NCBI RefSeq assembly: GCF_000317575.1
Contig: NC_019748.1
Span: 2,062,001 to 2,126,000 of the forward strand
Source: Stanieria cyanosphaera PCC 7437
GTDB taxonomy: Bacteria; Cyanobacteriota; Cyanobacteriia; Cyanobacteriales; Xenococcaceae
Reading direction: 5' to 3'
Length of the DNA stretch: 64,000 bases
Shown piece by piece: positions 1 through 64,000 of this stretch. Made by a program: the position numbers and the translations under genes. The first letter of the stretch is position 1, and every line of letters starts with the position of its first letter. Below the pieces are notes generated by a model that saw nothing but the letters and a program-made list of their open reading frames with translations, had not been told where the DNA came from and did no database searches.

Positions 1-36
1 AGCAATTATGGCTGGATTTATTGTGTTAGCTGATTC

Positions 37-195
37 TTAATTGACTTTTCGGATCGATCCTCCATGTTGTTTTGCCATAATTTCAGCCATTGGTTCAGAA
101 GGAAATTTTCTTGCTTTTTCTAGAACAGGTTGAAAGTTACCTGAAGAATCTAAATAGTGAGTAAATAAACCAACTTGTTTGTAAACTATCCACAT
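37..195 (-). CDS. small hypothetical protein (52 aa)
   Basis: I do not recognise this protein. The open frame extends further upstream only from a TTG, so I place the start at the ATG whose product begins MWIVYKQVGLFTHYLD. The product is mixed charged/aromatic, with no membrane segment and a basic C-terminus (KQHGGSIRKVN). It lies downstream of psaK on the same strand, beyond the psaK terminator, and no clear Shine-Dalgarno sequence precedes it. It may be a genuine small cyanobacterial protein; a chance frame cannot be excluded. Confidence 0.4.
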   Translation of the reverse strand: MWIVYKQVGLFTHYLDSSGNFQPVLEKARKFPSEPMAEIMAKQHGGSIRKVN

Positions 196-217
196 TATTG
201 ACTGATTTAGCGATCGC

Positions 218-251
218 AAAAAAAAAAATTGGGGCGAGAATGAACTCGCCC
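218..251 (-). terminator. rho-independent terminator of psaK
   Basis: On the minus strand a perfect 7-bp stem (GGGCGAG 5'-TTCATT-3' CTCGCCC; + strand arms at 232-238 and 245-251) is followed directly by AATT and a run of about ten T (the A-run at 218-228 on the + strand). It begins 56 nt past the psaK stop codon, as expected for a strong monocistronic transcript. Confidence 0.9.
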
Positions 252-306
252 TTGAGCAGATCAAAAAGATAAACTTGTTAAAAATTGGGCAATTGCTATG
301 GTTAAT

Positions 307-573
307 TTAGAGAGCGCCTGCATTTGCTAGTCCAAGGATGACTCCTGCGCCCAAAACATGACCAAAACTAGTGGTAGCGAGTAAAGCTGGTACTCCCAAA
401 CCACCGAATAATTCAGGAGAAGGTAAACTTGGACCTGAATTAGGTTTTTGAATCGTAAATTTACCAATAGCGATCGCAATAATATTACAAACAATCATCA
501 CAATAGCTACTTTGGGATTCCAAGCTACTGTAGAAGGTACGTATGCTGCTGCTAATAAAGTTGAATAAACCAA
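307..573 (-). CDS. psaK: photosystem I reaction centre subunit PsaK
   Basis: PsaK is a small two-helix thylakoid protein at the periphery of photosystem I, where it helps bind antenna chlorophyll and interacts with IsiA or phycobilisome partners. The 88-residue product shows the family pattern: short N-terminus ending in VAWNPKVAIVMI, a first hydrophobic helix (about residues 17-40), a polar loop with Gly/Pro (KPNSGPSLPSPELFGG) and a second helix ending GVILGLANAGAL. The start codon is TTG: AGGAG sits 7 nt upstream, and no ATG or GTG in frame fits the family N-terminus. It is transcribed alone, with a terminator downstream. The identification is firm; only the start codon is unusual. Confidence 0.93.
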   Translation of the reverse strand: MVYSTLLAAAYVPSTVAWNPKVAIVMIVCNIIAIAIGKFTIQKPNSGPSLPSPELFGGLGVPALLATTSFGHVLGAGVILGLANAGAL

Positions 574-793
574 ATTGATTTCTCCTGTATAGCTTTATTT
601 TTTATGTCAAATCGAAGATAATTTTAGTCCTTTACTAGACCCTGATATTAATCCGTGTTGCAATATTTAGTAATTAAGTAAAGTTTCTTAGCAATTATTT
701 ATATAATCAGATGCGTTTTAACAAAAATCCTTGCCAAAACCAACTTCGGTTTTAAATTTGATGGTAGTTTATGATTTAATTAAATACGAATAA

Positions 794-1124
794 GGGGCTG
801 TGGCTCAGTAGGATAGAGCAAGCGCCTCCTGAATTATCGGGCATCATGAGGGAAACTTCATGAATGAATGTGGTCAAATTCAAGGAAACCTAAGTCTAGT
901 TAAGATAAGGTAATCTTGAGCCAAGCACTATTATTCCTGGTAGTGAAGGTGCAGAGACTAGTTGTAGGTATCAAACAGGAAAATTTTATTCAGATTTCAA
1001 TGCCTACAACATAAAGGCCACCACCTAAAGGCAAACTGTCTAAGGTGAAGAGATAGTCCAGAGAGTGAGGAAACTCACACCAATCTGAAGCGCTAGGTCG
1101 CCGGTTCAAATCCGGCCAGTCCCG
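794..1124 (+). tRNA. trnR-CCU: tRNA-Arg(CCU), interrupted by a group I intron
   Basis: The two exons (794-830 and 1088-1124, 37 nt each) join to a normal 74-nt tRNA. The acceptor stem pairs GGGGCTG with CAGTCCC and the discriminator is G. The D stem is GCTC/GAGC, the anticodon stem AGCGC/GCGCT, and the T arm GCCGGTTCAAATCCGGC. The anticodon loop reads C-T-CCT-A-A, so the anticodon is CCU and it decodes AGG as arginine. The intron splits the loop between U36 and A37. CCA is not encoded; a T-run follows the gene at once. Without removing the intron the 3' half is easily missed by tRNA finders. Confidence 0.93.
831..1087 (+). ncRNA. group I self-splicing intron (IC3-like), 257 nt, no ORF
   Basis: The insert begins right after U36 of the tRNA and ends in G (1087), the hallmark of group I introns. 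The conserved core is visible in order: a P-like element around AAGGAAACCTAAG, Q (TAATCTTGAGCCAAGC, 911-926), R (GGTGCAGAGACTAG, 948-961) and S (AAGAGATAGTCC, 1048-1059). P8 pairs TTGTAGG with CCTACAA. P9 is GTGAG-GAAA-CTCAC (1065-1078) with a GNRA loop. A possible internal guide is GGGA at 850-853, pairing with exon UCCU through a U.G at the splice site. The core closely resembles the cyanobacterial tRNA-Leu(UAA) intron. There is no homing endonuclease, so the intron is a minimal ribozyme. Confidence 0.92.
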
Positions 1125-1162
1125 TTTTTTTGCTGCTTGTACTCTTGATTTCAACACTAACT

Positions 1163-1723
1163 ATGTCATTAGGTAATGAACCGTCAGAAATTTTAGAACA
1201 ACTTTTGTTTTATAAAGGTCGTAAATTTAATTATGAAGTGATCAAATTACGTTTACCTAATGGAGTAGAAGGAAATTGGGAATGTATTCGTCATCCGGGG
1301 GGTGCTTTAGCTGTACCAGTTACCCGAGAAGGAAAGTTAGTTTTGGTTAGACAATATCGTTTTACTGTGCAAGGAAGATTATTAGAGTTTCCTGCTGGTA
1401 CAGTAGAAAGTTATGAAGATCCAGCAGAAACAATTAAACGAGAGATTGAAGAAGAAACTGGTTATCGTGCAGGCAGTTGGAAGTCTTTAGGAAAGTTTTC
1501 TCTTGCGCCTGGTTATTCTGATGAATATATTTATGCTTTTTTGGCACAGGATTTAGAGAAGTTAGAAATTCCACCTCAACAAGATGAGGATGAAGATATC
1601 GAAGTAGTGTTGATGAGTCCCGAAGAATTAGAAGCAGCAATTTTAGCTGGCGAACCGATTGATGCTAAATCAATTGCTAGTTTTATGATGGCACGTCCTT
1701 ATTTAAAATCAATCATAGATTAG
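1163..1723 (+). CDS. NUDIX hydrolase, ADP-ribose pyrophosphatase type
   Basis: This enzyme hydrolyses nucleoside diphosphates linked to another moiety, most likely ADP-ribose to AMP and ribose 5-phosphate, as a housecleaning step in the cytoplasm. The 186-residue product has a complete Nudix box G-x5-E-x7-REIEEETGY at about residues 79-101, preceded by LLEFPAG and followed by the SPGYSDE-type stretch (here LAPGYSDEYIYAF) typical of the ADP-ribose subfamily. The frame is open from a TTG at 1130, inside the T-run after the tRNA; I start at the first ATG (MSLGNEP). Substrate specificity within the family is inferred from motif context only. Confidence 0.85.
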   Translation: MSLGNEPSEILEQLLFYKGRKFNYEVIKLRLPNGVEGNWECIRHPGGALAVPVTREGKLVLVRQYRFTVQGRLLEFPAGTVESYEDPAETIKREIEEETGYRAGSWKSLGKFSLAPGYSDEYIYAFLAQDLEKLEIPPQQDEDEDIEVVLMSPEELEAAILAGEPIDAKSIASFMMARPYLKSIID

Positions 1724-1742
1724 TTTGTTTTGAACTAATTTG

Positions 1743-1925
1743 TTATTTCTTTTTAAAAGCTTTCCAAGTACCACCATAGCGGTAATTGGGATTATCGTGA
1801 CTCACTTGTTGCCAACATTGAGGACAAACTAATACCCATTCGCCTTCGGGTTGATATTTAATGCGGTAGCGGATGTCGACAAGATGATTGCAGATAGTGC
1901 AAGATTTTAATTTTTTTGAAGACAT
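1743..1925 (-). CDS. small zinc-ribbon-like hypothetical protein
   Basis: The 60-residue product has two CxxC pairs (CTIC near residue 9 and CPQC near residue 35), the spacing of a treble-clef or zinc-ribbon fold, and a basic C-terminus (GTWKAFKKK). I start at the second in-frame methionine, MSSKKLKSC. An upstream TTG would add four residues. Proteins of this kind are common and unnamed in cyanobacteria; the motif suggests metal binding, but the partner or function cannot be read from the sequence. It is convergent with the NUDIX gene and divergent from avtA. Confidence 0.65.
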   Translation of the reverse strand: MSSKKLKSCTICNHLVDIRYRIKYQPEGEWVLVCPQCWQQVSHDNPNYRYGGTWKAFKKK

Positions 1926-2000
1926 TCTCAATAGCAACTACGACTCCAACAACAGTAGAATAGCTCATACATACCTATTGTTATCAAAAGCGATCGCATT

Positions 2001-3302
2001 ATGAACCCTGCACTTTCTCAATTCGGTACTCAGATGTCCCAACTGACTGGAGTTCGGGCAATTATGAAAGATATCATCGAAACTTTGAGAAATAGTAATG
2101 GTAGAAAATTTATTAATCTTAGTGCAGGTAATCCAGTTATTTTGCCAGAAGTAGAACAGTTGTGGCGAGATTGTACTCAAGATTTATTGGCAAGTCAAGA
2201 GTATGGTGAAGTTGTCTGTCGTTATGGTTCTTCTCAAGGATATACTCCTTTAATTGAAGCGGTAGTTAAGGATTTTAATCAACGATATAATTTAAGTTTA
2301 AGCGATCGCAACATTTTAATTACTCCTGGTTCTCAAGCACTGTATCTCTACGCAGCTAATGCTTTTGGGGGACGTACGGTAGAAGGAAATCTTAGGCAAA
2401 TTGTTTTACCTCTCAGTCCTGATTATACGGGTTACGGAGGTGTAACTCTCACTCCTGAAGCTTTGATTGCTTATCAACCTACTCTGGAAATTGACGAATT
2501 CCATCATCGTTTCAAGTATCGTCCTGATTTTAGTCAATTACAAATTACAGATCAAACTGGTTGTGTGATCTTTTCTCGTCCGTGTAATCCAACTGGAAAT
2601 GTTTTAAGCGATGAAGAAGTAAATAAAATTGCAACTTTAGCAGCAGAATACAATACACCAGTATTAATTGATTCTGCTTATGCTTGTCCTTTCCCTGCCT
2701 TAAATTTTGCACCGATGACTCCTCAATTTGGAGATAATATTTTGCACTGCATGAGTTTATCCAAAGCAGGATTACCAGGAGAAAGAATTGGCATTGCTAT
2801 TGGTGAACCAAAATTAATTCAAATTTTAGAATCGTTTCAAACCAATGCTTGTATTCATTCTTCTCGTTACGGACAAGCGATCGCAGCAAGAGCGATTAAT
2901 TCGGGTGCTTTAGCGCAAATTTCAACTGAAATTATTCGTCCTCACTATCAAGATAAAATCGAAGTTTTAGAACAAACTTTAGATGAATATATGCCCTCAA
3001 ATTTGCCTTGGTTTTTACATCGAGGCGAAGGAGCAATTTTTGCTTGGTTATGGTTAAAAGATTTACCAATTAATGATTGGCAATTATATCAAGAATTAAA
3101 AGCAGTAGGAGTAATAGTTGTTCCTGGTAGTACCTTTTTCCCTGGATTACGAGGTAATTGGCAACATAAACATGAATGCGTCAGAATTAGTTTAACTGCA
3201 ACTGAACCCGAAATTACCAAAGCAATGAAACGTTTAGCTCAAGTAGTTGAAAAAGTTTATGTAGCGGTTAATAATTCTCAATTACCTGTTAATAGTTATT
3301 AG
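2001..3302 (+). CDS. avtA: valine--pyruvate aminotransferase
   Basis: This is a PLP-dependent class I/II aminotransferase that exchanges amino groups between valine/2-oxoisovalerate and alanine/pyruvate. The 433-residue length matches the AvtA family. The order of motifs also fits: SAGNPVILPE near residue 41, NILITPGSQALY (105-116), FSRPCNPTGN (191-200), the PLP-contacting Asp in LIDSAYACPFP (about D224) and the Schiff-base lysine K255 in MSLSKAGLPGERIG. The C-terminal RISLT carries the substrate-carboxylate arginine. The start is an ATG directly after a HIP1 site. rimM follows after 13 nt, so the two are probably co-transcribed. Confidence 0.85.
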   Translation: MNPALSQFGTQMSQLTGVRAIMKDIIETLRNSNGRKFINLSAGNPVILPEVEQLWRDCTQDLLASQEYGEVVCRYGSSQGYTPLIEAVVKDFNQRYNLSLSDRNILITPGSQALYLYAANAFGGRTVEGNLRQIVLPLSPDYTGYGGVTLTPEALIAYQPTLEIDEFHHRFKYRPDFSQLQITDQTGCVIFSRPCNPTGNVLSDEEVNKIATLAAEYNTPVLIDSAYACPFPALNFAPMTPQFGDNILHCMSLSKAGLPGERIGIAIGEPKLIQILESFQTNACIHSSRYGQAIAARAINSGALAQISTEIIRPHYQDKIEVLEQTLDEYMPSNLPWFLHRGEGAIFAWLWLKDLPINDWQLYQELKAVGVIVVPGSTFFPGLRGNWQHKHECVRISLTATEPEITKAMKRLAQVVEKVYVAVNNSQLPVNSY

Positions 3303-3315
3303 TAATTAGCGACCA

Positions 3316-3951
3316 ATGAACAATCAAGAATTAAACAATGATTGGTTAGAAATCGGTACAATTGTTGCGCCTCAAGGTTTAAAAGGAGAACTAAGAGTTT
3401 ATCCTAGTTCGGATTTTCCTGAGCGATTTTTAGAACCAGGAATACGTTGGTTACAAGATCCAAAAACAGAAGAAATTGAAGAGATAGATTTACTTCATGG
3501 ACGTTATCTGGCTGGAAAAAATTTATATATTATTACTATTGATGGTGTAGAAGATCGAGAAACTGCCGAATCCTTAAAAGGGTATAAAATCTTAGTCGAA
3601 CAAGGTGATTTACCTGAATTAGCAGAAGATGAATATCATGTTTCTGAATTAATTGGTCTGGAAGTATATCATCAAGAGACTGGGGAAAAAATTGGAGTAG
3701 TAACCGATCTTTTTACAGCAGGAAATGATTTATTAGAAGTTCGACTAGAGCAACAACCAATCCAAACAGAAAAACCTATTCGTGATCTTTCTGAAATTAG
3801 TAGAAGAACTAAACGTAAACAATTCAGACCAAAACCTGTTAAACCTGTAACAATTCTAATTCCTTTTGTGAAAGAAATTGTGACAATTGTAGACTTAGAA
3901 AAGGGCAGACTAGAACTTAATCCTCCTGCGGGCTTGTTAGAAATTTATTAA
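3316..3951 (+). CDS. rimM: ribosome maturation factor RimM
   Basis: RimM binds ribosomal protein S19 and helps mature the 30S head domain of 16S rRNA. The 211-residue product has the N-terminal RimM beta-barrel (LEIGTIVAPQGLKGELRVYPSSDFPERF at about 11-38) and a C-terminal PRC-barrel (LIGLEVYHQETGEKIGVVTDL from about 113, then ILIPFVKEIVTIVDLEKGRLEL). A charged insert (RRTKRKQFRPKPVKP) splits the C-terminal domain; similar inserts occur in cyanobacterial RimM. It lies 13 nt after avtA. A 6-bp inverted repeat (GTTAGA/TCTAAC, 3981-4003) lies in the short gap before the convergent next gene, without a T-tract. Confidence 0.93.
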   Translation: MNNQELNNDWLEIGTIVAPQGLKGELRVYPSSDFPERFLEPGIRWLQDPKTEEIEEIDLLHGRYLAGKNLYIITIDGVEDRETAESLKGYKILVEQGDLPELAEDEYHVSELIGLEVYHQETGEKIGVVTDLFTAGNDLLEVRLEQQPIQTEKPIRDLSEISRRTKRKQFRPKPVKPVTILIPFVKEIVTIVDLEKGRLELNPPAGLLEIY

Positions 3952-4059
3952 AAACAACAAGATAATTCCTTGATCCAAAGGTTAGATTTATAAGTTTTCT
4001 AACTCTAAGGTGGTGTAAGAAAAGATTTTGAGTTTTGAGCAAGTTTAATTTGTTTTGCT

Positions 4060-4416
4060 TTAGTTTGAAGGCATTGGTTTTTCTGGGGTAGATTCAGACT
4101 GCTGTTGTTGTAGCAATCTTTCTTGTTGTAAGCGTTTAAACTCTGAGGCAGAATTTTTGATATTATTTTCTGAATCTTGATTAAATTCATTTAAACTACG
4201 ACCATTACTCAGGTTAGCTCGATGAATTAACTCCAAAGGATTAAAACCACCGTTGCCACTGCCTAAGAAAGGACTTTCTTCATTGGATTGATAACCTTCA
4301 TTGGCGGGATTGTTAGATTGGGCTAAACTCGACTGTGCGATCGCAGTAACTAAGGTTAAACTAATTCCTAAACCAAGAATAGTAGTTAATTGAGTCAATT
4401 TATTTGGGATTAACAT
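4060..4416 (-). CDS. exported hypothetical protein (118 aa)
   Basis: The N-terminus is a signal peptide: MLIPNK, a hydrophobic stretch LTTILGLGISLTLVTAIAQ and a likely cleavage at SLAQ-S near residue 33. The mature part is low in complexity and rich in Asn, Ser, Gln and Glu (LQQERLLQQQQSESTPEKP), with no recognisable domain. It lies downstream of the ABC permease gene on the same strand after about 78 nt and could share that transcript. The pattern of signal peptide plus short Gln/Asn-rich tail is frequent in cyanobacterial periplasmic proteins; no function can be assigned. Confidence 0.7.
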   Translation of the reverse strand: MLIPNKLTQLTTILGLGISLTLVTAIAQSSLAQSNNPANEGYQSNEESPFLGSGNGGFNPLELIHRANLSNGRSLNEFNQDSENNIKNSASEFKRLQQERLLQQQQSESTPEKPMPSN

Positions 4417-4493
4417 AACATACCAGTGAATAAAGAATAAAAGAAGCAGGATGGAGGAGTAAGGAAGTAATAAGGGCTTAAATCTTTGAGTGA

Positions 4494-5378
4494 TTAAGCA
4501 AAACGACGGCGTAATAAAGGTTGAATCATTAACAAAATCAAAGCATCAAAAGCTAGTAAAACTAAAATTACACTGCTAAAACTTAAATCCAACCAAGGGG
4601 TATTCATGACGATACTATTAATGCCCCAATCACCATTAAGATAAACATAACGAATTGGTTCGATCGCATAAGTTAATGGATTGAGACTAGCAATTACTTG
4701 TAACCAATCTGCCATAAAAGTCAAGGGTGCAAGAGCAGTACTAGCGAATAGTAAAGGTAGATTCGTCACAAAGATCACGGCAATCAGTTCAATATGACCG
4801 GGCAAGGCAAAAGCTAAACCTAGACTTAAAGCAGTAACACCCAAAACAATCAAAAAGACAATTAAAGCGATCGCACTTAGTCCAGCAATGCCTGGTAAAC
4901 CCGCACCCAAGAAGGCACTTGCTCCAACAATTACCGCCGTTTGAATAAATGCCAGGGTAATAATATAAATTGTCGAAGCTGCCACAATCGAGTAACGAGA
5001 AGCCAAGGGTGCAACTAATAAGCGATTGAGAAAGCCAAATTCACGGTCAAACATCACGGGTAAACCTGCATTTAATGCCCCAGAAAAGGCAGTAAAAACG
5101 ATTACTCCAGGTGCGAGGAATTTAGCGTAACTGAGGTCGTTACCAAACAATCCTTGAGGGGCTTTGGCAAATAGTGCGCCAAATAATACCAACCACATAA
5201 ACGGTTGAATTACACCAGCCATCAAAGTTGAAGGACGACGTTGCAGTTGAATAAATAGACGTTTGGTTAAAGCTAAAGTTTCTTGAAGAAAATCTCCCCA
5301 AGCATTATTTTGCGCTTCAGATTCCTGAGTGATAGTAGAGATAGGAGCTAGAATTGTCTCAATTTTTCCTGTAACCAT
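4494..5378 (-). CDS. ABC-2 type exporter permease (DrrB-like)
   Basis: This is the membrane half of an ABC exporter of the DrrAB class, which moves hydrophobic compounds or glycolipids across the inner membrane. The product has a cytoplasmic N-terminus (residues 1-45), six hydrophobic segments, and the ABC-2 signature region around NPLTYAIEPIRYVYLNG before the last helix. PTLMAGVIQPFMWLVLFGALF forms the first helix and LAPGVIVFTAFSGALNAGLP the second. I choose the ATG at MVTGKIETI. A TTG 13 codons upstream would start 2 nt past the ATPase stop codon but adds an unlikely extension. The ATPase gene lies immediately upstream. Confidence 0.85.
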   Translation of the reverse strand: MVTGKIETILAPISTITQESEAQNNAWGDFLQETLALTKRLFIQLQRRPSTLMAGVIQPFMWLVLFGALFAKAPQGLFGNDLSYAKFLAPGVIVFTAFSGALNAGLPVMFDREFGFLNRLLVAPLASRYSIVAASTIYIITLAFIQTAVIVGASAFLGAGLPGIAGLSAIALIVFLIVLGVTALSLGLAFALPGHIELIAVIFVTNLPLLFASTALAPLTFMADWLQVIASLNPLTYAIEPIRYVYLNGDWGINSIVMNTPWLDLSFSSVILVLLAFDALILLMIQPLLRRRFA

Positions 5379-5418
5379 ATTATTTAAATTTGTTTGAATT
5401 CCAACACAAATAACCAAA

Positions 5419-6438
5419 TTATTTCATTTGTTGTTTCTTTTCTTTCTTTTCATCTCTTGTTCCTGCTGCTGCTAACTCTGCATCCATCAAAGTTTGTCCT
5501 GTCGCAGCTAAATAAACATCATCTAAACTTGGACGAGATTGCGCCAAACTAAAAGCAGGTAAGTTAACTTGGGCTAAAGATTGTTCAATTTTACTTAGAT
5601 AATTGTCACCAGACTGCACTACAAGATTGAGGGAGTTTCCTTGAGAAGTATTAATAATCACTTCTTCTACAAACGGTAAAGACTCTAAAATATGTTTAGC
5701 TTTGACTGCCTCTTCATCAGGAGTAAATTCCCGAATTCGGAGAGTAACGCGATCGCCACCAATTTTATCTTTCAATTCTGAAGGTGTACCCTCATCAATT
5801 ACGACTCCTTTATCTATGATAGCCAAGCGATCGGCTAAAGCATCAATTTCTTCTAAGTAGTGGCTGGTAATTAAAACTGTTGTTCCAGCTTCTTTTAATT
5901 TACGTAAAAAGTTCCACACTACCATTCGACTTTCGATATCTAAACCAACGGTTGGTTCGTCTAAAACTAAAACTTCTGGTTGATGCAATAATCCTGCTGC
6001 TAAGTCAATGCGTTTACGGATACCACCTGAATATGTCCCAGTTTTTTGCTCGGCGTAGTTCCTTAAACCCAGTATTTCGATCAACTGATTGATTCTTTGT
6101 TTGATAACCTTTTTGGGAAGATGATAAAGTGCAGCTTGCAATTCTAATAATTCTCTGCCTGTTAATACCTTATCAATGGCAACTTCCTGGGCAACATAAC
6201 CTAATCTCCTTCTAGCAGCTTTGGGTTTTTCTATGACAGGAATTCCACTTACCTCAATTCTGCCCCCGTCTGGTTTGGCTAGAGTACACAAACAGCGAAT
6301 AGTGGTGGTTTTTCCTGCTCCATTTGGTCCGAGTAAACCAAAAATTTCTCCTGCTTTAACAGTGAAAGAGATATCTTTTACGGCTAAGACATCCCCGTAG
6401 CTTTTTTGTAAATGTTCAATAATAACGGCAGCAGCCAT
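5419..6438 (-). CDS. ABC exporter ATP-binding subunit (DrrA-like)
   Basis: This ATPase powers the exporter whose permease follows it. The 339-residue product has Walker A GPNGAGKTT (37-45), a Q-loop (VAQEVAIDKVLTG), the signature YSGGIRKRIDLA in place of canonical LSGGQ, Walker B VLVLDEPTVGLD, and the switch His in LITSHYLEEID. After about residue 225 comes the DrrA-type C-terminal extension (VTLRIREFTPDEEAV... to the LDDVYLAATG motif), which separates this family from other ABC ATPases. The transported substrate is not evident from context. Start is ATG. Confidence 0.88.
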   Translation of the reverse strand: MAAAVIIEHLQKSYGDVLAVKDISFTVKAGEIFGLLGPNGAGKTTTIRCLCTLAKPDGGRIEVSGIPVIEKPKAARRRLGYVAQEVAIDKVLTGRELLELQAALYHLPKKVIKQRINQLIEILGLRNYAEQKTGTYSGGIRKRIDLAAGLLHQPEVLVLDEPTVGLDIESRMVVWNFLRKLKEAGTTVLITSHYLEEIDALADRLAIIDKGVVIDEGTPSELKDKIGGDRVTLRIREFTPDEEAVKAKHILESLPFVEEVIINTSQGNSLNLVVQSGDNYLSKIEQSLAQVNLPAFSLAQSRPSLDDVYLAATGQTLMDAELAAAGTRDEKKEKKQQMK

Positions 6439-6529
6439 AGATGTTTTTATACCTAAGATCAGATCTCTTTGTTAATTATTGTAATAGGTTAGTTATCTAG
6501 GGTTGAAACCGAATTCATCCGTTGGAGTG

Positions 6530-7321
6530 TCAAAGCTTATACCTAACATTGCTAATTACAAAGCCACTTTTTGGGATAGTTGGCATTTTTGACAAACTAA
6601 TTGCTAAATTTTGTTCTGGGAGATTATATTCCAAAGCTTGAGTAAGAAAATTCAGCGTGACTTTCATTACTTTGATCGTAATCCATTCTCCCGCACAGCG
6701 ATGATTGGTGTAATAATCTCCTCCTCCTTGGGGAATAAAATTAAACTGACTTCCATTCCAATGACGAAATCGTTCTGGCTCAAAAGCTTCTGGATTTTCC
6801 CATATTTGAGGATCGTGATTAGTGCCGTATAAATCTAGTAACACCTTTCTTCCTTGAGAAAAATGATATCCTTGCCAATCAAAATCTTGACGAACTATAG
6901 CTGCTGTAAAAGGAAAAAACGGATAAAATCGGCGCACTTCTTGAACAAACCACTCATAATATTCGTTTTCTTCGCTATTTGGTAGTTTTTGTTGACATTC
7001 AGGATGTTCGTATAGAGCCAAGGCAGCAAAGGTTATGTATCTAGCGATCGCAACAATCGGTCGTATAATATTGATCAATTCAACAGCAGCAGTATGTTTA
7101 TTGAGTAATTGCCCATCTAAATCTCGATGCCAAGCAATCACGTATGCTGCGCTATCTTCAGGTATTTTTAACTGATTATTACGCACCTGTTCAATAATAT
7201 CTTCAATCCACTTTTCCGATTTTTGTCTGCTTAGTCTTCCTTGCCAATGCTTTAAACCCACCGCTCCCGAAGCATCAATCATTGCCTCTAATTCCTTAGT
7301 TCTTTGTTCTACCTGCGATTC
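6530..7321 (-). pseudogene. C-terminal remnant of a CYP152 (fatty-acid peroxygenase) P450
   Basis: The 250-residue open frame from the ATG at 7282 aligns by eye with roughly residues 170-417 of P450-BSbeta-type peroxygenases, which use H2O2 to hydroxylate fatty acids. Seen are the I-helix region VELINIIRPIVAI with the Arg-Pro pair that binds the fatty-acid carboxylate, an ExxR-type VQEVRRFYPF, LLDLYGTNHDPQIWENPEAF, and the haem loop IPQGGGDYYTNHRCAGEW with its cysteine. Homology continues upstream of the ATG (RTKELEAMIDA) to an in-frame TAA at 7322-7324. The N-terminal 40%, including part of the substrate channel, is absent, and I find no trace of it in any frame up to 7794. I call it a truncated, probably non-functional gene. 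Confidence 0.75.
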
Positions 7322-7794
7322 TTATTAAGATACAACTAAGATACAAACGCGATCGCTCTGGTTGCTGGCAGGGAAAGACAAAGTTATATTTTTACTAATT
7401 TGAGTTGAGCTAAATAGAAGCAAAATTGAGCAAAGATATATGCTGTTAGTAGCTTGAGATTTAATTAATAGGTTAATAGTTTTTCAGTTTCATCTTACTG
7501 GGTTTAAAGATAGTACTCTTCTATCGAAAGTGAGATCAGGGAGTTTAGATTTCGATCAAACTTAATTATCCTTTTATTTGGCTGGAAAAAATGAGATAAA
7601 AATGCGTTTTAAAATGATGTTTAACTATTAAAAAAATTAACGTTAATTTATATTTGTGAGCTTTCACTTTCCTCTGCAAATAAATATTTGATGTCATAAA
7701 TGGGCTTAAAGCTTTAACTTTAGTCAAAAGCGATCGCGCTCCATATTAAATAATCATTTGAATCTTTGCTCCTGATTAATTATTTATTTTTTGG
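7322..7794. other. gene-free gap upstream of the P450 remnant
   Basis: AT-rich with two HIP1 octamers (near 7349 and 7731). I see no credible ORF, tRNA or terminator. It presumably holds the eroded 5' part of the P450 gene and sequence downstream of the kinase gene. Confidence 0.5.
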
Positions 7795-8883
7795 CTATTC
7801 AAGCTCAGTTTTTTTCACACAGTTATTAAAAATATTACATAAACCATTAATATAAGGAGAATGCCAGGCTAAAATAACACTAATAATAGAAAAAACTAAA
7901 CAAATTAAGACAATTATTTGCGTTTTTTTTGTTTTATTTTTAACTGGTTCAACCGTATTTTCTAATGAATAATTATCAGAAAAAGGCTCTAAAAATGTTG
8001 TTGGAGTTAAAGAAGCGTAAGCAAAATTATCGGTTGAAATTGTTGACAAAGCCATTAAAACTTCTTGAGCAGATTGATAGCGTTCTTGAGGAACTCTTGC
8101 TAGCATTTTATCAATAATATTACCAAAATCTTCTCTTATAGTCACAAAATCTTGCCAGTACCATTTCAGCTTAAAATTATCAAAAAAAGTTTGAGGATGT
8201 TTACCAATTAATAATACTAAAGCAGTGACTGCTAAAGCATAAAGATCGCTATTAAAATAGTATTTGCCTTCATTAATTTGTTCGCTTGGAGAATAACCAA
8301 TCTTACCTACTGCCGTTGGTATTTGTAGTGAATTATGGGAAGCAGTCAGTTGAGTAATAGCTTGTTTATTAACTAAACCAAAATCAATCAGCATTGGCTT
8401 ATCTGAGCCAATCGGAAGCATAATGTTATCTGGACTAATATCGCGATGAATAATATTATGAGCGTGAATATAACTTAATACTGGTAATAAATCTTTAAGC
8501 CATTGAATTACTTCCGTTTCAGAGAAAGTTTTTCCTTCTTGTTGGCGTTGTTGCAGCAGTTCGGCATAAGTATAACCATCAATATACTCTTGTACCAGCA
8601 ATAATCGTCCTAATTCAGTAAACCAGCCTAAAAATTTAGGAATTTGGGGATGATCAATTTTATTTAAGACTCTTGCTTCTCTTTCAAATAATTCTCGCGA
8701 TTTATTGACAAAACTTGCTTCTAAATCTCGCGGTGCAAACTCTTTAAGCACACAAAGTTTATTAAAACGTTGTTCGTCTGCTACCAAATAGGTACGACCC
8801 ATACCACCTTGTCCTATGGTTCTTTTAACTCGGTAGCGTCGTTCAATTAAAGTTCCTGGTAATATCTCTGATAGATAGTCCAC
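7795..8883 (-). CDS. membrane-anchored Ser/Thr protein kinase
   Basis: This is a Hanks-type kinase of the sort used in cyanobacterial signalling. The 362-residue product has a glycine loop GQGGMGRTYLV (24-34), catalytic lysine K47 (VLKEF), the catalytic loop HRDISPDNIM (146-155), DFG at 167-169 and the activation segment to about IGYSPSEQ. After a short Thr/Pro linker there is one transmembrane helix (about 322-341) and a 20-residue outside tail with two cysteines (NGLCNIFNNC). It lacks the pentapeptide, WD40 or FGE sensory domains often fused to cyanobacterial kinases, so what it senses is unclear. The start is GTG (MDYLSEIL), with no good Shine-Dalgarno. It ends by itself, so is probably monocistronic. 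Confidence 0.88.
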   Translation of the reverse strand: MDYLSEILPGTLIERRYRVKRTIGQGGMGRTYLVADEQRFNKLCVLKEFAPRDLEASFVNKSRELFEREARVLNKIDHPQIPKFLGWFTELGRLLLVQEYIDGYTYAELLQQRQQEGKTFSETEVIQWLKDLLPVLSYIHAHNIIHRDISPDNIMLPIGSDKPMLIDFGLVNKQAITQLTASHNSLQIPTAVGKIGYSPSEQINEGKYYFNSDLYALAVTALVLLIGKHPQTFFDNFKLKWYWQDFVTIREDFGNIIDKMLARVPQERYQSAQEVLMALSTISTDNFAYASLTPTTFLEPFSDNYSLENTVEPVKNKTKKTQIIVLICLVFSIISVILAWHSPYINGLCNIFNNCVKKTELE

Positions 8884-8966
8884 AGTAGCTACATTAGTCG
8901 TATCCTAGCTTACTTATACCAAGTTGTATTGCACAATAGCACGAAACATCCAAAAAATTTAATAAC

Positions 8967-9941
8967 TTACTTTCCTTTAATACCAGAAACTTTAAGAATG
9001 TCTGTAATTGTTGAACAGTAATTTTTTAAACCAAAGGTAGCAGGATTGACAGGATTTTGATAGATAAAATGGCGATATTCTAAAGAAAACCTACTCCAAG
9101 AATCCATCTGAATTTTAAATACTTTGATTAAAAAATTAGCCAATTCAATCGAAAGAGGAATACGTCCATAAATTCTTTTATTTAAATAATGACATATTTC
9201 TGCGATCGCTTGATTAATTGTGGTGGGGTTATTACCTAAAACTAGTTTTTTGACTCCTATTTCTTGTTGCCATTGACTTAAGTTAATTTGCGGGTTAGCT
9301 ACTAAATAATTAACAATAGTTGCAATGTCTTGAGCATGGATAAAATGAAAACTGCCATCGGCTTTTAACCAACGAATTAAATCAATCCAACGTAATACTT
9401 CTGGTAAACCCGAGGAAAGATGAGATATAGGTTTGTTCTCACTGCCTCCCACTACTAAAGTTGGAAAGACAGCAATAATTTTTTCTGCAATTTCTAACTC
9501 GGATAATTTAGTAAAACATTGATATTTAGTCCGAATATAATCTGTTCCGTACTGCTCCGCTTCGGGTAAAAGTTGTTGATTGCGGTCTAAAATACTAGCT
9601 GTAGAAAAATAAATTACTTCCTCACAAATTTCGGGATTAAGCATCTTTAATAAAGCAAAAGTTTTCCTGACATTAATGTCATACGCTTCTGTCGTCCCAC
9701 CCCAAGCAGTAGCAATTAAAATAGCAATATTAATTTGATTAGATAATAAATCTCGATACTTTTCAATCTCTTGCAAATCGCCTTGAAGAAGATGAATTCC
9801 CGAACGAGCTTGATAGTCAAATTTCAATTTATCAGGATTTCTAACTAGTAAAAATAATTCGTGGTCTGTTTCTTTAATTAAACTTTCGGTAATATAATGT
9901 CCGATGCACCCACTCGCACCTGTAATAAAAATTCCCTTCAT
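8967..9941 (-). CDS. NAD(P)-dependent epimerase/dehydratase (extended SDR)
   Basis: The product begins with the Rossmann motif GIFITGASGCIGHYI (GxxGxxG) and continues with LLQGDL, a typical Asp before the second strand. The catalytic region has FSTASIL and YGTDYIRTKYQ, where Y-x3-K is YIRTK. These are marks of the extended short-chain dehydrogenase family acting on nucleotide sugars or related substrates. The C-terminal half (IPLSIELANFLIKVFKIQMDSWSRFSLEYRHF) diverges from well-known epimerases and resembles unassigned cyanobacterial family members. The start is ATG. It stands alone between the kinase and the toxin-antitoxin remnant. Confidence 0.8.
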   Translation of the reverse strand: MKGIFITGASGCIGHYITESLIKETDHELFLLVRNPDKLKFDYQARSGIHLLQGDLQEIEKYRDLLSNQINIAILIATAWGGTTEAYDINVRKTFALLKMLNPEICEEVIYFSTASILDRNQQLLPEAEQYGTDYIRTKYQCFTKLSELEIAEKIIAVFPTLVVGGSENKPISHLSSGLPEVLRWIDLIRWLKADGSFHFIHAQDIATIVNYLVANPQINLSQWQQEIGVKKLVLGNNPTTINQAIAEICHYLNKRIYGRIPLSIELANFLIKVFKIQMDSWSRFSLEYRHFIYQNPVNPATFGLKNYCSTITDILKVSGIKGK

Positions 9942-10205
9942 GGCAAATACAATTTTTACTTTTATTCAGTTACTATTTCCTGTCAATGAAGCCCAAGGTT
10001 TGATTTTTTTCAGTTGTTGAGCTTCAGCACATTGAGTGTGATAGAGTTACTAATCTCGATTAAATTAAACTCAATTGAAGTTGAGTGAGGCTGCGATCGT
10101 TTTACAGTGTCCAATCTTTCAATTCTAATTTCTCAATCTTACCCAAATGAAACATTTTGGTTTATGCTGCTTGTGTTATCGAAGTATACTGGCAAAACTG
10201 GCATT

Positions 10206-10633
10206 TTAGGTACGGAGATCAGGCACAACGTTAAATACATTGGTATCGTTCCAGCGATAAATGAAAAAATCTTTGTCCAGCGTGAAAATGGTTGAGATGC
10301 CCCGTGTTTCTGCCAGAGCAACCAGAGAGGCATCTGCTAAGTCCATTGGTACATTTTGATATTTCTTCATTAGCGATCGCATTCGGGCTTGTTCGTTAGG
10401 AGTTGGGGAATGAACGTCAAGCGCGTTCGTTTCCGCTAATCGCCAAAGGTATTCTTGTGCCAACCAACCGCCGAGCCGTCCGGCAAAGTACATGGCTTCG
10501 GTATAACAGCACCAGGTAGTCAGCATCCGTTGACGTAAAGAACGCCAGGTAGACAAAACAAACAACATTCGTGTACTTCCCCTTGTCCTTTATCCACTAG
10601 GGCAATTAACGGCGAAGCATCTACCAGAATCAT
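10206..10633 (-). pseudogene. PIN-domain (VapC-like) toxin, frameshifted
   Basis: PIN toxins are Mg-dependent RNases paired with an antitoxin. Reading from the ATG at 10633 gives MILVDASPLIALVDKGQGEV, the usual start with the first catalytic Asp. The frame then hits a stop about 37 codons in. A second frame (10568 down to 10206) carries the rest: YTEAMYFAGRLGGW with the conserved Glu, MDLADASLVALAE with the third acid, and STIFTLDKDF with the fourth. The shift lies near 10556-10566, in a T/G-rich stretch. Its ATG overlaps the antitoxin stop codon (ATGA), so the pair was translationally coupled. Codon use is GC-richer than the neighbours, suggesting recent transfer. A sequencing error at the shift is the alternative to real decay. 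Confidence 0.78.
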
Positions 10634-10896
10634 GGCAGACGCAGCCCCTGTTCGGTCATTTTTTCAATAATCGCCTCTTCAAAAACAGTTGGTGGAGAAA
10701 CAGGACGGAGGTGTTTCCTGCTGTCGAACCCGCCGAGCAGGTGTTCGACCGTGGCAGGGTCAAATTCTTCCGCAACTTCTACCGTTTGTGGCAAGTGATT
10801 GGCGATCCAGTCCGCAGGTGTCACCCCACTGGCGTGAGCAGCAGCCAGCAAGCGTTGATACACTCTATCGGGTAAAGCAATTTGATGCTCGAACAT
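10630..10896 (-). CDS. antitoxin of a VapBC-like pair
   Basis: The 88-residue product has a short N-terminal DNA-binding-like strand-helix (HQIALPDRVYQRLLAAAHASGVTPADWIANHL) resembling ribbon-helix-helix proteins. An acidic, disordered C-terminus (VFEEAIIEKMTEQGLRLP) of the kind that wraps the toxin follows. Its TGA overlaps the toxin ATG. The frame is intact while the toxin is broken, so it may be left as a solitary antitoxin. Family assignment rests mainly on position, length and architecture; I do not see a diagnostic motif. Confidence 0.7.
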   Translation of the reverse strand: MFEHQIALPDRVYQRLLAAAHASGVTPADWIANHLPQTVEVAEEFDPATVEHLLGGFDSRKHLRPVSPPTVFEEAIIEKMTEQGLRLP

Positions 10897-11081
10897 CTCA
10901 CACCTCTTCGATCATGCCATCATTATCAAACATCTTTCAATTTTAAAGTTTATTTTGGTTATCTGGGGCTAATTAAGCAATTACTAATTACTACTGAAAG
11001 ATTCAAATGCTTATTTAATTATTTCCCCTCCAGTATCGGGAGGGAAAAAAATATTAGAAAAATAACCGCTTTGATATCTTT

Positions 11082-12146
11082 TTAGGCATGAACAGCCATT
11101 AGTTGATCTGCTTGTTTCGCAGTTTCAAAAAAGAAACGGACATTATCTTCAGGAGTACCAACTAAAACTCCATGTCCCAAATTGAGAATATGTCCCCGAT
11201 TTCCTGCTTTACGAATGGTATCTAAAATACGTTGACGAATAACATCGTGCGAACCAAATAAGACACCAGGATCGATATTACCCTGAACATTCATGTCTTT
11301 GCCTAATCTTTGTCTAGCTTCTGCCATGTCGACTGTCCAGTCAACACTAACAAGATCTACTCCAGACTTACCCATTCTTTCTAAGACACCAGCACTACCA
11401 CTGATATAAAGAATTAAAGGTGTGTCGGGATGAGTTTCTTTAACTTGACGAACTACTTGCTGTTGATAGGGTAAAGCAAAAACTTCGTAATCTTGAGGAC
11501 TTAATTCTCCAGCCCAAGAATCGAACATTTGAACTACCTGCGCGCCACAATCGATTTGATAACGCACATAAGTTGCGATCGCATCTGCTAATTTACTGAG
11601 AAACTGATGTAACATAGCAGGTTCAGAAAATGCCATGCCTTTAATCACAGAATAATTTTTGGAACTTTTACCTTCAATGGCATAAGCAGCTAAAGTCCAC
11701 GGCGCACCGACAAAACCTAACACAGTCGATTGATTACCAACTTCAGCACGTAAACTTTGCAAAATAGTTTTGATAAAAGGTAAAGATTCTTCTGGATGGA
11801 GAGGATGTAATTGATCTACTTGTGCTTGAGTACGAATAGGAGTTTCAAATAAAGGACCTTTACTTTCAACAATATCAAAATCAATACCGATGCCTGGTAA
11901 GGGAGTTAAAATATCAGAAAACATAATCACCCCATCGGGTTGAAATGCTCGCCAGGGTTGCAAAGAAATTTCAATCGCAATCTCAGGATTTTCCGATCTT
12001 TCCCGAAATCCTGGATATTTATCCCGCAAATCTCTATATACTTTCATATATCTACCCGCTTGACGCATCATCCAAACAGGAGGACGATCTAATACTTCAC
12101 CACGAGCAGCACGTAATAATAAAGGAATTTCTGGTGAACTTGTCAT
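11082..12146 (-). CDS. hemE: uroporphyrinogen decarboxylase
   Basis: HemE removes four carboxyl groups from uroporphyrinogen III to give coproporphyrinogen III, the branch towards haem, chlorophyll and bilins. The 354-residue product carries the first signature [17 protein letters not shown] (about 22-38), including the substrate-binding Arg residues, and the second signature [16 protein letters not shown]. The conserved Asp is in [15 protein letters not shown] and the C-terminal NLGHGV is present. Length and motifs are complete and the start is ATG. It stands alone, divergent from pyrR across a 165-bp gap that must carry both promoters. Confidence 0.96.
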
Positions 12147-12311
12147 ACTAGTTTGACCTTCTTATAAGCATTTTTTAGCGCAATTGCTAGCTTACCATCA
12201 CGTGAGTTATCAATTGTGGTCAGGATTGTGTAGTTATGTGTACTTAACTTAGTTACACCACTAAAATAATTTTGTTAGGTATGATGATTCAAAATACAAT
12301 TCAAGAAAAAA

Positions 12312-12860
12312 ATGCCTGTTCGGGTAGTTGAAATTCTCTCTGCTGAAGAAATTCGTCGTACTTTGACTCGTCTAGCTTCTGAGATCATCGAAAAATCTGG
12401 GAATTTGAACGAGATAGTTTTGCTTGGTATTTATACTAGAGGAGCTTCTCTTGCTAATCTGTTGGCACAGCAAATCGAGATGTTAGAAAACATCAAAGTG
12501 CCAATGGGAGCGATCGATATTACTTTTTATCGAGACGATTTAGATAAAATCAGTGTTCGTACTCCTGAAAAAACTAAAATTCCTGTAGATTTAACTGGCA
12601 AAACCGTAGTATTAGTAGATGATGTAATCTATAAAGGTCGTACTATTCGCGCTGCCCTTAATGCAGTTACCGAATATGGTCGACCAGAATCGATCAGGTT
12701 AGTGGTATTAGTAGATCGAGGACATCGAGAATTACCTATTCATCCTGATTTTACTGGTAAAAAATTACCAACTGCCAAAGAAGAACAAGTCAAAGTCTAT
12801 CTGCAAAGTGTAGATGGTAAAGATGGAGTGGAATTGATTAGAGGTGACGACAACAACTAA
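12312..12860 (+). CDS. pyrR: bifunctional PyrR: pyrimidine regulator / uracil phosphoribosyltransferase
   Basis: PyrR is a type I phosphoribosyltransferase fold protein; in Bacillus it is an RNA-binding attenuator of pyr genes that also makes UMP from uracil and PRPP. The 182-residue product has the PRPP loop [18 protein letters not shown] (about 99-116), the hood region [12 protein letters not shown] and the [19 protein letters not shown] motif typical of PyrR. No pyr biosynthesis gene or PyrR-binding leader is visible here, so its regulatory role in this organism is unproven. The fni gene overlaps its last 17 nt in another frame, so the two are co-translated. Confidence 0.9.
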
Positions 12861-13881
12861 TACCCAGACACGTAAAGCAGATCATTTGCGAATTTGTTTG
12901 GAAGAAGATGTACAGTTTCATCGTTTGACGAACGGTTTTGATCAGTACCGTTTTACTCACTGTTGTTTGCCAGAATTAGATTTTACAGAGATTGAGACCG
13001 AAACTACTTTTTTGGGTAAGCAATTGGGTGCGCCTCTGTTGATTTCTTCGATGACTGGCGGTACGGAAGAAGCTAAAATGATTAACTATCGTTTGGCAGA
13101 AGTAGCTCAAACCTACCGTTTGGCGATGGGAGTAGGTTCGCAACGAGTAGCGGTGGAAAACCCCGACGTGGCAGATACCTTTGCCGTGCGATCGCTTGCC
13201 CCTGATGCTTTATTATTTGCTAATCTTGGTGCGGTACAGCTTAATTACACTTATGGTTTAGAGCAGTGTTTACGGGTGGTAGAGATTCTTGAAGCTGATG
13301 CTTTAATTCTTCATCTTAATCCTCTACAAGAGTGTATCCAACCCAAAGGAGATACTAATTTTAAAGGTTTACTCGATAAAATCCATCAGCTATGCGAGCA
13401 AATTTCTGTTCCTGTCATTGCGAAGGAAGTAGGTAACGGCATTTCTGCATCGATGGCAGGAAAATTGCTTGAAGCAGGAGTAGTTGCGATCGATGTTGCT
13501 GGTGCAGGAGGTACTTCCTGGGCAAAAGTAGAAAGTGAGAGGGCAGAAAATAATTTACAAAGAAGATTGGGAAAAACCTTTGCTGATTGGGGTTTACCTA
13601 CCGCAGATTGTTTAGTTGAGATCCGCCACAACTATCCTGATATTCCTTTGATTGCTTCTGGTGGTTTACGAGATGGAATGGAAGTAGCTAAAGCGATCGC
13701 ACTTGGGGCAGATTTGGCAGGTTTAGCTTTTCCTTTTTTACAAGCAGCTTCTGAGTCTCCTACTGCTTTGGATGAATTGGTACAGTTGTTGATTGCTGAA
13801 ATTAAAACGGTTTTATTTTGTACAGGCAATCAAAATCTTACTGAGTTAAAGCGATCGCATTCTTTGCACAAGATTAGTTAA
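12844..13881 (+). CDS. fni: type 2 isopentenyl-diphosphate delta-isomerase
   Basis: This FMN- and NADPH-dependent enzyme interconverts IPP and DMAPP for carotenoid, phytol and quinone synthesis. The 345-residue TIM-barrel product shows [16 protein letters not shown] at the N-terminus, the FMN-binding [28 protein letters not shown] with the essential Gln and Glu, [11 protein letters not shown] and [14 protein letters not shown]. The phosphate-binding [19 protein letters not shown] is near the C-terminus. The start is GTG inside the end of pyrR. Coupling with pyrR is probably an accident of compaction. It ends just before a palindromic repeat that separates it from the convergent polysaccharide cluster. 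Confidence 0.93.
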
Positions 13882-13898
13882 ATCCCATCATAAAATTA

Positions 13899-13926
13899 GT
13901 AGGGGTGATTCATGAATCTTCCCTAC
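13899..13926. repeat. 28-bp palindromic repeat between convergent genes
   Basis: The arms GTAGGG / CCCTAC flank a central GATTCATGAATC, itself a palindrome, with one mismatched step. A second copy with diverged arms is at 63147-63172 (TAGGGGTAATTCATGAATTA...). It lies between the ends of fni and the PIG-L gene and could fold as a bidirectional terminator stem, but no T-tract follows. Confidence 0.75.
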
Positions 13927-13935
13927 AGAATGTGT

Positions 13936-14742
13936 CTAAGTTTTTCTTTGGTAAAACAATTCAAAATCTTGGCAAAAACAAGCTAAAAATTCTCCTCGAA
14001 CTAAATCTTGAAGTCTAATCCAACCACAATTAGGTAATAATTGTTCCATTTGAGATTTATGTTGTGCTAAAGCTTTCTTTTTCTGTGACAAAACGTCTTG
14101 AATATCAACTCGACAATGAAATGTTTGCACAAATTCAACTCCAAAACGAGCGTAAACAGTGCTTTTTAAAACTGATAAAGCTTCTTTGAGATTAGCACCA
14201 AAACTCGTCCAAGGAAAATGTCGCCAAAACCAGATAGGATATTCATACACTGTAGCTGGAAGTCTCAATTGCTCTAAAGCAGCAATCACAATTTGATTAG
14301 TAGCAATATGATCGGAAATTACATCTCGATGATAGGGAATAAAAATTTCTTTCGGTTGATAAGTTTGCAGAATTTCTACGACTTTTTCAATTCCTTGCTC
14401 TTGAAATCTTTGTAAATTGCCGTCTTTATACTCTAAAAACAGCACATCTTCTGATGATACACCTAAAACTTCAGCAGCAGCGATCGCTTCTTGCGTTCTG
14501 ATTTGTTTTAACTTTGCTGCGGGTATCAAATGAGCATGAGAACCACTACCATCGGTCATAAAAACAATTTTAACGGTTGCTCCTGCTTGTTTTTTACGAA
14601 TAATTGTACCGCCACAACCCAACGTTTCATCGTCTTGATGAGGAGCAAACACAATCGTTGATTTTTGCCAATTTTCTGGGTTGTATTGCTTTAGTTTGGA
14701 ATTAAGAATCGATTGATAGATTTTTCTGATTAATTTAACCAT
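13936..14742 (-). CDS. PIG-L family deacetylase
   Basis: PIG-L/LmbE enzymes are zinc-dependent N-deacetylases acting on N-acetylglucosaminyl groups. The zinc motif FAPHQDDETLGCGG has H35, D37 and D38, with an Asp/Glu base, and a later His lies in IPYHRDVISDH. The 268-residue length is normal. The product is the last gene of the polysaccharide cluster, and its start overlaps the preceding glycosyltransferase gene by 8 nt. That implies co-translation and suggests it trims N-acetyl groups from a sugar added by these enzymes. The actual substrate is inferred from context. Confidence 0.85.
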   Translation of the reverse strand: MVKLIRKIYQSILNSKLKQYNPENWQKSTIVFAPHQDDETLGCGGTIIRKKQAGATVKIVFMTDGSGSHAHLIPAAKLKQIRTQEAIAAAEVLGVSSEDVLFLEYKDGNLQRFQEQGIEKVVEILQTYQPKEIFIPYHRDVISDHIATNQIVIAALEQLRLPATVYEYPIWFWRHFPWTSFGANLKEALSVLKSTVYARFGVEFVQTFHCRVDIQDVLSQKKKALAQHKSQMEQLLPNCGWIRLQDLVRGEFLACFCQDFELFYQRKT

Positions 14743-16003
14743 GTTGAAGCAGATTCTGATAAATATCCAGCAGATTTTCAGTGACTCTATCCCAACAAAA
14801 TAACTTTAATACTCTCTGACGACCAGCTTTACCCATTGCTTTACAAGTATCTTCATTCTGAAGTAACTGTAAAATAGCTTGAACTAAAGACTCAGTATCT
14901 GCTGATTCAGCTAATAATCCTACTTTGCCTTCCTCAATCACATTAGGCATTCCCCCCGCTTTAGCACCAATCACAGCAATTTCCATTGCCATTGCCTCTA
15001 CTAAACTCATACCAAACGCTTCACTAAGAGAAGGATTGATCACCAGATCTGCTTGACGATAATAATCAACTAATTCAAGCTGATTTAAAGGACCTGTAAA
15101 TTGATTTTTATCTGCAATTTCTGGTTCAATTTGCGATTGAATATACTCAAAATAATCTTGAGATTTCTGATAAAAGCGGATTAAGTTTTGAACTTTTGGG
15201 TTATCATCTAAACGAACTAAAAACTCAGGACAAACAATTGCTTTTGGTCCTGCAATAGTTAAAGTAGTATTTGGATGTTGTTTAACTACTTGTTTGAAAG
15301 CATCTACTAAAATATGTATGCCTTTTTCTGGTGAAATTCTTCCTACAAATAAGATATTTTTATTTTTTTTTGAAGAGTAATCTTGAGTTTGATTCTGAGA
15401 ATAATTATTCGTAAAAAGTGTAGTATCTACTCCATTGTAGACAGTTTGAAATCGATTGTCTAAATGAGAAAAACGCTTACTTGATTTTTCAGTAAGATAA
15501 TCACTACAACTAATTACTAAATCAATATATTGTAGTCGTCGATTGATCATTTCCCAATTCAGTTGATTTAACCACTCACAATGCATATGTAAAACAATTT
15601 TACTGTGAGGATTAAAAGCTTTAATAATGGGTGCAAATTGAGAAAAATTATGAATATGGATCAGATCGCATTGCTCTTTTTGTAGGCTCTTGGCTACCTG
15701 ATAAATATAGCCTAAACCATAAAGACGTGAAGCAAAAAAAGGTCGTTGAGGAGAAGTTATTTGCCATCGGTCTAAGATTCTAAATATTTTCAAATATTTG
15801 TCAAAATTTGATGAGATCCCGTGATACTCTATTCCCGATTCTTGATAAACCGACGGATAATTATTATCTTTTAAACCATAATAAAGAACTTGTGTAGAGT
15901 TATTTAAACGGCGAGCAACTTGATAAGTCCAGATACCAAGAGAATCACAACCTATAATTGGACGAGCAAACGACCAAGGTTGAGCAACAAAAGCTATTTT
16001 CAT
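14735..16003 (-). CDS. GT4 family glycosyltransferase
   Basis: This is a GT-B fold retaining glycosyltransferase transferring a sugar from a nucleotide donor. The 422-residue product has an N-terminal acceptor domain (IHIHNFSQFAPII near the middle) and a C-terminal donor domain. In the donor domain NILFVGRISPEKGIHILVDAF contains the R-x4-K pair that binds the donor phosphates. NPSLSEAFGMSLVEAMAMEIAVI contains the E-x7-E motif and is followed by GGMPNVIEEGKVGLL. The start is ATG. It ends inside the PIG-L start region. Donor and acceptor cannot be deduced. Confidence 0.88.
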   Translation of the reverse strand: MKIAFVAQPWSFARPIIGCDSLGIWTYQVARRLNNSTQVLYYGLKDNNYPSVYQESGIEYHGISSNFDKYLKIFRILDRWQITSPQRPFFASRLYGLGYIYQVAKSLQKEQCDLIHIHNFSQFAPIIKAFNPHSKIVLHMHCEWLNQLNWEMINRRLQYIDLVISCSDYLTEKSSKRFSHLDNRFQTVYNGVDTTLFTNNYSQNQTQDYSSKKNKNILFVGRISPEKGIHILVDAFKQVVKQHPNTTLTIAGPKAIVCPEFLVRLDDNPKVQNLIRFYQKSQDYFEYIQSQIEPEIADKNQFTGPLNQLELVDYYRQADLVINPSLSEAFGMSLVEAMAMEIAVIGAKAGGMPNVIEEGKVGLLAESADTESLVQAILQLLQNEDTCKAMGKAGRQRVLKLFCWDRVTENLLDIYQNLLQHG

Positions 16004-16187
16004 AAATTAGTAGATAAAGAGTTTAGCCCGTTTGATCAATCATATTCAAGAGAAGTTCGCAGCGAATGTCCTCAATCAAGATTTAGATAATAATATCAGA
16101 ATTGATAAATTAAAGATATACAGTTTTGATAGATCTTAAGTAATAATAATCATATTTTTGAGCTATAAATATAGTTTTTAATCGATG

Positions 16188-17420
16188 TTAATTATAGCTA
16201 AAGTCAGATTTAAACTTGGGTACTTTTTTTTGAGAATCTTTTCTATTTAAAGAAAGACTAACTACCATATATACAGTCCAAATAATAGAATTGTGTTTCA
16301 TTACAGAACTTTCAGTCAAATTATAAAGAAAAAAGCAGGATAAATAAGTTAAATGCCAAAGAGCTTCGGGAGCAAAATTTAGACGTGCATAAACAAAAGC
16401 TCTTTGAAAAGCAAAAATAAAACTACATAAAAATAAAATTAAACCAACAATTCCCAAATCAGCAGTTAAGTCCAAAAAGCCGTTATGGGCATCAGGAACT
16501 AGAAAATTGATAGCAACATAAGAACCAACAATTTCTGACATATTGCTCTCGGAATTCCAAAAACCACCTCTTCCGTAACCAAGCCAAGGTTTTTGTCGAA
16601 TTTGATCAATTACACCGTTCCACAATTCTGTACGACCACTTAATGTTATGTCTTTACCTAAGCTAGTAACAATTAGTTCTGCATTTCCTATTAAAAGAAC
16701 CACTACAGAAGCAATAAATAAACCAATGAGAGTCAAAATCAAAATAGATCTTGGGTTACGCCAGCGTAAAGTTCGATAAAATTGCAAAAGACCAACTATA
16801 GACAGAAATACAACCAGTCCAGTTTTAGAAGTAGATAACAACAACATCACAAATGATAAAAATAATCCTGTCCAAGTCAAATAACGGTATTTACGAAAAA
16901 TAATACATAGAAATAAAAATACTAAAGAACTGAGAACAGCAATTTGCGCTAAAAAGTTTTTTTGGTCAAAAGCTCCTTGCCAAGCTCCAATATGTACTTC
17001 TGAATCTATTCCTAATCCAGGAAATAATAAGGTGTAGATAAAATTGAAAATTATAACAATAATTAATGCTATACCTAGTAACTTGAGTTGTTGTTTGGTG
17101 GTATAGCAAGAAGCCAGATAAACTCCTACTAAAGCTGTTTGCCAAGCAACAATACTATTACTAAAAGTATCGCCAGGTACATTAGACCAAAGAGAAGACA
17201 AAACTGCTAAGGTTAATAACAGCCAAATAAAAGGGTCATTGATTGCTGTATTAATCGTTCTTTGCCAACGAGCTAAAACTAGTAAAAAAACTAATCCGTA
17301 AAGTAAATATTGAATTCCTGAGATGACGGGTAATGGAAACAAGTTATAACAAGTTCCTGTTAGATAGATTAAACAACTAACAATTAAAACCCTTTCTCCT
17401 AATCTGACTAATTCAGGCAT
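16188..17420 (-). CDS. O-antigen ligase/polymerase-like membrane protein (Wzy-type)
   Basis: The product is a polytopic membrane protein with about ten to eleven hydrophobic segments and a large outside loop around residues 250-320. The loop contains SGRTELWNGVIDQIRQKPWLGYGRGGFW and VPDAHNGFLDLTADLGIVGLILF, the pattern (RxxLW, GxG, HNxfl) of the Wzy_C/WaaL family that joins oligosaccharide units from a lipid carrier. A TTG seven codons upstream extends the frame; I start at the ATG of MPELVRLGERV. Position between glycosyltransferases, flippase and Wzc supports the role of polymerase in a Wzx/Wzy system. Confidence 0.85.
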   Translation of the reverse strand: MPELVRLGERVLIVSCLIYLTGTCYNLFPLPVISGIQYLLYGLVFLLVLARWQRTINTAINDPFIWLLLTLAVLSSLWSNVPGDTFSNSIVAWQTALVGVYLASCYTTKQQLKLLGIALIIVIIFNFIYTLLFPGLGIDSEVHIGAWQGAFDQKNFLAQIAVLSSLVFLFLCIIFRKYRYLTWTGLFLSFVMLLLSTSKTGLVVFLSIVGLLQFYRTLRWRNPRSILILTLIGLFIASVVVLLIGNAELIVTSLGKDITLSGRTELWNGVIDQIRQKPWLGYGRGGFWNSESNMSEIVGSYVAINFLVPDAHNGFLDLTADLGIVGLILFLCSFIFAFQRAFVYARLNFAPEALWHLTYLSCFFLYNLTESSVMKHNSIIWTVYMVVSLSLNRKDSQKKVPKFKSDFSYN

Positions 17421-17519
17421 ATTATTAAATGTAATCAACTAGCTTGGATAAATTAGATTTAATTCAAGTCTTAATTGCTTTAATTCTGTTTAAATCAATT
17501 AAAACCAAAAATTACATAA

Positions 17520-18614
17520 TTAATTTACTTGTAAAATTTGAGTGTATTTTTCTATCGATTTTTCTAAAGAAAATTCAAAAGCTCTTTGTTTGAGAAGCTC
17601 TGAATCTAGCGGTTGTTGAAGAGTGGCAATAATTGCTTGAGCAATTCCTTGAATATCTCCAATTTCCACTAACTTGCCATATTTACCACCAGCTAAAATT
17701 TCCCAGGGACCACTAGGACAATTGGTAGCAACCACAGGAGTACCACCAGCCATGGCTTCAATTAAGACAGTTGGTAAACCTTCATAAAGAGAAGAAAGAA
17801 CAAATACGCTTGCTTTTGCCATGTAAGCATAAGGATTATTAACAAATCCTGGTAAAGCTACTGCTTCGGTTAAATCTAATTGTTTTACTAAAGCTTCTAA
17901 ACTAGAGCGATCGCTTCCTTCGCCTAGAATCATTAATCGTGCAGGAATTTGTTGACGAACCTTCGCCAAAGCTCGAATTAAAGTGGGAAAATCTTTTTGT
18001 TTATCCAATCTTCCTACACCTACTATGACAGGAGGTTGATTCGGTGCAAACCAAGGATGAGTGACTGGTTCGTTAACTTTTTGCGCTATTTCTGGTGTAA
18101 CGACAGGATTATGAATTACTTGAATTAACTGAGGAGATAAACCTAATTTAATTAAATCATCCGCTACACCCTGAGAAACAGGAACGATTGCGTTTGACCA
18201 AGGATAAAATAAACGAACCATTATGGGAGCTAAGCGTTTTTTTAAACTAGTTCCATGTTTAAATTCTTGAGAAACGGTATTTTGAACGTTAACTACTACT
18301 TTAGTTGCCACACGAGCTAAATGCTTTGCTGCGATCGCAACAACATTAGTATCTTCCAGACTAGAAAGTAACGCCTGTGGTTGTTCTCGTTTTAAGTAAT
18401 TAACTAAGTCACCGATACTAGCGATGAGACGTTTGCCACCAAAATCAATCATGTTGACTTGAGGATCGACTAGCGGTACAAAAGGACCTTCGCGTTTAAC
18501 TAAAATTAGGTCTACTGTAATTCCTTGTTGAACTAGACCATTGATTAAATTGACCATTGATCTTTCTGCACCACCACCATCCAAGGAGGTTAAGAAAACT
18601 GTCAGTTTTGCCAT
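17520..18614 (-). CDS. GT4 family glycosyltransferase
   Basis: The 364-residue product starts with LTVFLTSLDGGGAERSMVNLINGL, the GGAE/R acceptor loop typical of GT4 enzymes. It continues with PPVIVGVGRLDKQKDFPTLIRAL (R-x4-K) and VLSSLYEGLPTVLIEAMAGGTPVVATNCPSGPWEIL (E-x7-E). The last motif, with SGPxEIL, is common in GalNAc- and GlcNAc-transferring members such as PglJ-like enzymes, so an amino-sugar donor is possible and would fit the deacetylase in the cluster. Its 5' end overlaps the preceding GT2 gene by 13 nt, indicating one transcript. Confidence 0.88.
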   Translation of the reverse strand: MAKLTVFLTSLDGGGAERSMVNLINGLVQQGITVDLILVKREGPFVPLVDPQVNMIDFGGKRLIASIGDLVNYLKREQPQALLSSLEDTNVVAIAAKHLARVATKVVVNVQNTVSQEFKHGTSLKKRLAPIMVRLFYPWSNAIVPVSQGVADDLIKLGLSPQLIQVIHNPVVTPEIAQKVNEPVTHPWFAPNQPPVIVGVGRLDKQKDFPTLIRALAKVRQQIPARLMILGEGSDRSSLEALVKQLDLTEAVALPGFVNNPYAYMAKASVFVLSSLYEGLPTVLIEAMAGGTPVVATNCPSGPWEILAGGKYGKLVEIGDIQGIAQAIIATLQQPLDSELLKQRAFEFSLEKSIEKYTQILQVN

Positions 18615-19576
18615 CTTTCACTTAGATTCTTTTTAATAATTGAATTCAAAGAAAACTCATTAAATATTTTTCTTAAAATATAATAAATTGCTCGCAATCT
18701 AATTAAATTTTTTTCTTTGATAGTTAAAGACTTAAAATAATCTTGAAATAATTTTTGATTAAAATCCGAAATTTGGTAATACCAGATCAAAGATAAACTT
18801 AAGGCAATATATTTATCTGTAAGTTTTTTTAAAGCAGGAAAATTGTGTTTAAGCCAATAACTTAAAAGTATATAAATTTTCGCCTGAGTTTGTTGATGAT
18901 TTTTAGTTAAAGTAAAGCGGTTATTATTGTGAATTCTTTGTAAAACTAGAGGTTTGCCTAACACAAAACCTGGACTTAAGTATAAGGCAGCGTGTTGTAA
19001 ATAAGAGTCGCCAATACTAATTCCTTTTCCTTCAGGCATTGGTAAAATTTGCTCAAGCAAACCGCGATTAAAACATAGTCCTGAAGTAGGTGGAATTTCA
19101 AAATAATGAGCAGTGCCTGTAATTTTACCTTGTTGAATACTGGCTCTGAGGTCACATTTGAAAGAAGGATTTTTGGGACTATTATTTAATGTTTGCTTGC
19201 CATTTTGATCTACTAATTGAACATCATGAAAACACCAGTTTAGTTCTGGGTTGTTTTGCAATGTAGTTACTACTTCTGCTACTTTTTTAGGTACAAAGAT
19301 ATCATCAGCATCAAGAAAACAAATTATGTCTCCTGAACTTGCAGCAAACCCTGCATTAAAAGCAGAAGCTTGACCGCCATTTTCTTTAAAAATTGGTATG
19401 ATTGCTGCTTGAAAATGATTGATGATTGTTCGAGAATTATCCGTAGAACCATCATCAACCACAATAATTTCTATGGGTTGATAAGTTTGTCGTAAAGCAC
19501 TGTTAATCGCTTCAGCAATAAAATTTGCATAATTATAATTATTAATTATGATGCTAACCAAAGGTTTTTTTTTCAT
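18602..19576 (-). CDS. GT2 family glycosyltransferase
   Basis: This is a GT-A fold inverting glycosyltransferase. The N-terminal 100 residues show PLVSIIINNYNYANFIAEAINSAL, EIIVVDDGSTDNS and ICFLDADDIF (the DxD metal/nucleotide motif). The GG-x-A-x-NAG (GGQASAFNAGF) segment is also present. The C-terminal half is basic and rich in Ile/Leu but has no clear transmembrane helix; it probably binds the membrane face. It lies 23 nt downstream of the flippase and overlaps the next gene. Sugar specificity is unknown. Confidence 0.88.
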   Translation of the reverse strand: MKKKPLVSIIINNYNYANFIAEAINSALRQTYQPIEIIVVDDGSTDNSRTIINHFQAAIIPIFKENGGQASAFNAGFAASSGDIICFLDADDIFVPKKVAEVVTTLQNNPELNWCFHDVQLVDQNGKQTLNNSPKNPSFKCDLRASIQQGKITGTAHYFEIPPTSGLCFNRGLLEQILPMPEGKGISIGDSYLQHAALYLSPGFVLGKPLVLQRIHNNNRFTLTKNHQQTQAKIYILLSYWLKHNFPALKKLTDKYIALSLSLIWYYQISDFNQKLFQDYFKSLTIKEKNLIRLRAIYYILRKIFNEFSLNSIIKKNLSERWQN

Positions 19577-19599
19577 ATTTAATTATGAGATTAATAACT

Positions 19600-20925
19600 T
19601 TAGCGATTTTTGAATAAACCATTTAAAGTCATTGCTTTAGTCATGACCCGACCCATTGGACGAGCAGGAGGATACAGAAAACACATAATATAATCGGCAA
19701 AGCCATAAGAAATGACTGTGGCGATCGCTGCTCCCACTGCGCCATAAATAGGAATTAACCACCAATTTAAAATAATATTTAAAATTGCACCCAAAACACT
19801 AGCTGCTAAAGCAAATTTAGTTAATTCTTCGGTAGCAATCCAAACTTCTTTGATATAGCCTAAAAAACCAAAAACTGAAGCCCAAATATGAATTGATAAA
19901 ACCGTTCCTGCTGCTGCATACTCCGAACCAAACACAAACACTACTAAAAAGTGAGACAAAAAGGTCATGGGTATGGCGATCGCATAAACAATGAGAGTTA
20001 ATAAATTAGCAAGTTTCTGAATTTTTTGGTAATAAAGCTCTTCACTGACTTGTTTGGCACTAATAATAGCAGGAGAAAAAGACTTAACAATTGCCAAGAC
20101 CATAAAAGGCCATACCTCTGACAGTTTCACTGCTGCTGAATAAATTCCCACTTCTTGATTGCTAGCTAGTTGACCAAGCATAACTTGATCGATCCGCAGG
20201 TAAACTACAATAGCTAAACTGGATAAAATCAGTGGCCAGCTTACTCTCATCATCTGTTTGGCTCTCAGCAGTTTACTCCGCCAATTGATAATTTTGCCTG
20301 TAGTTTTTTGATAAGCGATCGCTATAAAAATGTTGGCAATCAAACTTTCGATCAAAAATGTCCACGCAAAGGCAATCAAAGAAGCTTGAGTTTCTAGCAG
20401 GATAACTCTGACTACTGAAATAATCAAAAATGACGTATTTCTTGCCCAAACACCATATTTAGCTTGTACCTGAGATTGAAATAGTTGGTCTACAACATCA
20501 ATCGGTTGAAACACAAGTCGAAGAGCTAGAATTAGAACTAAAATTTGACTCAGTTGGTCTTCAGGACGAAGCACGAAAATTGCGATCAAACTGAGCAAAA
20601 AAGTTCCTACTCCAGCAAGCGTTCTTAAAATAAAAGCTGTGCCTAAAATCTCATTTTTTCGCTCTGGTTCACTGACTAAATCCCTAATTATGATTTGATT
20701 TAATCCTAAATCAGCTAGATTACCAAACAGATCGACAAAAGCTATTCCATAATTTAATAAACCAAATTGAGCAGTTCCTAAATATCTGGCAATCCAAGCT
20801 AGCACGAAAAAACCGACACCCATTCGTAAAATTCTCTCAATTAACAACCAACTGATATTGCTGAGAATTTTTCTGAGGTTTGGGCTACTCAGTTTATTAG
20901 AAAAGGCAAAAAGCTTTTTACGCAT
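19600..20925 (-). CDS. lipid-linked oligosaccharide flippase (Wzx-type)
   Basis: The product (441 residues from the ATG; a TTG lies one codon upstream) is a 12-14 helix membrane protein of the MOP/polysaccharide-synthase superfamily. Family features include the N-terminal ISWLLIERILRMGVGFFVLAWIARYLGTAQFGLLNYGIAFV, DLGLNQIIIRDL, and the mid-protein LRIDQVMLGQLASNQEVGIYSAAVKLSEVW. It flips undecaprenyl-linked repeat units to the periplasm for the Wzy polymerase encoded downstream. It lies 13 nt after the wzc-like gene, so the two form part of the same operon. Confidence 0.88.
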   Translation of the reverse strand: MRKKLFAFSNKLSSPNLRKILSNISWLLIERILRMGVGFFVLAWIARYLGTAQFGLLNYGIAFVDLFGNLADLGLNQIIIRDLVSEPERKNEILGTAFILRTLAGVGTFLLSLIAIFVLRPEDQLSQILVLILALRLVFQPIDVVDQLFQSQVQAKYGVWARNTSFLIISVVRVILLETQASLIAFAWTFLIESLIANIFIAIAYQKTTGKIINWRSKLLRAKQMMRVSWPLILSSLAIVVYLRIDQVMLGQLASNQEVGIYSAAVKLSEVWPFMVLAIVKSFSPAIISAKQVSEELYYQKIQKLANLLTLIVYAIAIPMTFLSHFLVVFVFGSEYAAAGTVLSIHIWASVFGFLGYIKEVWIATEELTKFALAASVLGAILNIILNWWLIPIYGAVGAAIATVISYGFADYIMCFLYPPARPMGRVMTKAMTLNGLFKNR

Positions 20926-20941
20926 CAACTCGCTTTAATTT

Positions 20942-23143
20942 TTAATTGTTTTGATTTTCGTTCGACTGAGTTATAGTCGTTACATATCTGTTACCGTAGT
21001 TTTTAGCGTAAGCTTTGGCATGATAGTAGTAACTGTCTGGTTCATATTTAGTAACTACTCCATTAACAACTAAGCCTAAAATCTTTTGTCCTGATTGTTC
21101 TAACATTTCTTTACTAGCATTAGCACTACTAGGTTCAATTACACCAGGACGAACTACCATTAAAATTCCATCTGCTAATTTACCGATAGTTAGTGCATCA
21201 GCAAACAATAATAATGGTGGTGTATCAAAAATAATTAAGTCATAATCTTGTTGTAATTCCTCAAAGAGCGATCGCATTTGAGGAGAATTTAGTAAAGCCA
21301 AAGCATTAGGCAAAGCTTTACCTGCCGTCAACACATCTAAATTAGGAATAACCGATTTAATTGCTTGGTCGAGCAGATTTTGATTTTGAAGTACATCGAG
21401 CAAACCAACTGAGTTGTCTAATTCCCAGATCTCTTGTTGCTGAGGATGATGAACATCGGCATCGATCAACAGTACTTTTTTGCCTAATTGAGCAACTGCA
21501 GTAGCTAAATTCGACGAAACTGTCGATTTTCCTTCTTGAGGAATTGAACTAGTTATGACAATTGATTTTAAATCTTCCTGATGCTCCAAAAATTGTAAAT
21601 TCGCTTGTACCATTCGGTAAGCTTCACTCATCAAAGAATGAGGAACTTCTTGAACTAAACGTCCTGGTACAGTAGGTTCTTGCATCTCCACCCCTGGTAA
21701 AAATTTCTGGGGTTGAGAATGAGGAATCATTCCTAATAGTCTGTAATTCAACAAACTGCGTACTTCTTTGGTAGTTTTTAAAGAAGGATCTCTCAGTTCA
21801 AGAATCAAAGCTGTGACAACATACAACAAACTACCAGCAAATAATCCAGCAGCGAGCATCGCCGACTTACTTAAGGTTACAGGAAACTCTGATGCGATCG
21901 CAGGACTAACTATCTGCGCATTATTAACATTCTGATTTTCAGCAATTTGTGCTTGTTGAAGATTTCTCAGTAAAGTTTGATACGCTGTTTGAGCAACTTC
22001 CAATTTTCGCTCCAAATCTCTCTGTTGCTCTTGTAGTTGAGGTAGAAGATTAGACCTTTGTCTGTAATTTGCTTTAGCTTCAGTGAGCGATTGTAATTCT
22101 TTTGCTAAAGATTTGCGCTCAACTTCATAATTAACCAAATTTTGAGCAAGTCCTTTTTCAATGTCTCCTGTTTGCAGATTACCACCAACAGAACCGATGG
22201 AGCGTCCTGTTCTACGAGCTAGTTCTTGTTCTAAATAAGCTTTTTCTTCTTGGAGAGCAATAATACTGGGATTATTGTCCTGAAAACGGCTTCGCTCGCT
22301 TGCTAATTGATTTTCAACATCTTTTAGCTTGGTAACCAACTGTTGAACTGCTGGAGAATCATTCAAAGTGTTTAAACTTAAAGCTTCTTGAGAGCTAATA
22401 CCTAATTTAAGTTCTAATTCTCGAATTCTTTCGTTAACTTTACCTAAATTGGCTTTAACCTGATCGATTCGATTATCTATGTCTCCCAATTGATTAACAG
22501 ATAATTGACTTTCCACTCCCAGATTAACAACCTGATATTTTTCTTGAAAAGCTCTTAAATTTGCTTCAGCTTGTTTTAATTGTTGTTCAGTTTTGGGTAA
22601 CTGTTGAGTAATAAACTCTTTGGCTGAAGATGCTGCTGTACGATTGACAGAGACATTTTGATTGACATAGTTATCCATTAAAGTGTCAACAATCAACTGT
22701 GCTTGTTGCGGGTCTGGGTCTTGATAGCTGACTTGCAAAATATCTGTATCGGGAATATTGGTAACTTCTAAATTTCTTAAAAAAGTCTCGTAAGTAATTA
22801 ATTCACCTTTGTCATCCTTTAAATTTAAAGTTTGAATTGTTTTTTGAACAACTGGTGCAGAACGAATCACTTCAGCTTCTGTATCAACAGGAGAACCTTC
22901 AAATTTTAAAGCATCTAATCTGCCAATTTTTTCTCCTGCTTCAGTAACTAAAGCAGAAGTAGCATTTTCTTTAATAAATTTAAGCTTACCAGCAGCTTCG
23001 TATTTTTTTTCGGAAAATAAAGCTAACAAAGCTGCAATTATAACTGTTATTAAAAAAACTCCAGTCGCTGGAACACTATGACGCTTTAAAATTAGCCAAT
23101 ATTTTTGAAAATCTAAATCTTCTGGTGGTGTTGGCATTTCCAT
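20942..23143 (-). CDS. Wzc-like polysaccharide co-polymerase with BY-kinase domain
   Basis: This protein governs chain length and export of capsular or exopolysaccharide. The N-terminal Wzz domain has a membrane helix at about 28-44, a long periplasmic coiled coil (about 170-400), and a second helix (about residue 425-445). The cytoplasmic tyrosine kinase part has Walker A SSIPQEGKST (532-541), Walker A' LLIDAD (558-563) and Walker B LIIFDTPP (636-643). A C-terminal tyrosine cluster (Y705-707, 712, 716, 720) is the autophosphorylation site. Both halves are fused, as in proteobacterial Wzc, rather than split as in Firmicutes. No Wza exporter gene is present in the cluster. Confidence 0.92.
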   Translation of the reverse strand: MEMPTPPEDLDFQKYWLILKRHSVPATGVFLITVIIAALLALFSEKKYEAAGKLKFIKENATSALVTEAGEKIGRLDALKFEGSPVDTEAEVIRSAPVVQKTIQTLNLKDDKGELITYETFLRNLEVTNIPDTDILQVSYQDPDPQQAQLIVDTLMDNYVNQNVSVNRTAASSAKEFITQQLPKTEQQLKQAEANLRAFQEKYQVVNLGVESQLSVNQLGDIDNRIDQVKANLGKVNERIRELELKLGISSQEALSLNTLNDSPAVQQLVTKLKDVENQLASERSRFQDNNPSIIALQEEKAYLEQELARRTGRSIGSVGGNLQTGDIEKGLAQNLVNYEVERKSLAKELQSLTEAKANYRQRSNLLPQLQEQQRDLERKLEVAQTAYQTLLRNLQQAQIAENQNVNNAQIVSPAIASEFPVTLSKSAMLAAGLFAGSLLYVVTALILELRDPSLKTTKEVRSLLNYRLLGMIPHSQPQKFLPGVEMQEPTVPGRLVQEVPHSLMSEAYRMVQANLQFLEHQEDLKSIVITSSIPQEGKSTVSSNLATAVAQLGKKVLLIDADVHHPQQQEIWELDNSVGLLDVLQNQNLLDQAIKSVIPNLDVLTAGKALPNALALLNSPQMRSLFEELQQDYDLIIFDTPPLLLFADALTIGKLADGILMVVRPGVIEPSSANASKEMLEQSGQKILGLVVNGVVTKYEPDSYYYHAKAYAKNYGNRYVTTITQSNENQNN

Positions 23144-23172
23144 AATAATATCTATAATCCTTTAGTTAAAGT

Positions 23173-24342
23173 TTAATTTTTGCATATTTTTAGCGCATCT
23201 TGGTAAAGTTTCGATAAAGAAATGCTGTATTTTTGAATGCTAAATGCAGCAACTTTATTTCTAGCTGCCTGGCTAATTTTGTCTCTCAAATCTAAATTTT
23301 CTAGTAAACATTCAATCGCAGTTTTAAGTTGTTGGCTATTACCTGGTTCAACTAACCAACCTGTTTCGCTGTGAAAAATAACTTCCCCAATGCCACCTAC
23401 GGGTGTAGTAATTACTGGTATTGCCCAACTCATAGCTTCTAATAACGCCATTGGCAAACCTTCATTGTAAGAAGGTAACAAAAAAAGATCTACTTGAGCT
23501 AATAATTGATTTCTTTGTTCACGATTTACCCAACCACAAAAATCAATTTTTTCCTCAATTCCCAACTCTTGAGCCAGGTTCAAAGTTTCATTAATCTCAC
23601 CACTACCAGCAATAATTAATTTTATTTTATGACTTAATTCTGCTTTAACTAAAGCGATCGCTTTGAGCAAATCATAAATTCCTTTACGTTGATTAATTTT
23701 ACCGAGAAACAATAATTTAAACTGCTCATCCTGATTTTTAGTTGGTAGTTGTTGTGGAAAATCTACAGGATTATGCAATACAACTACTTTTTGAGCGGGA
23801 ATATGGCAATGAGAAATATAAAACTTTCTCCAACTTTCAGACAAAACGATTAAATAAGTAGGTTTTTGTAAAATCCAATTCAGAAATTTTCTGAAAATAG
23901 GGTTAAGTCGAGCATGAAAAGTATGAAACTCTGCTCCATGAGCATGAAGAATTACTGGTTTATTAAACAATAAAGCAATCAAAATTAATCCAGAATTACG
24001 CCAAGCACTTCCTCTTTCTGACAAATGAAGATGTAGTAAATCTACTTTTTGTTGTAGAAGTAGCCCAATTAATTGCCATATTGCCAAACAAAATACTTGC
24101 AAAGATTCCAACTTGGTCAGATTAGGCCCATTCCAAGTACTAATATGTTGAAATTGTATTTCTGGAGTAGCTGACTCTATAATTAAATTAGATACCGCGC
24201 CCATTCCTCCTTGTTCTTGAAGACTCGGTCCTAACATAATTACTCTAGTAGGTTGTATTTCTGGGTTAGCAGTTATGAAATTTTTGCGTTTGTCTGTTTG
24301 TTTATTGTGAAAAGATTTTCCTAGTTTTGCAGATGTAATCAT
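23173..24342 (-). CDS. GT4 family glycosyltransferase, first gene of the cluster
   Basis: The 389-residue product has LGPSLQEQGGMGAVSNLIIE at the N-terminus, DLLHLHLSERGSAWRN in the acceptor domain, KLLFLGKINQRKGIYDLLKAI in the donor domain and PSYNEGLPMALLEAMSWAIPVITTPVGGIGEVI with the E-x7-E pair. It lies 29 nt upstream of the wzc-like gene and heads the minus-strand run down to 13936. The 240 bp upstream, divergent from the PhnD-like gene, must contain the cluster promoter. The QGGMGxVS opening is shared with GT4 enzymes next to Wzc in other cyanobacteria; donor sugar unknown. Confidence 0.87.
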   Translation of the reverse strand: MITSAKLGKSFHNKQTDKRKNFITANPEIQPTRVIMLGPSLQEQGGMGAVSNLIIESATPEIQFQHISTWNGPNLTKLESLQVFCLAIWQLIGLLLQQKVDLLHLHLSERGSAWRNSGLILIALLFNKPVILHAHGAEFHTFHARLNPIFRKFLNWILQKPTYLIVLSESWRKFYISHCHIPAQKVVVLHNPVDFPQQLPTKNQDEQFKLLFLGKINQRKGIYDLLKAIALVKAELSHKIKLIIAGSGEINETLNLAQELGIEEKIDFCGWVNREQRNQLLAQVDLFLLPSYNEGLPMALLEAMSWAIPVITTPVGGIGEVIFHSETGWLVEPGNSQQLKTAIECLLENLDLRDKISQAARNKVAAFSIQKYSISLSKLYQDALKICKN

Positions 24343-24600
24343 TAGGATAGATATTTAGAGTAATAGTTACATTTACTTAGCAGTGCTTCAACTTTGATTA
24401 GTCAGTTTATGTAAAAGTACATAAAGACAATGATATTGTCAAAAATGTTAATTTCAGGTGAAACCACTTAGTTAAAATTTTCTCATAACTAAACCTGATA
24501 GGTTTTATTATTAAAGTTTATCAATTATGAGAAGAGAAATATTTAACTCATAATTTTAAAGATCTAAGTTCAGTAATACTTGCTGAAAATTAAGAAAAAA

Positions 24601-25479
24601 ATGTTTGTTCGCTCCTCGTTTAAATTCTTCAGTTTCTGGTTATTAATTCCGCTCGTGGCTGGATGCAGTTCGACCACAGTTAATTCCGAAAAAATCACTA
24701 TTGGTGTGATTGGTTACGGAGAAGAAGCAGTGTCAGTAGAAAAGTATCAACAGTTACAAGAGTACTTAGCCCAAGAAACTAACTCAATTGTTGAACTAGA
24801 ACCTGCTTATAATGAATTACAGGCTCTAGAACAAATTAGAAGAAATAATTGGTCAATTGTTTTTGCTCCGCCGGGATTAGCAGCAATAGCAATTGGTCAA
24901 CAAATGTACTTACCTATTTTTCCCTTAGCCAAGGTAAGTAGCTTAGAACGATCAGTTTTTGTAGTTCGTGAAGACAGTCAAATCAATCAAGTTAGTCAAT
25001 TAGCGAATCAAATTGTTGCTTTGGGTCAACCCGGATCAGCAGCAGGCTATTATTTGCCTCTATATGACTTATATGGTTTAACTTTGGCAAAAATAATTTT
25101 CGCTCCTACCCCCGAACAACTGCTTAACCTATTGGCACAAGGAAAAGCGGTAGCGGGAGCTTTATCAGAAAATGAGTTTGAACGTTATCGAAGTAAATTC
25201 GGCGAGACTAAGTTTCGAGTTATTCATACTAGTCGCTGGATTCCCGCCGGGGTAGTTCTAATTGGCCCTACCGTCGAGCGTAATCAGCAAGAGAACATTA
25301 AAACGGTAATGAGTCAAGCTCCTTCAGAACTAGTTTCCGATGCAGGTTATGTTCTTGGCTCCAAAATTCCTGATTATCAAGAATTTATCAAATTAGTCAA
25401 CAAAGTACAACCGATTGAAAGACAAGTAAATAATGAACCTGTGGTTTTGGTAGCTCCTCAAAAAACAAGTGGGAATTAA
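24601..25479 (+). CDS. PhnD-like phosphate/phosphonate-binding lipoprotein
   Basis: The product is a periplasmic solute-binding protein anchored by lipid. A signal peptide (FFSFWLLIPLV) ends in the lipobox LVAGC with Cys at residue 22 from the chosen ATG. A TTG seven codons upstream also opens the frame but adds only lysines. The mature part follows the PhnD pattern: ITIGVIGYGEEAVSVEKYQQLQEYL, SIVFAPPGLAAIAI, QIVALGQPGSAAGYYLPLYDL with the ligand-binding Ser/Ala turn, and AGALSENEFERY. No permease or ATPase gene is adjacent, so it may serve a distant transporter or act as a sensor. Ligand is not predictable. Confidence 0.82.
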   Translation: MFVRSSFKFFSFWLLIPLVAGCSSTTVNSEKITIGVIGYGEEAVSVEKYQQLQEYLAQETNSIVELEPAYNELQALEQIRRNNWSIVFAPPGLAAIAIGQQMYLPIFPLAKVSSLERSVFVVREDSQINQVSQLANQIVALGQPGSAAGYYLPLYDLYGLTLAKIIFAPTPEQLLNLLAQGKAVAGALSENEFERYRSKFGETKFRVIHTSRWIPAGVVLIGPTVERNQQENIKTVMSQAPSELVSDAGYVLGSKIPDYQEFIKLVNKVQPIERQVNNEPVVLVAPQKTSGN

Positions 25480-25795
25480 AAAAAATCTACCTTGCTTAAT
25501 TTAGTAGGTAAACTTAACTTCTGCCTTTTGCCTCCTGCTTAAAACGATTAACTTTGTACCTCATTGAGCGCGAAAATTGCTATGAGTTACAACATTAAAA
25601 TTATTTTATACGGCTAAAACTTTTGTTTCATGATGATTTGCTTAAGAAATTGTATCTATTTTGCAAACTAAACTTTGATAAGTGCAATTTACTTAGTAGC
25701 TTCGCTTAACTACTTCTTTTACTAGTATTTTAATTTGAATTTGATTTGATAGGATGTCTTTGATTATATAAATTTGACTAGCATTTAAATTAACT
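25480..25795. other. gene-free gap before thiE
   Basis: AT-rich spacer with no ORF. A short inverted repeat AGTAG...CTACT lies near 25695-25714, containing TTCGCTTA. The conserved CTGAGA core of a TPP riboswitch is not visible, although thiE follows. Confidence 0.5.
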
Positions 25796-26842
25796 ATGCA
25801 AAGAGCTATTTATCGTATTCTTGATACTAATTTAGATCGTGCTAGAGAAGGATTACGAATAATTGAAGAATGGTGTCGTTTAGGATTAAACAATTCTCAA
25901 TTAGCCGAAGAATGTAAAAATATGCGACAAGAGCTTGCCGAATGGCACACTGCTCAACTACGCCAAGCTAGGGATACTCCTGGGGATGTGGGAACTGAGT
26001 TAACTCATCCTAAAGAAGAAAATCGAGATGATATTGAACATCTGTTAAGAGCCAATCTTTGTAGAACCCAAGAAGCATTAAGAGTAATTGAAGAATATAG
26101 TAAGCTCTACAAACCGCAGTTGGGTATAGCTGCCAAACAGATGCGATATCAAATTTATACTTTAGAAAGTAATTTGTTAACTAATCATCGTCTTCAACAA
26201 CTTCAAAATGCGAGTCTTTATTTGGTAACTTCTCCTTCAGAACAAATTTTGGCAGTAGTCGATGCAGCACTGCAAGCAGGATTGACTTTAGTTCAGTATC
26301 GAGAAAAAACGGCTGATGATACTTTGCGATTGACTCAAGCTCAACAATTGTGCCAATTATGTCATCAGTATGGAGCTTTGTTTTTGGTTAATGACCGAGT
26401 TGATTTAGCCTTGGCAGTTGATGCTGATGGAGTTCATTTAGGACAACAAGATCTGCCTATTGCCTTAGCTAGAGAAATTTTAGGTCCGCAAAAAATTATT
26501 GGTCGCTCGACAACTAATCCTGAAGAGATGGCAAAAGCGATCGCAGAAGGAGCAGATTATCTTGGAGTAGGACCAGTCTATGAAACTCCAACCAAACCGA
26601 ATAAAACTGCAGCAGGGTTTGATTATCTTCGTTATGCTGCAGCTAATTCGCCGATTCCCTGGTTTGCGATTGGAGGAATTGATTTAAATAATCTCAATGA
26701 GGTTTTGCTCAATGGAGCGCAACGAGTGGCAGTAGTTCGCGCTATCATGCAAGCAGAACAACCTGGTATGATTACTCGACAATTTTTGTCTGAGCTAGGT
26801 AGGCAGCAAAGGCTTCTAGACCTAGGCACCCACTTAATTTAA
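25796..26842 (+). CDS. thiE: thiamine-phosphate synthase with N-terminal ThiD2 domain
   Basis: ThiE joins HMP-PP and the thiazole phosphate to form thiamine phosphate. The C-terminal ~210 residues are a TIM barrel with LYLVTSPSEQ, LTLVQYREK, LFLVNDRVDLALAVDADGVHLGQQDLP, IIGRSTTN, YLGVGPVYETPTKPN and WFAIGGIDLNN, all ThiE motifs. The N-terminal ~120 residues (YRILDTNLDRAREGLRIIEEWCR... and a second similar stretch ANLCRTQEALRVIEEYSKL) form the helical ThiD2 domain fused to ThiE in cyanobacteria. ThiD2 is held to remove toxic or damaged HMP intermediates or to act as an HMP-P kinase. thiS follows after 4 nt. Confidence 0.93.
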   Translation: MQRAIYRILDTNLDRAREGLRIIEEWCRLGLNNSQLAEECKNMRQELAEWHTAQLRQARDTPGDVGTELTHPKEENRDDIEHLLRANLCRTQEALRVIEEYSKLYKPQLGIAAKQMRYQIYTLESNLLTNHRLQQLQNASLYLVTSPSEQILAVVDAALQAGLTLVQYREKTADDTLRLTQAQQLCQLCHQYGALFLVNDRVDLALAVDADGVHLGQQDLPIALAREILGPQKIIGRSTTNPEEMAKAIAEGADYLGVGPVYETPTKPNKTAAGFDYLRYAAANSPIPWFAIGGIDLNNLNEVLLNGAQRVAVVRAIMQAEQPGMITRQFLSELGRQQRLLDLGTHLI

Positions 26843-26846
26843 CTCT

Positions 26847-27068
26847 ATGTTTGATACCAATACCACAATCACTTTACAAATCAACGGCGAACCTCATAGT
26901 TGTTCTGCGCTCACTCTATTACCCGAGCTTCTTAACGAATTGGGTTTGAATCCCCGATTACTAGCAGTTGAATATAATGGAGAAATTCTTCATCGTCAAT
27001 ATTGGTCGGCAACTCAATTACAACATGGCGATCGCTTAGAAATCGTAACAATTGTTGGTGGTGGCTAG
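26847..27068 (+). CDS. thiS: sulfur carrier protein ThiS
   Basis: ThiS is the ubiquitin-like sulfur carrier for thiazole synthesis; it is adenylated and thiocarboxylated at its C-terminus. The 73-residue product has the beta-grasp pattern ITLQINGEPHSCSALTLLPELLNELGL, VAVEYN-type stretch (here LAVEYNGEILHRQYW), HGDRLEIVTIVGGG, and ends in the essential Gly-Gly. It follows thiE after 4 nt and is surely co-transcribed. Together they make a thiES pair lacking thiG, thiF and thiO locally. Confidence 0.95.
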   Translation: MFDTNTTITLQINGEPHSCSALTLLPELLNELGLNPRLLAVEYNGEILHRQYWSATQLQHGDRLEIVTIVGGG

Positions 27069-27112
27069 CAATAAGTGAACAATTATTTAATAGTTAATCT
27101 TTTTTCTTTGAT

Positions 27113-28075
27113 ATGAATCGCATACGTCCAAAAAACACTAAATTCTGGTTTAAATCTTTACTCGTCTTAGGATTAATTTTCACACTGGTCTTTGGTAGTG
27201 CTAACGATGCTTTAGCAGCCCGTACAGGAGGCAGAATTGGGGGAGGTTCTTTCCGTTCTCCCAGCCGTACTTACTCTCCTCCTTCAGGTGGTTATCGCTC
27301 TAGTCCTAGTCCTGGTTATGGTTATGGCTATCCAGGTGGAGGAGGCATTGGTTTTCCGTTTTTACTTCCTTTCTTTGGTTTTGGTGGCTTTGGTGGTTTA
27401 TTTTCGATCCTAATTTTTATTGCGATCGCTAATTTTTTGGTCAGAAGTTTCAGTAATGCTGGAGCAGGTGGTACTGTAGGCTATAGCGATCCTACTCGTG
27501 TGTCTGTAGCTCAAGTACAAGTAGGTTTGCTTTCTAGTGCCAGAGAACTTCAGCAGGAATTAAATCAATTAGCTTTGACTGCTGATACTGGTTCGGCTGC
27601 GGGTCGTGCTGCTGTACTACAAGAAGCAGCTTTGGCTTTATTACGCCATCCTGAATATTGGGTTTATGGTGCAGCAGAATCTCAACAAACTAGTATAGAT
27701 GCAGCAGAAGCTAAATTTAACCAGTTAGCTTTAACTGAACGTAGCAAATTTACTGAAGAAACTCTGTCTAATGTAGATAGTTTGATGCGTCAAGGTTATG
27801 AATCTCTGCCTGCTGGTGGTGGAGAATTAAGCAATCAACTACAACAAGAATCAGGAGAATATATTATGGCTACTGTGATTGTTGGAGTAGAAGGTCGCTT
27901 AGAATTACCAAAAATCAATGACTCTGAAGATTTGCGTCGAGCATTACAGCAGATTGGTAGTATTGGTAGCGATCGCTTGTTAGCAGTTGAAGTGTTGTGG
28001 ACTCCTCAAGCAGAAGGTGACACTCTTAGCACAAACGATATTTTGGCTCATTATCCTAATGTGAAATTAGTTTAA
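27113..28075 (+). CDS. DUF1517 family membrane protein
   Basis: The 320-residue product has a signal-like N-terminal helix (SLLVLGLIFTLVFGSANDALA, cleavage at ALAA) and a Gly/Ser/Tyr/Pro-rich linker with RTGGRIGGGSFRSPSR. A second membrane helix follows (FGGLFSILIFIAIANFLVRSF, about 95-118). The soluble C-terminal domain has VSVAQVQVGLLSSARELQQEL, ALLRHPEYWVYG and LLAVEVLWTPQAEGDTLS. This arrangement is that of the DUF1517 family found in cyanobacteria and plastids, thought to be thylakoid-associated. Its biochemical function is unknown. It lies 45 nt after thiS and ends at a strong terminator. Confidence 0.85.
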   Translation: MNRIRPKNTKFWFKSLLVLGLIFTLVFGSANDALAARTGGRIGGGSFRSPSRTYSPPSGGYRSSPSPGYGYGYPGGGGIGFPFLLPFFGFGGFGGLFSILIFIAIANFLVRSFSNAGAGGTVGYSDPTRVSVAQVQVGLLSSARELQQELNQLALTADTGSAAGRAAVLQEAALALLRHPEYWVYGAAESQQTSIDAAEAKFNQLALTERSKFTEETLSNVDSLMRQGYESLPAGGGELSNQLQQESGEYIMATVIVGVEGRLELPKINDSEDLRRALQQIGSIGSDRLLAVEVLWTPQAEGDTLSTNDILAHYPNVKLV

Positions 28076-28095
28076 GCTATTTTGCTCGGCTTTGT

Positions 28096-28125
28096 TGTCC
28101 GCCCTAATCAGGTGGACATTTTTTT
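28096..28125 (+). terminator. rho-independent terminator after the DUF1517 gene
   Basis: The stem TGTCCGCC / GGTGGACA (8 bp with one G.T pair, loop of 7 nt) is followed by seven T and then CTTTT. It lies 21 nt after the stop codon. Confidence 0.9.
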
Positions 28126-28291
28126 CTTTTCTAGAGTTAAAGATACGATTAATGAGTTAATCAAGTCGTCAAATTGATAGCGTTTCTTCTCTAGATAAGG
28201 TCAACTATGAACAAAAACCCTTATCTTAGCGGGTATCTCATAAAGCGTCAAAATTGCTATAGCCTTTCTCGCTCTTGGTGAGGTACACCAC

Positions 28292-28326
28292 TATCAGTGA
28301 CCAGTTATCAGTTATCAGTCACCAGT
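28292..28326. repeat. TTATCAGT-type short repeats
   Basis: The tract alternates TATCAGT and CCAGT units (TATCAGTGACCAGTTATCAG, then TTATCAGTCACCAG). Tracts of this sort are common between genes in cyanobacterial genomes. Confidence 0.65.
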
Positions 28327-28385
28327 TTTTTACTTTTTACTTTACTAATAACCATTAACATAAGCGAAGCGCACTACCGTAAGTC

Positions 28386-28411
28386 TCAACTATCAACTAT
28401 CAACTATCAAC
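28386..28411. repeat. heptanucleotide tandem repeat (TCAACTA), 3.7 copies
   Basis: Three complete TCAACTA units and a partial fourth (TCAAC) run without interruption. This matches the short tandemly repeated repetitive sequences known from filamentous and other cyanobacteria; copy number may vary between strains. Confidence 0.85.
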
Positions 28412-28943
28412 GCTCTACCAGGAAAATGAATTGTATCTCATTCATCTGAGAACCGCTATATATTTATATTTGTATACCAAGAAGATTGGTTGAAGCATTA
28501 ACGAGACTATTTTGAGATTCGACACAAAAATACTTCAAACTAATAGTCTTATTCTCTACAAAATTTCTTAAATTTAATCAAAACTATCTTAACAGGACAC
28601 AAATTGAGTTAAAATAACTGAGCTTTTCCTAATGTAGATGGAAGATTAGTTTCTACTAGTTATCTTGCTGCTGATATCCTTTAAGCTTTGGCAGATGCTT
28701 TTGAACAATAGTTTCAGTATAAAACGAGCAATGCTGAAATGCTAAGTAGAGGTTGAATAGTAAAATAACTATTCAGGGTTAGCGAGAATTGTCTTAACAC
28801 TAGAGTGTGTTCAAATTATTCTTAAAATTATCTCTATTTCTTCCCTTTTTCTTTTTAGGGTAATCACAAAGCAAGATTGTTTGCATAAAAAAAATTGTCT
28901 TTACCTAATAACTGGAAAGAAAAAACCTGTGGAGGAAATAAAG

Positions 28944-29072
28944 ATGATGGAAACTAACAAACACTTTCTCGCTTCTTTTCCGTATCACCTGGACTGGTAC
29001 TTTGTGTATTCGATGTTGAACGGTACAGCAAGAATAGTTATTGGTTTAGCAATGGCTTCTATGTTTGGTTGA
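28944..29072 (+). CDS. small membrane protein of unknown function (42 aa)
   Basis: I choose the ATG at 28944 because GTGGAGGAAATAAAG with a strong Shine-Dalgarno (GGAGG) precedes it. The open frame extends upstream from an ATG at 28881 but without such a site. The product begins MMETNKHFLASFPYHLDWYF and ends with one hydrophobic helix (ARIVIGLAMASMFG). I do not recognise it; it is not one of the familiar photosystem or cytochrome small subunits. It is followed 21 nt later by another small gene on the same strand, with a terminator after that gene. Confidence 0.55.
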   Translation: MMETNKHFLASFPYHLDWYFVYSMLNGTARIVIGLAMASMFG

Positions 29073-29093
29073 GTTTAAGTACTCAAAGCAAAA

Positions 29094-29300
29094 ATGAAAT
29101 TTGGACTGGTTATTATGATGAAAATTATTAAAATTATTGGTATTAATAACTGCACTCTGGTTGTTTATCAAACTTGTGAAGATTACTACTATCAGTTTGC
29201 CATTATAGACGAAGAAGGAATTATTCTTGAACCAGGCGATATTTTTGCTACTTCGGAAGATGCTGAAGAGGAAGGAAGGGAAATAATTAATTGTTTCTAA
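29094..29300 (+). CDS. small hypothetical protein (68 aa)
   Basis: The product contains MMKIIKIIGINNCTLVVYQTCED followed by YYYQFAIIDEEGIILEPGD and an acidic helix EDAEEEGREIIN. Alternating hydrophobic strands and a C-terminal helix suggest a compact alpha/beta fold. The true start may be MMKIIKII (residue 8). No family is recognised. A terminator 54 nt after the stop supports a real transcript together with the upstream small membrane protein. Confidence 0.55.
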   Translation: MKFGLVIMMKIIKIIGINNCTLVVYQTCEDYYYQFAIIDEEGIILEPGDIFATSEDAEEEGREIINCF

Positions 29301-29353
29301 TTAAAATATTTTTAAATCTGATTAGGTCAAACTTTGCTTTGTTTTTCGCCCAT

Positions 29354-29374
29354 TGTAGGTAGCTCTACATTTTT
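29354..29374 (+). terminator. short hairpin terminator
   Basis: TGTAG-GTAGCT-CTACA makes a 5-bp stem and is followed by five T. It sits 54 nt after the 68-aa gene. The stem is short, so strength is uncertain. Confidence 0.6.
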
Positions 29375-29447
29375 CCTAGATTAAAAATTGTAAGTTTAGT
29401 AGAGCCGTTTTGAGCATAAAAACTGTTTACAGAAACAATTCTAAAAA

Positions 29448-29876
29448 TTAAAACTTATTTTTGAGGGTGTGCAATCTTTCTTGTAGTTTAGTCAAATGTT
29501 GATGATTAACCACTGGCGATCGCGGTTGCGGTAGTTCCGAATTTGGCCAGCTTGGTAGATCTTTACAAGGACAACTATCTGATGTCAGACCTAGATTAAC
29601 TATAGCAACAGGCATTCCACATCTAGCACAATCAGTGATTTCCCATGTAGAGGAAAATAATTCAGCTATCGTTTGAGATGTACCTTCTAAATACCAATTT
29701 TGGCCATCTTCTTGAGTAATTTGGTGCCAAACATTTTCAAACTGTTGCGAATATCGTTCGCCACTAATCACGGGTTGGGGTAATAACTCTTGTTTGATTC
29801 CTTTGTTTAAGATTATTTTTTTGCCTAACTGAAACCAGTAAGCAAGATACATTTTCACTTCTTGTTTTGATGCCAT
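29448..29876 (-). CDS. conserved cyanobacterial protein with CxxC/CxC motifs
   Basis: The 142-residue product begins MASKQEVKMYLAYWFQLGKKI and has a cysteine-rich centre: CARCGMP (about residue 82-88), then SCPCKDLP about 16 residues later. These four cysteines could bind one zinc. The C-terminus LTKLQERLHTLKNKF is a basic amphipathic helix. I know no named family. It lies upstream of a short gap after cobU on the same strand and ends alone. Hypothetical, but length, start (ATG) and codon use look genuine. Confidence 0.7.
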   Translation of the reverse strand: MASKQEVKMYLAYWFQLGKKIILNKGIKQELLPQPVISGERYSQQFENVWHQITQEDGQNWYLEGTSQTIAELFSSTWEITDCARCGMPVAIVNLGLTSDSCPCKDLPSWPNSELPQPRSPVVNHQHLTKLQERLHTLKNKF

Positions 29877-29988
29877 TACTTTTAGTTTAGTTGACTAGGA
29901 ACTAGACAAATTTACTGATGTTTAAATTGCTTGTTTTTTATTGTAATCTTTTGAAGTTTGACTTTTAATCTTACATAAGATTTATTTT

Positions 29989-30558
29989 TTATCCTTCATA
30001 TTGTTTTAATGGTTGTCCTAGTTGACTAAGATTTAAAATGTGACCACCTACAACTAAATAAACACAATCAGCAATCCCACCAATTTGTCGTAACAGATCG
30101 CTCAAGCGGTCGCGAAATATTCTACCAGATTGATAGGCAGGAACAACACCCCAACCTGTTTCTTCTCCTACCAAAATTATTTCAGCAGCAGTTGTATTCA
30201 AACTATTAATTAAATTGTGAGTAATTTCTGACCAAATAGAAGCGTCTAAGTCCAATAAATTGGCAACCCAAGTTCCTAAAGAATCGATTAATAAGCATTC
30301 AGAAGCTAAAGCATTATTAATAACTGTTACTAAATCTTTCGTAACTACCAAAGTTTGCCATTGTTGAGGTCTTCTAGATTGATGTTTAATAATTCTAGCT
30401 TGCCATTCTGGATCAGTAGAATCTACGATAGCAGTAGCAATATAAACCACGGATTGATTAGTTTTCTGTGCGAGTATTTCTGCCCATTCACTTTTTCCTG
30501 AACGAGATGCTCCAGTTACTAAGATAACCTGCTTAGAATCTGCTTGAATCGAATTCAT
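29989..30558 (-). CDS. cobU: adenosylcobinamide kinase / adenosylcobinamide-phosphate guanylyltransferase
   Basis: CobU phosphorylates adenosylcobinamide and then transfers GMP to it, preparing the lower-ligand attachment of cobalamin (or pseudocobalamin in cyanobacteria). The 189-residue product shows the P-loop GASRSGKS (16-23), VVYIATA, the motif HQSRRPQQW with the guanylylated His region, LIDSLGTWVANLL, and the LVGEETGWGVVPAYQSGRIFRDRL stretch diagnostic of CobU. The start is ATG. No other cob genes are near, and no cobalamin riboswitch core is visible upstream. Confidence 0.92.
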   Translation of the reverse strand: MNSIQADSKQVILVTGASRSGKSEWAEILAQKTNQSVVYIATAIVDSTDPEWQARIIKHQSRRPQQWQTLVVTKDLVTVINNALASECLLIDSLGTWVANLLDLDASIWSEITHNLINSLNTTAAEIILVGEETGWGVVPAYQSGRIFRDRLSDLLRQIGGIADCVYLVVGGHILNLSQLGQPLKQYEG

Positions 30559-30675
30559 TCGCTAGAGTGAGTGTGATATAAATTTTGTTGTTTTCAATGA
30601 GTCAATGTTACCGTTGTTAGATGATACAGTAGTTAATTTTTAAATTTTTCTTTTATTATTGACATCTCAATCAAC

Positions 30676-31641
30676 ATGACCTATTTAACGAAAAAAGTTC
30701 CTGTTTCAGTTTTAATTCCTGCCAAAAATGAGGAACTCAATTTACCAGCTTGTTTAGAAAGTGTAGCTCAAGCAGATGAAATTTTTATTGTTGATTCTCA
30801 GAGCGAAGATAGATCGAGTGAAATTGCTGAAACTTTTGGAGCAAAAGTAGTTCAATTTTATTTTAATGGTCGTTGGCCGAAAAAGAAAAACTGGGCTTTA
30901 GAAAACTTGCCTTTTCGCAATGATTGGGTGTTAATTGTCGATTGTGATGAAAGAATTACTTCTGAATTATGGACAGAAATAGCTCAAGTAATTGAAACGG
31001 AACAATACGAAGGTTATTATTTAAATCGTAAGGTATTTTTCTTGGGTAAATGGATTAGATATGGTGGTAAATATCCTGACTGGAATTTACGTCTATTCAA
31101 ACATCAATTAGGTCGCTACGAAAACCTAAGTACCGAAGATATTCCTAATACTGGAGATAATGAAGTTCACGAACACGTAATTTTACAAGGAAAGGTTGGT
31201 TATCTCAAAGAAGATATGTTGCACATTGACTTTCGAGATATTTATCAATGGTTAGCAAGACATAATCGTTATTCTAATTGGGAAGCAAGGGTTTATTACA
31301 ATCTACTGACAGGTAAAGATGAAAGCGGAACAATTGGCGCAAATTTATTTGGAGATGCTGTTCAACGCAAACGTTATTTGAAAAAAATTTGGGTAAAATT
31401 ACCTTTTAAACCGACTTTAAGATTTATTCTTTTTTATATCATTCGTTTGGGTTTTCTTGACGGATTACCAGGTTATATTTATGCTCGTTTATTGAGTCAA
31501 TACGAATATCAAATAGGCGTGAAACTATACGAACTACAAAAATTTGGTGGTCAGCTTAATCGTACTTCTAATTCATCAAAATTACAGACTCCAGAATCTG
31601 CTTCTGTAGAAAAAAATCCAACTGCAACAATAATAAATTAA
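30676..31641 (+). CDS. GT2 family glycosyltransferase (WaaE/KdtX-like)
   Basis: The N-terminus PVSVLIPAKNEELNLPACLESVAQADEIFIVDSQSED and VLIVDCDERIT (DxD-like metal site) define a GT2 enzyme. NRKVFFLGKWIRYGGKYPDWNLRLFKH is typical of the WaaE/KdtX subgroup that adds glucose or similar sugars to lipopolysaccharide cores and polysaccharides. A basic amphipathic region (KRYLKKIWVKLPFKPTLRFILFYIIRLGFLDGLPGYIYA) near residues 235-275 likely anchors it to the membrane. It is followed after 10 nt by a WcaF-like acetyltransferase, indicating a small polysaccharide-modification operon. Confidence 0.87.
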   Translation: MTYLTKKVPVSVLIPAKNEELNLPACLESVAQADEIFIVDSQSEDRSSEIAETFGAKVVQFYFNGRWPKKKNWALENLPFRNDWVLIVDCDERITSELWTEIAQVIETEQYEGYYLNRKVFFLGKWIRYGGKYPDWNLRLFKHQLGRYENLSTEDIPNTGDNEVHEHVILQGKVGYLKEDMLHIDFRDIYQWLARHNRYSNWEARVYYNLLTGKDESGTIGANLFGDAVQRKRYLKKIWVKLPFKPTLRFILFYIIRLGFLDGLPGYIYARLLSQYEYQIGVKLYELQKFGGQLNRTSNSSKLQTPESASVEKNPTATIIN

Positions 31642-31651
31642 TCTATTTTCA

Positions 31652-32233
31652 ATGGCAGTAATTCCTGATTATGAAGTTCAACCTTTAGTTGACTTAAGAA
31701 AATATGACCAATCTAAGTTTGAACGTGGACGACCAGGATGGTATATTATGTTCTGGTGGTTTGTGCAAGCAGTGGTTTTTCCCTTAAGTCCTCACAATTT
31801 TAATGGCTTACGCTGCTGGTTATTGCGTTTATTTGGTGCAAAAATTGGACAAGGAGTATTAATTCGTCCTACTGCTCGTTTTACTTATCCTTGGAAAGTT
31901 GCGATCGCAGATAACTCTTGGATTGGAGATGATGTAGTTTTTTATAGCATTGATCAAATTCAAATTGGTTCTCATTGTGTGATTTCCCAAAAATCCTATC
32001 TTTGTACTGGTAGTCACAATATTCAAGACCGAGCTTTTGGTTTAATTACTGCACCAATTATCATTGAAAATGGAGTGTGGATTGCTACTGATTGTTTTGT
32101 TGGTTGTGGAGTAACCATTGGAGCTAATACGGTAGTGGGAGCAAGAAGCAGTGTGTTTCGAGATTTGCCTGCTCAACAAGTAGCTTGGGGTTCTCCTTGT
32201 CGTCCTCATTATCAGAGGGAAATTACTAAATAA
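31652..32233 (+). CDS. WcaF-like sugar O-acetyltransferase
   Basis: This is a left-handed beta-helix (hexapeptide) acyltransferase that uses acetyl-CoA. Hexapeptide repeats run from about residue 70 (GAKIGQGVLIRPTARFTYPWKVAIADNSWIGDDVVF) to 180 (CGVTIGANTVVGARSSVFRDLPAQQVAWGSPCR). The catalytic His is in CTGSHNIQD. The N-terminal segment FNGLRCWLLRLFGAK is the usual WcaF membrane-facing helix. In other cyanobacteria such genes sit in hormogonium or capsular polysaccharide loci. It shares an operon with the upstream GT2 gene and converges on the GH13 gene with only 11 nt between stops. Confidence 0.87.
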   Translation: MAVIPDYEVQPLVDLRKYDQSKFERGRPGWYIMFWWFVQAVVFPLSPHNFNGLRCWLLRLFGAKIGQGVLIRPTARFTYPWKVAIADNSWIGDDVVFYSIDQIQIGSHCVISQKSYLCTGSHNIQDRAFGLITAPIIIENGVWIATDCFVGCGVTIGANTVVGARSSVFRDLPAQQVAWGSPCRPHYQREITK

Positions 32234-32244
32234 AGCAAATTGGA

Positions 32245-33888
32245 CTATTTCACAAAAACTTGAGCTTCGTATCCGCCTAAATTCAGTTTTAATCCAGTTT
32301 GATCAGCTTCTAGATCGTAATTGGTAGTCCATTCGTGCCAAGTACCAGTAGTAGGAAAAGAAGGAACTGAATAATCTTTTAAAAAATTATCAGAAAAATT
32401 AGCCACGACAACTACACGAGAACCTTGATCATTCCAACGATTGTAGGCTAACACTTTAGTTTCTGGATCTTCCCAGAAAAAATCAATATTGCTGGTACGA
32501 AGAGCAGGATTTGATTTACGCAAAGCAATCAAACCTTTGTAATAGTCAAATAAATTGTGGTTAAGTTCGTTGGCGAGTAGCGTCCAATCGATTTTGACTT
32601 GTTGTTGAGTTTGAAATTCGCCAAATTCACTACCCATCCAAATCATCGGTATTCCTACCGCAGTCATGAGGAGAACTGCTCCAAGTTTAGCGCGTTTAAA
32701 TGCTTCTGCTTCAAAAATTCCGCGATCGCCTAAATCTGCCATCGGATACTTGCGGTCGTGATTAGTTAAATAATTAATGACATTACTTCCATCAAGATAA
32801 CCTTGTCTGCGACAATCTAAAACCTCTTTTAACGCATCAAGATCAAAATGATCACCACAAATATGTTTTAAAACTTGTTGATAAAAACTTTCATGCCAGC
32901 AACTATCCATTGGTTTATCAAAACCAACTAAATCGGGAGTTTCTGGAATATGTTCGGCAATGTTAAAAAATGGCTTCATGGAAGCAGCTTTCCTTGCCTG
33001 TTGGGCAATCCAACTCATAAAGTCATAGTTAGCAATTTGTCTAGCTGCATCGTAACGAATTCCATCAATGCGATATTCTTCAACCCAAAAATGCACGGCA
33101 TCACCACTAAATTGCCAGGCGGGTTTAACATTCAAATTTTCGTCATAGTGTTCGTAATTAAATTCTGGACCCCAACTATTATCAGGATCCCGCGCTGAAT
33201 GATGAAACCAGTAGTCATAGTCTATTTGAGTTAGAGGACAGTCTGCATCACAATGATTTAAGATGCTGTCCATCATCACTCGAATACCTCTGCAATGACA
33301 TTCATCTATTAGACGCTTTAAATCTTCACTCTTTCCATAACTAGACTCAATTGCCAAAAAATAACGGGGTGTATAACCCCAATTATCGTCTCCCGGATAT
33401 TCTTGAACAGGAAGTAATTCAATAGCATTGATACCAAGTTCACAAAGGTAATCTAACTTTTCAATCACATCTTCAAAATTACCTCGTTTTTTGCCTTCTT
33501 CTTCTCCTCCAGAAAAACCAGACACGAATAATTCGTAAATAATTAATTCGTCATTATTGGGTAAAGGTTGGTCATGATCTTGCCAAATATAACTATCAAC
33601 AATTCGTTTGCCTTCTTTGATGCGGATTACTGCATTTTGGGTATTATCATCAATTTCTGTAGCGTAAGGGTCGCTAATATCTACCCATTGATTTGGTTCT
33701 AAAAACCAGGATTTTGACTGCAAGCGAAATTTATATTGATAAATTCCATCTTCTAACTCAATCGTAGTCCGAAAATAACCATCTTCTGTTTTTGTCATGG
33801 GTATTTCTTCCCAGTTGCCAAAACTACCGCAGAGGCTTGTTTTTTGGTTATAGGGAGCAAATAATTTAAATTCAATTGAGCTAGTCAT
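32245..33888 (-). CDS. GH13 alpha-amylase family enzyme with CBM48 domain
   Basis: The N-terminal ~95 residues are a CBM48-type module (FKLFAPYNQKTSLCGSFGNWEEIPM, GIYQYKFRL) that binds glycogen. The GH13 barrel follows: region I DSILNH (207-212), nucleophile D280 in GIRYDAAR, acid/base E312 in NIAEHI, and the transition-state Asp D378 in NYLTNHD. All three catalytic acids are present. The length (547) is short for a branching enzyme (GlgB) and the N-terminal N-module is missing, so it may be an amylase or a small branching-like enzyme of glycogen metabolism. The start is ATG. Confidence 0.85.
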   Translation of the reverse strand: MTSSIEFKLFAPYNQKTSLCGSFGNWEEIPMTKTEDGYFRTTIELEDGIYQYKFRLQSKSWFLEPNQWVDISDPYATEIDDNTQNAVIRIKEGKRIVDSYIWQDHDQPLPNNDELIIYELFVSGFSGGEEEGKKRGNFEDVIEKLDYLCELGINAIELLPVQEYPGDDNWGYTPRYFLAIESSYGKSEDLKRLIDECHCRGIRVMMDSILNHCDADCPLTQIDYDYWFHHSARDPDNSWGPEFNYEHYDENLNVKPAWQFSGDAVHFWVEEYRIDGIRYDAARQIANYDFMSWIAQQARKAASMKPFFNIAEHIPETPDLVGFDKPMDSCWHESFYQQVLKHICGDHFDLDALKEVLDCRRQGYLDGSNVINYLTNHDRKYPMADLGDRGIFEAEAFKRAKLGAVLLMTAVGIPMIWMGSEFGEFQTQQQVKIDWTLLANELNHNLFDYYKGLIALRKSNPALRTSNIDFFWEDPETKVLAYNRWNDQGSRVVVVANFSDNFLKDYSVPSFPTTGTWHEWTTNYDLEADQTGLKLNLGGYEAQVFVK

Positions 33889-34696
33889 GAAAGTTTTTAA
33901 ACTATCTAAAACTTAAACGTTTTTGTTCAAGATGTTTCATGCTATAAATTTTTACCGAACTAATATCTCTATCAAAAGTTATAAATTTGCCTTCTTAATA
34001 ATTATAATTTATGTTTTTGTTTTCATTTAGAAATCTCAATCAATTTTAAAATTATAAGAGTTTTTATTTGCTCAAGTTCAATAAAAATTGCTTCATAACA
34101 AGACAATATTTGTTTTTTATATAACTTACGATAGATTAACATTTCAACTAAAAGTTGTATTTTGGTTGGTATAAGCTTATCAACTTTTATCTCTTGCTTC
34201 TATAAAAAGCTAAACTTATGAGTCGGTCAAATTATAACTAAAATTTTTCTGGCTCTCTTTTTTTTATCAAAATTTTTAGATAATCAAGAAATTTTTGTAA
34301 TATATAACTTTTGATATACAAAAACCAGCAAGATTTTTTTTTAAGGTAGAAACAGTTAAAGGCAAATATTAAATGGCAATTTGCAATTTGAAGTAAATAA
34401 AAATAAATTAAGTTGTTCTTGCCAATTGCAGATAATTAATTATGCCAGCATATAGCAATTCTTAGGCTCTGGAATCACTAAAGTAGGTCTAGCGACCAAA
34501 CATCATTAAAAATAAAGTATTCCTTTTATTTTATTAAAATCAGAATCGCTATAAATAATAACTCACTGAAGAAATAAATAGGCTAGAAAAAAAAACCAAT
34601 TGTTTTTAGGTAATTAATTTAAAAGAATTGTGAAGAAAACTTATTAAACAACAATTACTAGAAATTTTGAAAACAGTAACAAATCATTATCGAATT
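33889..34696. other. 800-bp AT-rich gene-free gap
   Basis: No credible ORF, hairpin terminator or RNA gene was seen. It must contain the promoters of the divergently transcribed glycosidase and OB-like protein genes. A–T runs are frequent (e.g. 34325-34345). Confidence 0.5.
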
Positions 34697-35527
34697 ATGT
34701 TTAAGCAACATCGAATAACTAAAATAATCGGAGGTTCACTAGTTGCAATCTCTCTTGGTTTATCTCCAACTTTTCTGTTTCCATCTAAGAGCATTGCTCA
34801 AGAAATGGAGCAAAATCAGAACCAAAATCAAGAGAACGTTACTATTGAGGATATGACGGGCAATGCCGAAGAGTATGTCGGACAACAAGTAACAGTAAGA
34901 AGTACAATCCAAGAAGAATTGGGAGATACAGGCTTTATTCTTCAAAACAATCAACTTTTCGGCGGTTCACCAGTTCTTGTTTTTAACCCTCTTAATCGAT
35001 CTTTAAATCGTCCTAGTGAAGATGTTCCGATTCAAGTAACGGGAACAGTACAACAATTTGTCATAGACGATCTAGAAAGAGAATATGGATTGACTATAGA
35101 TAGGGAACTATATACAGATTACGAAAATCAACCCGCTATTATTGCTGATAATCTTGCTCTAGCTCCTACGATTGAACAATTAGCCGAAAATCCTGCCGAT
35201 TATTACGACCAAGCGATCGCAGTTGAAGGAGAAATAGGAGAATATTTATCTTCTAATATGTTCGCTCTTTATCAAGACGGTTGGTTAGACAATCTTGGTT
35301 TATTGATTACTGATGTCAACCAAGACCTCAGTAAAGATAATAATGCTTTTGAACAAGGAAAGTCTGTTGTCGTAACTGGTGTAGTTCGTCCGTTTGATGC
35401 CGATATTTTAAGACAAGACTCTGATTTGGGATGGAGTGCAGAGCAGATTGAAGAATTTGAGTCGAGATACACACAACGACCCGTGATTGCTGCGGAGCAA
35501 GTCTATATCCGTAGTGACAATAAATAG
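34697..35527 (+). CDS. exported protein with two OB-like repeats
   Basis: After a signal peptide (GGSLVAISLGLSPTFLFPSKSIAQ, cleavage near IAQ-E), the mature protein contains two copies of one unit. The first runs VTIEDMTGNAEEYVGQQVTV to IQVTGTVQQF and the second TIEQLAENPADYYDQAIAVEGEIGEYL to VVVTGVVRPFD. Each is a beta-rich segment like the bacterial OB fold. The frame opens ten codons upstream at a TTG; I use the ATG of MFKQHRITK. It is separated by 54 nt from the general stress protein gene and probably shares its transcript. Ligand and partner unknown. Confidence 0.75.
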   Translation: MFKQHRITKIIGGSLVAISLGLSPTFLFPSKSIAQEMEQNQNQNQENVTIEDMTGNAEEYVGQQVTVRSTIQEELGDTGFILQNNQLFGGSPVLVFNPLNRSLNRPSEDVPIQVTGTVQQFVIDDLEREYGLTIDRELYTDYENQPAIIADNLALAPTIEQLAENPADYYDQAIAVEGEIGEYLSSNMFALYQDGWLDNLGLLITDVNQDLSKDNNAFEQGKSVVVTGVVRPFDADILRQDSDLGWSAEQIEEFESRYTQRPVIAAEQVYIRSDNK

Positions 35528-35581
35528 AAACAGATTTTTATCTGCACTTGTAACAGTAAATCTATTAAAGGAGACAAATAA

Positions 35582-36430
35582 ATGATGAATAAAGAAACAA
35601 GAACAACAATGGGAAATTCTAATGTTTATCAGCGAGCCGTTGGTGTTTTTACTAGAAGAGAAGATGTCGAAAACGCCTTACGCACTCTAAAAGAAAGCGG
35701 ATTTAATATGGATGATGTCTCGCTGCTAGCACGAAATCTGGAAGGGATTGAAGGAGCAGACGAAGTTAGTGAAGGCAATGAAGCTGCTGAAGGTGCAGGT
35801 ATTGGTGCAACTACGGGGACTGTTTTAGGTGGTATTGGTGGATTCTTAGTCGGAGCAGGGGTTTTAGCTATTCCTGGTGTTGGTCCAGTCCTTGCTGCTG
35901 GAGTAGGAATTTCAGAAATTGCAGCTACCTTAGCTGGTGCAGGTATTGGCGCAGCAACTGGTGGTATTATTGGTGCTTTAGTGGGATTAGGTATTCCTGA
36001 AGATAGAGCTAGAGTATATCAAGACCGAATTAAAGCTGGTGACTATTTACTCATGGTGACTGGTACTGAAGATCAAGTCAGAAGAGCAGCTTCGATTTTG
36101 CGCGATCGCCATATTCAGGAGTTTGATATTTATGATGCTCCCGATTTGTACAAATCAAGAAACCAAAATGTTTCGCCTACTTCTAGTGGAACAATGGTAA
36201 GTGGAGAAGAATTTATTGGTGAATCTCGTCAGCCAGTATCGAGACAAAATTTGACTAACAAACAAGTCGTTGCTGAACCTAATCAAGCAGTATCAAGACA
36301 AAATATAACTAAAAAACCAGTTGTAACCGAACCGAGTCAATCAGTATCGAGAAGGGATGCAACTGAAACCATAGATATCAATAATGATGGCGAAGCAGAA
36401 GTTATTATTGTGGATAAAGTCGATAAATAA
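35582..36430 (+). CDS. general stress protein with glycine-zipper membrane region
   Basis: The N-terminus (QRAVGVFTRREDVENALRTLKESGFNMDDVSLLAR) matches the general-stress-protein 17M/YflT-like domain. It is followed by a Gly/Ala-rich hydrophobic block (about residues 72-140: GTVLGGIGGFLVGAGVLAIP, GAGIGAATGGIIGALVGLGIP) that would insert in membrane. A second alpha/beta part then has GDYLLMVTGTEDQVRRAASILRDRHI. The hydrophilic C-terminus carries three imperfect repeats of a VSRQNxTxKxVVxEPxQ unit (about 218-262). AAGGAG lies just upstream of the ATG. It follows the OB-like protein and is closed by a terminator. Confidence 0.8.
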   Translation: MMNKETRTTMGNSNVYQRAVGVFTRREDVENALRTLKESGFNMDDVSLLARNLEGIEGADEVSEGNEAAEGAGIGATTGTVLGGIGGFLVGAGVLAIPGVGPVLAAGVGISEIAATLAGAGIGAATGGIIGALVGLGIPEDRARVYQDRIKAGDYLLMVTGTEDQVRRAASILRDRHIQEFDIYDAPDLYKSRNQNVSPTSSGTMVSGEEFIGESRQPVSRQNLTNKQVVAEPNQAVSRQNITKKPVVTEPSQSVSRRDATETIDINNDGEAEVIIVDKVDK

Positions 36431-36471
36431 GACGAAGTTGACCCAAGTTATTAATTAATAGTAGTCGGGAA

Positions 36472-36511
36472 AAAGCCCACTCCTCATCCCAAAGCGGAAG
36501 GGGTGGGTTTA
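36472..36511 (+). terminator. hairpin terminator after the stress protein gene
   Basis: AAGCCCACTCCT pairs with AGGGGTGGGTTT (one or two mismatches) around a loop of about 13 nt, followed by AAAATTTATAAAG on the + strand rather than a pure T-tract. It starts 42 nt after the stop codon. Confidence 0.65.
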
Positions 36512-36794
36512 AAATTTATAAAGATTAAATTGATAGTTATTTTCATTTAATCACCTTACATTTTCTAAATAGAAACTAAAGCTATAGCTTGTCTGAAATA
36601 CTTTAATAAGACAAACTTGATTTTTTACTTTTACCTTCCAAAGCGATCAAGTTTGTCCCCATCGATTTAAAAATCCCTAAAGCTTAATCTATTATTAATT
36701 TTTTATTAAATATAATTAATACTTCTTTTTATATATTTTGAAGAAGATTGTTAAAAAATAATTTTGATTGTCAACAATAAGCTGCTCGTAATTT
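36512..36794. other. AT-rich spacer before the phosphatase gene
   Basis: No ORF. Probably carries the promoter of the exported phosphatase gene. Confidence 0.4.
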
Positions 36795-38588
36795 TTGATA
36801 GCTGTCACTATTAATCATGAAAAAAAAAGTTTAATCTGGTTAAACTTAACTATATTATTAGTATTTTTAACAATTACAGTTATGACTAACTCCCCCAAAG
36901 CATCAACTGTAGAGCAAAACTCATCAATTTCTTTGTTAAGCGATCCTTTTTTACAGCTACCTACTAGCAATTCTGTCAGAGTAGTTTGGTTTACAGACTT
37001 TCCAGGTGAAGAACATCAAGTAGTTTATGGTAACCAATTAGAGTCTACAGTTACCGCAGATACAACTAAACTGAGTCGGGTGCGAGAAGATGAAGATTCT
37101 CAACTAGCTCAAACTTATTTAAAACCTACCACCAGAGATATTTGGCGACATGAAGCTATTGTTACTAATCTAACTGCTAATCAAAGGCTTCCTTATCAAG
37201 TCATCAGTGTTAGGCAAGGAGAAGAAATCAAAAGTAAAGTTTTTACTCTTGCTGCTGCACCTCAATCGGGGACACCATTAAAAATTTTACTTACTTCCGA
37301 TCATCAACTAATGCCCATGACTGCTGCTAATTTACAAAAAGTAGTAGAAACGATTGGTCGAGTCGATGCAGTTTTTTTTCCAGGAGATTTAGTTAATATA
37401 CCAGACCGTGCTTCCGAATGGTTTGATGACAAGCGAGGTGGTGCATTTTTTCCCTGTTTGCAAGGACGAGCTAATTACCAACTAGAATACAACGGAACTA
37501 AAACAATCTATCGTGGTGGTGAAATAATTCAACACGCTCCTTTATTTACTGCGATCGGTAATCATGAAGTTATGGGAAGATATTCTCATACTCAATCTCT
37601 TAAACAACAGTTTGGTGATGCTGTTCCTAGGTTTGTTGCCGAAAAATCTTATCAACAATTAGTTCAACAAATTAATCCGAAACAAGATCCACAAGTACAC
37701 ACTGCATGGATCAAAGCCAATTCTTTCAACACTGATACCTACGAAGAAATTTTTACTCTTCCGCAAAGCATCAATGGTGGTAAAAAGTATTATGCCGTGA
37801 CTTTTGGTGATATTCGTTTAGTTGTATTATACATTACTAATATATGGCGATCGCCTGAACTTAATCCAGAAGTTAAAGGAAGATATCAAGAAAGAGAAGC
37901 AGATTTAAACCTACCAGAACAATGGGGTTACGGACAGCACATTTTTGAACCAATTACGCCAAATAGTACACAATATCAATGGTTAAAACAAGAATTACAA
38001 AGCGAAGCTTTTCAACAAGCAAAATATAAAATTGTCATGTTTCATCATCCTCCCCATACTCTTGGTGGTAATATTGTTCCTCCTTATACCAATCCTATTG
38101 CTCGTATAGAACAAACTGAAACTGGTGAGATTAAATTTATCCGTTACGAATATCCTCCAGAACAAGACTATATTATTCGGGATGTTATTCCTTTATTAAA
38201 ATCAGCCAAAGTACAATTAGTTTTCTATGGTCATTCTCATCTTTGGAATCGTTTTGTTAGTTCTACAGGAATCAATTTTTTAGAATCGTCTAATGTTGGT
38301 AATAGTTACGGAGCGCATTTAGGAGATAATAAACGACTAGTACCCAAAGATAATCCTAATCTTGTCTATGCTGAAACAGGCGACCCTAATGGCCTAGAAC
38401 CAATTACACCAACCTTAGCACCACTCCAAGACGAACAAGGAAACAACTTATCTTATCTTGCCAGTAATGAAATTACTAGTTTCAGCATTCTTGATACCAA
38501 AACAGGTATAATTAGTAGTTATCGCTACGATACTCGTCAGCCTAACTCCAAAGTAATCAAATTTGATCAGTTCGCACTAACGAAATAA
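36795..38588 (+). CDS. exported metallophosphoesterase (purple acid phosphatase-like)
   Basis: This exported two-metal phosphoesterase has a signal anchor (LIWLNLTILLVFLTITVM) and a fibronectin-like N-terminal domain (DPFLQLPTSNSVRVVWFTDFPGEEHQVVYG). The calcineurin-type motifs follow in order: LLTSDHQ, FFPGDLVN, TAIGNHEVMG, VMFHHPPH and LVFYGHSHLWNR. The annotated start is TTG. An ATG at 36817 lies one base out of frame because a run of nine A follows it; ten A would give MKKKSLIWLNL, a textbook signal peptide. The catalytic part is complete. It likely hydrolyses external phosphate esters or nucleotides; the substrate is not defined. Confidence 0.82.
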   Translation: MIAVTINHEKKSLIWLNLTILLVFLTITVMTNSPKASTVEQNSSISLLSDPFLQLPTSNSVRVVWFTDFPGEEHQVVYGNQLESTVTADTTKLSRVREDEDSQLAQTYLKPTTRDIWRHEAIVTNLTANQRLPYQVISVRQGEEIKSKVFTLAAAPQSGTPLKILLTSDHQLMPMTAANLQKVVETIGRVDAVFFPGDLVNIPDRASEWFDDKRGGAFFPCLQGRANYQLEYNGTKTIYRGGEIIQHAPLFTAIGNHEVMGRYSHTQSLKQQFGDAVPRFVAEKSYQQLVQQINPKQDPQVHTAWIKANSFNTDTYEEIFTLPQSINGGKKYYAVTFGDIRLVVLYITNIWRSPELNPEVKGRYQEREADLNLPEQWGYGQHIFEPITPNSTQYQWLKQELQSEAFQQAKYKIVMFHHPPHTLGGNIVPPYTNPIARIEQTETGEIKFIRYEYPPEQDYIIRDVIPLLKSAKVQLVFYGHSHLWNRFVSSTGINFLESSNVGNSYGAHLGDNKRLVPKDNPNLVYAETGDPNGLEPITPTLAPLQDEQGNNLSYLASNEITSFSILDTKTGIISSYRYDTRQPNSKVIKFDQFALTK

Positions 38589-38738
38589 CTATTAAATTAA
38601 ATCCTAAACTTTAGTAGTCATTTTGTTAATTACTTGTTTTAGAGATATTTAAACAACAATCACTCTAAGCTGTTACACATTTAAGTTATTGATTAAGAAA
38701 AGACAGAAGACAGAAGCTTTAAAAGAATATATTGAATT

Positions 38739-39683
38739 TTAATTAATAAATAATAATCCAATACCTGCCACCGCAACTAAAACTCCTAAAATTGCCCTGA
38801 GACTGACTTTTTCTCCTAGTGCAAGAGCTATTGGTAAAATAAATAGTGGACTGGTGGATAGAAGGGTTTGAGCGATTCCTGTTGAAGTAAATTTGAGTGA
38901 GATTTGTTGTAACCAAATACCTAAATAAGTACTGGCAAAGGAAGCCAAAATAATTGTACCGACTAAAGAGGCAAAGGTTTTAGTTGAAAAGAAAGAACGA
39001 AAAGGCATAGCAGCAGACACTCTTTGTTTAATGACTGATTTGATTTGATTAACAGCAGTAAATAGAAGTAACAAAGATACAATAACAGTACCTGCTACTA
39101 ATCTCAGTAAAGTACTCCAAAGAGGACTAATATTAGAATCTATTAAAGCAAAACGCGATAATACAGCCCCAATTGCTTGAGCAAGAGCAGCTAGTAAACC
39201 CCAAATAATGCCTATTTTTAAATTGTGTGAGTTATTGGCAACAGGATTTCTTTCACTAATTACCCAAGCAACACCGAGTAAGGTAAGAAAAATACCACAC
39301 CACGCAATCGTATTTAGTTGTTCGCCAATAAATATTAAAGCAAACCCTGCCGACATTGGCGGTGCTAAAGTTTCTAATAAAAGGGTGCGTCTTGCGCCTA
39401 AATGATTAATTGCTGCAAAATAGGCTGTATCTCCCAATCCAATACCAATTAAGCCACTAACCAACAGAAGAGTGGTAGGAAAAACGGGAAAATTTGGAAT
39501 TGCTTCTGTTTGCCAAACTAAAGTAATTAAAATAAATGCGATCGCGATTATGCCTTTGATAAAATTTAGTAGTAGAGGAGGAATTTTTTGTCCGACTAAA
39601 CCATAAACTACAGAAGCAACTGCCCATAAACAAGCAGCCGTCAGCGCAGCTATCTCTCCTGGAAAATCAGTTAACAGGTTCAC
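38739..39683 (-). CDS. EamA/DMT family transporter
   Basis: The product is a drug/metabolite transporter-type membrane protein with ten helices in two EamA repeats (GEIAALTAACLWAVASVVYGLVG first; IGIIWGLLAALAQAIGAVLSRFAL second). Both repeats end with a Gly-rich helix (NTIAWCGIFLTLLGVAWVIS and SLRAILGVLVAVAGIGLLFIN). Such proteins export amino acids, nucleotides or small metabolites. The start is GTG; a TTG lies one codon earlier. No partner gene is near, so the substrate is open. Confidence 0.85.
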   Translation of the reverse strand: MNLLTDFPGEIAALTAACLWAVASVVYGLVGQKIPPLLLNFIKGIIAIAFILITLVWQTEAIPNFPVFPTTLLLVSGLIGIGLGDTAYFAAINHLGARRTLLLETLAPPMSAGFALIFIGEQLNTIAWCGIFLTLLGVAWVISERNPVANNSHNLKIGIIWGLLAALAQAIGAVLSRFALIDSNISPLWSTLLRLVAGTVIVSLLLLFTAVNQIKSVIKQRVSAAMPFRSFFSTKTFASLVGTIILASFASTYLGIWLQQISLKFTSTGIAQTLLSTSPLFILPIALALGEKVSLRAILGVLVAVAGIGLLFIN

Positions 39684-39751
39684 CAAATAATTAGGTTAAT
39701 TAATAAACTTATATTATTAAATTAGTATAGTTAGTCTTTAAATAAGCAAAC

Positions 39752-40507
39752 TCAAATTTTCAACTTTGCAATCATTTCAGCACGAGCAGAAACATTGAGC
39801 TTCTGAAACATTCGCTTTAGTATTTGTTTCACGGCATCACGACTGATATTCAACTTCAAAGCAATTTCTCGATTGCTGCAACCTTGAGCAACTAATTCAG
39901 CAACGTCTAATTCTCGTAATGTCAGACAATTGATTAAAGATGGAGCGATGACAAGACGAAAAGTTGCTAGACGAACAGATAAATGCTGACATAGAGAACT
40001 CAATCGAATTAGATCGTAGTCGTTAAAAGCAGGAAGATTTTTTCCCCGCATAAAATAAATTCCACCTATTAACCGACCGACCCCGATTAGAGGTGCAACC
40101 ATACCATGTTCAATCTCAAAAATGCGAAACACCTCCTGATAGAGCTTGCTGTTGTGCCAATCTTTCAATGACTGTACTGATAAATTATGTATCGGAATTT
40201 GTTGCTCGATCATCTTTTGGCTTAGTAAATCTACACTTCGCCCAACTGCTTGATAGCGATCGCAAAACGTCTCTGGCAATCCCCATAAGTCTGACTCAAT
40301 TACTTGAAAATGATTATCTAGCAAATCAAATCCCCAAGCGGTTGCTTCTATTAACCCACCTGCATACTCCATAAAGCAAGAACGTACCTGTGCTTCATTG
40401 GATGCTGTTGCAATTTTTTCAATTAGAGGAGCAAATTTCATCAATTTGTACCCAGTTGGGGACTTGGCTATTTGGTTGCAAGTTTCTATTTTATAAGACA
40501 AACTCAT
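39752..40507 (-). CDS. LuxR-family transcription regulator
   Basis: The C-terminus is a LuxR/GerE helix-turn-helix (LTLRELDVAELVAQGCSNREIALKLNISRDAVKQILKRMFQKLNV, last ~55 residues). The N-terminal ~180 residues look like a GAF/autoinducer-binding-like sensor (DLLDNHFQVIESDLWGLPETF, HGMVAPLIGVGRLIGGIYFMRGKNLPAFNDYDLIRLSSLCQHLSVRL). There is no receiver domain, so it is not a classic response regulator. I use the ATG at 40507; a TTG two codons earlier also opens the frame. It is divergent from a MAPEG gene with only 14 nt between the two ATGs. Confidence 0.88.
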   Translation of the reverse strand: MSLSYKIETCNQIAKSPTGYKLMKFAPLIEKIATASNEAQVRSCFMEYAGGLIEATAWGFDLLDNHFQVIESDLWGLPETFCDRYQAVGRSVDLLSQKMIEQQIPIHNLSVQSLKDWHNSKLYQEVFRIFEIEHGMVAPLIGVGRLIGGIYFMRGKNLPAFNDYDLIRLSSLCQHLSVRLATFRLVIAPSLINCLTLRELDVAELVAQGCSNREIALKLNISRDAVKQILKRMFQKLNVSARAEMIAKLKI

Positions 40508-40521
40508 AGTCAAAAATTTTT

Positions 40522-41022
40522 ATGTTTATCCCCATTTCAACACTTTTCATCGGACTCAATGGTTTCATTGCCCTTATCCTTTCTTTCATTGTTGTCGTGG
40601 AGCGCGCTAGAACTCGCATTTGGCATGGAGAGAGTAAAGCAGAAGTCGTAAATCAGCCAAATTACCTTGAAAATCCCAATCAATGGGCAGTTTTTGTCGA
40701 AAGCTATACTCAAAAATTTTTGCTCACTAAAACTGCTGATGATGGTATTCTTCAGCGTAAAATACGTGCCTATGGAAATTTCACAGAATACGTACCGTTA
40801 GGACTGCTGTTTGTTCTCACTTTAGAATTGATGCATTCTTCGCCTTATCTGCTTTGGTTGATTGGAAGCGCGCTAACTATAGGAAGAGTTGCCCATGCGT
40901 GGGGCTTGATTGCAACTTATGGTCCTTCTCCTCGCCGTGCCATCGGATTTTGTCTAACTTCGTTTGTTTATGCTGTCGGTGCTGTTGCTTGTGTTTACTA
41001 TGGAATTACTAAACTTTTGTAG
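40522..41022 (+). CDS. MAPEG family membrane protein
   Basis: MAPEG proteins are four-helix membrane enzymes related to microsomal glutathione S-transferase. The 166-residue product has four hydrophobic helices and the family pattern RKIRAYGNFTEYVPLGLLFVLTLEL, IGSALTIGRVAHAWGL and PSPRRAIGFCLTSFVY. The prokaryotic members are often YecN-like and of unknown substrate. A stretch of about 40 residues after the first helix (HGESKAEVVNQPNYLENPNQWAVFVESYTQ) is longer than usual. It is divergent from the LuxR gene, which is the natural candidate for its regulator. Confidence 0.83.
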   Translation: MFIPISTLFIGLNGFIALILSFIVVVERARTRIWHGESKAEVVNQPNYLENPNQWAVFVESYTQKFLLTKTADDGILQRKIRAYGNFTEYVPLGLLFVLTLELMHSSPYLLWLIGSALTIGRVAHAWGLIATYGPSPRRAIGFCLTSFVYAVGAVACVYYGITKLL

Positions 41023-41164
41023 TATTATAGTATTAAAGCAGAATCACTAGGACATCTTGTCTATCTAGATACAAAAATCTTAAAACAGATCGAAATTACT
41101 GAAAATAGTAACTGATTGCGATAAAGTCAGTAAAAGCAGCTATTGGCAGTAAGTAAGTTATCTT

Positions 41165-43780
41165 ATGGCATCTGAAAAGACAACACCAGTTACCGACTAT
41201 CTCAACCTTGACAAAGAAAAACTTTCCCCAATGTATCGTCATTATGTCGAGGTGAAAGAACAATATCCTAATGCTTTGTTGTTATATCGGGTGGGCGATT
41301 TCTTTGAATGCTTTTTTCAAGATGCTGTGATTATTTCCCGTGAATTGGAATTAGTGCAAACCAGTAAGGATGCGGGTAAAGAAATTGGTAGAGTAGCGAT
41401 GACGGGAGTGCCTCATCATGCTCTAGAACGCTACAGTACTATGTTGGTAGAAAAAGGTTATGCTGTGGCAATTTGCGATCAAGTAGAAGATGCTGCTACG
41501 GCTGCTGCGGAAAAAAGAATTGTTAAAAGAGAAGTTCAAAAGTTACTTACTCCTGGTACTTTAACCGATGATGCGATGCTTAATGCTCGTCGTAATAATT
41601 ATCTAGCTGCGATCGCTATTGCGGGAGATCATTGGGGTTTAGCCTATGCAGACATCTCTACAGGAGATTTTTTAACTACTCAATCAAGCGATTTATCTGC
41701 CTTGACTTTAGAATTGTTGCGTCTTCAACCTGCTGAGGTTTTGATTCCTACCAATGCCCCTGATTTTAATACCATCTTACGTCCAGGAGAGAAATCTGAG
41801 TATTTAGCCGATTGTTTACCAGAATGTTTTTGTTATTCATTGCGATCGCAAAAACCTTTTACTTTAGTAGAAGCAACCCAACGACTTAAAGAGACTTTTA
41901 ACCTAACTTCTTTAGAAGGAATTGGTTGCGCTCATTTTCCTTTAGCAGTGAGGGCAGCAGGAGGGTTATTAGAATATGTGGAGGAAACCCAAAAAGCCTA
42001 TCAAGTTCCGCTACAACTTTTACGTACTTATAGTTTGGCAGATTATTTGATTTTAGATCACCAAAGTCGACGCAATTTGGAAATTACTCAAACTGTTAGG
42101 GATGGTACGTTTTACGGTTCTCTTTTGTGGGCATTAGATGCTACTGCTACGGCGATGGGTGGTAGGGCATTAAGACGCTGGTTATTAGAACCTCTACTTA
42201 ATATTAATGGTATTAAAGCCAGACAAGATACGATTGAGGAACTGACAGTTAATACTTCTCTACGGCAAGATTTACGGGAAATGCTCCGCAAAATCTACGA
42301 TTTGGAGAGATTAACAGGAAGAGTAGGGGCAGGAAGCGCGAATGCTAAAGAATTACTTGCTTTAGCGGAATCTTTGGTAAGATTAACCGATCTAGCTACT
42401 ATTGCTAACTATGGTAAATCTCCTTACCTCAAAGCAATTCAAAAAGTTCCTTCAGAATTAGAACAACTAGGTAAAAAAGTAATCGCTCATTTAGTCGAGT
42501 CACCACCACAGCTTGTTACAGAAGGGGGTTTAATTCGGGATGGGATTAACCCACAACTTGATGTAATGAAACAGAGATTAGAAGATGATCGACAATGGTT
42601 GACTAATCTAGAACTAACTGAAAGAGAACGTACAGGAATTGCTAATCTCAAAGTTGGCTACAACAAAACCTTTGGCTATTATCTCAGTTTACCTCGTTCC
42701 AAAGCCGACCAAGCTCCAGATAACTATCTGCGTAAGCAAACTTTAACCAATGAAGAAAGATATATTACTTCCGAACTCAAAGAAAGAGAAACGAGAATCC
42801 TTAGTGCTAGAGAAGATTTAAACAACTTAGAATACGAAGTTTTTAGTCAATTAAGAGCCGAAGTTGCTGAAAAAGCCCAAGAAATCCGCCAAATTGCCAA
42901 AGCGATCGCTGCGGTAGATGTCTTAGCAGGATTAGCTGAAATAGCAGTTTATCAAAATTATTGTCGTCCTGAAATTATCGAAGGAAGAGAAATTTATATC
43001 GTTGATGGTAGACATCCCGTAGTAGAAAAGTCCCTAGGTAATGGTTTCTTTGTACCCAATTCTGCCCACCTAGGAGATACAGAAGCAAATCACCCCGATT
43101 TAATTATCCTAACGGGTCCTAACGCCAGTGGCAAAAGCTGTTATCTCAGACAAGTAGGTTTGATTCAATTAATAGCTCAGATTGGTAGTTTCGTACCTGC
43201 CACAGAAGCAAGACTAGCAATATGCGATCGCATTTTTACCCGAGTTGGTGCAGTAGACGATTTAGCAACGGGGCAATCTACCTTTATGGTAGAAATGAAT
43301 GAAACTGCTAATATCCTCAACCATGCTACACCCAAATCCTTAGTTTTATTAGATGAAATTGGTAGAGGTACAGCTACCTTTGACGGACTTTCAATTGCTT
43401 GGGCAGTAGCCGAATATTTAGCCACAGAAATTCAATCGCGAACTATTTTTGCTACTCATTATCACGAATTAAATGAGCTTGAATCGATTTTAACTAACGT
43501 GGCAAACTATCAAGTCACCGTTAAAGAAATGCCCGACAAGATTATCTTTTTACATCAAGTTCATCCAGGTGGTGCAGATAAATCCTATGGTATTGAAGCA
43601 GGTAGATTAGCAGGTTTACCTCCTTCAGTAATTAGCAGAGCAAAGCAAGTCATGGGACAGATTGAAAAACATAGTAAAATTGCCCTAGGGTTACGCCAAG
43701 GGATTAAACAAATGTCTCCCCTGGGAATTAATCGCAATCAGTCTAAATCCTTTGAGCAGTTAGATATTTTTGAAGAATAA
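41165..43780 (+). CDS. mutS: DNA mismatch repair protein MutS
   Basis: MutS recognises base mismatches and small loops. The 871-residue product is full length, with the mismatch-binding F-x-E motif in [12 protein letters not shown] near residue 41-50 and the connector and clamp domains. The ATPase domain has Walker [16 protein letters not shown], the [19 protein letters not shown] Walker B/D-loop and [11 protein letters not shown]. The helix-turn-helix [21 protein letters not shown] follows, and the C-terminus [10 protein letters not shown] resembles the beta-clamp or dimer tail. An SDR-like gene follows after 20 nt and may be co-transcribed, although no functional link is obvious. Confidence 0.96.
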
Positions 43781-43800
43781 ACGAGAAAATTAATTGCACG

Positions 43801-44493
43801 ATGAAAAAAAATCTACTAATTGCTGGAGGAAGCAGAGGAATTGGTGGAGCTATTGCCGAGATTTACCATCGAGCCGGTCATAATGTTTATTGTATTTCAA
43901 GGACACAAGCCTCTGCGGGAAAATGGATTAAAGCCGATTTGAGCCAACCAGAAGGAATCCAAAAGATAGCCAATGACTTAAACAACGTCCCTTTAGATGC
44001 ATTATTGTTCCTCGGTGGTGTGTGGGAAAATAACGCATTTACAAGTGAATATGACTTTCTAACCAGTAGTGATTCTGAAACTCGTTTCGTTATTTCAGTG
44101 AATACAATTGCGCCCATAGAGTTAACACGCGCCATTTCTCCTAATCTTCTAATGACAAATAACCCCAAAGCTATATATATCGGTTCATTGTCTGGACTCG
44201 ATCATTTAGCTTCCCATGAAGTTGCCAACACTGCCTCCAAATTTGGGCTTCGAGGTGCGGTACAAGCTCTAATGCTGACTTCCCTTGGGTTAAAAATTTG
44301 TTTTACCGTCATCAATCCCGGAAATGTAGCTACAGAAGAAGTAATAAATGATATCCAAGAAGGGCGTTTTGCGCCACAGCAGCCAATTCCAATAGAAGAC
44401 GTGTATTTTACCATTGATTGGCTCTTGAGCTTATCGCCTCATGTTAGCGTACCAGAGATCAACCTCATTCAAAGAAGAAATGCTCAACATTAA
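43801..44493 (+). CDS. SDR-like protein lacking the catalytic tyrosine
   Basis: The product begins with the nucleotide-binding LLIAGGSRGIGGAIAEIYHRAGHNVYCISR (GxxxGIG, residues 9-16) and contains NTIAPIELTR (in place of NNAG) and IGSLSGL. In classic SDRs the active site is Y-x3-K. Here the aligned segment is NTASK (143-147), so the tyrosine is replaced by Asn while Lys147 is kept. The serine of IGSLSG is kept. It probably binds NAD(P) but may not be an ordinary dehydrogenase. It starts at an ATG, 20 nt after mutS. Confidence 0.8.
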   Translation: MKKNLLIAGGSRGIGGAIAEIYHRAGHNVYCISRTQASAGKWIKADLSQPEGIQKIANDLNNVPLDALLFLGGVWENNAFTSEYDFLTSSDSETRFVISVNTIAPIELTRAISPNLLMTNNPKAIYIGSLSGLDHLASHEVANTASKFGLRGAVQALMLTSLGLKICFTVINPGNVATEEVINDIQEGRFAPQQPIPIEDVYFTIDWLLSLSPHVSVPEINLIQRRNAQH

Positions 44494-44626
44494 GCTCTGT
44501 AGGTTGGCAAGTCAATGCGTTGCGGAGGTTTCTTCCATTGTAGCAAGTGGTTTTTGAAGCATGAAACCCAAAATATTTAACTAGAAAATCGATTTATTGA
44601 GTTAAGTTGCAGATTTTAACCTAAGC

Positions 44627-44658
44627 TTGACTCTCTACCTAACTAGAGAGTTTAAGAT
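44627..44658 (+). promoter_or_regulatory. MerR/CueR-type promoter-operator of the copper genes
   Basis: The region has a -35-like TTGACT (44627-44632), a perfect dyad ACTCTCTA-N6-TAGAGAGT (44630-44651) and a -10-like TAAGAT (44653-44658), with a 20-bp spacer. That overlong spacer with a dyad between the boxes is the hallmark of MerR-family activation, and the layout closely matches the CueR-controlled E. coli copA promoter (TTGACC, dyad, TTTAACCT). It lies 48 nt upstream of the DUF411 gene start. No MerR gene is in the window. Confidence 0.7.
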
Positions 44659-44705
44659 AAAGCTGCTGACAACTATAAAAAGATATTTTTTTAAGGTCTT
44701 TAGTA

Positions 44706-45266
44706 ATGAATAAATTATTTAAAAAATGGTCGCTACTGATACCTGTAACTGCTCTATGTTTAATCGGAGCAATGTCTTTGTCTTCTGAAAAAGCTCTCAG
44801 TAATTCTTCAACAGTTACAGATGATTCTAAAAATATTGCCTACGCCAGTGTTTGGGATCGAGAAACAGAACTAAATTATTCAGGAACATTGAATATGAGT
44901 GTATATCGCAGTCCATCCTGCGGTTGTTGTGGAGAATGGGTAAAACACGCAAAAAAACATGGTTTTAAAATTAAAGATATTAAAACCGATAATATGGAAA
45001 CACTGAAACAAAAATATAATGTGCCTCTAGAGCTAGCATCTTGTCATACAACTATTATTGATGGTTATGTCATGGAAGGACACATCCCCGCAGATGACAT
45101 TAAACGCTTTCTGAAAGAAAAACCCCAATCCGTTGGTTTAACTGTACCTGGAATGCCTTTAGGAACACCAGGAATGGAAGCGGGAGATAAAAAACAACCA
45201 TTTCAAGTATTAGCATTTAACAATCAGGGTGAAATTGAAGTATTCAAAGAATATCAATCTTATTAA
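44706..45266 (+). CDS. exported DUF411 metal-binding protein
   Basis: The product has a signal peptide (LLIPVTALCLIGAMSL) and a DUF411 core: SVYRSPSCGCCGEWVKHAKKHGF with Cys72, Cys74 and Cys75, MKQKYNVP-like (here LKQKYNVPLELASCHTTIIDGYVMEGHIPADDI) with Cys113 and the conserved His, and GVTVPGMP-type ending (LTVPGMPLGTPGMEAG). DUF411 proteins bind metal, often copper, and are usually encoded next to copper efflux or oxidase genes. Here a multicopper oxidase follows after 20 nt and a MerR-type operator precedes. A role in periplasmic copper capture is inferred. Confidence 0.86.
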   Translation: MNKLFKKWSLLIPVTALCLIGAMSLSSEKALSNSSTVTDDSKNIAYASVWDRETELNYSGTLNMSVYRSPSCGCCGEWVKHAKKHGFKIKDIKTDNMETLKQKYNVPLELASCHTTIIDGYVMEGHIPADDIKRFLKEKPQSVGLTVPGMPLGTPGMEAGDKKQPFQVLAFNNQGEIEVFKEYQSY

Positions 45267-45286
45267 TTACCCAATAGCTTTGCAAT

Positions 45287-46765
45287 ATGGTTAAACTTAA
45301 CCGTCGTAAATTTATTGTTTTGGGGACTGTCGGGGCAGGAGTAGCTGTAATCAGTAATTGGCTATCGCAAGAAAGCATTTCTAGCCAACCTTTGTCTCAA
45401 TCATCTCTTAATCTTTCTTCTTTATACCAAAGCAGCAATGGCTTATTAGAACTAGATTTAGAAGCGAAAGAAAGTGTAGTAGATTTAGGTGGAAAACAAG
45501 CATATCTCTTAACTTATAACGGACAAGTTCCTGCACCGCGTTTAGAAGCAAAACCAGGAGATAAGGTTCGTATTCACTTCACTAACAATCTTGCTCAACC
45601 GACTAACATTCACTATCACGGTTTACACATTCCCATTACAGGTAATGCCGATAATGTTTTCCTTAATATTGAACCAAGAGAAAAACTAACCTACGAATTT
45701 CAGATTCCAACCAATCATCCTTCGGGTACATTTTGGTATCATCCTCACTTGCACGGTATGACGGCAGAGCAGTTGTTTGGAGGTTTAGCGGGTTTATTTA
45801 TCATCCGTGGAGAAATAGACGAAATTCCCGAAATTAAGGCAGCAAAAGAAGAATTTTTAGTATTGCAAGATTTTTCCTTAGACGAAGAAGGAAGGCTTTT
45901 ATCCTCGATGCATATGTCCCTAATGATGGGACGAGAAGGAGAGTTAATTACGGTAAATGGTCAAATAAATCCTAGTTTGTCTATATCTGCTAATGGTTTA
46001 CTGCGCTTGAGAATTCTCAATGCTTCTACCTCTCGTTTTTATCGACTGATGATAAAAAATCATTCTTTTGATCAGATTGCTACTGACGGCAATGCATTAA
46101 ATGAACCTATAGAAGTTAATGAATTATTATTAACACCAGGACAACGAGCCGATGTTTTAGTCAAGGGAAATCAAGAACCGTCACAATATCGTTTACTTAA
46201 CTTACCCTACGATCGCGGTAGTATGGGCATGATGGGGGGTGGAATGATGGGTGGTAGAGGTATGGGTATGATGGGTGGAAATCACCTCGATGCACCTATA
46301 ACTATAGCAACGATAAACTATCAATCCTCTGTACAATCTCTTCCTCTACCAACTAAGTTTACTACGATCTCTGCATTACCAAAACCTGAGATAGTTAGAA
46401 GTTTTGAACTCAATCATGGTATGAATCCTATGGTGGGTATGGCTTTTTTAATTAATGGGCAGCCTTACAATAAAAACAGCATGGATACTATAGTTAAACT
46501 CAATACTATCGAAGATTGGGAAATAACTAATACTGACGTAATGGATCATCCCTTTCATATTCACGGCAATGCTTTTCAAGTTATTAGTCGGAATGGTCAA
46601 CCAGAATCATTACTTGCTTGGCGAGATACTGTTTTAGTGCCTAGGGGTGAAACCGTGCGCATTCGCACCTCTTTCCGCGATTTTGTGGGGAAAACTGTTT
46701 ATCACTGCCATATTTTCGACCACGAAGATTTAGGCATGATGGGTAACTTAGTGATTGAAGCGTAA
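45287..46765 (+). CDS. TAT-exported multicopper oxidase (CueO-like)
   Basis: The enzyme oxidises substrates, probably Cu(I), using O2 in the periplasm. Its N-terminus has the twin-arginine motif NRRKFIVLG (residue 5-13). All copper ligands are visible: IHYHGLHI and WYHPHLHG in the first cupredoxin domain, and HPFHIHGNAF and HCHIFDHEDLGMM in the last, including the T1 Cys-His pair and an axial Met. A Met/Gly-rich segment (SMGMMGGGMMGGRGMGMMGG) in the middle resembles the methionine-rich copper loop of CueO. It is 20 nt after the DUF411 gene, a copper-handling pair. Confidence 0.92.
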   Translation: MVKLNRRKFIVLGTVGAGVAVISNWLSQESISSQPLSQSSLNLSSLYQSSNGLLELDLEAKESVVDLGGKQAYLLTYNGQVPAPRLEAKPGDKVRIHFTNNLAQPTNIHYHGLHIPITGNADNVFLNIEPREKLTYEFQIPTNHPSGTFWYHPHLHGMTAEQLFGGLAGLFIIRGEIDEIPEIKAAKEEFLVLQDFSLDEEGRLLSSMHMSLMMGREGELITVNGQINPSLSISANGLLRLRILNASTSRFYRLMIKNHSFDQIATDGNALNEPIEVNELLLTPGQRADVLVKGNQEPSQYRLLNLPYDRGSMGMMGGGMMGGRGMGMMGGNHLDAPITIATINYQSSVQSLPLPTKFTTISALPKPEIVRSFELNHGMNPMVGMAFLINGQPYNKNSMDTIVKLNTIEDWEITNTDVMDHPFHIHGNAFQVISRNGQPESLLAWRDTVLVPRGETVRIRTSFRDFVGKTVYHCHIFDHEDLGMMGNLVIEA

Positions 46766-46904
46766 TTGAAAACTTTTCGGATGTTGAAGCTAAACTAACT
46801 AAAAAATTGTACTTGCTTTTGATCATCTACTCATAATTATTAAACTAAGTTGATCATAGGTTCGGTAAGGATTTGTCGATATTTAATTGAGCCTTGCCAA
46901 GATT

Positions 46905-46925
46905 ACGGGTAGCATAACCGTTTTT
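46905..46925 (+). terminator. terminator-like hairpin after the oxidase gene
   Basis: ACGGGTA-GCA-TAACCGT folds with one mismatch and is followed by TTTTT. It lies 139 nt after the stop codon, rather distant; strength uncertain. Confidence 0.5.
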
Positions 46926-47009
46926 CATGAAAATTATTTATCAAAATTAACGAACTTTGGTTAAATAAGATACATCCTTCTTAAAAAGCTCTGCTTTGCG
47001 GTGAGTGCT

Positions 47010-48722
47010 ATGACCAAAGCCAAAACTCGTAACTTCTCCTTAATTCCAATGCCAGGTTTGCAAAAATTGCTGTCTTACCATCCAACGTGGTTGCGGGGAG
47101 ATGTATTAGCTGGTTTGACAGTAGCAGCCTATTTAATTCCTCAGTGTATGGCTTATGGAGAGTTGGCAGGAGTTGAACCAGTAGCGGGTTTATGGGCAAT
47201 TTTACCACCGATGGTGATTTATACTTTCTTTGGCTCTTCACCTCAACTTTCAATTGGTCCTGAGTCTAGTACCGCCGTCATGACAGCAGTTGCGATCGCG
47301 CCTTTAGCAGCAGCTAAAAGTGATGCTTATAGTAGTCTTGCTGCTTTACTAGCAATGATTGTGGGTGTTATTTGTATTGTTGGTTATCTGGGTCGATTAG
47401 GTTTTTTAGCTAATTTATTATCGAAGCCGATCTTAATTGGTTACATGGCTGGTATTGCTTTAATTATGATTGGCGGACAACTGGGTAAAATTGGCAAGAT
47501 TGAGATTGAGTCAAATGCTTTTTTTAGTCAAGTTAGTGAATTCATCGGCAAGCTACAACTGGCTCATACTCCTACTTTTATTTTAGGAATTTTAGTTCTA
47601 ATATTTTTATTTGCTTTCCAGCGTCGTTTTCCTAATTTACCTATTCCCTTAATTGCCGTTTTACTCTCTACAGTAGCGGTAGCAATTTTTAATTTGGATC
47701 ATCGTGGTGTGGCTGTTGTGGGAGAGATTCCTGCTGGTTTACCTCATTTTGTGATTCCCCAAGTGTCGGTTAAAGAGATAAGTTCTTTGGTAGCTTCGGC
47801 TGTCGGAATTGCTATTGTTGGTTATTCTGATAATGTGTTGACAGCAAGAGCCTTTGCTAATCGCAACCATTATAAAATTGATGCCAATCAAGAACTGTTA
47901 GCTTTGGGTGTGGCTAATTTTGGCAATGGATTGATGCAGGGATTTCCTATTAGTAGTAGTGGCAGTCGTACTGTGATTGGAGATTCATTAGGAAGCAAAA
48001 GTCAGCTATTTTCTTTGGTGGCGATGGTGGCAGTAATTTTTGTCTTGTTATTTTTACGCCCTGTTTTGGCATTATTCCCCAAAGCTGCTTTAGGCGCGAT
48101 TGTGATCTATGCTGCAACCAAACTAATCGATGTTGCTGAATTTATCAGACTTTATCGCTTTCGTCGTAGTGAGTTTATTTTGGCTATAGTAACTACCATT
48201 GCCGTATTAATCACCGATATTTTAGTAGGAGTAGGAGTTGCAGTTGGTTTATCTGTAATTGAGCTATTTTCTAGAGTTGCTCGCCCCCACGATGCCGTAT
48301 TAGGTACAGTTCCTGGTTTAGCTGGACTTCATGATATCGAGGATTGGGAAGGTGCAACAACTATTCCTGGATTGGTTATTTACCGCTATGATGCACCTTT
48401 GTGTTTTGCTAATGCGGAGGATTTTAAAAGACGATCGCTTGAAGCGATTGAAGCAGAACTAACTCCTGTGGAATGGTTTGTCCTAAATATGGAAGCTAAT
48501 GTCGAAATTGATATTACTGCGATTGATACTTTATTCGAGTTAAGAGATGAATTAGCTGCTCAAAATATTACCTTTGCTATGTCACGAGTTAAGCAAGATC
48601 TATATCTTGAACTCAAACGAGCAGGGTTTCTTAAAAATTTTCCAGCCGAACATATTTACCCTACTTTAGCTGAGGCGATCGCAGCTTTTGAACAACGTCA
48701 TCTACAGACAAAGCAAAATTAG
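47010..48722 (+). CDS. SulP family anion transporter with STAS domain
   Basis: SulP proteins carry sulfate, bicarbonate or other anions. The product has the family N-terminus WLRGDVLAGLTVAAYLIPQCMAYGELAGVEPVAGLWAILPPMVIYTFFGSSPQLSIGPES, about 12-14 helices, and a C-terminal STAS domain (GLVIYRYDAPLCFANAEDFKRR to LYLELKRAGFL). The sequence is nearer to sulfate-permease members than to the BicA bicarbonate transporter. Its place directly before the CO2-uptake operon makes bicarbonate possible, which is only context. The frame opens from a GTG at 47001; I take the ATG three codons later, with GGTGAG upstream. Confidence 0.85.
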   Translation: MTKAKTRNFSLIPMPGLQKLLSYHPTWLRGDVLAGLTVAAYLIPQCMAYGELAGVEPVAGLWAILPPMVIYTFFGSSPQLSIGPESSTAVMTAVAIAPLAAAKSDAYSSLAALLAMIVGVICIVGYLGRLGFLANLLSKPILIGYMAGIALIMIGGQLGKIGKIEIESNAFFSQVSEFIGKLQLAHTPTFILGILVLIFLFAFQRRFPNLPIPLIAVLLSTVAVAIFNLDHRGVAVVGEIPAGLPHFVIPQVSVKEISSLVASAVGIAIVGYSDNVLTARAFANRNHYKIDANQELLALGVANFGNGLMQGFPISSSGSRTVIGDSLGSKSQLFSLVAMVAVIFVLLFLRPVLALFPKAALGAIVIYAATKLIDVAEFIRLYRFRRSEFILAIVTTIAVLITDILVGVGVAVGLSVIELFSRVARPHDAVLGTVPGLAGLHDIEDWEGATTIPGLVIYRYDAPLCFANAEDFKRRSLEAIEAELTPVEWFVLNMEANVEIDITAIDTLFELRDELAAQNITFAMSRVKQDLYLELKRAGFLKNFPAEHIYPTLAEAIAAFEQRHLQTKQN

Positions 48723-48901
48723 TTTCACGCGCGATCGCTACTTTGGGATTTGCCATTTTCTTAAAGCTCAAACTCTACTCTTACAACAATATGGTTTACC
48801 TACCGCAGTATAATCTGAACTGATGTTATTTATTTATATATCCTTATCATTGTCATAAAACAATTATATTTTATTATTCATAGACTAAATTCTATAATGA
48901 T

Positions 48902-48923
48902 CCTATGATAGATAATAATCAAT
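48902..48923. promoter_or_regulatory. candidate NdhR/CcmR operator upstream of ndhF3
   Basis: The sequence CCTATG-N10-ATCAAT resembles the reported binding pattern TCAATG-N10-ATCAAT of the LysR repressor NdhR (CcmR), which controls the inducible CO2-uptake genes. The right half matches fully and the left half at four of six positions, with exact spacing. It ends 30 nt before the ndhF3 start. The gene for the regulator is not in the window. Confidence 0.4.
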
Positions 48924-48953
48924 TCAAATAAGCAGTAAAACATTAAAATATCT

Positions 48954-50816
48954 ATGAATGAGATATTTAGTCAGACTATCTGGCTAGTACCTTTATACGC
49001 TTTAGTAGGTGCGATGCTAGCTATACCTTGGTCGCCAGGAATTATTCGTCAGACGGGACCTAGACCATCGGGTTATATTAATGCTTTAATGACTTTCATA
49101 GCGTTGAGCCATAGTTTGTTGGCTCTCTCAGAAATATGGCATCAACCAGTTCAATATTTATCATTTCAATGGCTTCATGCTGCTGATTTAAATATCTCTT
49201 TCGATCTAGTAATTTCTCCAATCACTATTGGGGCATTGGTTTTAATTACTGGTTTAAATCTCGCTGCCCAAATTTACGCCATTGGTTACATGGAAATGGA
49301 TTGGGGTTGGGCGCGTTTCTACTCGCTACTAGCTTTGTTTGAAGCAGGAATGTCTACTTTAGTTTTGTGTAATTCCCTCTTCTTTAGTTATGTAGTCTTA
49401 GAAATTCTGACTCTCGGTACATACTTATTAATTGGATTGTGGTTCAACCAATCTTTAGTGGTAACTGGTGCAAGGGATGCTTTTTTAACTAAACGGGTAG
49501 GAGATTTAATTCTGCTGATGGCGGTAGTTGCTTTATTACCTTTAGCAGGGACTTGGAATTATACTGAATTAGCTCAATGGGCAAAAACCACCACAATTGA
49601 CCCTAATATAGCAACTTTACTTTGTTTAGCTTTAATTGCTGGCCCTTTGGGTAAATGCGCTCAATTTCCTCTGCATCTTTGGTTAGATGAGGCGATGGAA
49701 GGACCAATGCCCGCCACTATTTTACGGAATACCATTGTTGTTTCTACAGGTGCTTGGGTATTAATCAAATTACAACCCGTGTTTACTTTATCGCCAGTCG
49801 CTTCTACGGTAATGATTGGCATCGGTTCAGTAACTGCCATTGGTGCTTCTCTAATTGCGATCGCACAAATTGATATTAAACGTTCTCTTTCCTATTCTGT
49901 CAGTGCCTACATGGGTTTAGTTTTCATTGCAGTAGGTACACAACAAGATGAAACTGCCTTGAGATTACTCTTTACTTATGCGATCGCTATGTCGTTGTTG
50001 GTAATGAGTATTGGTGGCGTGGTTTTAAATAATATTACCCAAGATCTAACCAAATACGGCGGTTTATGGTCACGTCGCCCCATATCTGGAATTTGTTACT
50101 TAGTTGGTGCAGCTTCTTTAGTTGCTTTTCCTCCTTTAGGCTGTTTTTGGACATTAACCGAAATGGCAGATAACCTTTGGAATACTCATCCCTGGTTAGT
50201 AGGAGTATTGGTGATCGTTAATGGTTTAACTGCTTTTAGCATTACTCGTGAATTTAGTCTTATTTTTGGTGGTAAACCAAAACAAATGACAGTTCGTTCT
50301 CCAGAAGGCTTATGGGCGTTGGTTTTACCGATGACATTTGGAATGGGATTTGCCTTGCACGTACCGATTTTATTACATCAATGGAATTTGTTACCTGAGT
50401 GGGAAAATCTCAATTTAACTGTTGCTATTCCCTTAGTTATTTCTACTTTGGTAGGTGCAGGTGCTTCGGCATTCATTTATCTCAATGAAAAAATTACTAA
50501 ACCAATTGAATTCAAACCCAAAGCTGTACAAGACTTTTTTGCTTACGACTTATATACTGCTCAACTTTATCGCGTAACAATTGTTTTTGTAGTCGGTTTA
50601 GTTTCTCAAATTATTTATTGGTTTGACCGCTATTTAGTTGACGGAGTAATTAATTTAGTTGGGTTGGCTACAATTTTTAGTGGTGAAAGTTTAAAATACA
50701 ACGTTTCTGGACAAACTCAATTTTATTTTCTGTCAATTTTCTTGGGAGTTATCTTATTCGTAGGAGTAGTTTGTTTTCCCATCATCTCTCAATTTTCCTT
50801 CGTACTTTTTCCATAA
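48954..50816 (+). CDS. ndhF3: NDH-1 subunit NdhF3 (CO2-uptake module)
   Basis: NdhF3 is the distal proton-pumping membrane subunit of NDH-1MS, the inducible thylakoid CO2-uptake complex. The 620-residue product is an antiporter-like Nqo12/NuoL family protein. It has FYSLLALFEAGMSTLVLCNSLFFSYVVLEILTLGTYLLIG (the conserved Glu of TM5), GPLGKCAQFPLHLWLDEAMEGPMPATILRNTIVV in place of the usual ...SAL in TM7-8, QIDIKRSLSYSVSAYMGLVF and a C-terminal lateral helix region. The truncated TM8 motif and the following cupA mark it as the CO2-uptake variant rather than NdhF1. Between F3 and F4 the choice rests on the neighbouring fasciclin cupS. Confidence 0.85.
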   Translation: MNEIFSQTIWLVPLYALVGAMLAIPWSPGIIRQTGPRPSGYINALMTFIALSHSLLALSEIWHQPVQYLSFQWLHAADLNISFDLVISPITIGALVLITGLNLAAQIYAIGYMEMDWGWARFYSLLALFEAGMSTLVLCNSLFFSYVVLEILTLGTYLLIGLWFNQSLVVTGARDAFLTKRVGDLILLMAVVALLPLAGTWNYTELAQWAKTTTIDPNIATLLCLALIAGPLGKCAQFPLHLWLDEAMEGPMPATILRNTIVVSTGAWVLIKLQPVFTLSPVASTVMIGIGSVTAIGASLIAIAQIDIKRSLSYSVSAYMGLVFIAVGTQQDETALRLLFTYAIAMSLLVMSIGGVVLNNITQDLTKYGGLWSRRPISGICYLVGAASLVAFPPLGCFWTLTEMADNLWNTHPWLVGVLVIVNGLTAFSITREFSLIFGGKPKQMTVRSPEGLWALVLPMTFGMGFALHVPILLHQWNLLPEWENLNLTVAIPLVISTLVGAGASAFIYLNEKITKPIEFKPKAVQDFFAYDLYTAQLYRVTIVFVVGLVSQIIYWFDRYLVDGVINLVGLATIFSGESLKYNVSGQTQFYFLSIFLGVILFVGVVCFPIISQFSFVLFP

Positions 50817-50862
50817 CAAACTATTTTTATTTAGAAATTAAAAAAAATTAATTCAAGAGACA

Positions 50863-51582
50863 ATGAAAAACACAAAAGGACAAATGGATTTTTCTCGACG
50901 CAAATTAATGAAGTTTGGAGCAGGCTTTTTAGGGACAGCTACATTAGCAAGTGTTTTAGGAATAAATCTTACTAATTCAAAACCAGCAATTGCTCAAAAT
51001 GAACTAACTTGTGACCAAGCCTTAGCAAAATTAATGGAAGGTAATCAGCGTTTTATTCAAAATAAACGGATGAATCCTCATCAATCTTTAGAATATTTAC
51101 AATCAATCTCTGAGGAACAAAAACCTTTTGCAGCGATGTTAGGTTGCGCAGATTCTCGACTTCCTCTGGAAGCGATTTTCGATCAAGGATTTGGTGATTT
51201 ATTTGTGGTTCGTGATGCAGGTAATGTAGCTACAGAAGAAGAAACTGGCAGTTTGGAATTTGGTACTTTAGTGTTGGGTGCTAAAGTAATTATGGTCATG
51301 GGTCATTATGGTTGTGGTGCAATCAAAGCTACTTTACAAGGTGAAGAAGTTCCAGGCACAATCGGTAGTATTTTGGCACAGATTGAACCTGCTGTAAAAG
51401 ATTTTCAAGGACAACAAGAAGATAAAGAAGCACTTAAAAAAGCAACTGAAGCTAATGTAAAGTATCAAGTAAATAAATTAAAACAATCTTCTGTTTTATC
51501 GGAATTAATTGCTGCAAATCAATTAAAAATTGTTGGAGGTTATTTTAATTTTAAAACAGGGGAAGTAACTGTAGTTTCATAA
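50863..51582 (+). CDS. TAT-exported beta-class carbonic anhydrase
   Basis: This enzyme interconverts CO2 and bicarbonate outside the cytoplasm. The N-terminal SRRKLMKFGAGFLGTATLASVLG is a twin-arginine signal (Arg12-Arg13), with likely cleavage at AIAQ-N. Zinc ligands and dyad are complete: C95, D97 and R99 in GCADSRLP, H148 and C151 in GHYGCGAIKA. The length matches EcaB-type beta-CAs. It sits 46 nt after ndhF3 and 147 nt before ndhD3, inside the NDH-1MS operon, an unusual position. A thylakoid-associated EcaB has been reported to work with CupA/CupB in Synechocystis, so a role beside this complex is plausible. Confidence 0.9.
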   Translation: MKNTKGQMDFSRRKLMKFGAGFLGTATLASVLGINLTNSKPAIAQNELTCDQALAKLMEGNQRFIQNKRMNPHQSLEYLQSISEEQKPFAAMLGCADSRLPLEAIFDQGFGDLFVVRDAGNVATEEETGSLEFGTLVLGAKVIMVMGHYGCGAIKATLQGEEVPGTIGSILAQIEPAVKDFQGQQEDKEALKKATEANVKYQVNKLKQSSVLSELIAANQLKIVGGYFNFKTGEVTVVS

Positions 51583-51729
51583 TATCTACTATTGGTTATT
51601 AATCATTACTTTTGTCTACTTGTTTAAATAGTCGCTAATCAAAAAAAATAACTCAAGCGATCGCAAAAGCTATCCCACAAACTAACTAAACATAACTAAT
51701 GAAAAATAACAAAACACAAAGGACAAACA

Positions 51730-53250
51730 ATGCTTAGTTTTCTACTCTGGTTACCTATTATTGGGGCTAGTATTATCGGTTTTTTACCCCTAAAAATTGA
51801 ATCGGCGCGTCTCAGACAAATTACAACAGTTTTTGCAGTTATTATTTTTGTTTGGACAATCTGGTTATTAACTCAGTTTAATTTAAGTACTTCTGGATGG
51901 CAATTTTCAGAATATTTACCTTGGGCTGAACCAATTGGTTTAAGTTATAGTTTGGCAGTTGATGGTTTATCATTACCTTTGCTTGCTTTGAATGGCTTAC
52001 TTACCATTATTGCTATTTATAGTATTGGAGAAAATGTTGAACGTCCCCGTCTTTATTACTCTTTAATTCTGTTAATTAATGCAGGCATAACTGGGGCTTT
52101 AGTTGCTCAGAATTTATTACTATTCGTAATCTTCTATGAGCTAGAATTGATTCCTTTTTACTTAATGATTGCAATTTGGGGAGGAGAAAAACGAGGCTAT
52201 GCTTCAATTAAATTTCTGCTTTATACAGCCGTATCAGGATTATTAGTTTTAGCTGCCTTTTTAGGGATTGCTTTCCTCAATGGTGCTACCAGTTTCGATT
52301 ATGATCTTATCACCACTCAAGGATTATCTTTAAACACACAACTGATTTTACTTACTGTTTTATTAGTCGGATTTGGAATTAAAATTCCTTTAGTTCCTTT
52401 GCATACTTGGTTGCCTGATGCCTATACAGAAGCTTCTTCAGCCGTTACCATTCTGTTAGGCGGGATTTTAGCTAAACTCGGAACTTATGGTTTGATTCGC
52501 TTTGGTTTACAACTATTTCCCGAAGCTTGGTCAATTGTAGCCCCTGGATTAGCAGTTATCGGTACAATTAGTGTACTTTATGGAGCTTTAAGTGCGATCG
52601 CACAAAAAGATATCAAACGCATGGTAGCCTATAGTTCCATTGGTCACATGGGTTATATTCTAGTAGCTGTTGCTGCTGGTACGGAATTAAGTATTCTCGG
52701 TGCAGTAGCACAAATGATCGCTCATGGTTTGATTCTCGCTTTATTGTTCCATTTGGTAGGTATTGTCGAACGCAAAGTAGGTACTCGCGATCTAGATGTT
52801 CTTAATGGTTTGATGAATCCTATTCGTGGTTTGCCTCTTACCAGTGCCTTATTGATTATGGCAGGTATGGCTAGTGCAGGTATTCCTGGTTTGGTGGGAT
52901 TTGTAGCTGAATTTATTATTTTTCAGGGTAGTTTTGCTACGTTCCCCATTCCTACTTTACTTTGCATCATTGCTTCGGGTCTTACAGCGGTTTACTTTGT
53001 CATTCTGCTTAATCGTACTTGTTTCGGCAAATTAGATAATAAATTGGCATATTATCCTCCAGTTTTGCGTTCTGAAACTATTCCTGCCTTTGTTTTAACT
53101 GTAATTATTCTTTTCTTGGGCATTCAACCAAACTGGTTACTACGTTGGATTGAACCAACGACGGATTTATTAGCAGTCAATATTTCTAATAATCAAATTG
53201 AAGAAATTGCTGTTCAACAACTACCAGCAAACGATCTTCTATTGAATTAG
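51730..53250 (+). CDS. ndhD3: NDH-1 subunit NdhD3 (CO2-uptake module)
   Basis: NdhD3 is the antiporter-like NuoM homologue of NDH-1MS. The 506-residue product has LSYSLAVDGLSLPLLALNGLLTIIAIYS, the Glu in LFVIFYELELIPFYLMIAIWGG (TM5), VPLHTWLPDAYTEASSAVTILLGGILAKLGTYG (TM7-8), AQKDIKRMVAYSSIGHMGYI with the central lysine, and about 14 helices in all. Compared with NdhF3 the proton-channel residues are complete. It is followed after 11 nt by an OB-fold protein gene. The F3/D3/CupA order matches the Synechocystis operon apart from the two extra genes between. Confidence 0.87.
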   Translation: MLSFLLWLPIIGASIIGFLPLKIESARLRQITTVFAVIIFVWTIWLLTQFNLSTSGWQFSEYLPWAEPIGLSYSLAVDGLSLPLLALNGLLTIIAIYSIGENVERPRLYYSLILLINAGITGALVAQNLLLFVIFYELELIPFYLMIAIWGGEKRGYASIKFLLYTAVSGLLVLAAFLGIAFLNGATSFDYDLITTQGLSLNTQLILLTVLLVGFGIKIPLVPLHTWLPDAYTEASSAVTILLGGILAKLGTYGLIRFGLQLFPEAWSIVAPGLAVIGTISVLYGALSAIAQKDIKRMVAYSSIGHMGYILVAVAAGTELSILGAVAQMIAHGLILALLFHLVGIVERKVGTRDLDVLNGLMNPIRGLPLTSALLIMAGMASAGIPGLVGFVAEFIIFQGSFATFPIPTLLCIIASGLTAVYFVILLNRTCFGKLDNKLAYYPPVLRSETIPAFVLTVIILFLGIQPNWLLRWIEPTTDLLAVNISNNQIEEIAVQQLPANDLLLN

Positions 53251-53261
53251 GAAATTTTGTG

Positions 53262-53642
53262 ATGAAATTAACTTTATCTTTATTGACGGTTCTGTCTATT
53301 GTTTCGGTGTTAACCATTCCAACCCAATTGTCTGCCCAAACTCCCATTGAAAACTTAAAAAGTATGCAGGGTGTTACTATTTCAGGTCAAGTTGAAAGCG
53401 TGGTTGGCAATAATTTTACTCTTAACGACGGAACAGGAGAGATAATTGTGGATGCAGGGCCTCGTTGGTGGCATCAAATCGATTTAAATACTGGGGAGTC
53501 TGTCACTGTGGTAGGAGAAATGGGTCGAGATGAATTTGATGCTTTCTCCATCACCCGTGAAAATGGCGAGGTAATCGATATTCGACCATCTCAAGGTCCT
53601 CCTCCTTGGTCTGGAGGTAACAGAAGAGACATTCAAAGATAA
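53262..53642 (+). CDS. exported OB-fold protein (YdeI/BOF-like)
   Basis: The 126-residue product has a signal peptide (LTLSLLTVLSIVSVLTIPTQLSAQ) and one OB-like beta barrel. The barrel has MQGVTISGQVESVVGNNFTLNDGTGEIIVDAGPRWW, GESVTVVGEMGRDEFDAFSI and NGEVIDIRPSQ. The Gly-Gln-Val start and DGTGEI turn resemble the YgiW/YdeI (BOF) family. A GTG one codon upstream is possible, but AGGA is placed well for the ATG. It lies 11 nt after ndhD3 and 134 nt before cupA, in the CO2-uptake operon. I know of no such protein in the standard NDH-1MS set. Confidence 0.83.
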   Translation: MKLTLSLLTVLSIVSVLTIPTQLSAQTPIENLKSMQGVTISGQVESVVGNNFTLNDGTGEIIVDAGPRWWHQIDLNTGESVTVVGEMGRDEFDAFSITRENGEVIDIRPSQGPPPWSGGNRRDIQR

Positions 53643-53679
53643 ATACAGCAATTCAAGAGTATAAACAATTAATATTCAT

Positions 53680-53703
53680 TTGTTAGGTGGGCATTGCCTA
53701 CCC
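53680..53703. repeat. GGGCAttGCC-type imperfect palindrome
   Basis: TAGGTGGGCATTGCCTACCCTA is an imperfect inverted repeat; a perfect relative, AGATGGGCATTGCCCATCT, occurs at 59738-59756. Both lie between genes. Confidence 0.55.
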
Positions 53704-53776
53704 TAATCGCAAAGAATTGTCCGCAGTTTTTACGCAGATAGAGTGAAGAATATAAATAATTAACTATCAACAAACT

Positions 53777-55081
53777 ATGGTACAAACTCCAATTAAACAA
53801 CCTACAGCTAAACTTCCTCCTTCTACCCATCAATTTGCTGATGTTATTCATCGTCTTGAAGCGGGTGGATCGATGTTACCCGATACGCCAGAAAACTTGA
53901 TGCAGATTATTGGTATTTATAAAGCTTATGCAGTACCGATGGATTTTTATTGGCGCGACTTATTGTATATTGCTGAACGAGTCTTTTTAGAACCACTTCC
54001 CTTCTTTAAATATTTTCTGCCCAAAGAATATCTAGACTTGCACAATCACTATGCAGGTGATGATGCCGACTTGAGAATTTGGCGAGGAGAAGCAACCGCC
54101 CATCCAGAATTATTGGAATTTATGGAGAAGGGTAAAACCTTCAAAATGCCAAAACTTTTCCATCACTTATGGCACGATCGCATTAATATGGAATTTGCTG
54201 AAGCTTGTATGCGGGCAATGCTTTGGCATGGTAGAGATATGGGTTGGGGTAAGTTTGATGCTTATCTCGATACCGAAGAGTATAAAGCTAATGCAGACAG
54301 GGCAATCAAAGCTTATTTTAAATATAATCCTGCTATGTTGGGGTTATATAAACTTTTCCCCGATATGTTCCTCGAACAAGTCAGACAGCTATCTTACTAT
54401 TCCAACCTAGGTTTATTCTGGGAAGTAATGGCACCAGTGTTCTTTGAAATGTCGGATATCTATGACGAAGGTGGTTTTAAAGGTGTTCCTGATGCCATGA
54501 ATTTTCTAGTTAATGGCATTTTTGCGATCGCAGGTCGTCCAATTTATCATCATGTTTACATTCGGGGTGAATGCTACGAAATTATCCCCAAGTCTAAAGG
54601 TTTTACCTGGCTATATGAAGCTGCCTTACCCTACGTCGAGGCTGTCTTTTATCGTACCGCACCTTTCCGTGGCACAAAATCCTATAATGCCCAAGCTAAA
54701 CAAGTTCCCGATGAACAAAAAGATTTTCACTACGGCATTTTATACGCTGATGTCTTTCCTGTAGGTACGGCAGGAATTCCTCCGACATTATTAATGGATG
54801 ATATGTATCATTTTCTGCCAGATTATTTGCAGAAATACTATCAAGAACACTGTCGAGGTGAAGAAGATGTTTTGATTCAATTGGGAATTACTTTCCAGCG
54901 CTCAATGTATAACGTAACTTCAGCAGTAATTCAAGCTTTGCGTCAAGCTTTGTTGTATCCTTTAGACGATCAAAACCCTAAACATTTAATGAAAAATCGC
55001 GCCTTTTTTGAAGCCCAAATGGATCGTTTCTTGCGTCCTGAAGCTCGTTTAAAAGACATTCAATCCCAAGATTATCGCTAG
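53777..55081 (+). CDS. cupA: CO2 hydration protein CupA (ChpY)
   Basis: CupA sits on NdhF3/NdhD3 in NDH-1MS and hydrates CO2 to bicarbonate on the cytoplasmic side, using energy from electron transfer. The 434-residue soluble product has the family regions GGSMLPDTPENLMQIIGIYKAYAVPMDFYWRDLLYIAE, NHYAGDDADLRIWRGEATAHPELL, FHHLWHDRINMEFAEACMRAMLWHGRDMG and DVFPVGTAGIPPTLLMDDMYHFLP. The conserved His/Arg residues are plausible zinc ligands. It follows the OB-fold gene in the operon. I prefer CupA to CupB because a fasciclin (CupS-like) gene lies just downstream. Confidence 0.9.
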   Translation: MVQTPIKQPTAKLPPSTHQFADVIHRLEAGGSMLPDTPENLMQIIGIYKAYAVPMDFYWRDLLYIAERVFLEPLPFFKYFLPKEYLDLHNHYAGDDADLRIWRGEATAHPELLEFMEKGKTFKMPKLFHHLWHDRINMEFAEACMRAMLWHGRDMGWGKFDAYLDTEEYKANADRAIKAYFKYNPAMLGLYKLFPDMFLEQVRQLSYYSNLGLFWEVMAPVFFEMSDIYDEGGFKGVPDAMNFLVNGIFAIAGRPIYHHVYIRGECYEIIPKSKGFTWLYEAALPYVEAVFYRTAPFRGTKSYNAQAKQVPDEQKDFHYGILYADVFPVGTAGIPPTLLMDDMYHFLPDYLQKYYQEHCRGEEDVLIQLGITFQRSMYNVTSAVIQALRQALLYPLDDQNPKHLMKNRAFFEAQMDRFLRPEARLKDIQSQDYR

Positions 55082-55090
55082 TTTTAATTA

Positions 55091-55143
55091 GGTAATAAGT
55101 AATAGATAATAATTATTGATTGTCAAGCTTGTTACTTATTACC
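55091..55143 (+). repeat. 12-bp inverted repeat after cupA
   Basis: GGTAATAAGTAA (55091-55102) pairs perfectly with TTACTTATTACC (55132-55143) across a 29-nt loop. It lies 10 nt after the cupA stop and just before a small ORF. There is no T-tract, so it may protect or process mRNA rather than terminate. Confidence 0.7.
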
Positions 55144-55168
55144 AACTGACAGATTATTTATACCTAAA

Positions 55169-55270
55169 ATGGTTAGTATGAACGAGCGAAAGGAATTTTT
55201 CGAGATTAGTTTTATTTCCGCGATCGCCTTTATTCTGTCTTTGATTATTGCATTATTTACTTGGTTATAA
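55169..55270 (+). CDS. 33-residue membrane microprotein downstream of cupA
   Basis: The frame begins ATG GTT AGT ATG AAC and encodes MVSMNERKEFFEISFISAIAF followed by ILSLIIALFTWL, i.e. a charged 8-residue head and one hydrophobic helix of about 20 residues. The second ATG (MNERKEF) is an alternative start. No clear Shine-Dalgarno is seen. It is on the same strand as the CO2-uptake genes, 88 nt after cupA, and ends before a bidirectional hairpin. Length and form are like the single-helix NDH-1 subunits (NdhP/NdhQ type), but it is not recognisable as either. Too short for routine gene callers. Confidence 0.5.
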   Translation: MVSMNERKEFFEISFISAIAFILSLIIALFTWL

Positions 55271-55365
55271 ATTTTTAAAATTTTAATGATAGCCAAAGAT
55301 TTTACATAATATATATTGGCAAGATTTAATTTTAGTAGATATTTAACTATTTCATATTAATTTAA

Positions 55366-55383
55366 GGGCGTATTATTACGCCC
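55366..55383 (-). terminator. hairpin terminator between the operon and cupS
   Basis: GGGCGTA-TTAT-TACGCCC is a perfect 7-bp stem with a 4-nt loop, flanked by TTAA/ATTTAATAG. It lies 15 nt after the fasciclin gene stop on the minus strand and could work for both convergent transcripts. Confidence 0.7.
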
Positions 55384-55397
55384 GATTTAATAGTATT

Positions 55398-55799
55398 TTA
55401 ACCTATTAAAATAACGTTATCAATGACATGAATAACTCCATTATCTGCCTCAATATCTGCTGCGATTACTGTGGCATTTTTAACTTCAAAACTATCCGAA
55501 CAATCAATAGAAATTGGTGAACCCTCTAAAGAAATAACCGAATTAATTTTAGCTAAATCTTCTTTCATTAACTTACCTGAAACAACATGATAAGTTAAAA
55601 TTCTTGCTAACTGAGGAATGTTTTGCACCAAAGTTTGAATTGTTCCTGGGGGTAGTTTGGCAAAAGCATCATCAGTAGGAGCAAAGACTGTAAAAGGTCC
55701 AGGACTTTTTAAAGCATCGACTAAATTAGCAGCTTTAACCGCAGTTACTAATGTACTAAATCCTTCTGTATTAACAGCAATATCAACAATATCAGGCAT
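55398..55799 (-). CDS. cupS: fasciclin-domain protein, CupS-like
   Basis: The 133-residue product is one fasciclin (FAS1) domain without a signal peptide: [59 protein letters not shown] and the end [15 protein letters not shown]. CupS (Synechocystis sll1735) is a FAS1 protein of the same size and is the small subunit of NDH-1MS, in the same operon. Here it is on the opposite strand, convergent with the cupA side. Stand-alone FAS1 proteins are common in cyanobacteria, so identity as CupS rests on location and the absence of a signal peptide. Confidence 0.75.
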
Positions 55800-56090
55800 A
55801 TTTCCAGAGTTTATTTTTGTTGTTTATTAGGAATTTGGGACTATTAAATTTATCTGATCTGTGCAGTAAAAATTTCTTTTCAATGCATTATATAAATCTA
55901 GTATTTCTCGATTTAATTGTTTAACTATGACTAAATTTATGTGATTGATAATTTTGATAAGTCCTGTGACTATACAATATAAAGCATTTGGTGACTTAAA
56001 TAATATTAAAAAATCAATCTTATAGATAAAATATTTTAATTAAACCAAGACAAAAGTTTTAATTTATGATTTTCTATTTTTATCTTAGAA

Positions 56091-57419
56091 CTACTCATTC
56101 ATATTTTTATAAGTAGCTACAGAAGAAGGTGAAATACGATTCAGATAGCGGAAAATCCAATATTTTAAAACTGTATCTAAAATTACAGGAAAAGTAGCAA
56201 TAAAGAGAAAGTTAAAATCCCTATTTTCTGGCAAACCTAAATGATTAGCAATTCCTTCTAAAATCACTTCCCATCCATGAGGAGAGTGATAACCAACAAA
56301 CATATCTGTTAACAGGATAATCAAAAAAGCTTTAGCAGAATCGCTTAAACCATAAACAATTTCATCTAAAAAAGATTTAACTATACCAATTTCTTTTTGG
56401 CAAGCAAAAATAATACCAGCAAAAGCAATTAGAGAAAAAATATCAGAAAAAACATTACTAACAGCATTTATACCATGTTCACGATATTCTTCTGCAATTT
56501 CGCCAGCTTTTTCTTGTAATCTGATTTCGACTTCTTCTTCAGAAAGACGAGGAGCTAAACCAAGTAAATTTTGAAAATGAAGATTTTCTTCATAGTGCCG
56601 TAACTCGATAAAAGCTTCTTCTTCTAAATCTTTATTAATAAAAAGTATTTGTTCTCTTTCGGCAAAATATTCTTTGACAAGAGGTGTTACTAAAAAAGTT
56701 TTGGCAATTTGATGAGTCATTAAGGGAACAATAATCAAAATCAGCAAAAATCTAATAGAAATAGCTGTTTTATTACGAGAGCGACGAAATTTTTTTAAAA
56801 CTTCTTCTTCGGTAGTTTCTGATTGGGGGTCTATCTCCTGTTTGATTCGATTAATTGTTCTCATAAAAGAGCGTGGTAAAACCCCTGTTTTATCTGAAAT
56901 AGTTTCTAAGTTAGGGTCTTTATTCTTAGGATTGGTTGAATTTTTATTATTTTTTGGTAAGGTAAGTTGATTTTTGGCAACAGCAGAATCAATTGTGATC
57001 TTTGAGTCTGAATTAACAGCTATAACATCTTTATTTTGATACCGACTAACAATTTGATCGATAAAATTAAGTTTTTCGACAATTGTTAAATTAGGTTGAG
57101 GTGGCAATCCATTACTATAAGTAATTGCTACTTGATTGTTGTTAGGTTGAGTATCAGAAAAGATTAAAAAAGAACGACTAAGCTTAAATTCTGTTAATCT
57201 GAACTTAATTGTTTTAAGATAATTATCAACATCAGTACGAAAAACTTTGTAAACACTATCAGAGTAACCCATAGTTTGAGTAAGTACTGGTTGACCATTA
57301 AAATGATCATCTTCGATCGCTTTAATTTTTATAGCAGCACGATAAGCTTGATCTAAAGCTCTTTCCGGAGTAGCAGACAACCAGTTTCTTCCGCCACTAA
57401 TAATGTTTTGTAATTTCAT
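56091..57419 (-). CDS. pxcA: proton extrusion protein PxcA (CemA homologue)
   Basis: PxcA (PcxA, formerly CotA) is needed for light-induced, Na-dependent proton release and is linked to CO2/HCO3- use and acid balance. The 442-residue product has the family N-terminus LQNIISGGRNWLSATPERALDQAYRAAIKIKAIEDDHFNGQPV, a variable Asn/Lys-rich middle, and a C-terminal membrane part. That part has IRFLLILIIVPLMTHQIAKTFLVTPLV, an acidic loop, SDIFSLIAFAGIIF, AFLIILLTDMFVGYHSPHGWEVIL and TFPVILDTVLKYWIFRYLNRISPSSVATY, the CemA signature. The start is ATG; a TTG three codons earlier also fits. It sits beside the CO2-uptake genes, consistent with a shared purpose. Confidence 0.92.
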   Translation of the reverse strand: MKLQNIISGGRNWLSATPERALDQAYRAAIKIKAIEDDHFNGQPVLTQTMGYSDSVYKVFRTDVDNYLKTIKFRLTEFKLSRSFLIFSDTQPNNNQVAITYSNGLPPQPNLTIVEKLNFIDQIVSRYQNKDVIAVNSDSKITIDSAVAKNQLTLPKNNKNSTNPKNKDPNLETISDKTGVLPRSFMRTINRIKQEIDPQSETTEEEVLKKFRRSRNKTAISIRFLLILIIVPLMTHQIAKTFLVTPLVKEYFAEREQILFINKDLEEEAFIELRHYEENLHFQNLLGLAPRLSEEEVEIRLQEKAGEIAEEYREHGINAVSNVFSDIFSLIAFAGIIFACQKEIGIVKSFLDEIVYGLSDSAKAFLIILLTDMFVGYHSPHGWEVILEGIANHLGLPENRDFNFLFIATFPVILDTVLKYWIFRYLNRISPSSVATYKNMNE

Positions 57420-57579
57420 TTGCGTCAATTGATTCTTACCTAATCAAGAACTATCAGATTTTTTTAGACGAACTTATCTACAACAATAATTATGATACTT
57501 AGTGTAGTGTAGATAGTATGTTAGCAAAATACTTTCCAGCACGCTGTATTAAAAATACCGATTTAAATTCAAGAGCGTA

Positions 57580-59727
57580 TTGATTGAGGTAATCACCATT
57601 TTGAAACATCAAAATGATCTAAAATCTGCTCTATGGTTCTCAGGAACAACCCGTCAAGGCAAAACTTCTCATTTAGTTCGTGAGTTTCAGCAGTGGGTAA
57701 AAAAACAACCATCTTCCCTAGCTCAATCCCATCTTCCTCAAGAGCGATTAGCTTCTGTAATCCTAGTCTTTGCTGCGAATAATCATAATCGTCGAGAATT
57801 AGCCAACCGTTTAGCTGTTGCGATTGAAGGAACATACCCGATTAATTGTAAAACTCCTGTGGGTTTTATTACCGATGAGGTAATGTTATTTTGGCCTTTA
57901 ATTTTTGAAAAATTGCAGCTTAAAGCTCAATTTCCTTTGAAATTACGTCCTGAAACCGAACAAGAATTAGCTACTAAATTATGGCGTAATGAAGCTGATT
58001 GGGACGTTTTAACTAAAGCAATTCCAGAATATTCTTTAGTTCGTCAATCCCTCGATCTGTTTCAGTTGGCTGCTACTAGTGGTACTCCAATTGAAGACCT
58101 TGCCATTATTTTAGAACAAGGTTTGCCTGCTCAAGAACAACAAGAAGCAGTTTGGCAAAGAATGGCAGAATTATTATTAAAGTGGCGTAAATGGTCTTTA
58201 GAAAGAGGTTTGTTAAGTTATGGTTTAATCTATGAATTGTATTGGCGTTATTTACTTCTTCATCCTATCTATCAACACCATTTAACCCGTCGCTATCGAG
58301 GTGTATTTGCAGATGATGTGGATGACTATCCAGCGATCGCAAGAGATTTATTTGAGTTTCTCTTAGATAGTGGTGCATTTGGCGTTTTTACTTATAATCC
58401 CAACGGTAAAATACGTCTGGGTTTAAATGCCGATCCTAATTATTTAGAGGGTTTAGGGGATCGTTGTCAAGTCAGAGAACTATCAGACTCGTTTAATTTC
58501 AACGATAAATTAGCTCAACAAGCAACTGCTTTAGTGAATAACACTCCCACTTTCATCAGTCTACCAGAGACAATCGAATCGATTCAAACCATTTCCCGTG
58601 CCGAACTATTACGGAAAACAACTGAAATTATTATTGAGGCAGTTAAACAAAACATTATTCAACCAGCAGAAATTGTCATTATTGCTCCTGGTTTAGATGA
58701 AATTGCCCGCTATACTTTAATCGAAATTTTGACCGCTAGTGGGATTGCTATCAAACCTCTTAACGAACAACGCCCCTTAATTGCTTCTCCTCTAGTTAGA
58801 GCTTTACTAACTTTACTTGCTTTAATCTATCCAGGTTTAGGGCGTTTAGTAGACTCAGATGCGATCGCAGAAATGTTAACTATTCTTAGTTCCTCATCGG
58901 TATCAGGTAAATTAGTTCCTGAAATCGATCCTGTTAGGGCTGGTTTACTTGCCGATTATTGCTATCATATCGATCCAGAGCAACCCTATCTTTTACCAAT
59001 AGAATCTTTTGCTCGTTGGGATCGTTTAGGACACAAAGCAACTAACGCCTATCTAAAAATTGCTACTTGGATTGAACAGCAAAAAACTCAACAACAATCA
59101 TCTTTTCTCAATCCGACAATTTTGCTAGATCGAGCAATCAATCATTTTTTAGCGCGTGGTAATCATCTTCCCTACGATAAATTAGCTAATCTTAAAGAAT
59201 TAATGGAAACTACCCAACATTTTTGGGAAGTAGATCGTCGCATCAGACAAAATGAACCAAGTTTCCAAACTCAATCTGATACGATTGCTCAATTTATTTA
59301 TCTCTTACGCCGAGGTACAATTACCGCTAATCCTCGCCCTACTCAAGAGCTTCAACCCCAACCTAATGCCATTACTTTAGCTACTATTTTTCAGTATCGT
59401 TCTTTACGCTCTACTCATCGCTGGCAATTTTGGTTAGATGCAGCTTCTCCTCTCTGGGAACAAGGCGGTGCAGCTACTCTGTTTGCTGCTCATTTATTTC
59501 TTAAAGAATGGTCAGGAAAAGTGTGGTTACCTGAAGATGAATACGAAATGAATCGACAGCGTTTGGAGCGCATTTTACAAGATTTAATTGCTAGAGCTTC
59601 GGAAAAAATCTTTTTGTGTCACAGCGATCTAAGTGTTAATGGCACAGAACAAACTGGTGCTTTACTGACTCTAGTTCATGCTTCTAAACAAAATCTGAGT
59701 AATGTAGCTGAGTTAAAAATTTCTTAG
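57580..59727 (+). CDS. AddB/UvrD-like ATPase, degenerate recombination-helicase relative
   Basis: The 715-residue product has Walker A SGTTRQGKTSHL (G22 to T29), a motif III-like VILVFAANNHNRRELANRLAVAI and a Walker B-like RGVFADDVDDYPAIARDLFEFLL (242-262). Further segments (VIIAPGLDEIARYTLIEILTASGIAIKPLNEQRPL) are typical of UvrD/AddB motifs IV-VI. Length is well under AddB (about 1,150) and no C-terminal Fe-S PD-(D/E)xK nuclease motif is seen, so it may be a single-gene cyanobacterial family. The frame has no ATG before the conserved start; TTG at 57580 is one option, TTG at 57601 another. Ends just before a perfect palindrome. Confidence 0.7.
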   Translation: MIEVITILKHQNDLKSALWFSGTTRQGKTSHLVREFQQWVKKQPSSLAQSHLPQERLASVILVFAANNHNRRELANRLAVAIEGTYPINCKTPVGFITDEVMLFWPLIFEKLQLKAQFPLKLRPETEQELATKLWRNEADWDVLTKAIPEYSLVRQSLDLFQLAATSGTPIEDLAIILEQGLPAQEQQEAVWQRMAELLLKWRKWSLERGLLSYGLIYELYWRYLLLHPIYQHHLTRRYRGVFADDVDDYPAIARDLFEFLLDSGAFGVFTYNPNGKIRLGLNADPNYLEGLGDRCQVRELSDSFNFNDKLAQQATALVNNTPTFISLPETIESIQTISRAELLRKTTEIIIEAVKQNIIQPAEIVIIAPGLDEIARYTLIEILTASGIAIKPLNEQRPLIASPLVRALLTLLALIYPGLGRLVDSDAIAEMLTILSSSSVSGKLVPEIDPVRAGLLADYCYHIDPEQPYLLPIESFARWDRLGHKATNAYLKIATWIEQQKTQQQSSFLNPTILLDRAINHFLARGNHLPYDKLANLKELMETTQHFWEVDRRIRQNEPSFQTQSDTIAQFIYLLRRGTITANPRPTQELQPQPNAITLATIFQYRSLRSTHRWQFWLDAASPLWEQGGAATLFAAHLFLKEWSGKVWLPEDEYEMNRQRLERILQDLIARASEKIFLCHSDLSVNGTEQTGALLTLVHASKQNLSNVAELKIS

Positions 59728-59737
59728 CAAGATAAAT

Positions 59738-59756
59738 AGATGGGCATTGCCCATCT
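59738..59756. terminator. perfect palindrome between convergent genes
   Basis: AGATGGGCATTGCCCATCT, a 9-bp stem with a single central base, is followed by TTTATTT on the + strand. It lies 11 nt after the AddB-like gene and 24 nt from the rpsU stop, and may end both transcripts. Confidence 0.7.
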
Positions 59757-59779
59757 TTATTTAATCAATGTAGTGTTAA

Positions 59780-59986
59780 TTAAGCTTCCTGCTTCTTGCC
59801 ATAACGAGAAAAGCGACGACGTTGTTTGCGTCTTGCGATCGCTTTACGTTTGCGTTTTTCAATCGGGGTTTCAAAATGACGGTGTTTCTTTAAATCGGGA
59901 AAAATACCTGCTTTGGATACTTGTCTTTTAAATCGGCGTAGGGCTGACTCAATCCCTTCATTTTCGCCGATAGTTACTTGAGCCAT
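59780..59986 (-). CDS. rpsU: 30S ribosomal protein S21
   Basis: S21 is the small basic protein of the 30S platform. The 68-residue product [29 protein letters not shown], with the arginine-rich tail [21 protein letters not shown], is typical. GAGG precedes the ATG by 9 nt. It lies 250 nt downstream of the RRM protein gene on the same strand. The rbp-rpsU order is a known cyanobacterial arrangement in which rbp and rpsU are cold-responsive. Confidence 0.95.
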
Positions 59987-60236
59987 TAATTAATTCCTCT
60001 CCAATAATACAATTGTGTACACTTGTTTTAGCACTTAAATGAAATCTCAAAAAATATACATAAATTCTAAAATTTATGAACAAAGAAAATCAAATAACTG
60101 CTAGACTAAAACAATTATTAAATTGAATTAGCCCCAAAAAATCCAATCTACTTTGGCAAAACTCAGTTTGTGGTTAATTTTCCCAACCAATAATCTTAAT
60201 TGCTAAAAATTTTAACGACAGTAAGAAACAATTGAA

Positions 60237-60557
60237 TTAATAACTGCGATTGTATTTGTTGCCCCAATTGCCACCACCTCTACGGTTGCCACCACCACCT
60301 TGACTTTTATTATTGTCACGGTTTCGAGCTTTATTGACTTTTAATTCTCTTCCCATCCATTCCGCTCCGTCAAGAGCTTCAATGGCAGCAGTTTCAGCAG
60401 CTTCTGTTTCCATTTCTACGAAACCAAAACCACGCATCTTACCAGTTTCCCGATCAGTTGGTAAATAAACTTTTTTTACCTTGCCATATTCGGCAAAAAC
60501 TTCATTTAAATCTTCTTGGGTAACTTGGTAAGATAAATTACCTATATAAATGGACAT
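60237..60557 (-). CDS. RRM-type RNA-binding protein with glycine-rich tail
   Basis: The 106-residue product has one RRM with RNP2 SIYIGNLSY (residues 2-10) and RNP1 KMRGFGFVEM (about 42-51). A tail rich in Gly, Arg and Asn follows (SQGGGGNRRGGGNWGNKYN). This is the cyanobacterial Rbp family, several of which are induced by cold and bind 5' ends of mRNAs. AGGAG is placed 7 nt before the ATG. rpsU follows. The 250-nt gap between them is AT-rich with no visible terminator. Confidence 0.93.
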   Translation of the reverse strand: MSIYIGNLSYQVTQEDLNEVFAEYGKVKKVYLPTDRETGKMRGFGFVEMETEAAETAAIEALDGAEWMGRELKVNKARNRDNNKSQGGGGNRRGGGNWGNKYNRSY

Positions 60558-60847
60558 CGAGCATCTCCTGAATCTATAAGATCGGCTTGAGATGTTAGAT
60601 TCGGAGAAACAATTGTCTGATTAGGAATAAAAACAAAGCTCTAAAACCGAATGTAAATCTCAACTAACAATTATATACTAGCATTTTATTAAAGATTAAA
60701 CTGTGTCAAAATCTTTTTATAAAAGCCATAGTTTTGACTTGATAACTAAAGTTTTTAGGAGATGAGGAATGTCATTATTAATTTTAATCCTCATTTCCTA
60801 ATTTTGTGATCTAAAATTATTTAAAATTAGTATTTTTTTGAATTTTG

Positions 60848-61384
60848 CTATTTAGTATCAGGGCTAACCAATCTTTTTTTCAAAGATTCTACTCGACGTT
60901 TAGCAACAGAGTTGTTAGGCTCATATTTTAAAGCTTCTTCATAGCTTTCTAACGCTTTAACTATCATTTGTTTTTTTTCATAAACATTACCCAAATTATT
61001 TAAAGCGGTAACATAATCAGGATAAAGTTTTAAAGCTTCTTTATATTGACGAATTGCCGTGTCATATTGCTCTTGAGCAAAGTAAGCATAACCCATTGCA
61101 TTATGAATTAATGCTTGATTTTCTGGTTCAAGATCTTCTTGAGCTTTTAAAGCTTTTTGAAATATATTAACTGATTGAACAAAAAGTTTTTTATCAAGAT
61201 AAAGACTGCCCAACTGATAATATTCTTTTGCTGTTCCTTTTTCTTTTTTTAACTTCTTTTGTAAACGAGAAAAAAGATTTTCTTGACGGCGAGTTTTAAT
61301 CACTTCTATCAAAACAAAAATAGCAGCAAAAAGCAAAATGGCAAGTAAAGCAGAAATATATGCAAGTGGCAATGTTTCAGACAT
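60848..61384 (-). CDS. ycf37: TPR protein Ycf37, photosystem I assembly factor
   Basis: Ycf37 helps assemble or stabilise photosystem I trimers. The 178-residue product has an N-terminal membrane helix (residues 8-28, LAYISALLAILLFAAIFVLIE), a basic linker (TRRQENLFSRLQKKLKKE) and three tetratricopeptide repeats: KEYYQLGSLYLDKKLFVQSVNIFQKAL, ALIHNAMGYAYFAQEQYDTAIRQYKEALKLYP, and VTALNNLGNVYEKKQMIVKALESYEEALKYEP. Length and arrangement match cyanobacterial Ycf37 closely. It stands alone in AT-rich flanks, with ATG start. Confidence 0.85.
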   Translation of the reverse strand: MSETLPLAYISALLAILLFAAIFVLIEVIKTRRQENLFSRLQKKLKKEKGTAKEYYQLGSLYLDKKLFVQSVNIFQKALKAQEDLEPENQALIHNAMGYAYFAQEQYDTAIRQYKEALKLYPDYVTALNNLGNVYEKKQMIVKALESYEEALKYEPNNSVAKRRVESLKKRLVSPDTK

Positions 61385-61428
61385 AATTTACTATTTTTGA
61401 TTTAAATGATACTATTTACTATTAGCAA

Positions 61429-62259
61429 TTATTTTCTCATTGGTTGGTTACTCTCAGGCAAACCCCAATAGTTAATTCTTTCTTGCAACCACCCTGACTC
61501 TTGCCAAGCTGCGATCGCGTCTTGAACTTTTTGCCTTAACTCTTGATATTGTAAGCCTTTAGGCATCACTATACATAGAGCTTCACCAGAAAGTCTGACC
61601 GGTAATAATTTATATTGGGGATATTCTTGACTCCATCCGGTTAAAACCGTTAAATCGGCAGCAAAAGCGTCAGCTTGGTTCTGTTCTAGTAATTCCAAAC
61701 CTTCTTGATAAGAATCAACTCCAATTAAGTTAGCATTGGGCAATTTACTTTTAATTACAGCAATAGTTGCCGAATTGTTCAATAAAGCAATGGTGGCTTG
61801 TTGAAGCTGCTGAATGGGATTAAGCGATCGCTTCACTGCTACCTTCGGTAGTCGCTTTTTGCTAATCAAACCAGTCCCATCTAAATAATAATAAGGACTC
61901 AAATCCACTATGCGTCTACGAGCAGCAGTATCAGAGACTCTAGCAATAACCAAATCAACTTGATCGTCTAAAATTACTTTAAGTCGGTTCTGATTGCTAA
62001 CAGGTTGAAGTTTTACCGCATTGGCATCACCGAGGATTTCTTGAGCCAAACGATGCGCCAAATCTATTTCTAGACCAACTAAATTACCTTTTTGATCAAT
62101 AAAACCAAGCGGACGAAGATTATCTTTAACTGCTACGATTAATTGACCACGACTTTTAATTTCTTCTAACTGAGCAGCTACGGTTAGAGAAGCTCTCATT
62201 AAAGTCAAAGCTATCAGTGTGATAGCTAAAGTCAAGGCAAATAAAGGTCGTCCTTTCAT
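61429..62259 (-). CDS. family 3 solute-binding protein (amino acid type)
   Basis: The product has a signal peptide (LFALTLAITLIALTLMRASLTVAAQ) and the SBP_bac_3 pattern LEEIKSRGQLIVAVKDNLRPLGFIDQKGNLVGLEIDLAHRLA, DLVIARVSDTAARRRIVDLSPYYYLDG and a C-terminal AWQESGWLQERINYWG. The Arg/Asp pair that binds amino acid ligands is in the VIARVSDTAARRR stretch. An upstream TTG adds 11 residues; I use the ATG at MKGRPLF. No permease lies nearby, so the partner transporter is elsewhere. Could also serve as a ligand sensor. Confidence 0.82.
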   Translation of the reverse strand: MKGRPLFALTLAITLIALTLMRASLTVAAQLEEIKSRGQLIVAVKDNLRPLGFIDQKGNLVGLEIDLAHRLAQEILGDANAVKLQPVSNQNRLKVILDDQVDLVIARVSDTAARRRIVDLSPYYYLDGTGLISKKRLPKVAVKRSLNPIQQLQQATIALLNNSATIAVIKSKLPNANLIGVDSYQEGLELLEQNQADAFAADLTVLTGWSQEYPQYKLLPVRLSGEALCIVMPKGLQYQELRQKVQDAIAAWQESGWLQERINYWGLPESNQPMRK

Positions 62260-62301
62260 GAGATTTAGGCGTAGCAAGATTTTGTTGTTCAAAAATGGTT
62301 A

Positions 62302-62334
62302 AAACTCGGCTTATTTGTCAGAGAAACCGAGTTT
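62302..62334 (-). terminator. terminator of the rpmI-rplT operon
   Basis: On the minus strand AAACTCGG-loop-CCGAGTTT (8-bp stem, 17-nt loop) is followed by TAACCATTTTTG. The arms are at 302-309 and 327-334 of the 62 kb block. It lies 41 nt beyond the rplT stop. Confidence 0.75.
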
Positions 62335-62375
62335 CATTCATAAATAGTCGATTTTGTTGATTTAAGAACAAGTTT

Positions 62376-62726
62376 TTATGCCTGTTTGGCTAAGTCTACT
62401 ACTTTACTAAAAGCTTGAGGATCGACCATTGCTAATTGTGCTAGCATTTTGCGATTCAAACCAATATTTGCTTTTTTTAGGTTACCTGTTAGTTGACTGT
62501 AACTCATGCCATGTTGACGCGCAGCAGCATTAATTCTAGTAATCCAAAGACGGCGGAAATCTCTTTTACGTTTGCGGCGGTCGCGATAAGCATTCCGCAA
62601 TGCCTTCATTACCTGCTGATTAGCTGTGCGGAATAATCTTGAATGAGAACCGCGAAATCCTTTAGCTAGTTTAAGAATTTTTTTGCGACGTTTGCGGGCG
62701 ACATTACCCCTTTTAACTCTGGTCAT
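62376..62726 (-). CDS. rplT: 50S ribosomal protein L20
   Basis: L20 is an early-binding 23S rRNA protein and an autoregulator of the operon in other bacteria. The 116-residue product [69 protein letters not shown] is full length and typical. It lies 79 nt after rpmI. The usual upstream infC is not present; the operon is reduced to rpmI-rplT. Confidence 0.97.
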
Positions 62727-62805
62727 AGTTTCTCTTCTTTAGTGAATTTATTTTATTGACGACTATTTCTTTAACTATCAACGTTTGTGTTGGTTTAATA
62801 GTTAA

Positions 62806-63009
62806 TTACATATAAGGCATCATCAAACGTACATTTTTTTCATCAGCCTCATCAACTAAAGCAATGTTAGAAAGACGGCGACGAGTACGTTCTTTGCTTT
62901 TAGGTTGTAACAAGTGATTTTTAAAAGCTTTCCGTCTAAAAATTTTTTTACCGCTACCAGTAGGACGAAAACGCTTGGCAGCAGCCTTGCGAGTTTTTAA
63001 CTTAGGCAT
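62806..63009 (-). CDS. rpmI: 50S ribosomal protein L35
   Basis: The 67-residue product [47 protein letters not shown] is a typical L35. It is the first gene of the rpmI-rplT operon. The upstream gap of about 340 bp contains two palindromic elements and the promoter. Confidence 0.97.
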
Positions 63010-63146
63010 GAACGATTATTTATAATTCGACACAATTTACCATTATACCTTGATTTTGCTAGTCGTCAGCAATTTATTTTACTGATTATTTTTGATGAAC
63101 TAAATGAATTAGCTAGACTTTTATAGCAACCGAACTATAGCTTAAA

Positions 63147-63172
63147 TAGGGGTAATTCATGAATTATCCCTA
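63147..63172. repeat. 26-bp palindromic repeat
   Basis: The pattern TAGGG-G-TAATTCATGAATTA-T-CCCTA is a near-perfect palindrome and the second copy of the element at 13899-13926. Both share the TTCATGAA centre and AGGG/CCCT arms. Confidence 0.75.
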
Positions 63173-63195
63173 CTGAACTCTCTGTGTCTGGTGTT

Positions 63196-63285
63196 CGGTC
63201 GGCGTTCCCTTGCGTCTTGCGGAGGGGCTGACTCTGGAACTTGATTCCAGAGCTTGTACGCCCCGTCCGACGCGGGTTCCGACCG
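63196..63285. repeat. GC-rich nested inverted-repeat element
   Basis: Four complementary pairs are nested in order: CGGTCGG (63196) with CCGACCG (63279), GCGTC (63212) with GACGC (63269), GGGGC (63224) with GCCCC (63260), and CTCTGGAA (63232) with TTCCAGAG (63245) closing a 5-nt loop. The 90-bp block is far GC-richer than its surroundings and looks like an imported non-coding repeat. Confidence 0.75.
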
Positions 63286-63348
63286 CTGGCGCGCGAAACT
63301 ATTCTATCGTCCTAATCTTTAATTCAACTGCTATACCACAACTAAATT

Positions 63349-64000
63349 CTATGAAGAAGCAACTAATTTAGAGCTATCGGAGGCTGAAAATTTGGCTACT
63401 AACTGACGAAATTCGTCTCCAGTGATGGTTTCTTGCTCGATCAAAATATCAACAATGCGATCAACGGTAGAGCGATTTTGACGAATGATATTTTTGGCTT
63501 TTTCATAAGCATGAATCAGGATTGAGCGGATTTGATCATCGATTTGGTATTCTGTAACCTTAGAATATTCTGAGCGTTTCATCGAATCTCCTCCCAAAAA
63601 CACTGGTTGTTCTTGTCCTTCTAAAGCAAGAGGACCAAGATCCGACATTCCAAATTTAGTTACCATTTGCCTTGCTAAAGAAGTAACTTTTTCCAGGTCA
63701 TTACTTGCACCTGTGGTAATTTCGCTATCACCGAAAATAATTTCTTCTGCTGCTCTACCTCCCAAAGTAGAAGTTATCATTGCTAAAATTTGGTTTTTGG
63801 TGATTAAACCTTGTTCTTCATCAGGAGTAAACCAAGTCAAACCCTTTGCTTGTCCGCGAGGAATCAACGTAACTTTTTCTAAAGGATCGTGGTCGGGAAT
63901 GAGAGTAGCAACCAAAGCATGACCAACCTCATGATAAGCAATTAAACGTTTCGCTTTACTATCTACTAAAGATGCACCTTCCATACCTGCTACTACCCGA
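63349..64000 (-). CDS. ftsH: FtsH protease, C-terminal peptidase domain (5' end outside window)
   Basis: FtsH is the membrane-anchored AAA metalloprotease; cyanobacterial members degrade damaged D1 protein. The visible 216 residues cover [32 protein letters not shown], with the zinc motif [76 protein letters not shown] and the C-terminal TGDEFRQLV. The frame is still open at the right edge, so the AAA domain and start lie beyond base 64000. Which FtsH paralogue it is cannot be decided from this part. Confidence 0.96.

Follow-up and report, generated by a model that had tools for sequence, protein, structure and literature searches.

The locus described here raises the question of why a gene for an apparently exported carbonic anhydrase (CA) should lie within the operon of the high-affinity CO2-uptake complex NDH-1MS, whose CO2-hydrating subunit CupA is placed on the cytoplasmic face of the membrane in PMC6981117. 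In the window, the whole analysed stretch of 64,000 nucleotides (64 kb) from Stanieria cyanosphaera PCC 7437, the genes follow in the order ndhF3, twin-arginine beta-CA, ndhD3, a small OB-fold protein gene and cupA, with cupS convergent:

48880..48895, plus strand: weak match to the NdhR/CcmR consensus (ATAG-N8-CTAT), ending 58 bp before ndhF3
48954..50816, plus strand: ndhF3, encoding an antiporter-like NDH-1MS subunit (TIGR01960, scoring 1003.6 bits against its threshold of 588.7; structure match 6tjv_F, E 4e-227)
50863..51582, plus strand: EcaB-like beta-carbonic anhydrase with a predicted export signal, 239 aa (Pro_CA, 141.4 bits against 25.7)
50863..50994, plus strand: putative twin-arginine signal region of the CA, read by eye (SRRKLMKF, a hydrophobic stretch, AIA-Q)
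51730..53250, plus strand: ndhD3, antiporter-like subunit of NDH-1MS (NF005611, 936.9 against 764)
53259..53642, plus strand: OB-fold (BOF/YgiW-like) protein, exported-looking, 127 aa, GTG start (NF033674, 36.3 bits, cut-off 35)
53777..55081, plus strand: cupA (chpY), CO2-hydrating subunit of NDH-1MS (TIGR01964, 789.7 against 293.7; structure match 6tjv_P, E 5e-216)
55398..55799, minus strand: cupS, running towards cupA and encoding the NDH-1MS subunit with a FAS1 domain (6tjv_Q as best match, E 7e-54; also 2mxa)

The NDH-1MS genes ndhF3, ndhD3, cupA and cupS are all present. In the numbering of PMC6981117, the tunnel-mouth residues R37, Y41 and E114 are kept in NdhF3, and the zinc-site residues H130 and R135 in CupA. 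The Synechocystis NDH-1MS operon, ndhF3-ndhD3-cupA-cupS(-cupAR), has these four core genes and key residues in common with the window, whereas the window carries the inserted CA and OB-fold genes and has cupS on the opposite strand. The intergenic gaps on either side of the CA gene measure 46 and 147 bp and are free of terminator-like sites on the plus strand; gap sizes and terminator absence are compatible with a CA encoded on the ndhF3-ndhD3 transcript. The interval 48954-55270, under which the locus was first annotated, extends 189 bases beyond the end of cupA, and the first-pass annotation omitted the OB-fold ORF (53259-53642) and CupS (55398-55799, minus strand).

The CA has the following features: (i) a complete set of zinc ligands and Asp-Arg dyad, C95, D97, R99, H148 and C151; (ii) a TAT signal, assigned by motif inspection; (iii) a beta-CA fold in the AlphaFold model (pLDDT 79.6), with the beta-CA 2a5v as the closest PDB match. 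The five active-site residues are invariant across 28 aligned operon-linked CAs, the window CA included, and the twin arginines (RR) together with these five residues (C, D, R, H, C) are invariant in 33 of 33 operon-linked copies. Gene order, export motif and active site are established, and the first-pass reading of a predicted beta-CA with a TAT signal and complete active site between ndhF3 and ndhD3 is borne out by the Pro_CA score, the SRRKLMKF motif and the five residues.

EcaB of Synechocystis sp. PCC 6803 (Slr0051) is, like the window CA, a beta-class enzyme with a twin-arginine signal (PMC11360081). Three sources place most of it on thylakoids and link it to NDH-1MS/MS' (PMC10096703, PMC11360081, PMC9283085), while older work found it periplasmic and inactive (PMC9865033). 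In Microcystis PCC 7806, ecaB transcription was unresponsive to CO2 and that of ndhF3 fell slightly (PMC4419860). The paper on the T. elongatus complex structure does not mention EcaB in its main text (PMC6981117).

A CA gene wedged within a CO2-uptake operon and provided with an export signal suggests that the enzyme and the complex act on opposite faces of the membrane. On balance we lean towards the reading that the EcaB-type beta-CA with a TAT signal has long belonged to the NDH-1MS operon as an optional member, providing CO2 on the far side for CupA via NdhF3. The CA would be located across the membrane from CupA, in the thylakoid lumen and possibly also in the periplasm, where it would bring bicarbonate and CO2 to a fast equilibrium. 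In an acidic lumen, leaked bicarbonate and a proton would be converted by the CA to CO2. This gas could enter the proposed non-polar NdhF3 tunnel, and CupA, on the cytoplasmic side, would turn it back into bicarbonate. We infer the lumen location of the window CA, the way the flux runs and physical contact of any kind. Against this reading stand the older finding of a periplasmic, inactive EcaB, its absence from the main text on the T. elongatus complex and the Microcystis transcription data. Conduction of luminal CO2 through the NdhF3 tunnel is regarded as possible in PMC6981117, and a 2026 review states that the luminal CO2 proposal rests on structure alone (PMC13249358). A stricter form, the two-enzyme relay, in which a CA docked at the luminal mouth of NdhF3 dehydrates bicarbonate, the CO2 crosses NdhF3 and CupA rehydrates it, seems to us rather unlikely. 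If it were true, NDH-1MS and the CA would in effect constitute a redox-driven bicarbonate recovery pump, and the CA would be an unrecognised luminal partner, lost or moved in many strains.

The gene-neighbourhood survey proposed in the first-pass annotation, for which an order confined to this strain would have spoken against the link, covered 386 genomes and revealed that the order is not private to this strain. An NdhF3 match at 1e-180 was present in 128 genomes, of which 117 were used and 11 with NdhF4-like scores left out; an adjacent ndhD3 was absent in 12 of the 117, and an adjacent ndhF3-ndhD3 pair was present in 105. An intact CA occupies the gap in 33 of these 105 operons (18 of 60 genera) and a decayed one in 7 more, together spanning 9 of 24 families. 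In 65 operons the gap yielded no CA, 18 of these gaps being shorter than 60 bases and not searched. The decayed copies indicate losses in place. CA distances track those of NdhF3 (r 0.74) and NdhD3 (r 0.72) at p 0.0001, and the lineage of the window CA comprises 39 genomes, with an NdhF3 match in all 39 (doubtful in G145, at 59% and with no adjacent ndhD3). The ndhF3-CA-ndhD3 arrangement occurs far more often than by chance; its conservation and its decay in place are established, and the genetic link between CA and NDH-1MS holds. What does not hold is the claim of a fixed partnership, given the 65 operons in which no CA was found, the seven decaying copies and the 6 of 39 lineage genomes with the CA outside the gap. 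NDH-1MS does not need the CA, as the 65 operons indicate, and the partnership is real, not fixed.

The same mobility bears on a second explanation, shared regulation only, by which the CA would be a periplasmic low-CO2-response enzyme, co-located by joint need under Ci limitation, with no contact or lumenal role. This is a serious possibility, although we judge it to be on the improbable side. Among the six genomes with the CA outside the gap, the gene precedes sbtA-sbtB in one of the genus Synechocystis (G014), as would suit a broader function in supplying external Ci, and lies upstream of ndhF3 in another (G231). A related CA is situated behind cupB in a Chamaesiphon genome (locus L055). This locus was rejected as an NDH-1MS operon, its Cup protein being 59% identical to CupB and 41% to CupA, which assigns it to the constitutive complex, so that the link extends beyond NDH-1MS. 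The operons in which no CA was found also agree with shared regulation, as does the detection of EcaB in the periplasm by proteomics (PMC10096703). Against it, the gap position is kept in 33 of the 39 lineage genomes, and no CA lies within 8 kb of any of the 33 listed ndhF4-like places, although 24 of the 33 genomes have a CA match; in this sample the association looks specific to the inducible complex. Moreover, most EcaB is reported on thylakoids (PMC10096703, PMC11360081).

It is very improbable that the CA resides on the cytoplasmic face and acts directly on CupA, with the RR pair as a membrane anchor or with inefficient export. The cytoplasmic position of CupA itself (PMC6981117) and the EcaB-CupA/CupB interaction cited in a review (PMC10096703) would agree with such a location, but RR is invariant in all 33 copies, and low CO2 was lethal to cells expressing a cytoplasmic CA, according to PMC6981117. 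With CupA in the cytoplasm, an exported CA cannot contact it directly, a tension that the first-pass annotation does not mention; the reported interaction and the export signal are reconcilable only via NdhF3/NdhD3 in between or through a second enzyme pool, and do not fit otherwise. Chance neighbourhood or a strain-private insertion has hardly any likelihood, since, although the operon does carry other inserts (the OB-fold gene; cytochrome b561 in L036, CDP-alcohol transferase in L038, an HTH protein in L048), it is refuted by the intact CA in the gaps of 18 genera and the decayed CA in 7 further genomes.

The favoured reading, an optional operon member acting on the far side, also concerns the origin of EcaB. 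The CA trees comprised 95 rows from 122 extracted CA proteins; the careful tree contained 71 of the 95 and one added, the 24 omitted rows being near-duplicates, distant rows or outgroups. The EcaB lineage was represented by near relatives of the PCC 6803 protein, from the Synechocystis genomes G076 (PCC 7338) and G386, in which the CA is encoded away from the NDH-1MS operon, unlike in the window, beside what we take to be a purU-like gene. These CAs form one clade (100/99) with the operon-borne CAs of G253 (placed as Microcystis by a quick tree), Aphanothece and the Synechocystis-genus genome G080. The window CA, 49% identical to the PCC 7338 copy, sits apart in another strongly supported subclade (100/98) of this family, and the branches joining the two are weak. 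The relation of operon-borne CAs to the Synechocystis EcaB lineage is established, and the clustering of CAs encoded elsewhere with operon-borne ones makes EcaB look like an operon gene that moved, as judged from sequence comparison. The first-pass annotation had cited EcaB as a separately encoded enzyme; its link to the operon is closer than assumed there. A lipoprotein attachment site is reported as hypothetical for EcaB in PMC10096703; a simple pattern for it matched neither the window CA nor that of PCC 7338, so that the site does not define the EcaB-type group.

A single clade of all operon-borne CAs was rejected: explaining the operon label on the careful CA tree takes 8 changes, with 1 change in 0% of bootstraps, and the deep branches resolve no one origin for all operon-borne copies. 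On the NdhF3+NdhD3 tree the label takes 17 changes, with G195 (CA with an internal deletion) scored as CA and G289 (internal deletion) as none, a scoring that is corrected in the distance comparison and the gap counts. Change counts cannot distinguish a single gain followed by many losses from repeated insertion.

An export-tagged CA between two membrane-subunit genes in about one third of operons (33/105) constitutes independent genomic evidence that the far side matters, and bears on the question of whether CupA receives its CO2 from the cytoplasm or the lumen. The poorly understood EcaB gains a plausible origin. The organisms with the gene in the operon include Microcystis, Nostoc, Calothrix and a species of the genus Synechocystis. 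A comparable function is known from CAH3 of Chlamydomonas, a thylakoid-lumen CA which converts bicarbonate to CO2 for use across the membrane; CAH3 is, in contrast, an alpha-class enzyme whose product goes to pyrenoid Rubisco and not to a CO2-hydrating pump, and to our knowledge is not related by descent to the window CA. The beta-CA fold is shared with CcaA (5SWC), which is carboxysomal and far more distant (E 3e-11).

Further elements of the locus were also analysed. Among 23 usable loci, only the window itself has the NdhR/CcmR consensus, taken from PMC13249358, upstream of ndhF3 (24 were listed, L154 being dropped as its upstream stretch was uncovered), and 5 matches in the window compare with 1.4 expected; the strict motif was rejected as support for operon control. 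The upstream SulP transporter (47001-48722) was rejected as BicA, since it scores 132 bits where the cut-off is 880. The OB-fold ORF also scores 20.3 for Pfam BOF, below the cut-off of 25.8. Its product had no match among the 80 named CA loci at the stricter first cut; relaxing the cut gave a single partial match, in the ndhD3-cupA gap of L060 (28 aa, 57%, E 2.5e-5). The gene was rejected as a member of a conserved set, other operons holding different inserts between ndhD3 and cupA, and is probably local cargo.

The inducible CO2-uptake complex NDH-1MS is encoded in the window together with a carbonic anhydrase (CA).

48954-50816, + strand, ndhF3
50863-51582, + strand, beta-CA
51730-53250, + strand, ndhD3
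53259-53642, + strand, small, exported-looking OB-fold (BOF/YgiW-like) ORF between ndhD3 and cupA
53777-55081, + strand, cupA
55398-55799, - strand, cupS
56091-57428, - strand, pcxA (proton extrusion, CemA family), just past cupS

The first-pass annotation had placed a beta-CA with a TAT signal and a complete active site between ndhF3 and ndhD3, and the ORFs, families and motif agree with it: the active site is complete, and a twin-arginine signal, SRRKLMKF, ending AIA-Q, is recognizable by eye. The AlphaFold model is that of a beta-CA (pLDDT 79.6, below 50 for residues 1-42), and its closest PDB structure, 2a5v, the M. tuberculosis beta-CA, is also the top match by sequence. The intergenic gaps from ndhF3 to cupA measure 46, 147, 8 and 134 bp, and no terminator-like sites were found within these four gaps on the + strand, which is compatible with, but no proof of, a single ndhF3-CA-ndhD3-OB-fold-cupA transcript. 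NdhF3 retains R37, Y41 and E114, and CupA retains H130 and R135, the residues singled out in the NDH-1MS structure paper (PMC6981117); a functional NDH-1MS is therefore expected.

The distribution of this gene order was surveyed in 386 genomes of the phylum with identical search settings. NdhF3 hits were obtained in 128 genomes, of which 11 were dropped as scoring like NdhF4 and 117 were used; ndhF3 and ndhD3 are adjacent on the same strand in 105 of them. The 104 pairs besides the window were fetched, and every gap of at least 60 bases was searched with 85 CA proteins. An intact CA is present in 33 of the 105 gaps and a decayed one in seven, either with an internal deletion (G195, G289) or as a fragment (G185, G328, G074, G103 and G131, the last being the faintest, E 4e-4). 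No CA was found in the other 65, 18 of which fall below the 60-base limit of the search; CA-less gaps span 9-442 bp. Reversed gaps, used as a control, gave 0 CA hits. Intact copies occur in 18/60 genera and 7/24 families, rising to 22/60 and 9/24 when decayed copies are included. In a named collection with at least 80 CA loci among the matches listed, non-cyanobacteria included, at least 21 of the 80 have the order ndhF3-CA-ndhD3, among them Microcystis wesenbergii, Microcystis aeruginosa, Nostoc, Calothrix, Microcoleus, Oscillatoria princeps, Laspinema, Westiellopsis, Scytonema, Brasilonema, Symploca, Aphanothece and others. The neighbourhood survey proposed in the first-pass annotation thus shows an order not limited to this strain: a CA inside the NDH-1MS operon is real and widespread. 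One locus (L148, genome G157) carries a tandem pair of CA genes between ndhF3 and ndhD3; the second copy is divergent, at 51% to the CA of the window.

The CA lineage was defined as the best 40 CA rows, which cover 39 genomes and extend to E 1.8e-62; this cut was set after viewing the list. Rows that rank lower, starting at 3e-59, lie outside the tree and are presumably paralogues. This lineage sits in the ndhF3-ndhD3 gap in 33/39 genomes and outside it in six (G014, G076, G123, G133, G145 and G231, in the last roughly 350 bp upstream of ndhF3). Each of the 39 genomes yields an NdhF3 hit, a doubtful one in G145. As a control, no CA lay within 8 kb of any of 33 places resembling NdhF4 among the matches listed, and 24 of these 33 genomes have a CA hit somewhere. 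Across the 33 intact operons, CA distances track those of NdhF3 (r 0.74) and NdhD3 (r 0.72), whereas the two subunits correlate at r 0.95; the CA therefore largely travels with the operon, more loosely than NdhF3 and NdhD3 with each other. In Chamaesiphon (L055, 5190-10681), a CA lies behind the genes of an ndhF-ndhD-cup set; the Cup protein encoded there is 59% identical to CupB and 41% to CupA, so exported CAs are not restricted to the inducible complex. The long branch of this CA near the paralogue clade points to a probably separate recruitment beside the constitutive complex.

On a NdhF3+NdhD3 tree (FastTree, midpoint root), presence of the CA requires 17 changes against a shuffled mean of 28.9, or 19 when decayed copies are added, counts that are blind to gain versus loss. 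The seven decayed CAs represent repeated loss in place. Re-insertion through recombination between operons may have contributed; early insertion followed by many losses and some moves is favoured.

Five genomes of the genus Synechocystis were returned by the search. The CA lies within ndhF3-ndhD3 in G080 and at a different locus in G076 (Synechocystis sp. PCC 7338, by a 100% match of the second contig to that strain's plasmid) and G386, while the sole CA of G093 resembles the carboxysomal CcaA. In G014 (locus L140), an EcaB-like CA directly precedes the genes listed after it:

9015-9731, - strand, CA
7592-8752, - strand, SbtA (Sbt_1)
7169-7534, - strand, SbtB-like P-II protein
5556-6941, - strand, Na/H exchanger

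In a careful tree (72 rows, bootstrap not fully converged), a 100/99 clade unites the extra-operon Synechocystis CAs with the CAs that G080, G253 and Aphanothece carry in the operon and with the displaced G123 copy; in a quick tree, two named Microcystis adjoin G253. The window CA belongs to a separate, well-supported subclade (100/98) that also contains G143, G105, G133 and Chlorogloea purpurea, and the branches linking the two are weak. EcaB of PCC 6803 is represented through near relatives of that strain, G076 and G386, whose CcaA proteins share 212 and 210 of 220 residues with chain 5swc, the PCC 6803 enzyme (PMC10536570). On the simplest reading of these trees, EcaB would be an NDH-1MS operon CA that relocated. 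The arrangement is a variant of the known EcaB/NDH-1MS association and not a new type of system. In Microcystis, ecaB has been named (MAE15130; PMC4681089) and its transcript is described as unchanged at raised CO2 (PMC4419860). No statement placing ecaB between ndhF3 and ndhD3 was found among the open-access passages searched; a published figure may well show this arrangement already.

The arrangement gives a useful lead on where the CO2 for CupA comes from. CupA lies on the cytoplasmic side, and a non-polar tunnel in NdhF3 could bring it CO2 from the luminal side (PMC6981117), a proposal that is solely structural according to a 2026 review (PMC13249358). A lumenal CA would convert leaked bicarbonate to CO2 in the acidic lumen, and the NdhF3 tunnel and CupA would give it back as cytoplasmic bicarbonate. 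EcaB is said to be mostly thylakoid-located and to work with NDH-1MS/MS' (PMC10096703, PMC11360081, PMC9283085), whereas in other work it was found to be periplasmic and inactive (PMC9865033). Export of the CA conflicts with the CupA contact reported for EcaB: an exported enzyme has no access to CupA, so that contact has to involve an intermediary or a second pool of the enzyme, or else be examined afresh. Shared regulation of a CA with a periplasmic role, a rival reading strengthened by the CA-sbtA-sbtB arrangement, holds about a third of our expectation.

Several further features were recorded. The OB-fold ORF has a partial match in the ndhD3-cupA gap of Hydrococcus (L060, 2362-2445); elsewhere in cyanobacteria this gap, a spot tolerant of insertions, holds cytochrome b561 (L036, 12610-13179), a CDP-alcohol phosphatidyltransferase (L038, 12506-13111) or an HTH protein (L048, 12467-12775). 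A pcxA-like (CemA) gene (L142, 5108-6313) lies about 2 kb from the displaced CA of G123. In the window, a SulP-family anion transporter with a STAS domain (47001-48722) lies on the same strand 231 bp upstream of ndhF3; as BicA it was rejected, scoring far under the BicA cut-off. ATAG-N8-CTAT (NdhR-type) palindromes occur at 28757, 31513, 35096, 48880 and 63123, five against 1.4 expected in the window, a number reached in 1/100 shuffles. Finally, a DUF411 protein and, directly after it in the window, a multicopper oxidase whose RR signal was read by eye (44706-46765) perhaps form a copper-handling pair.
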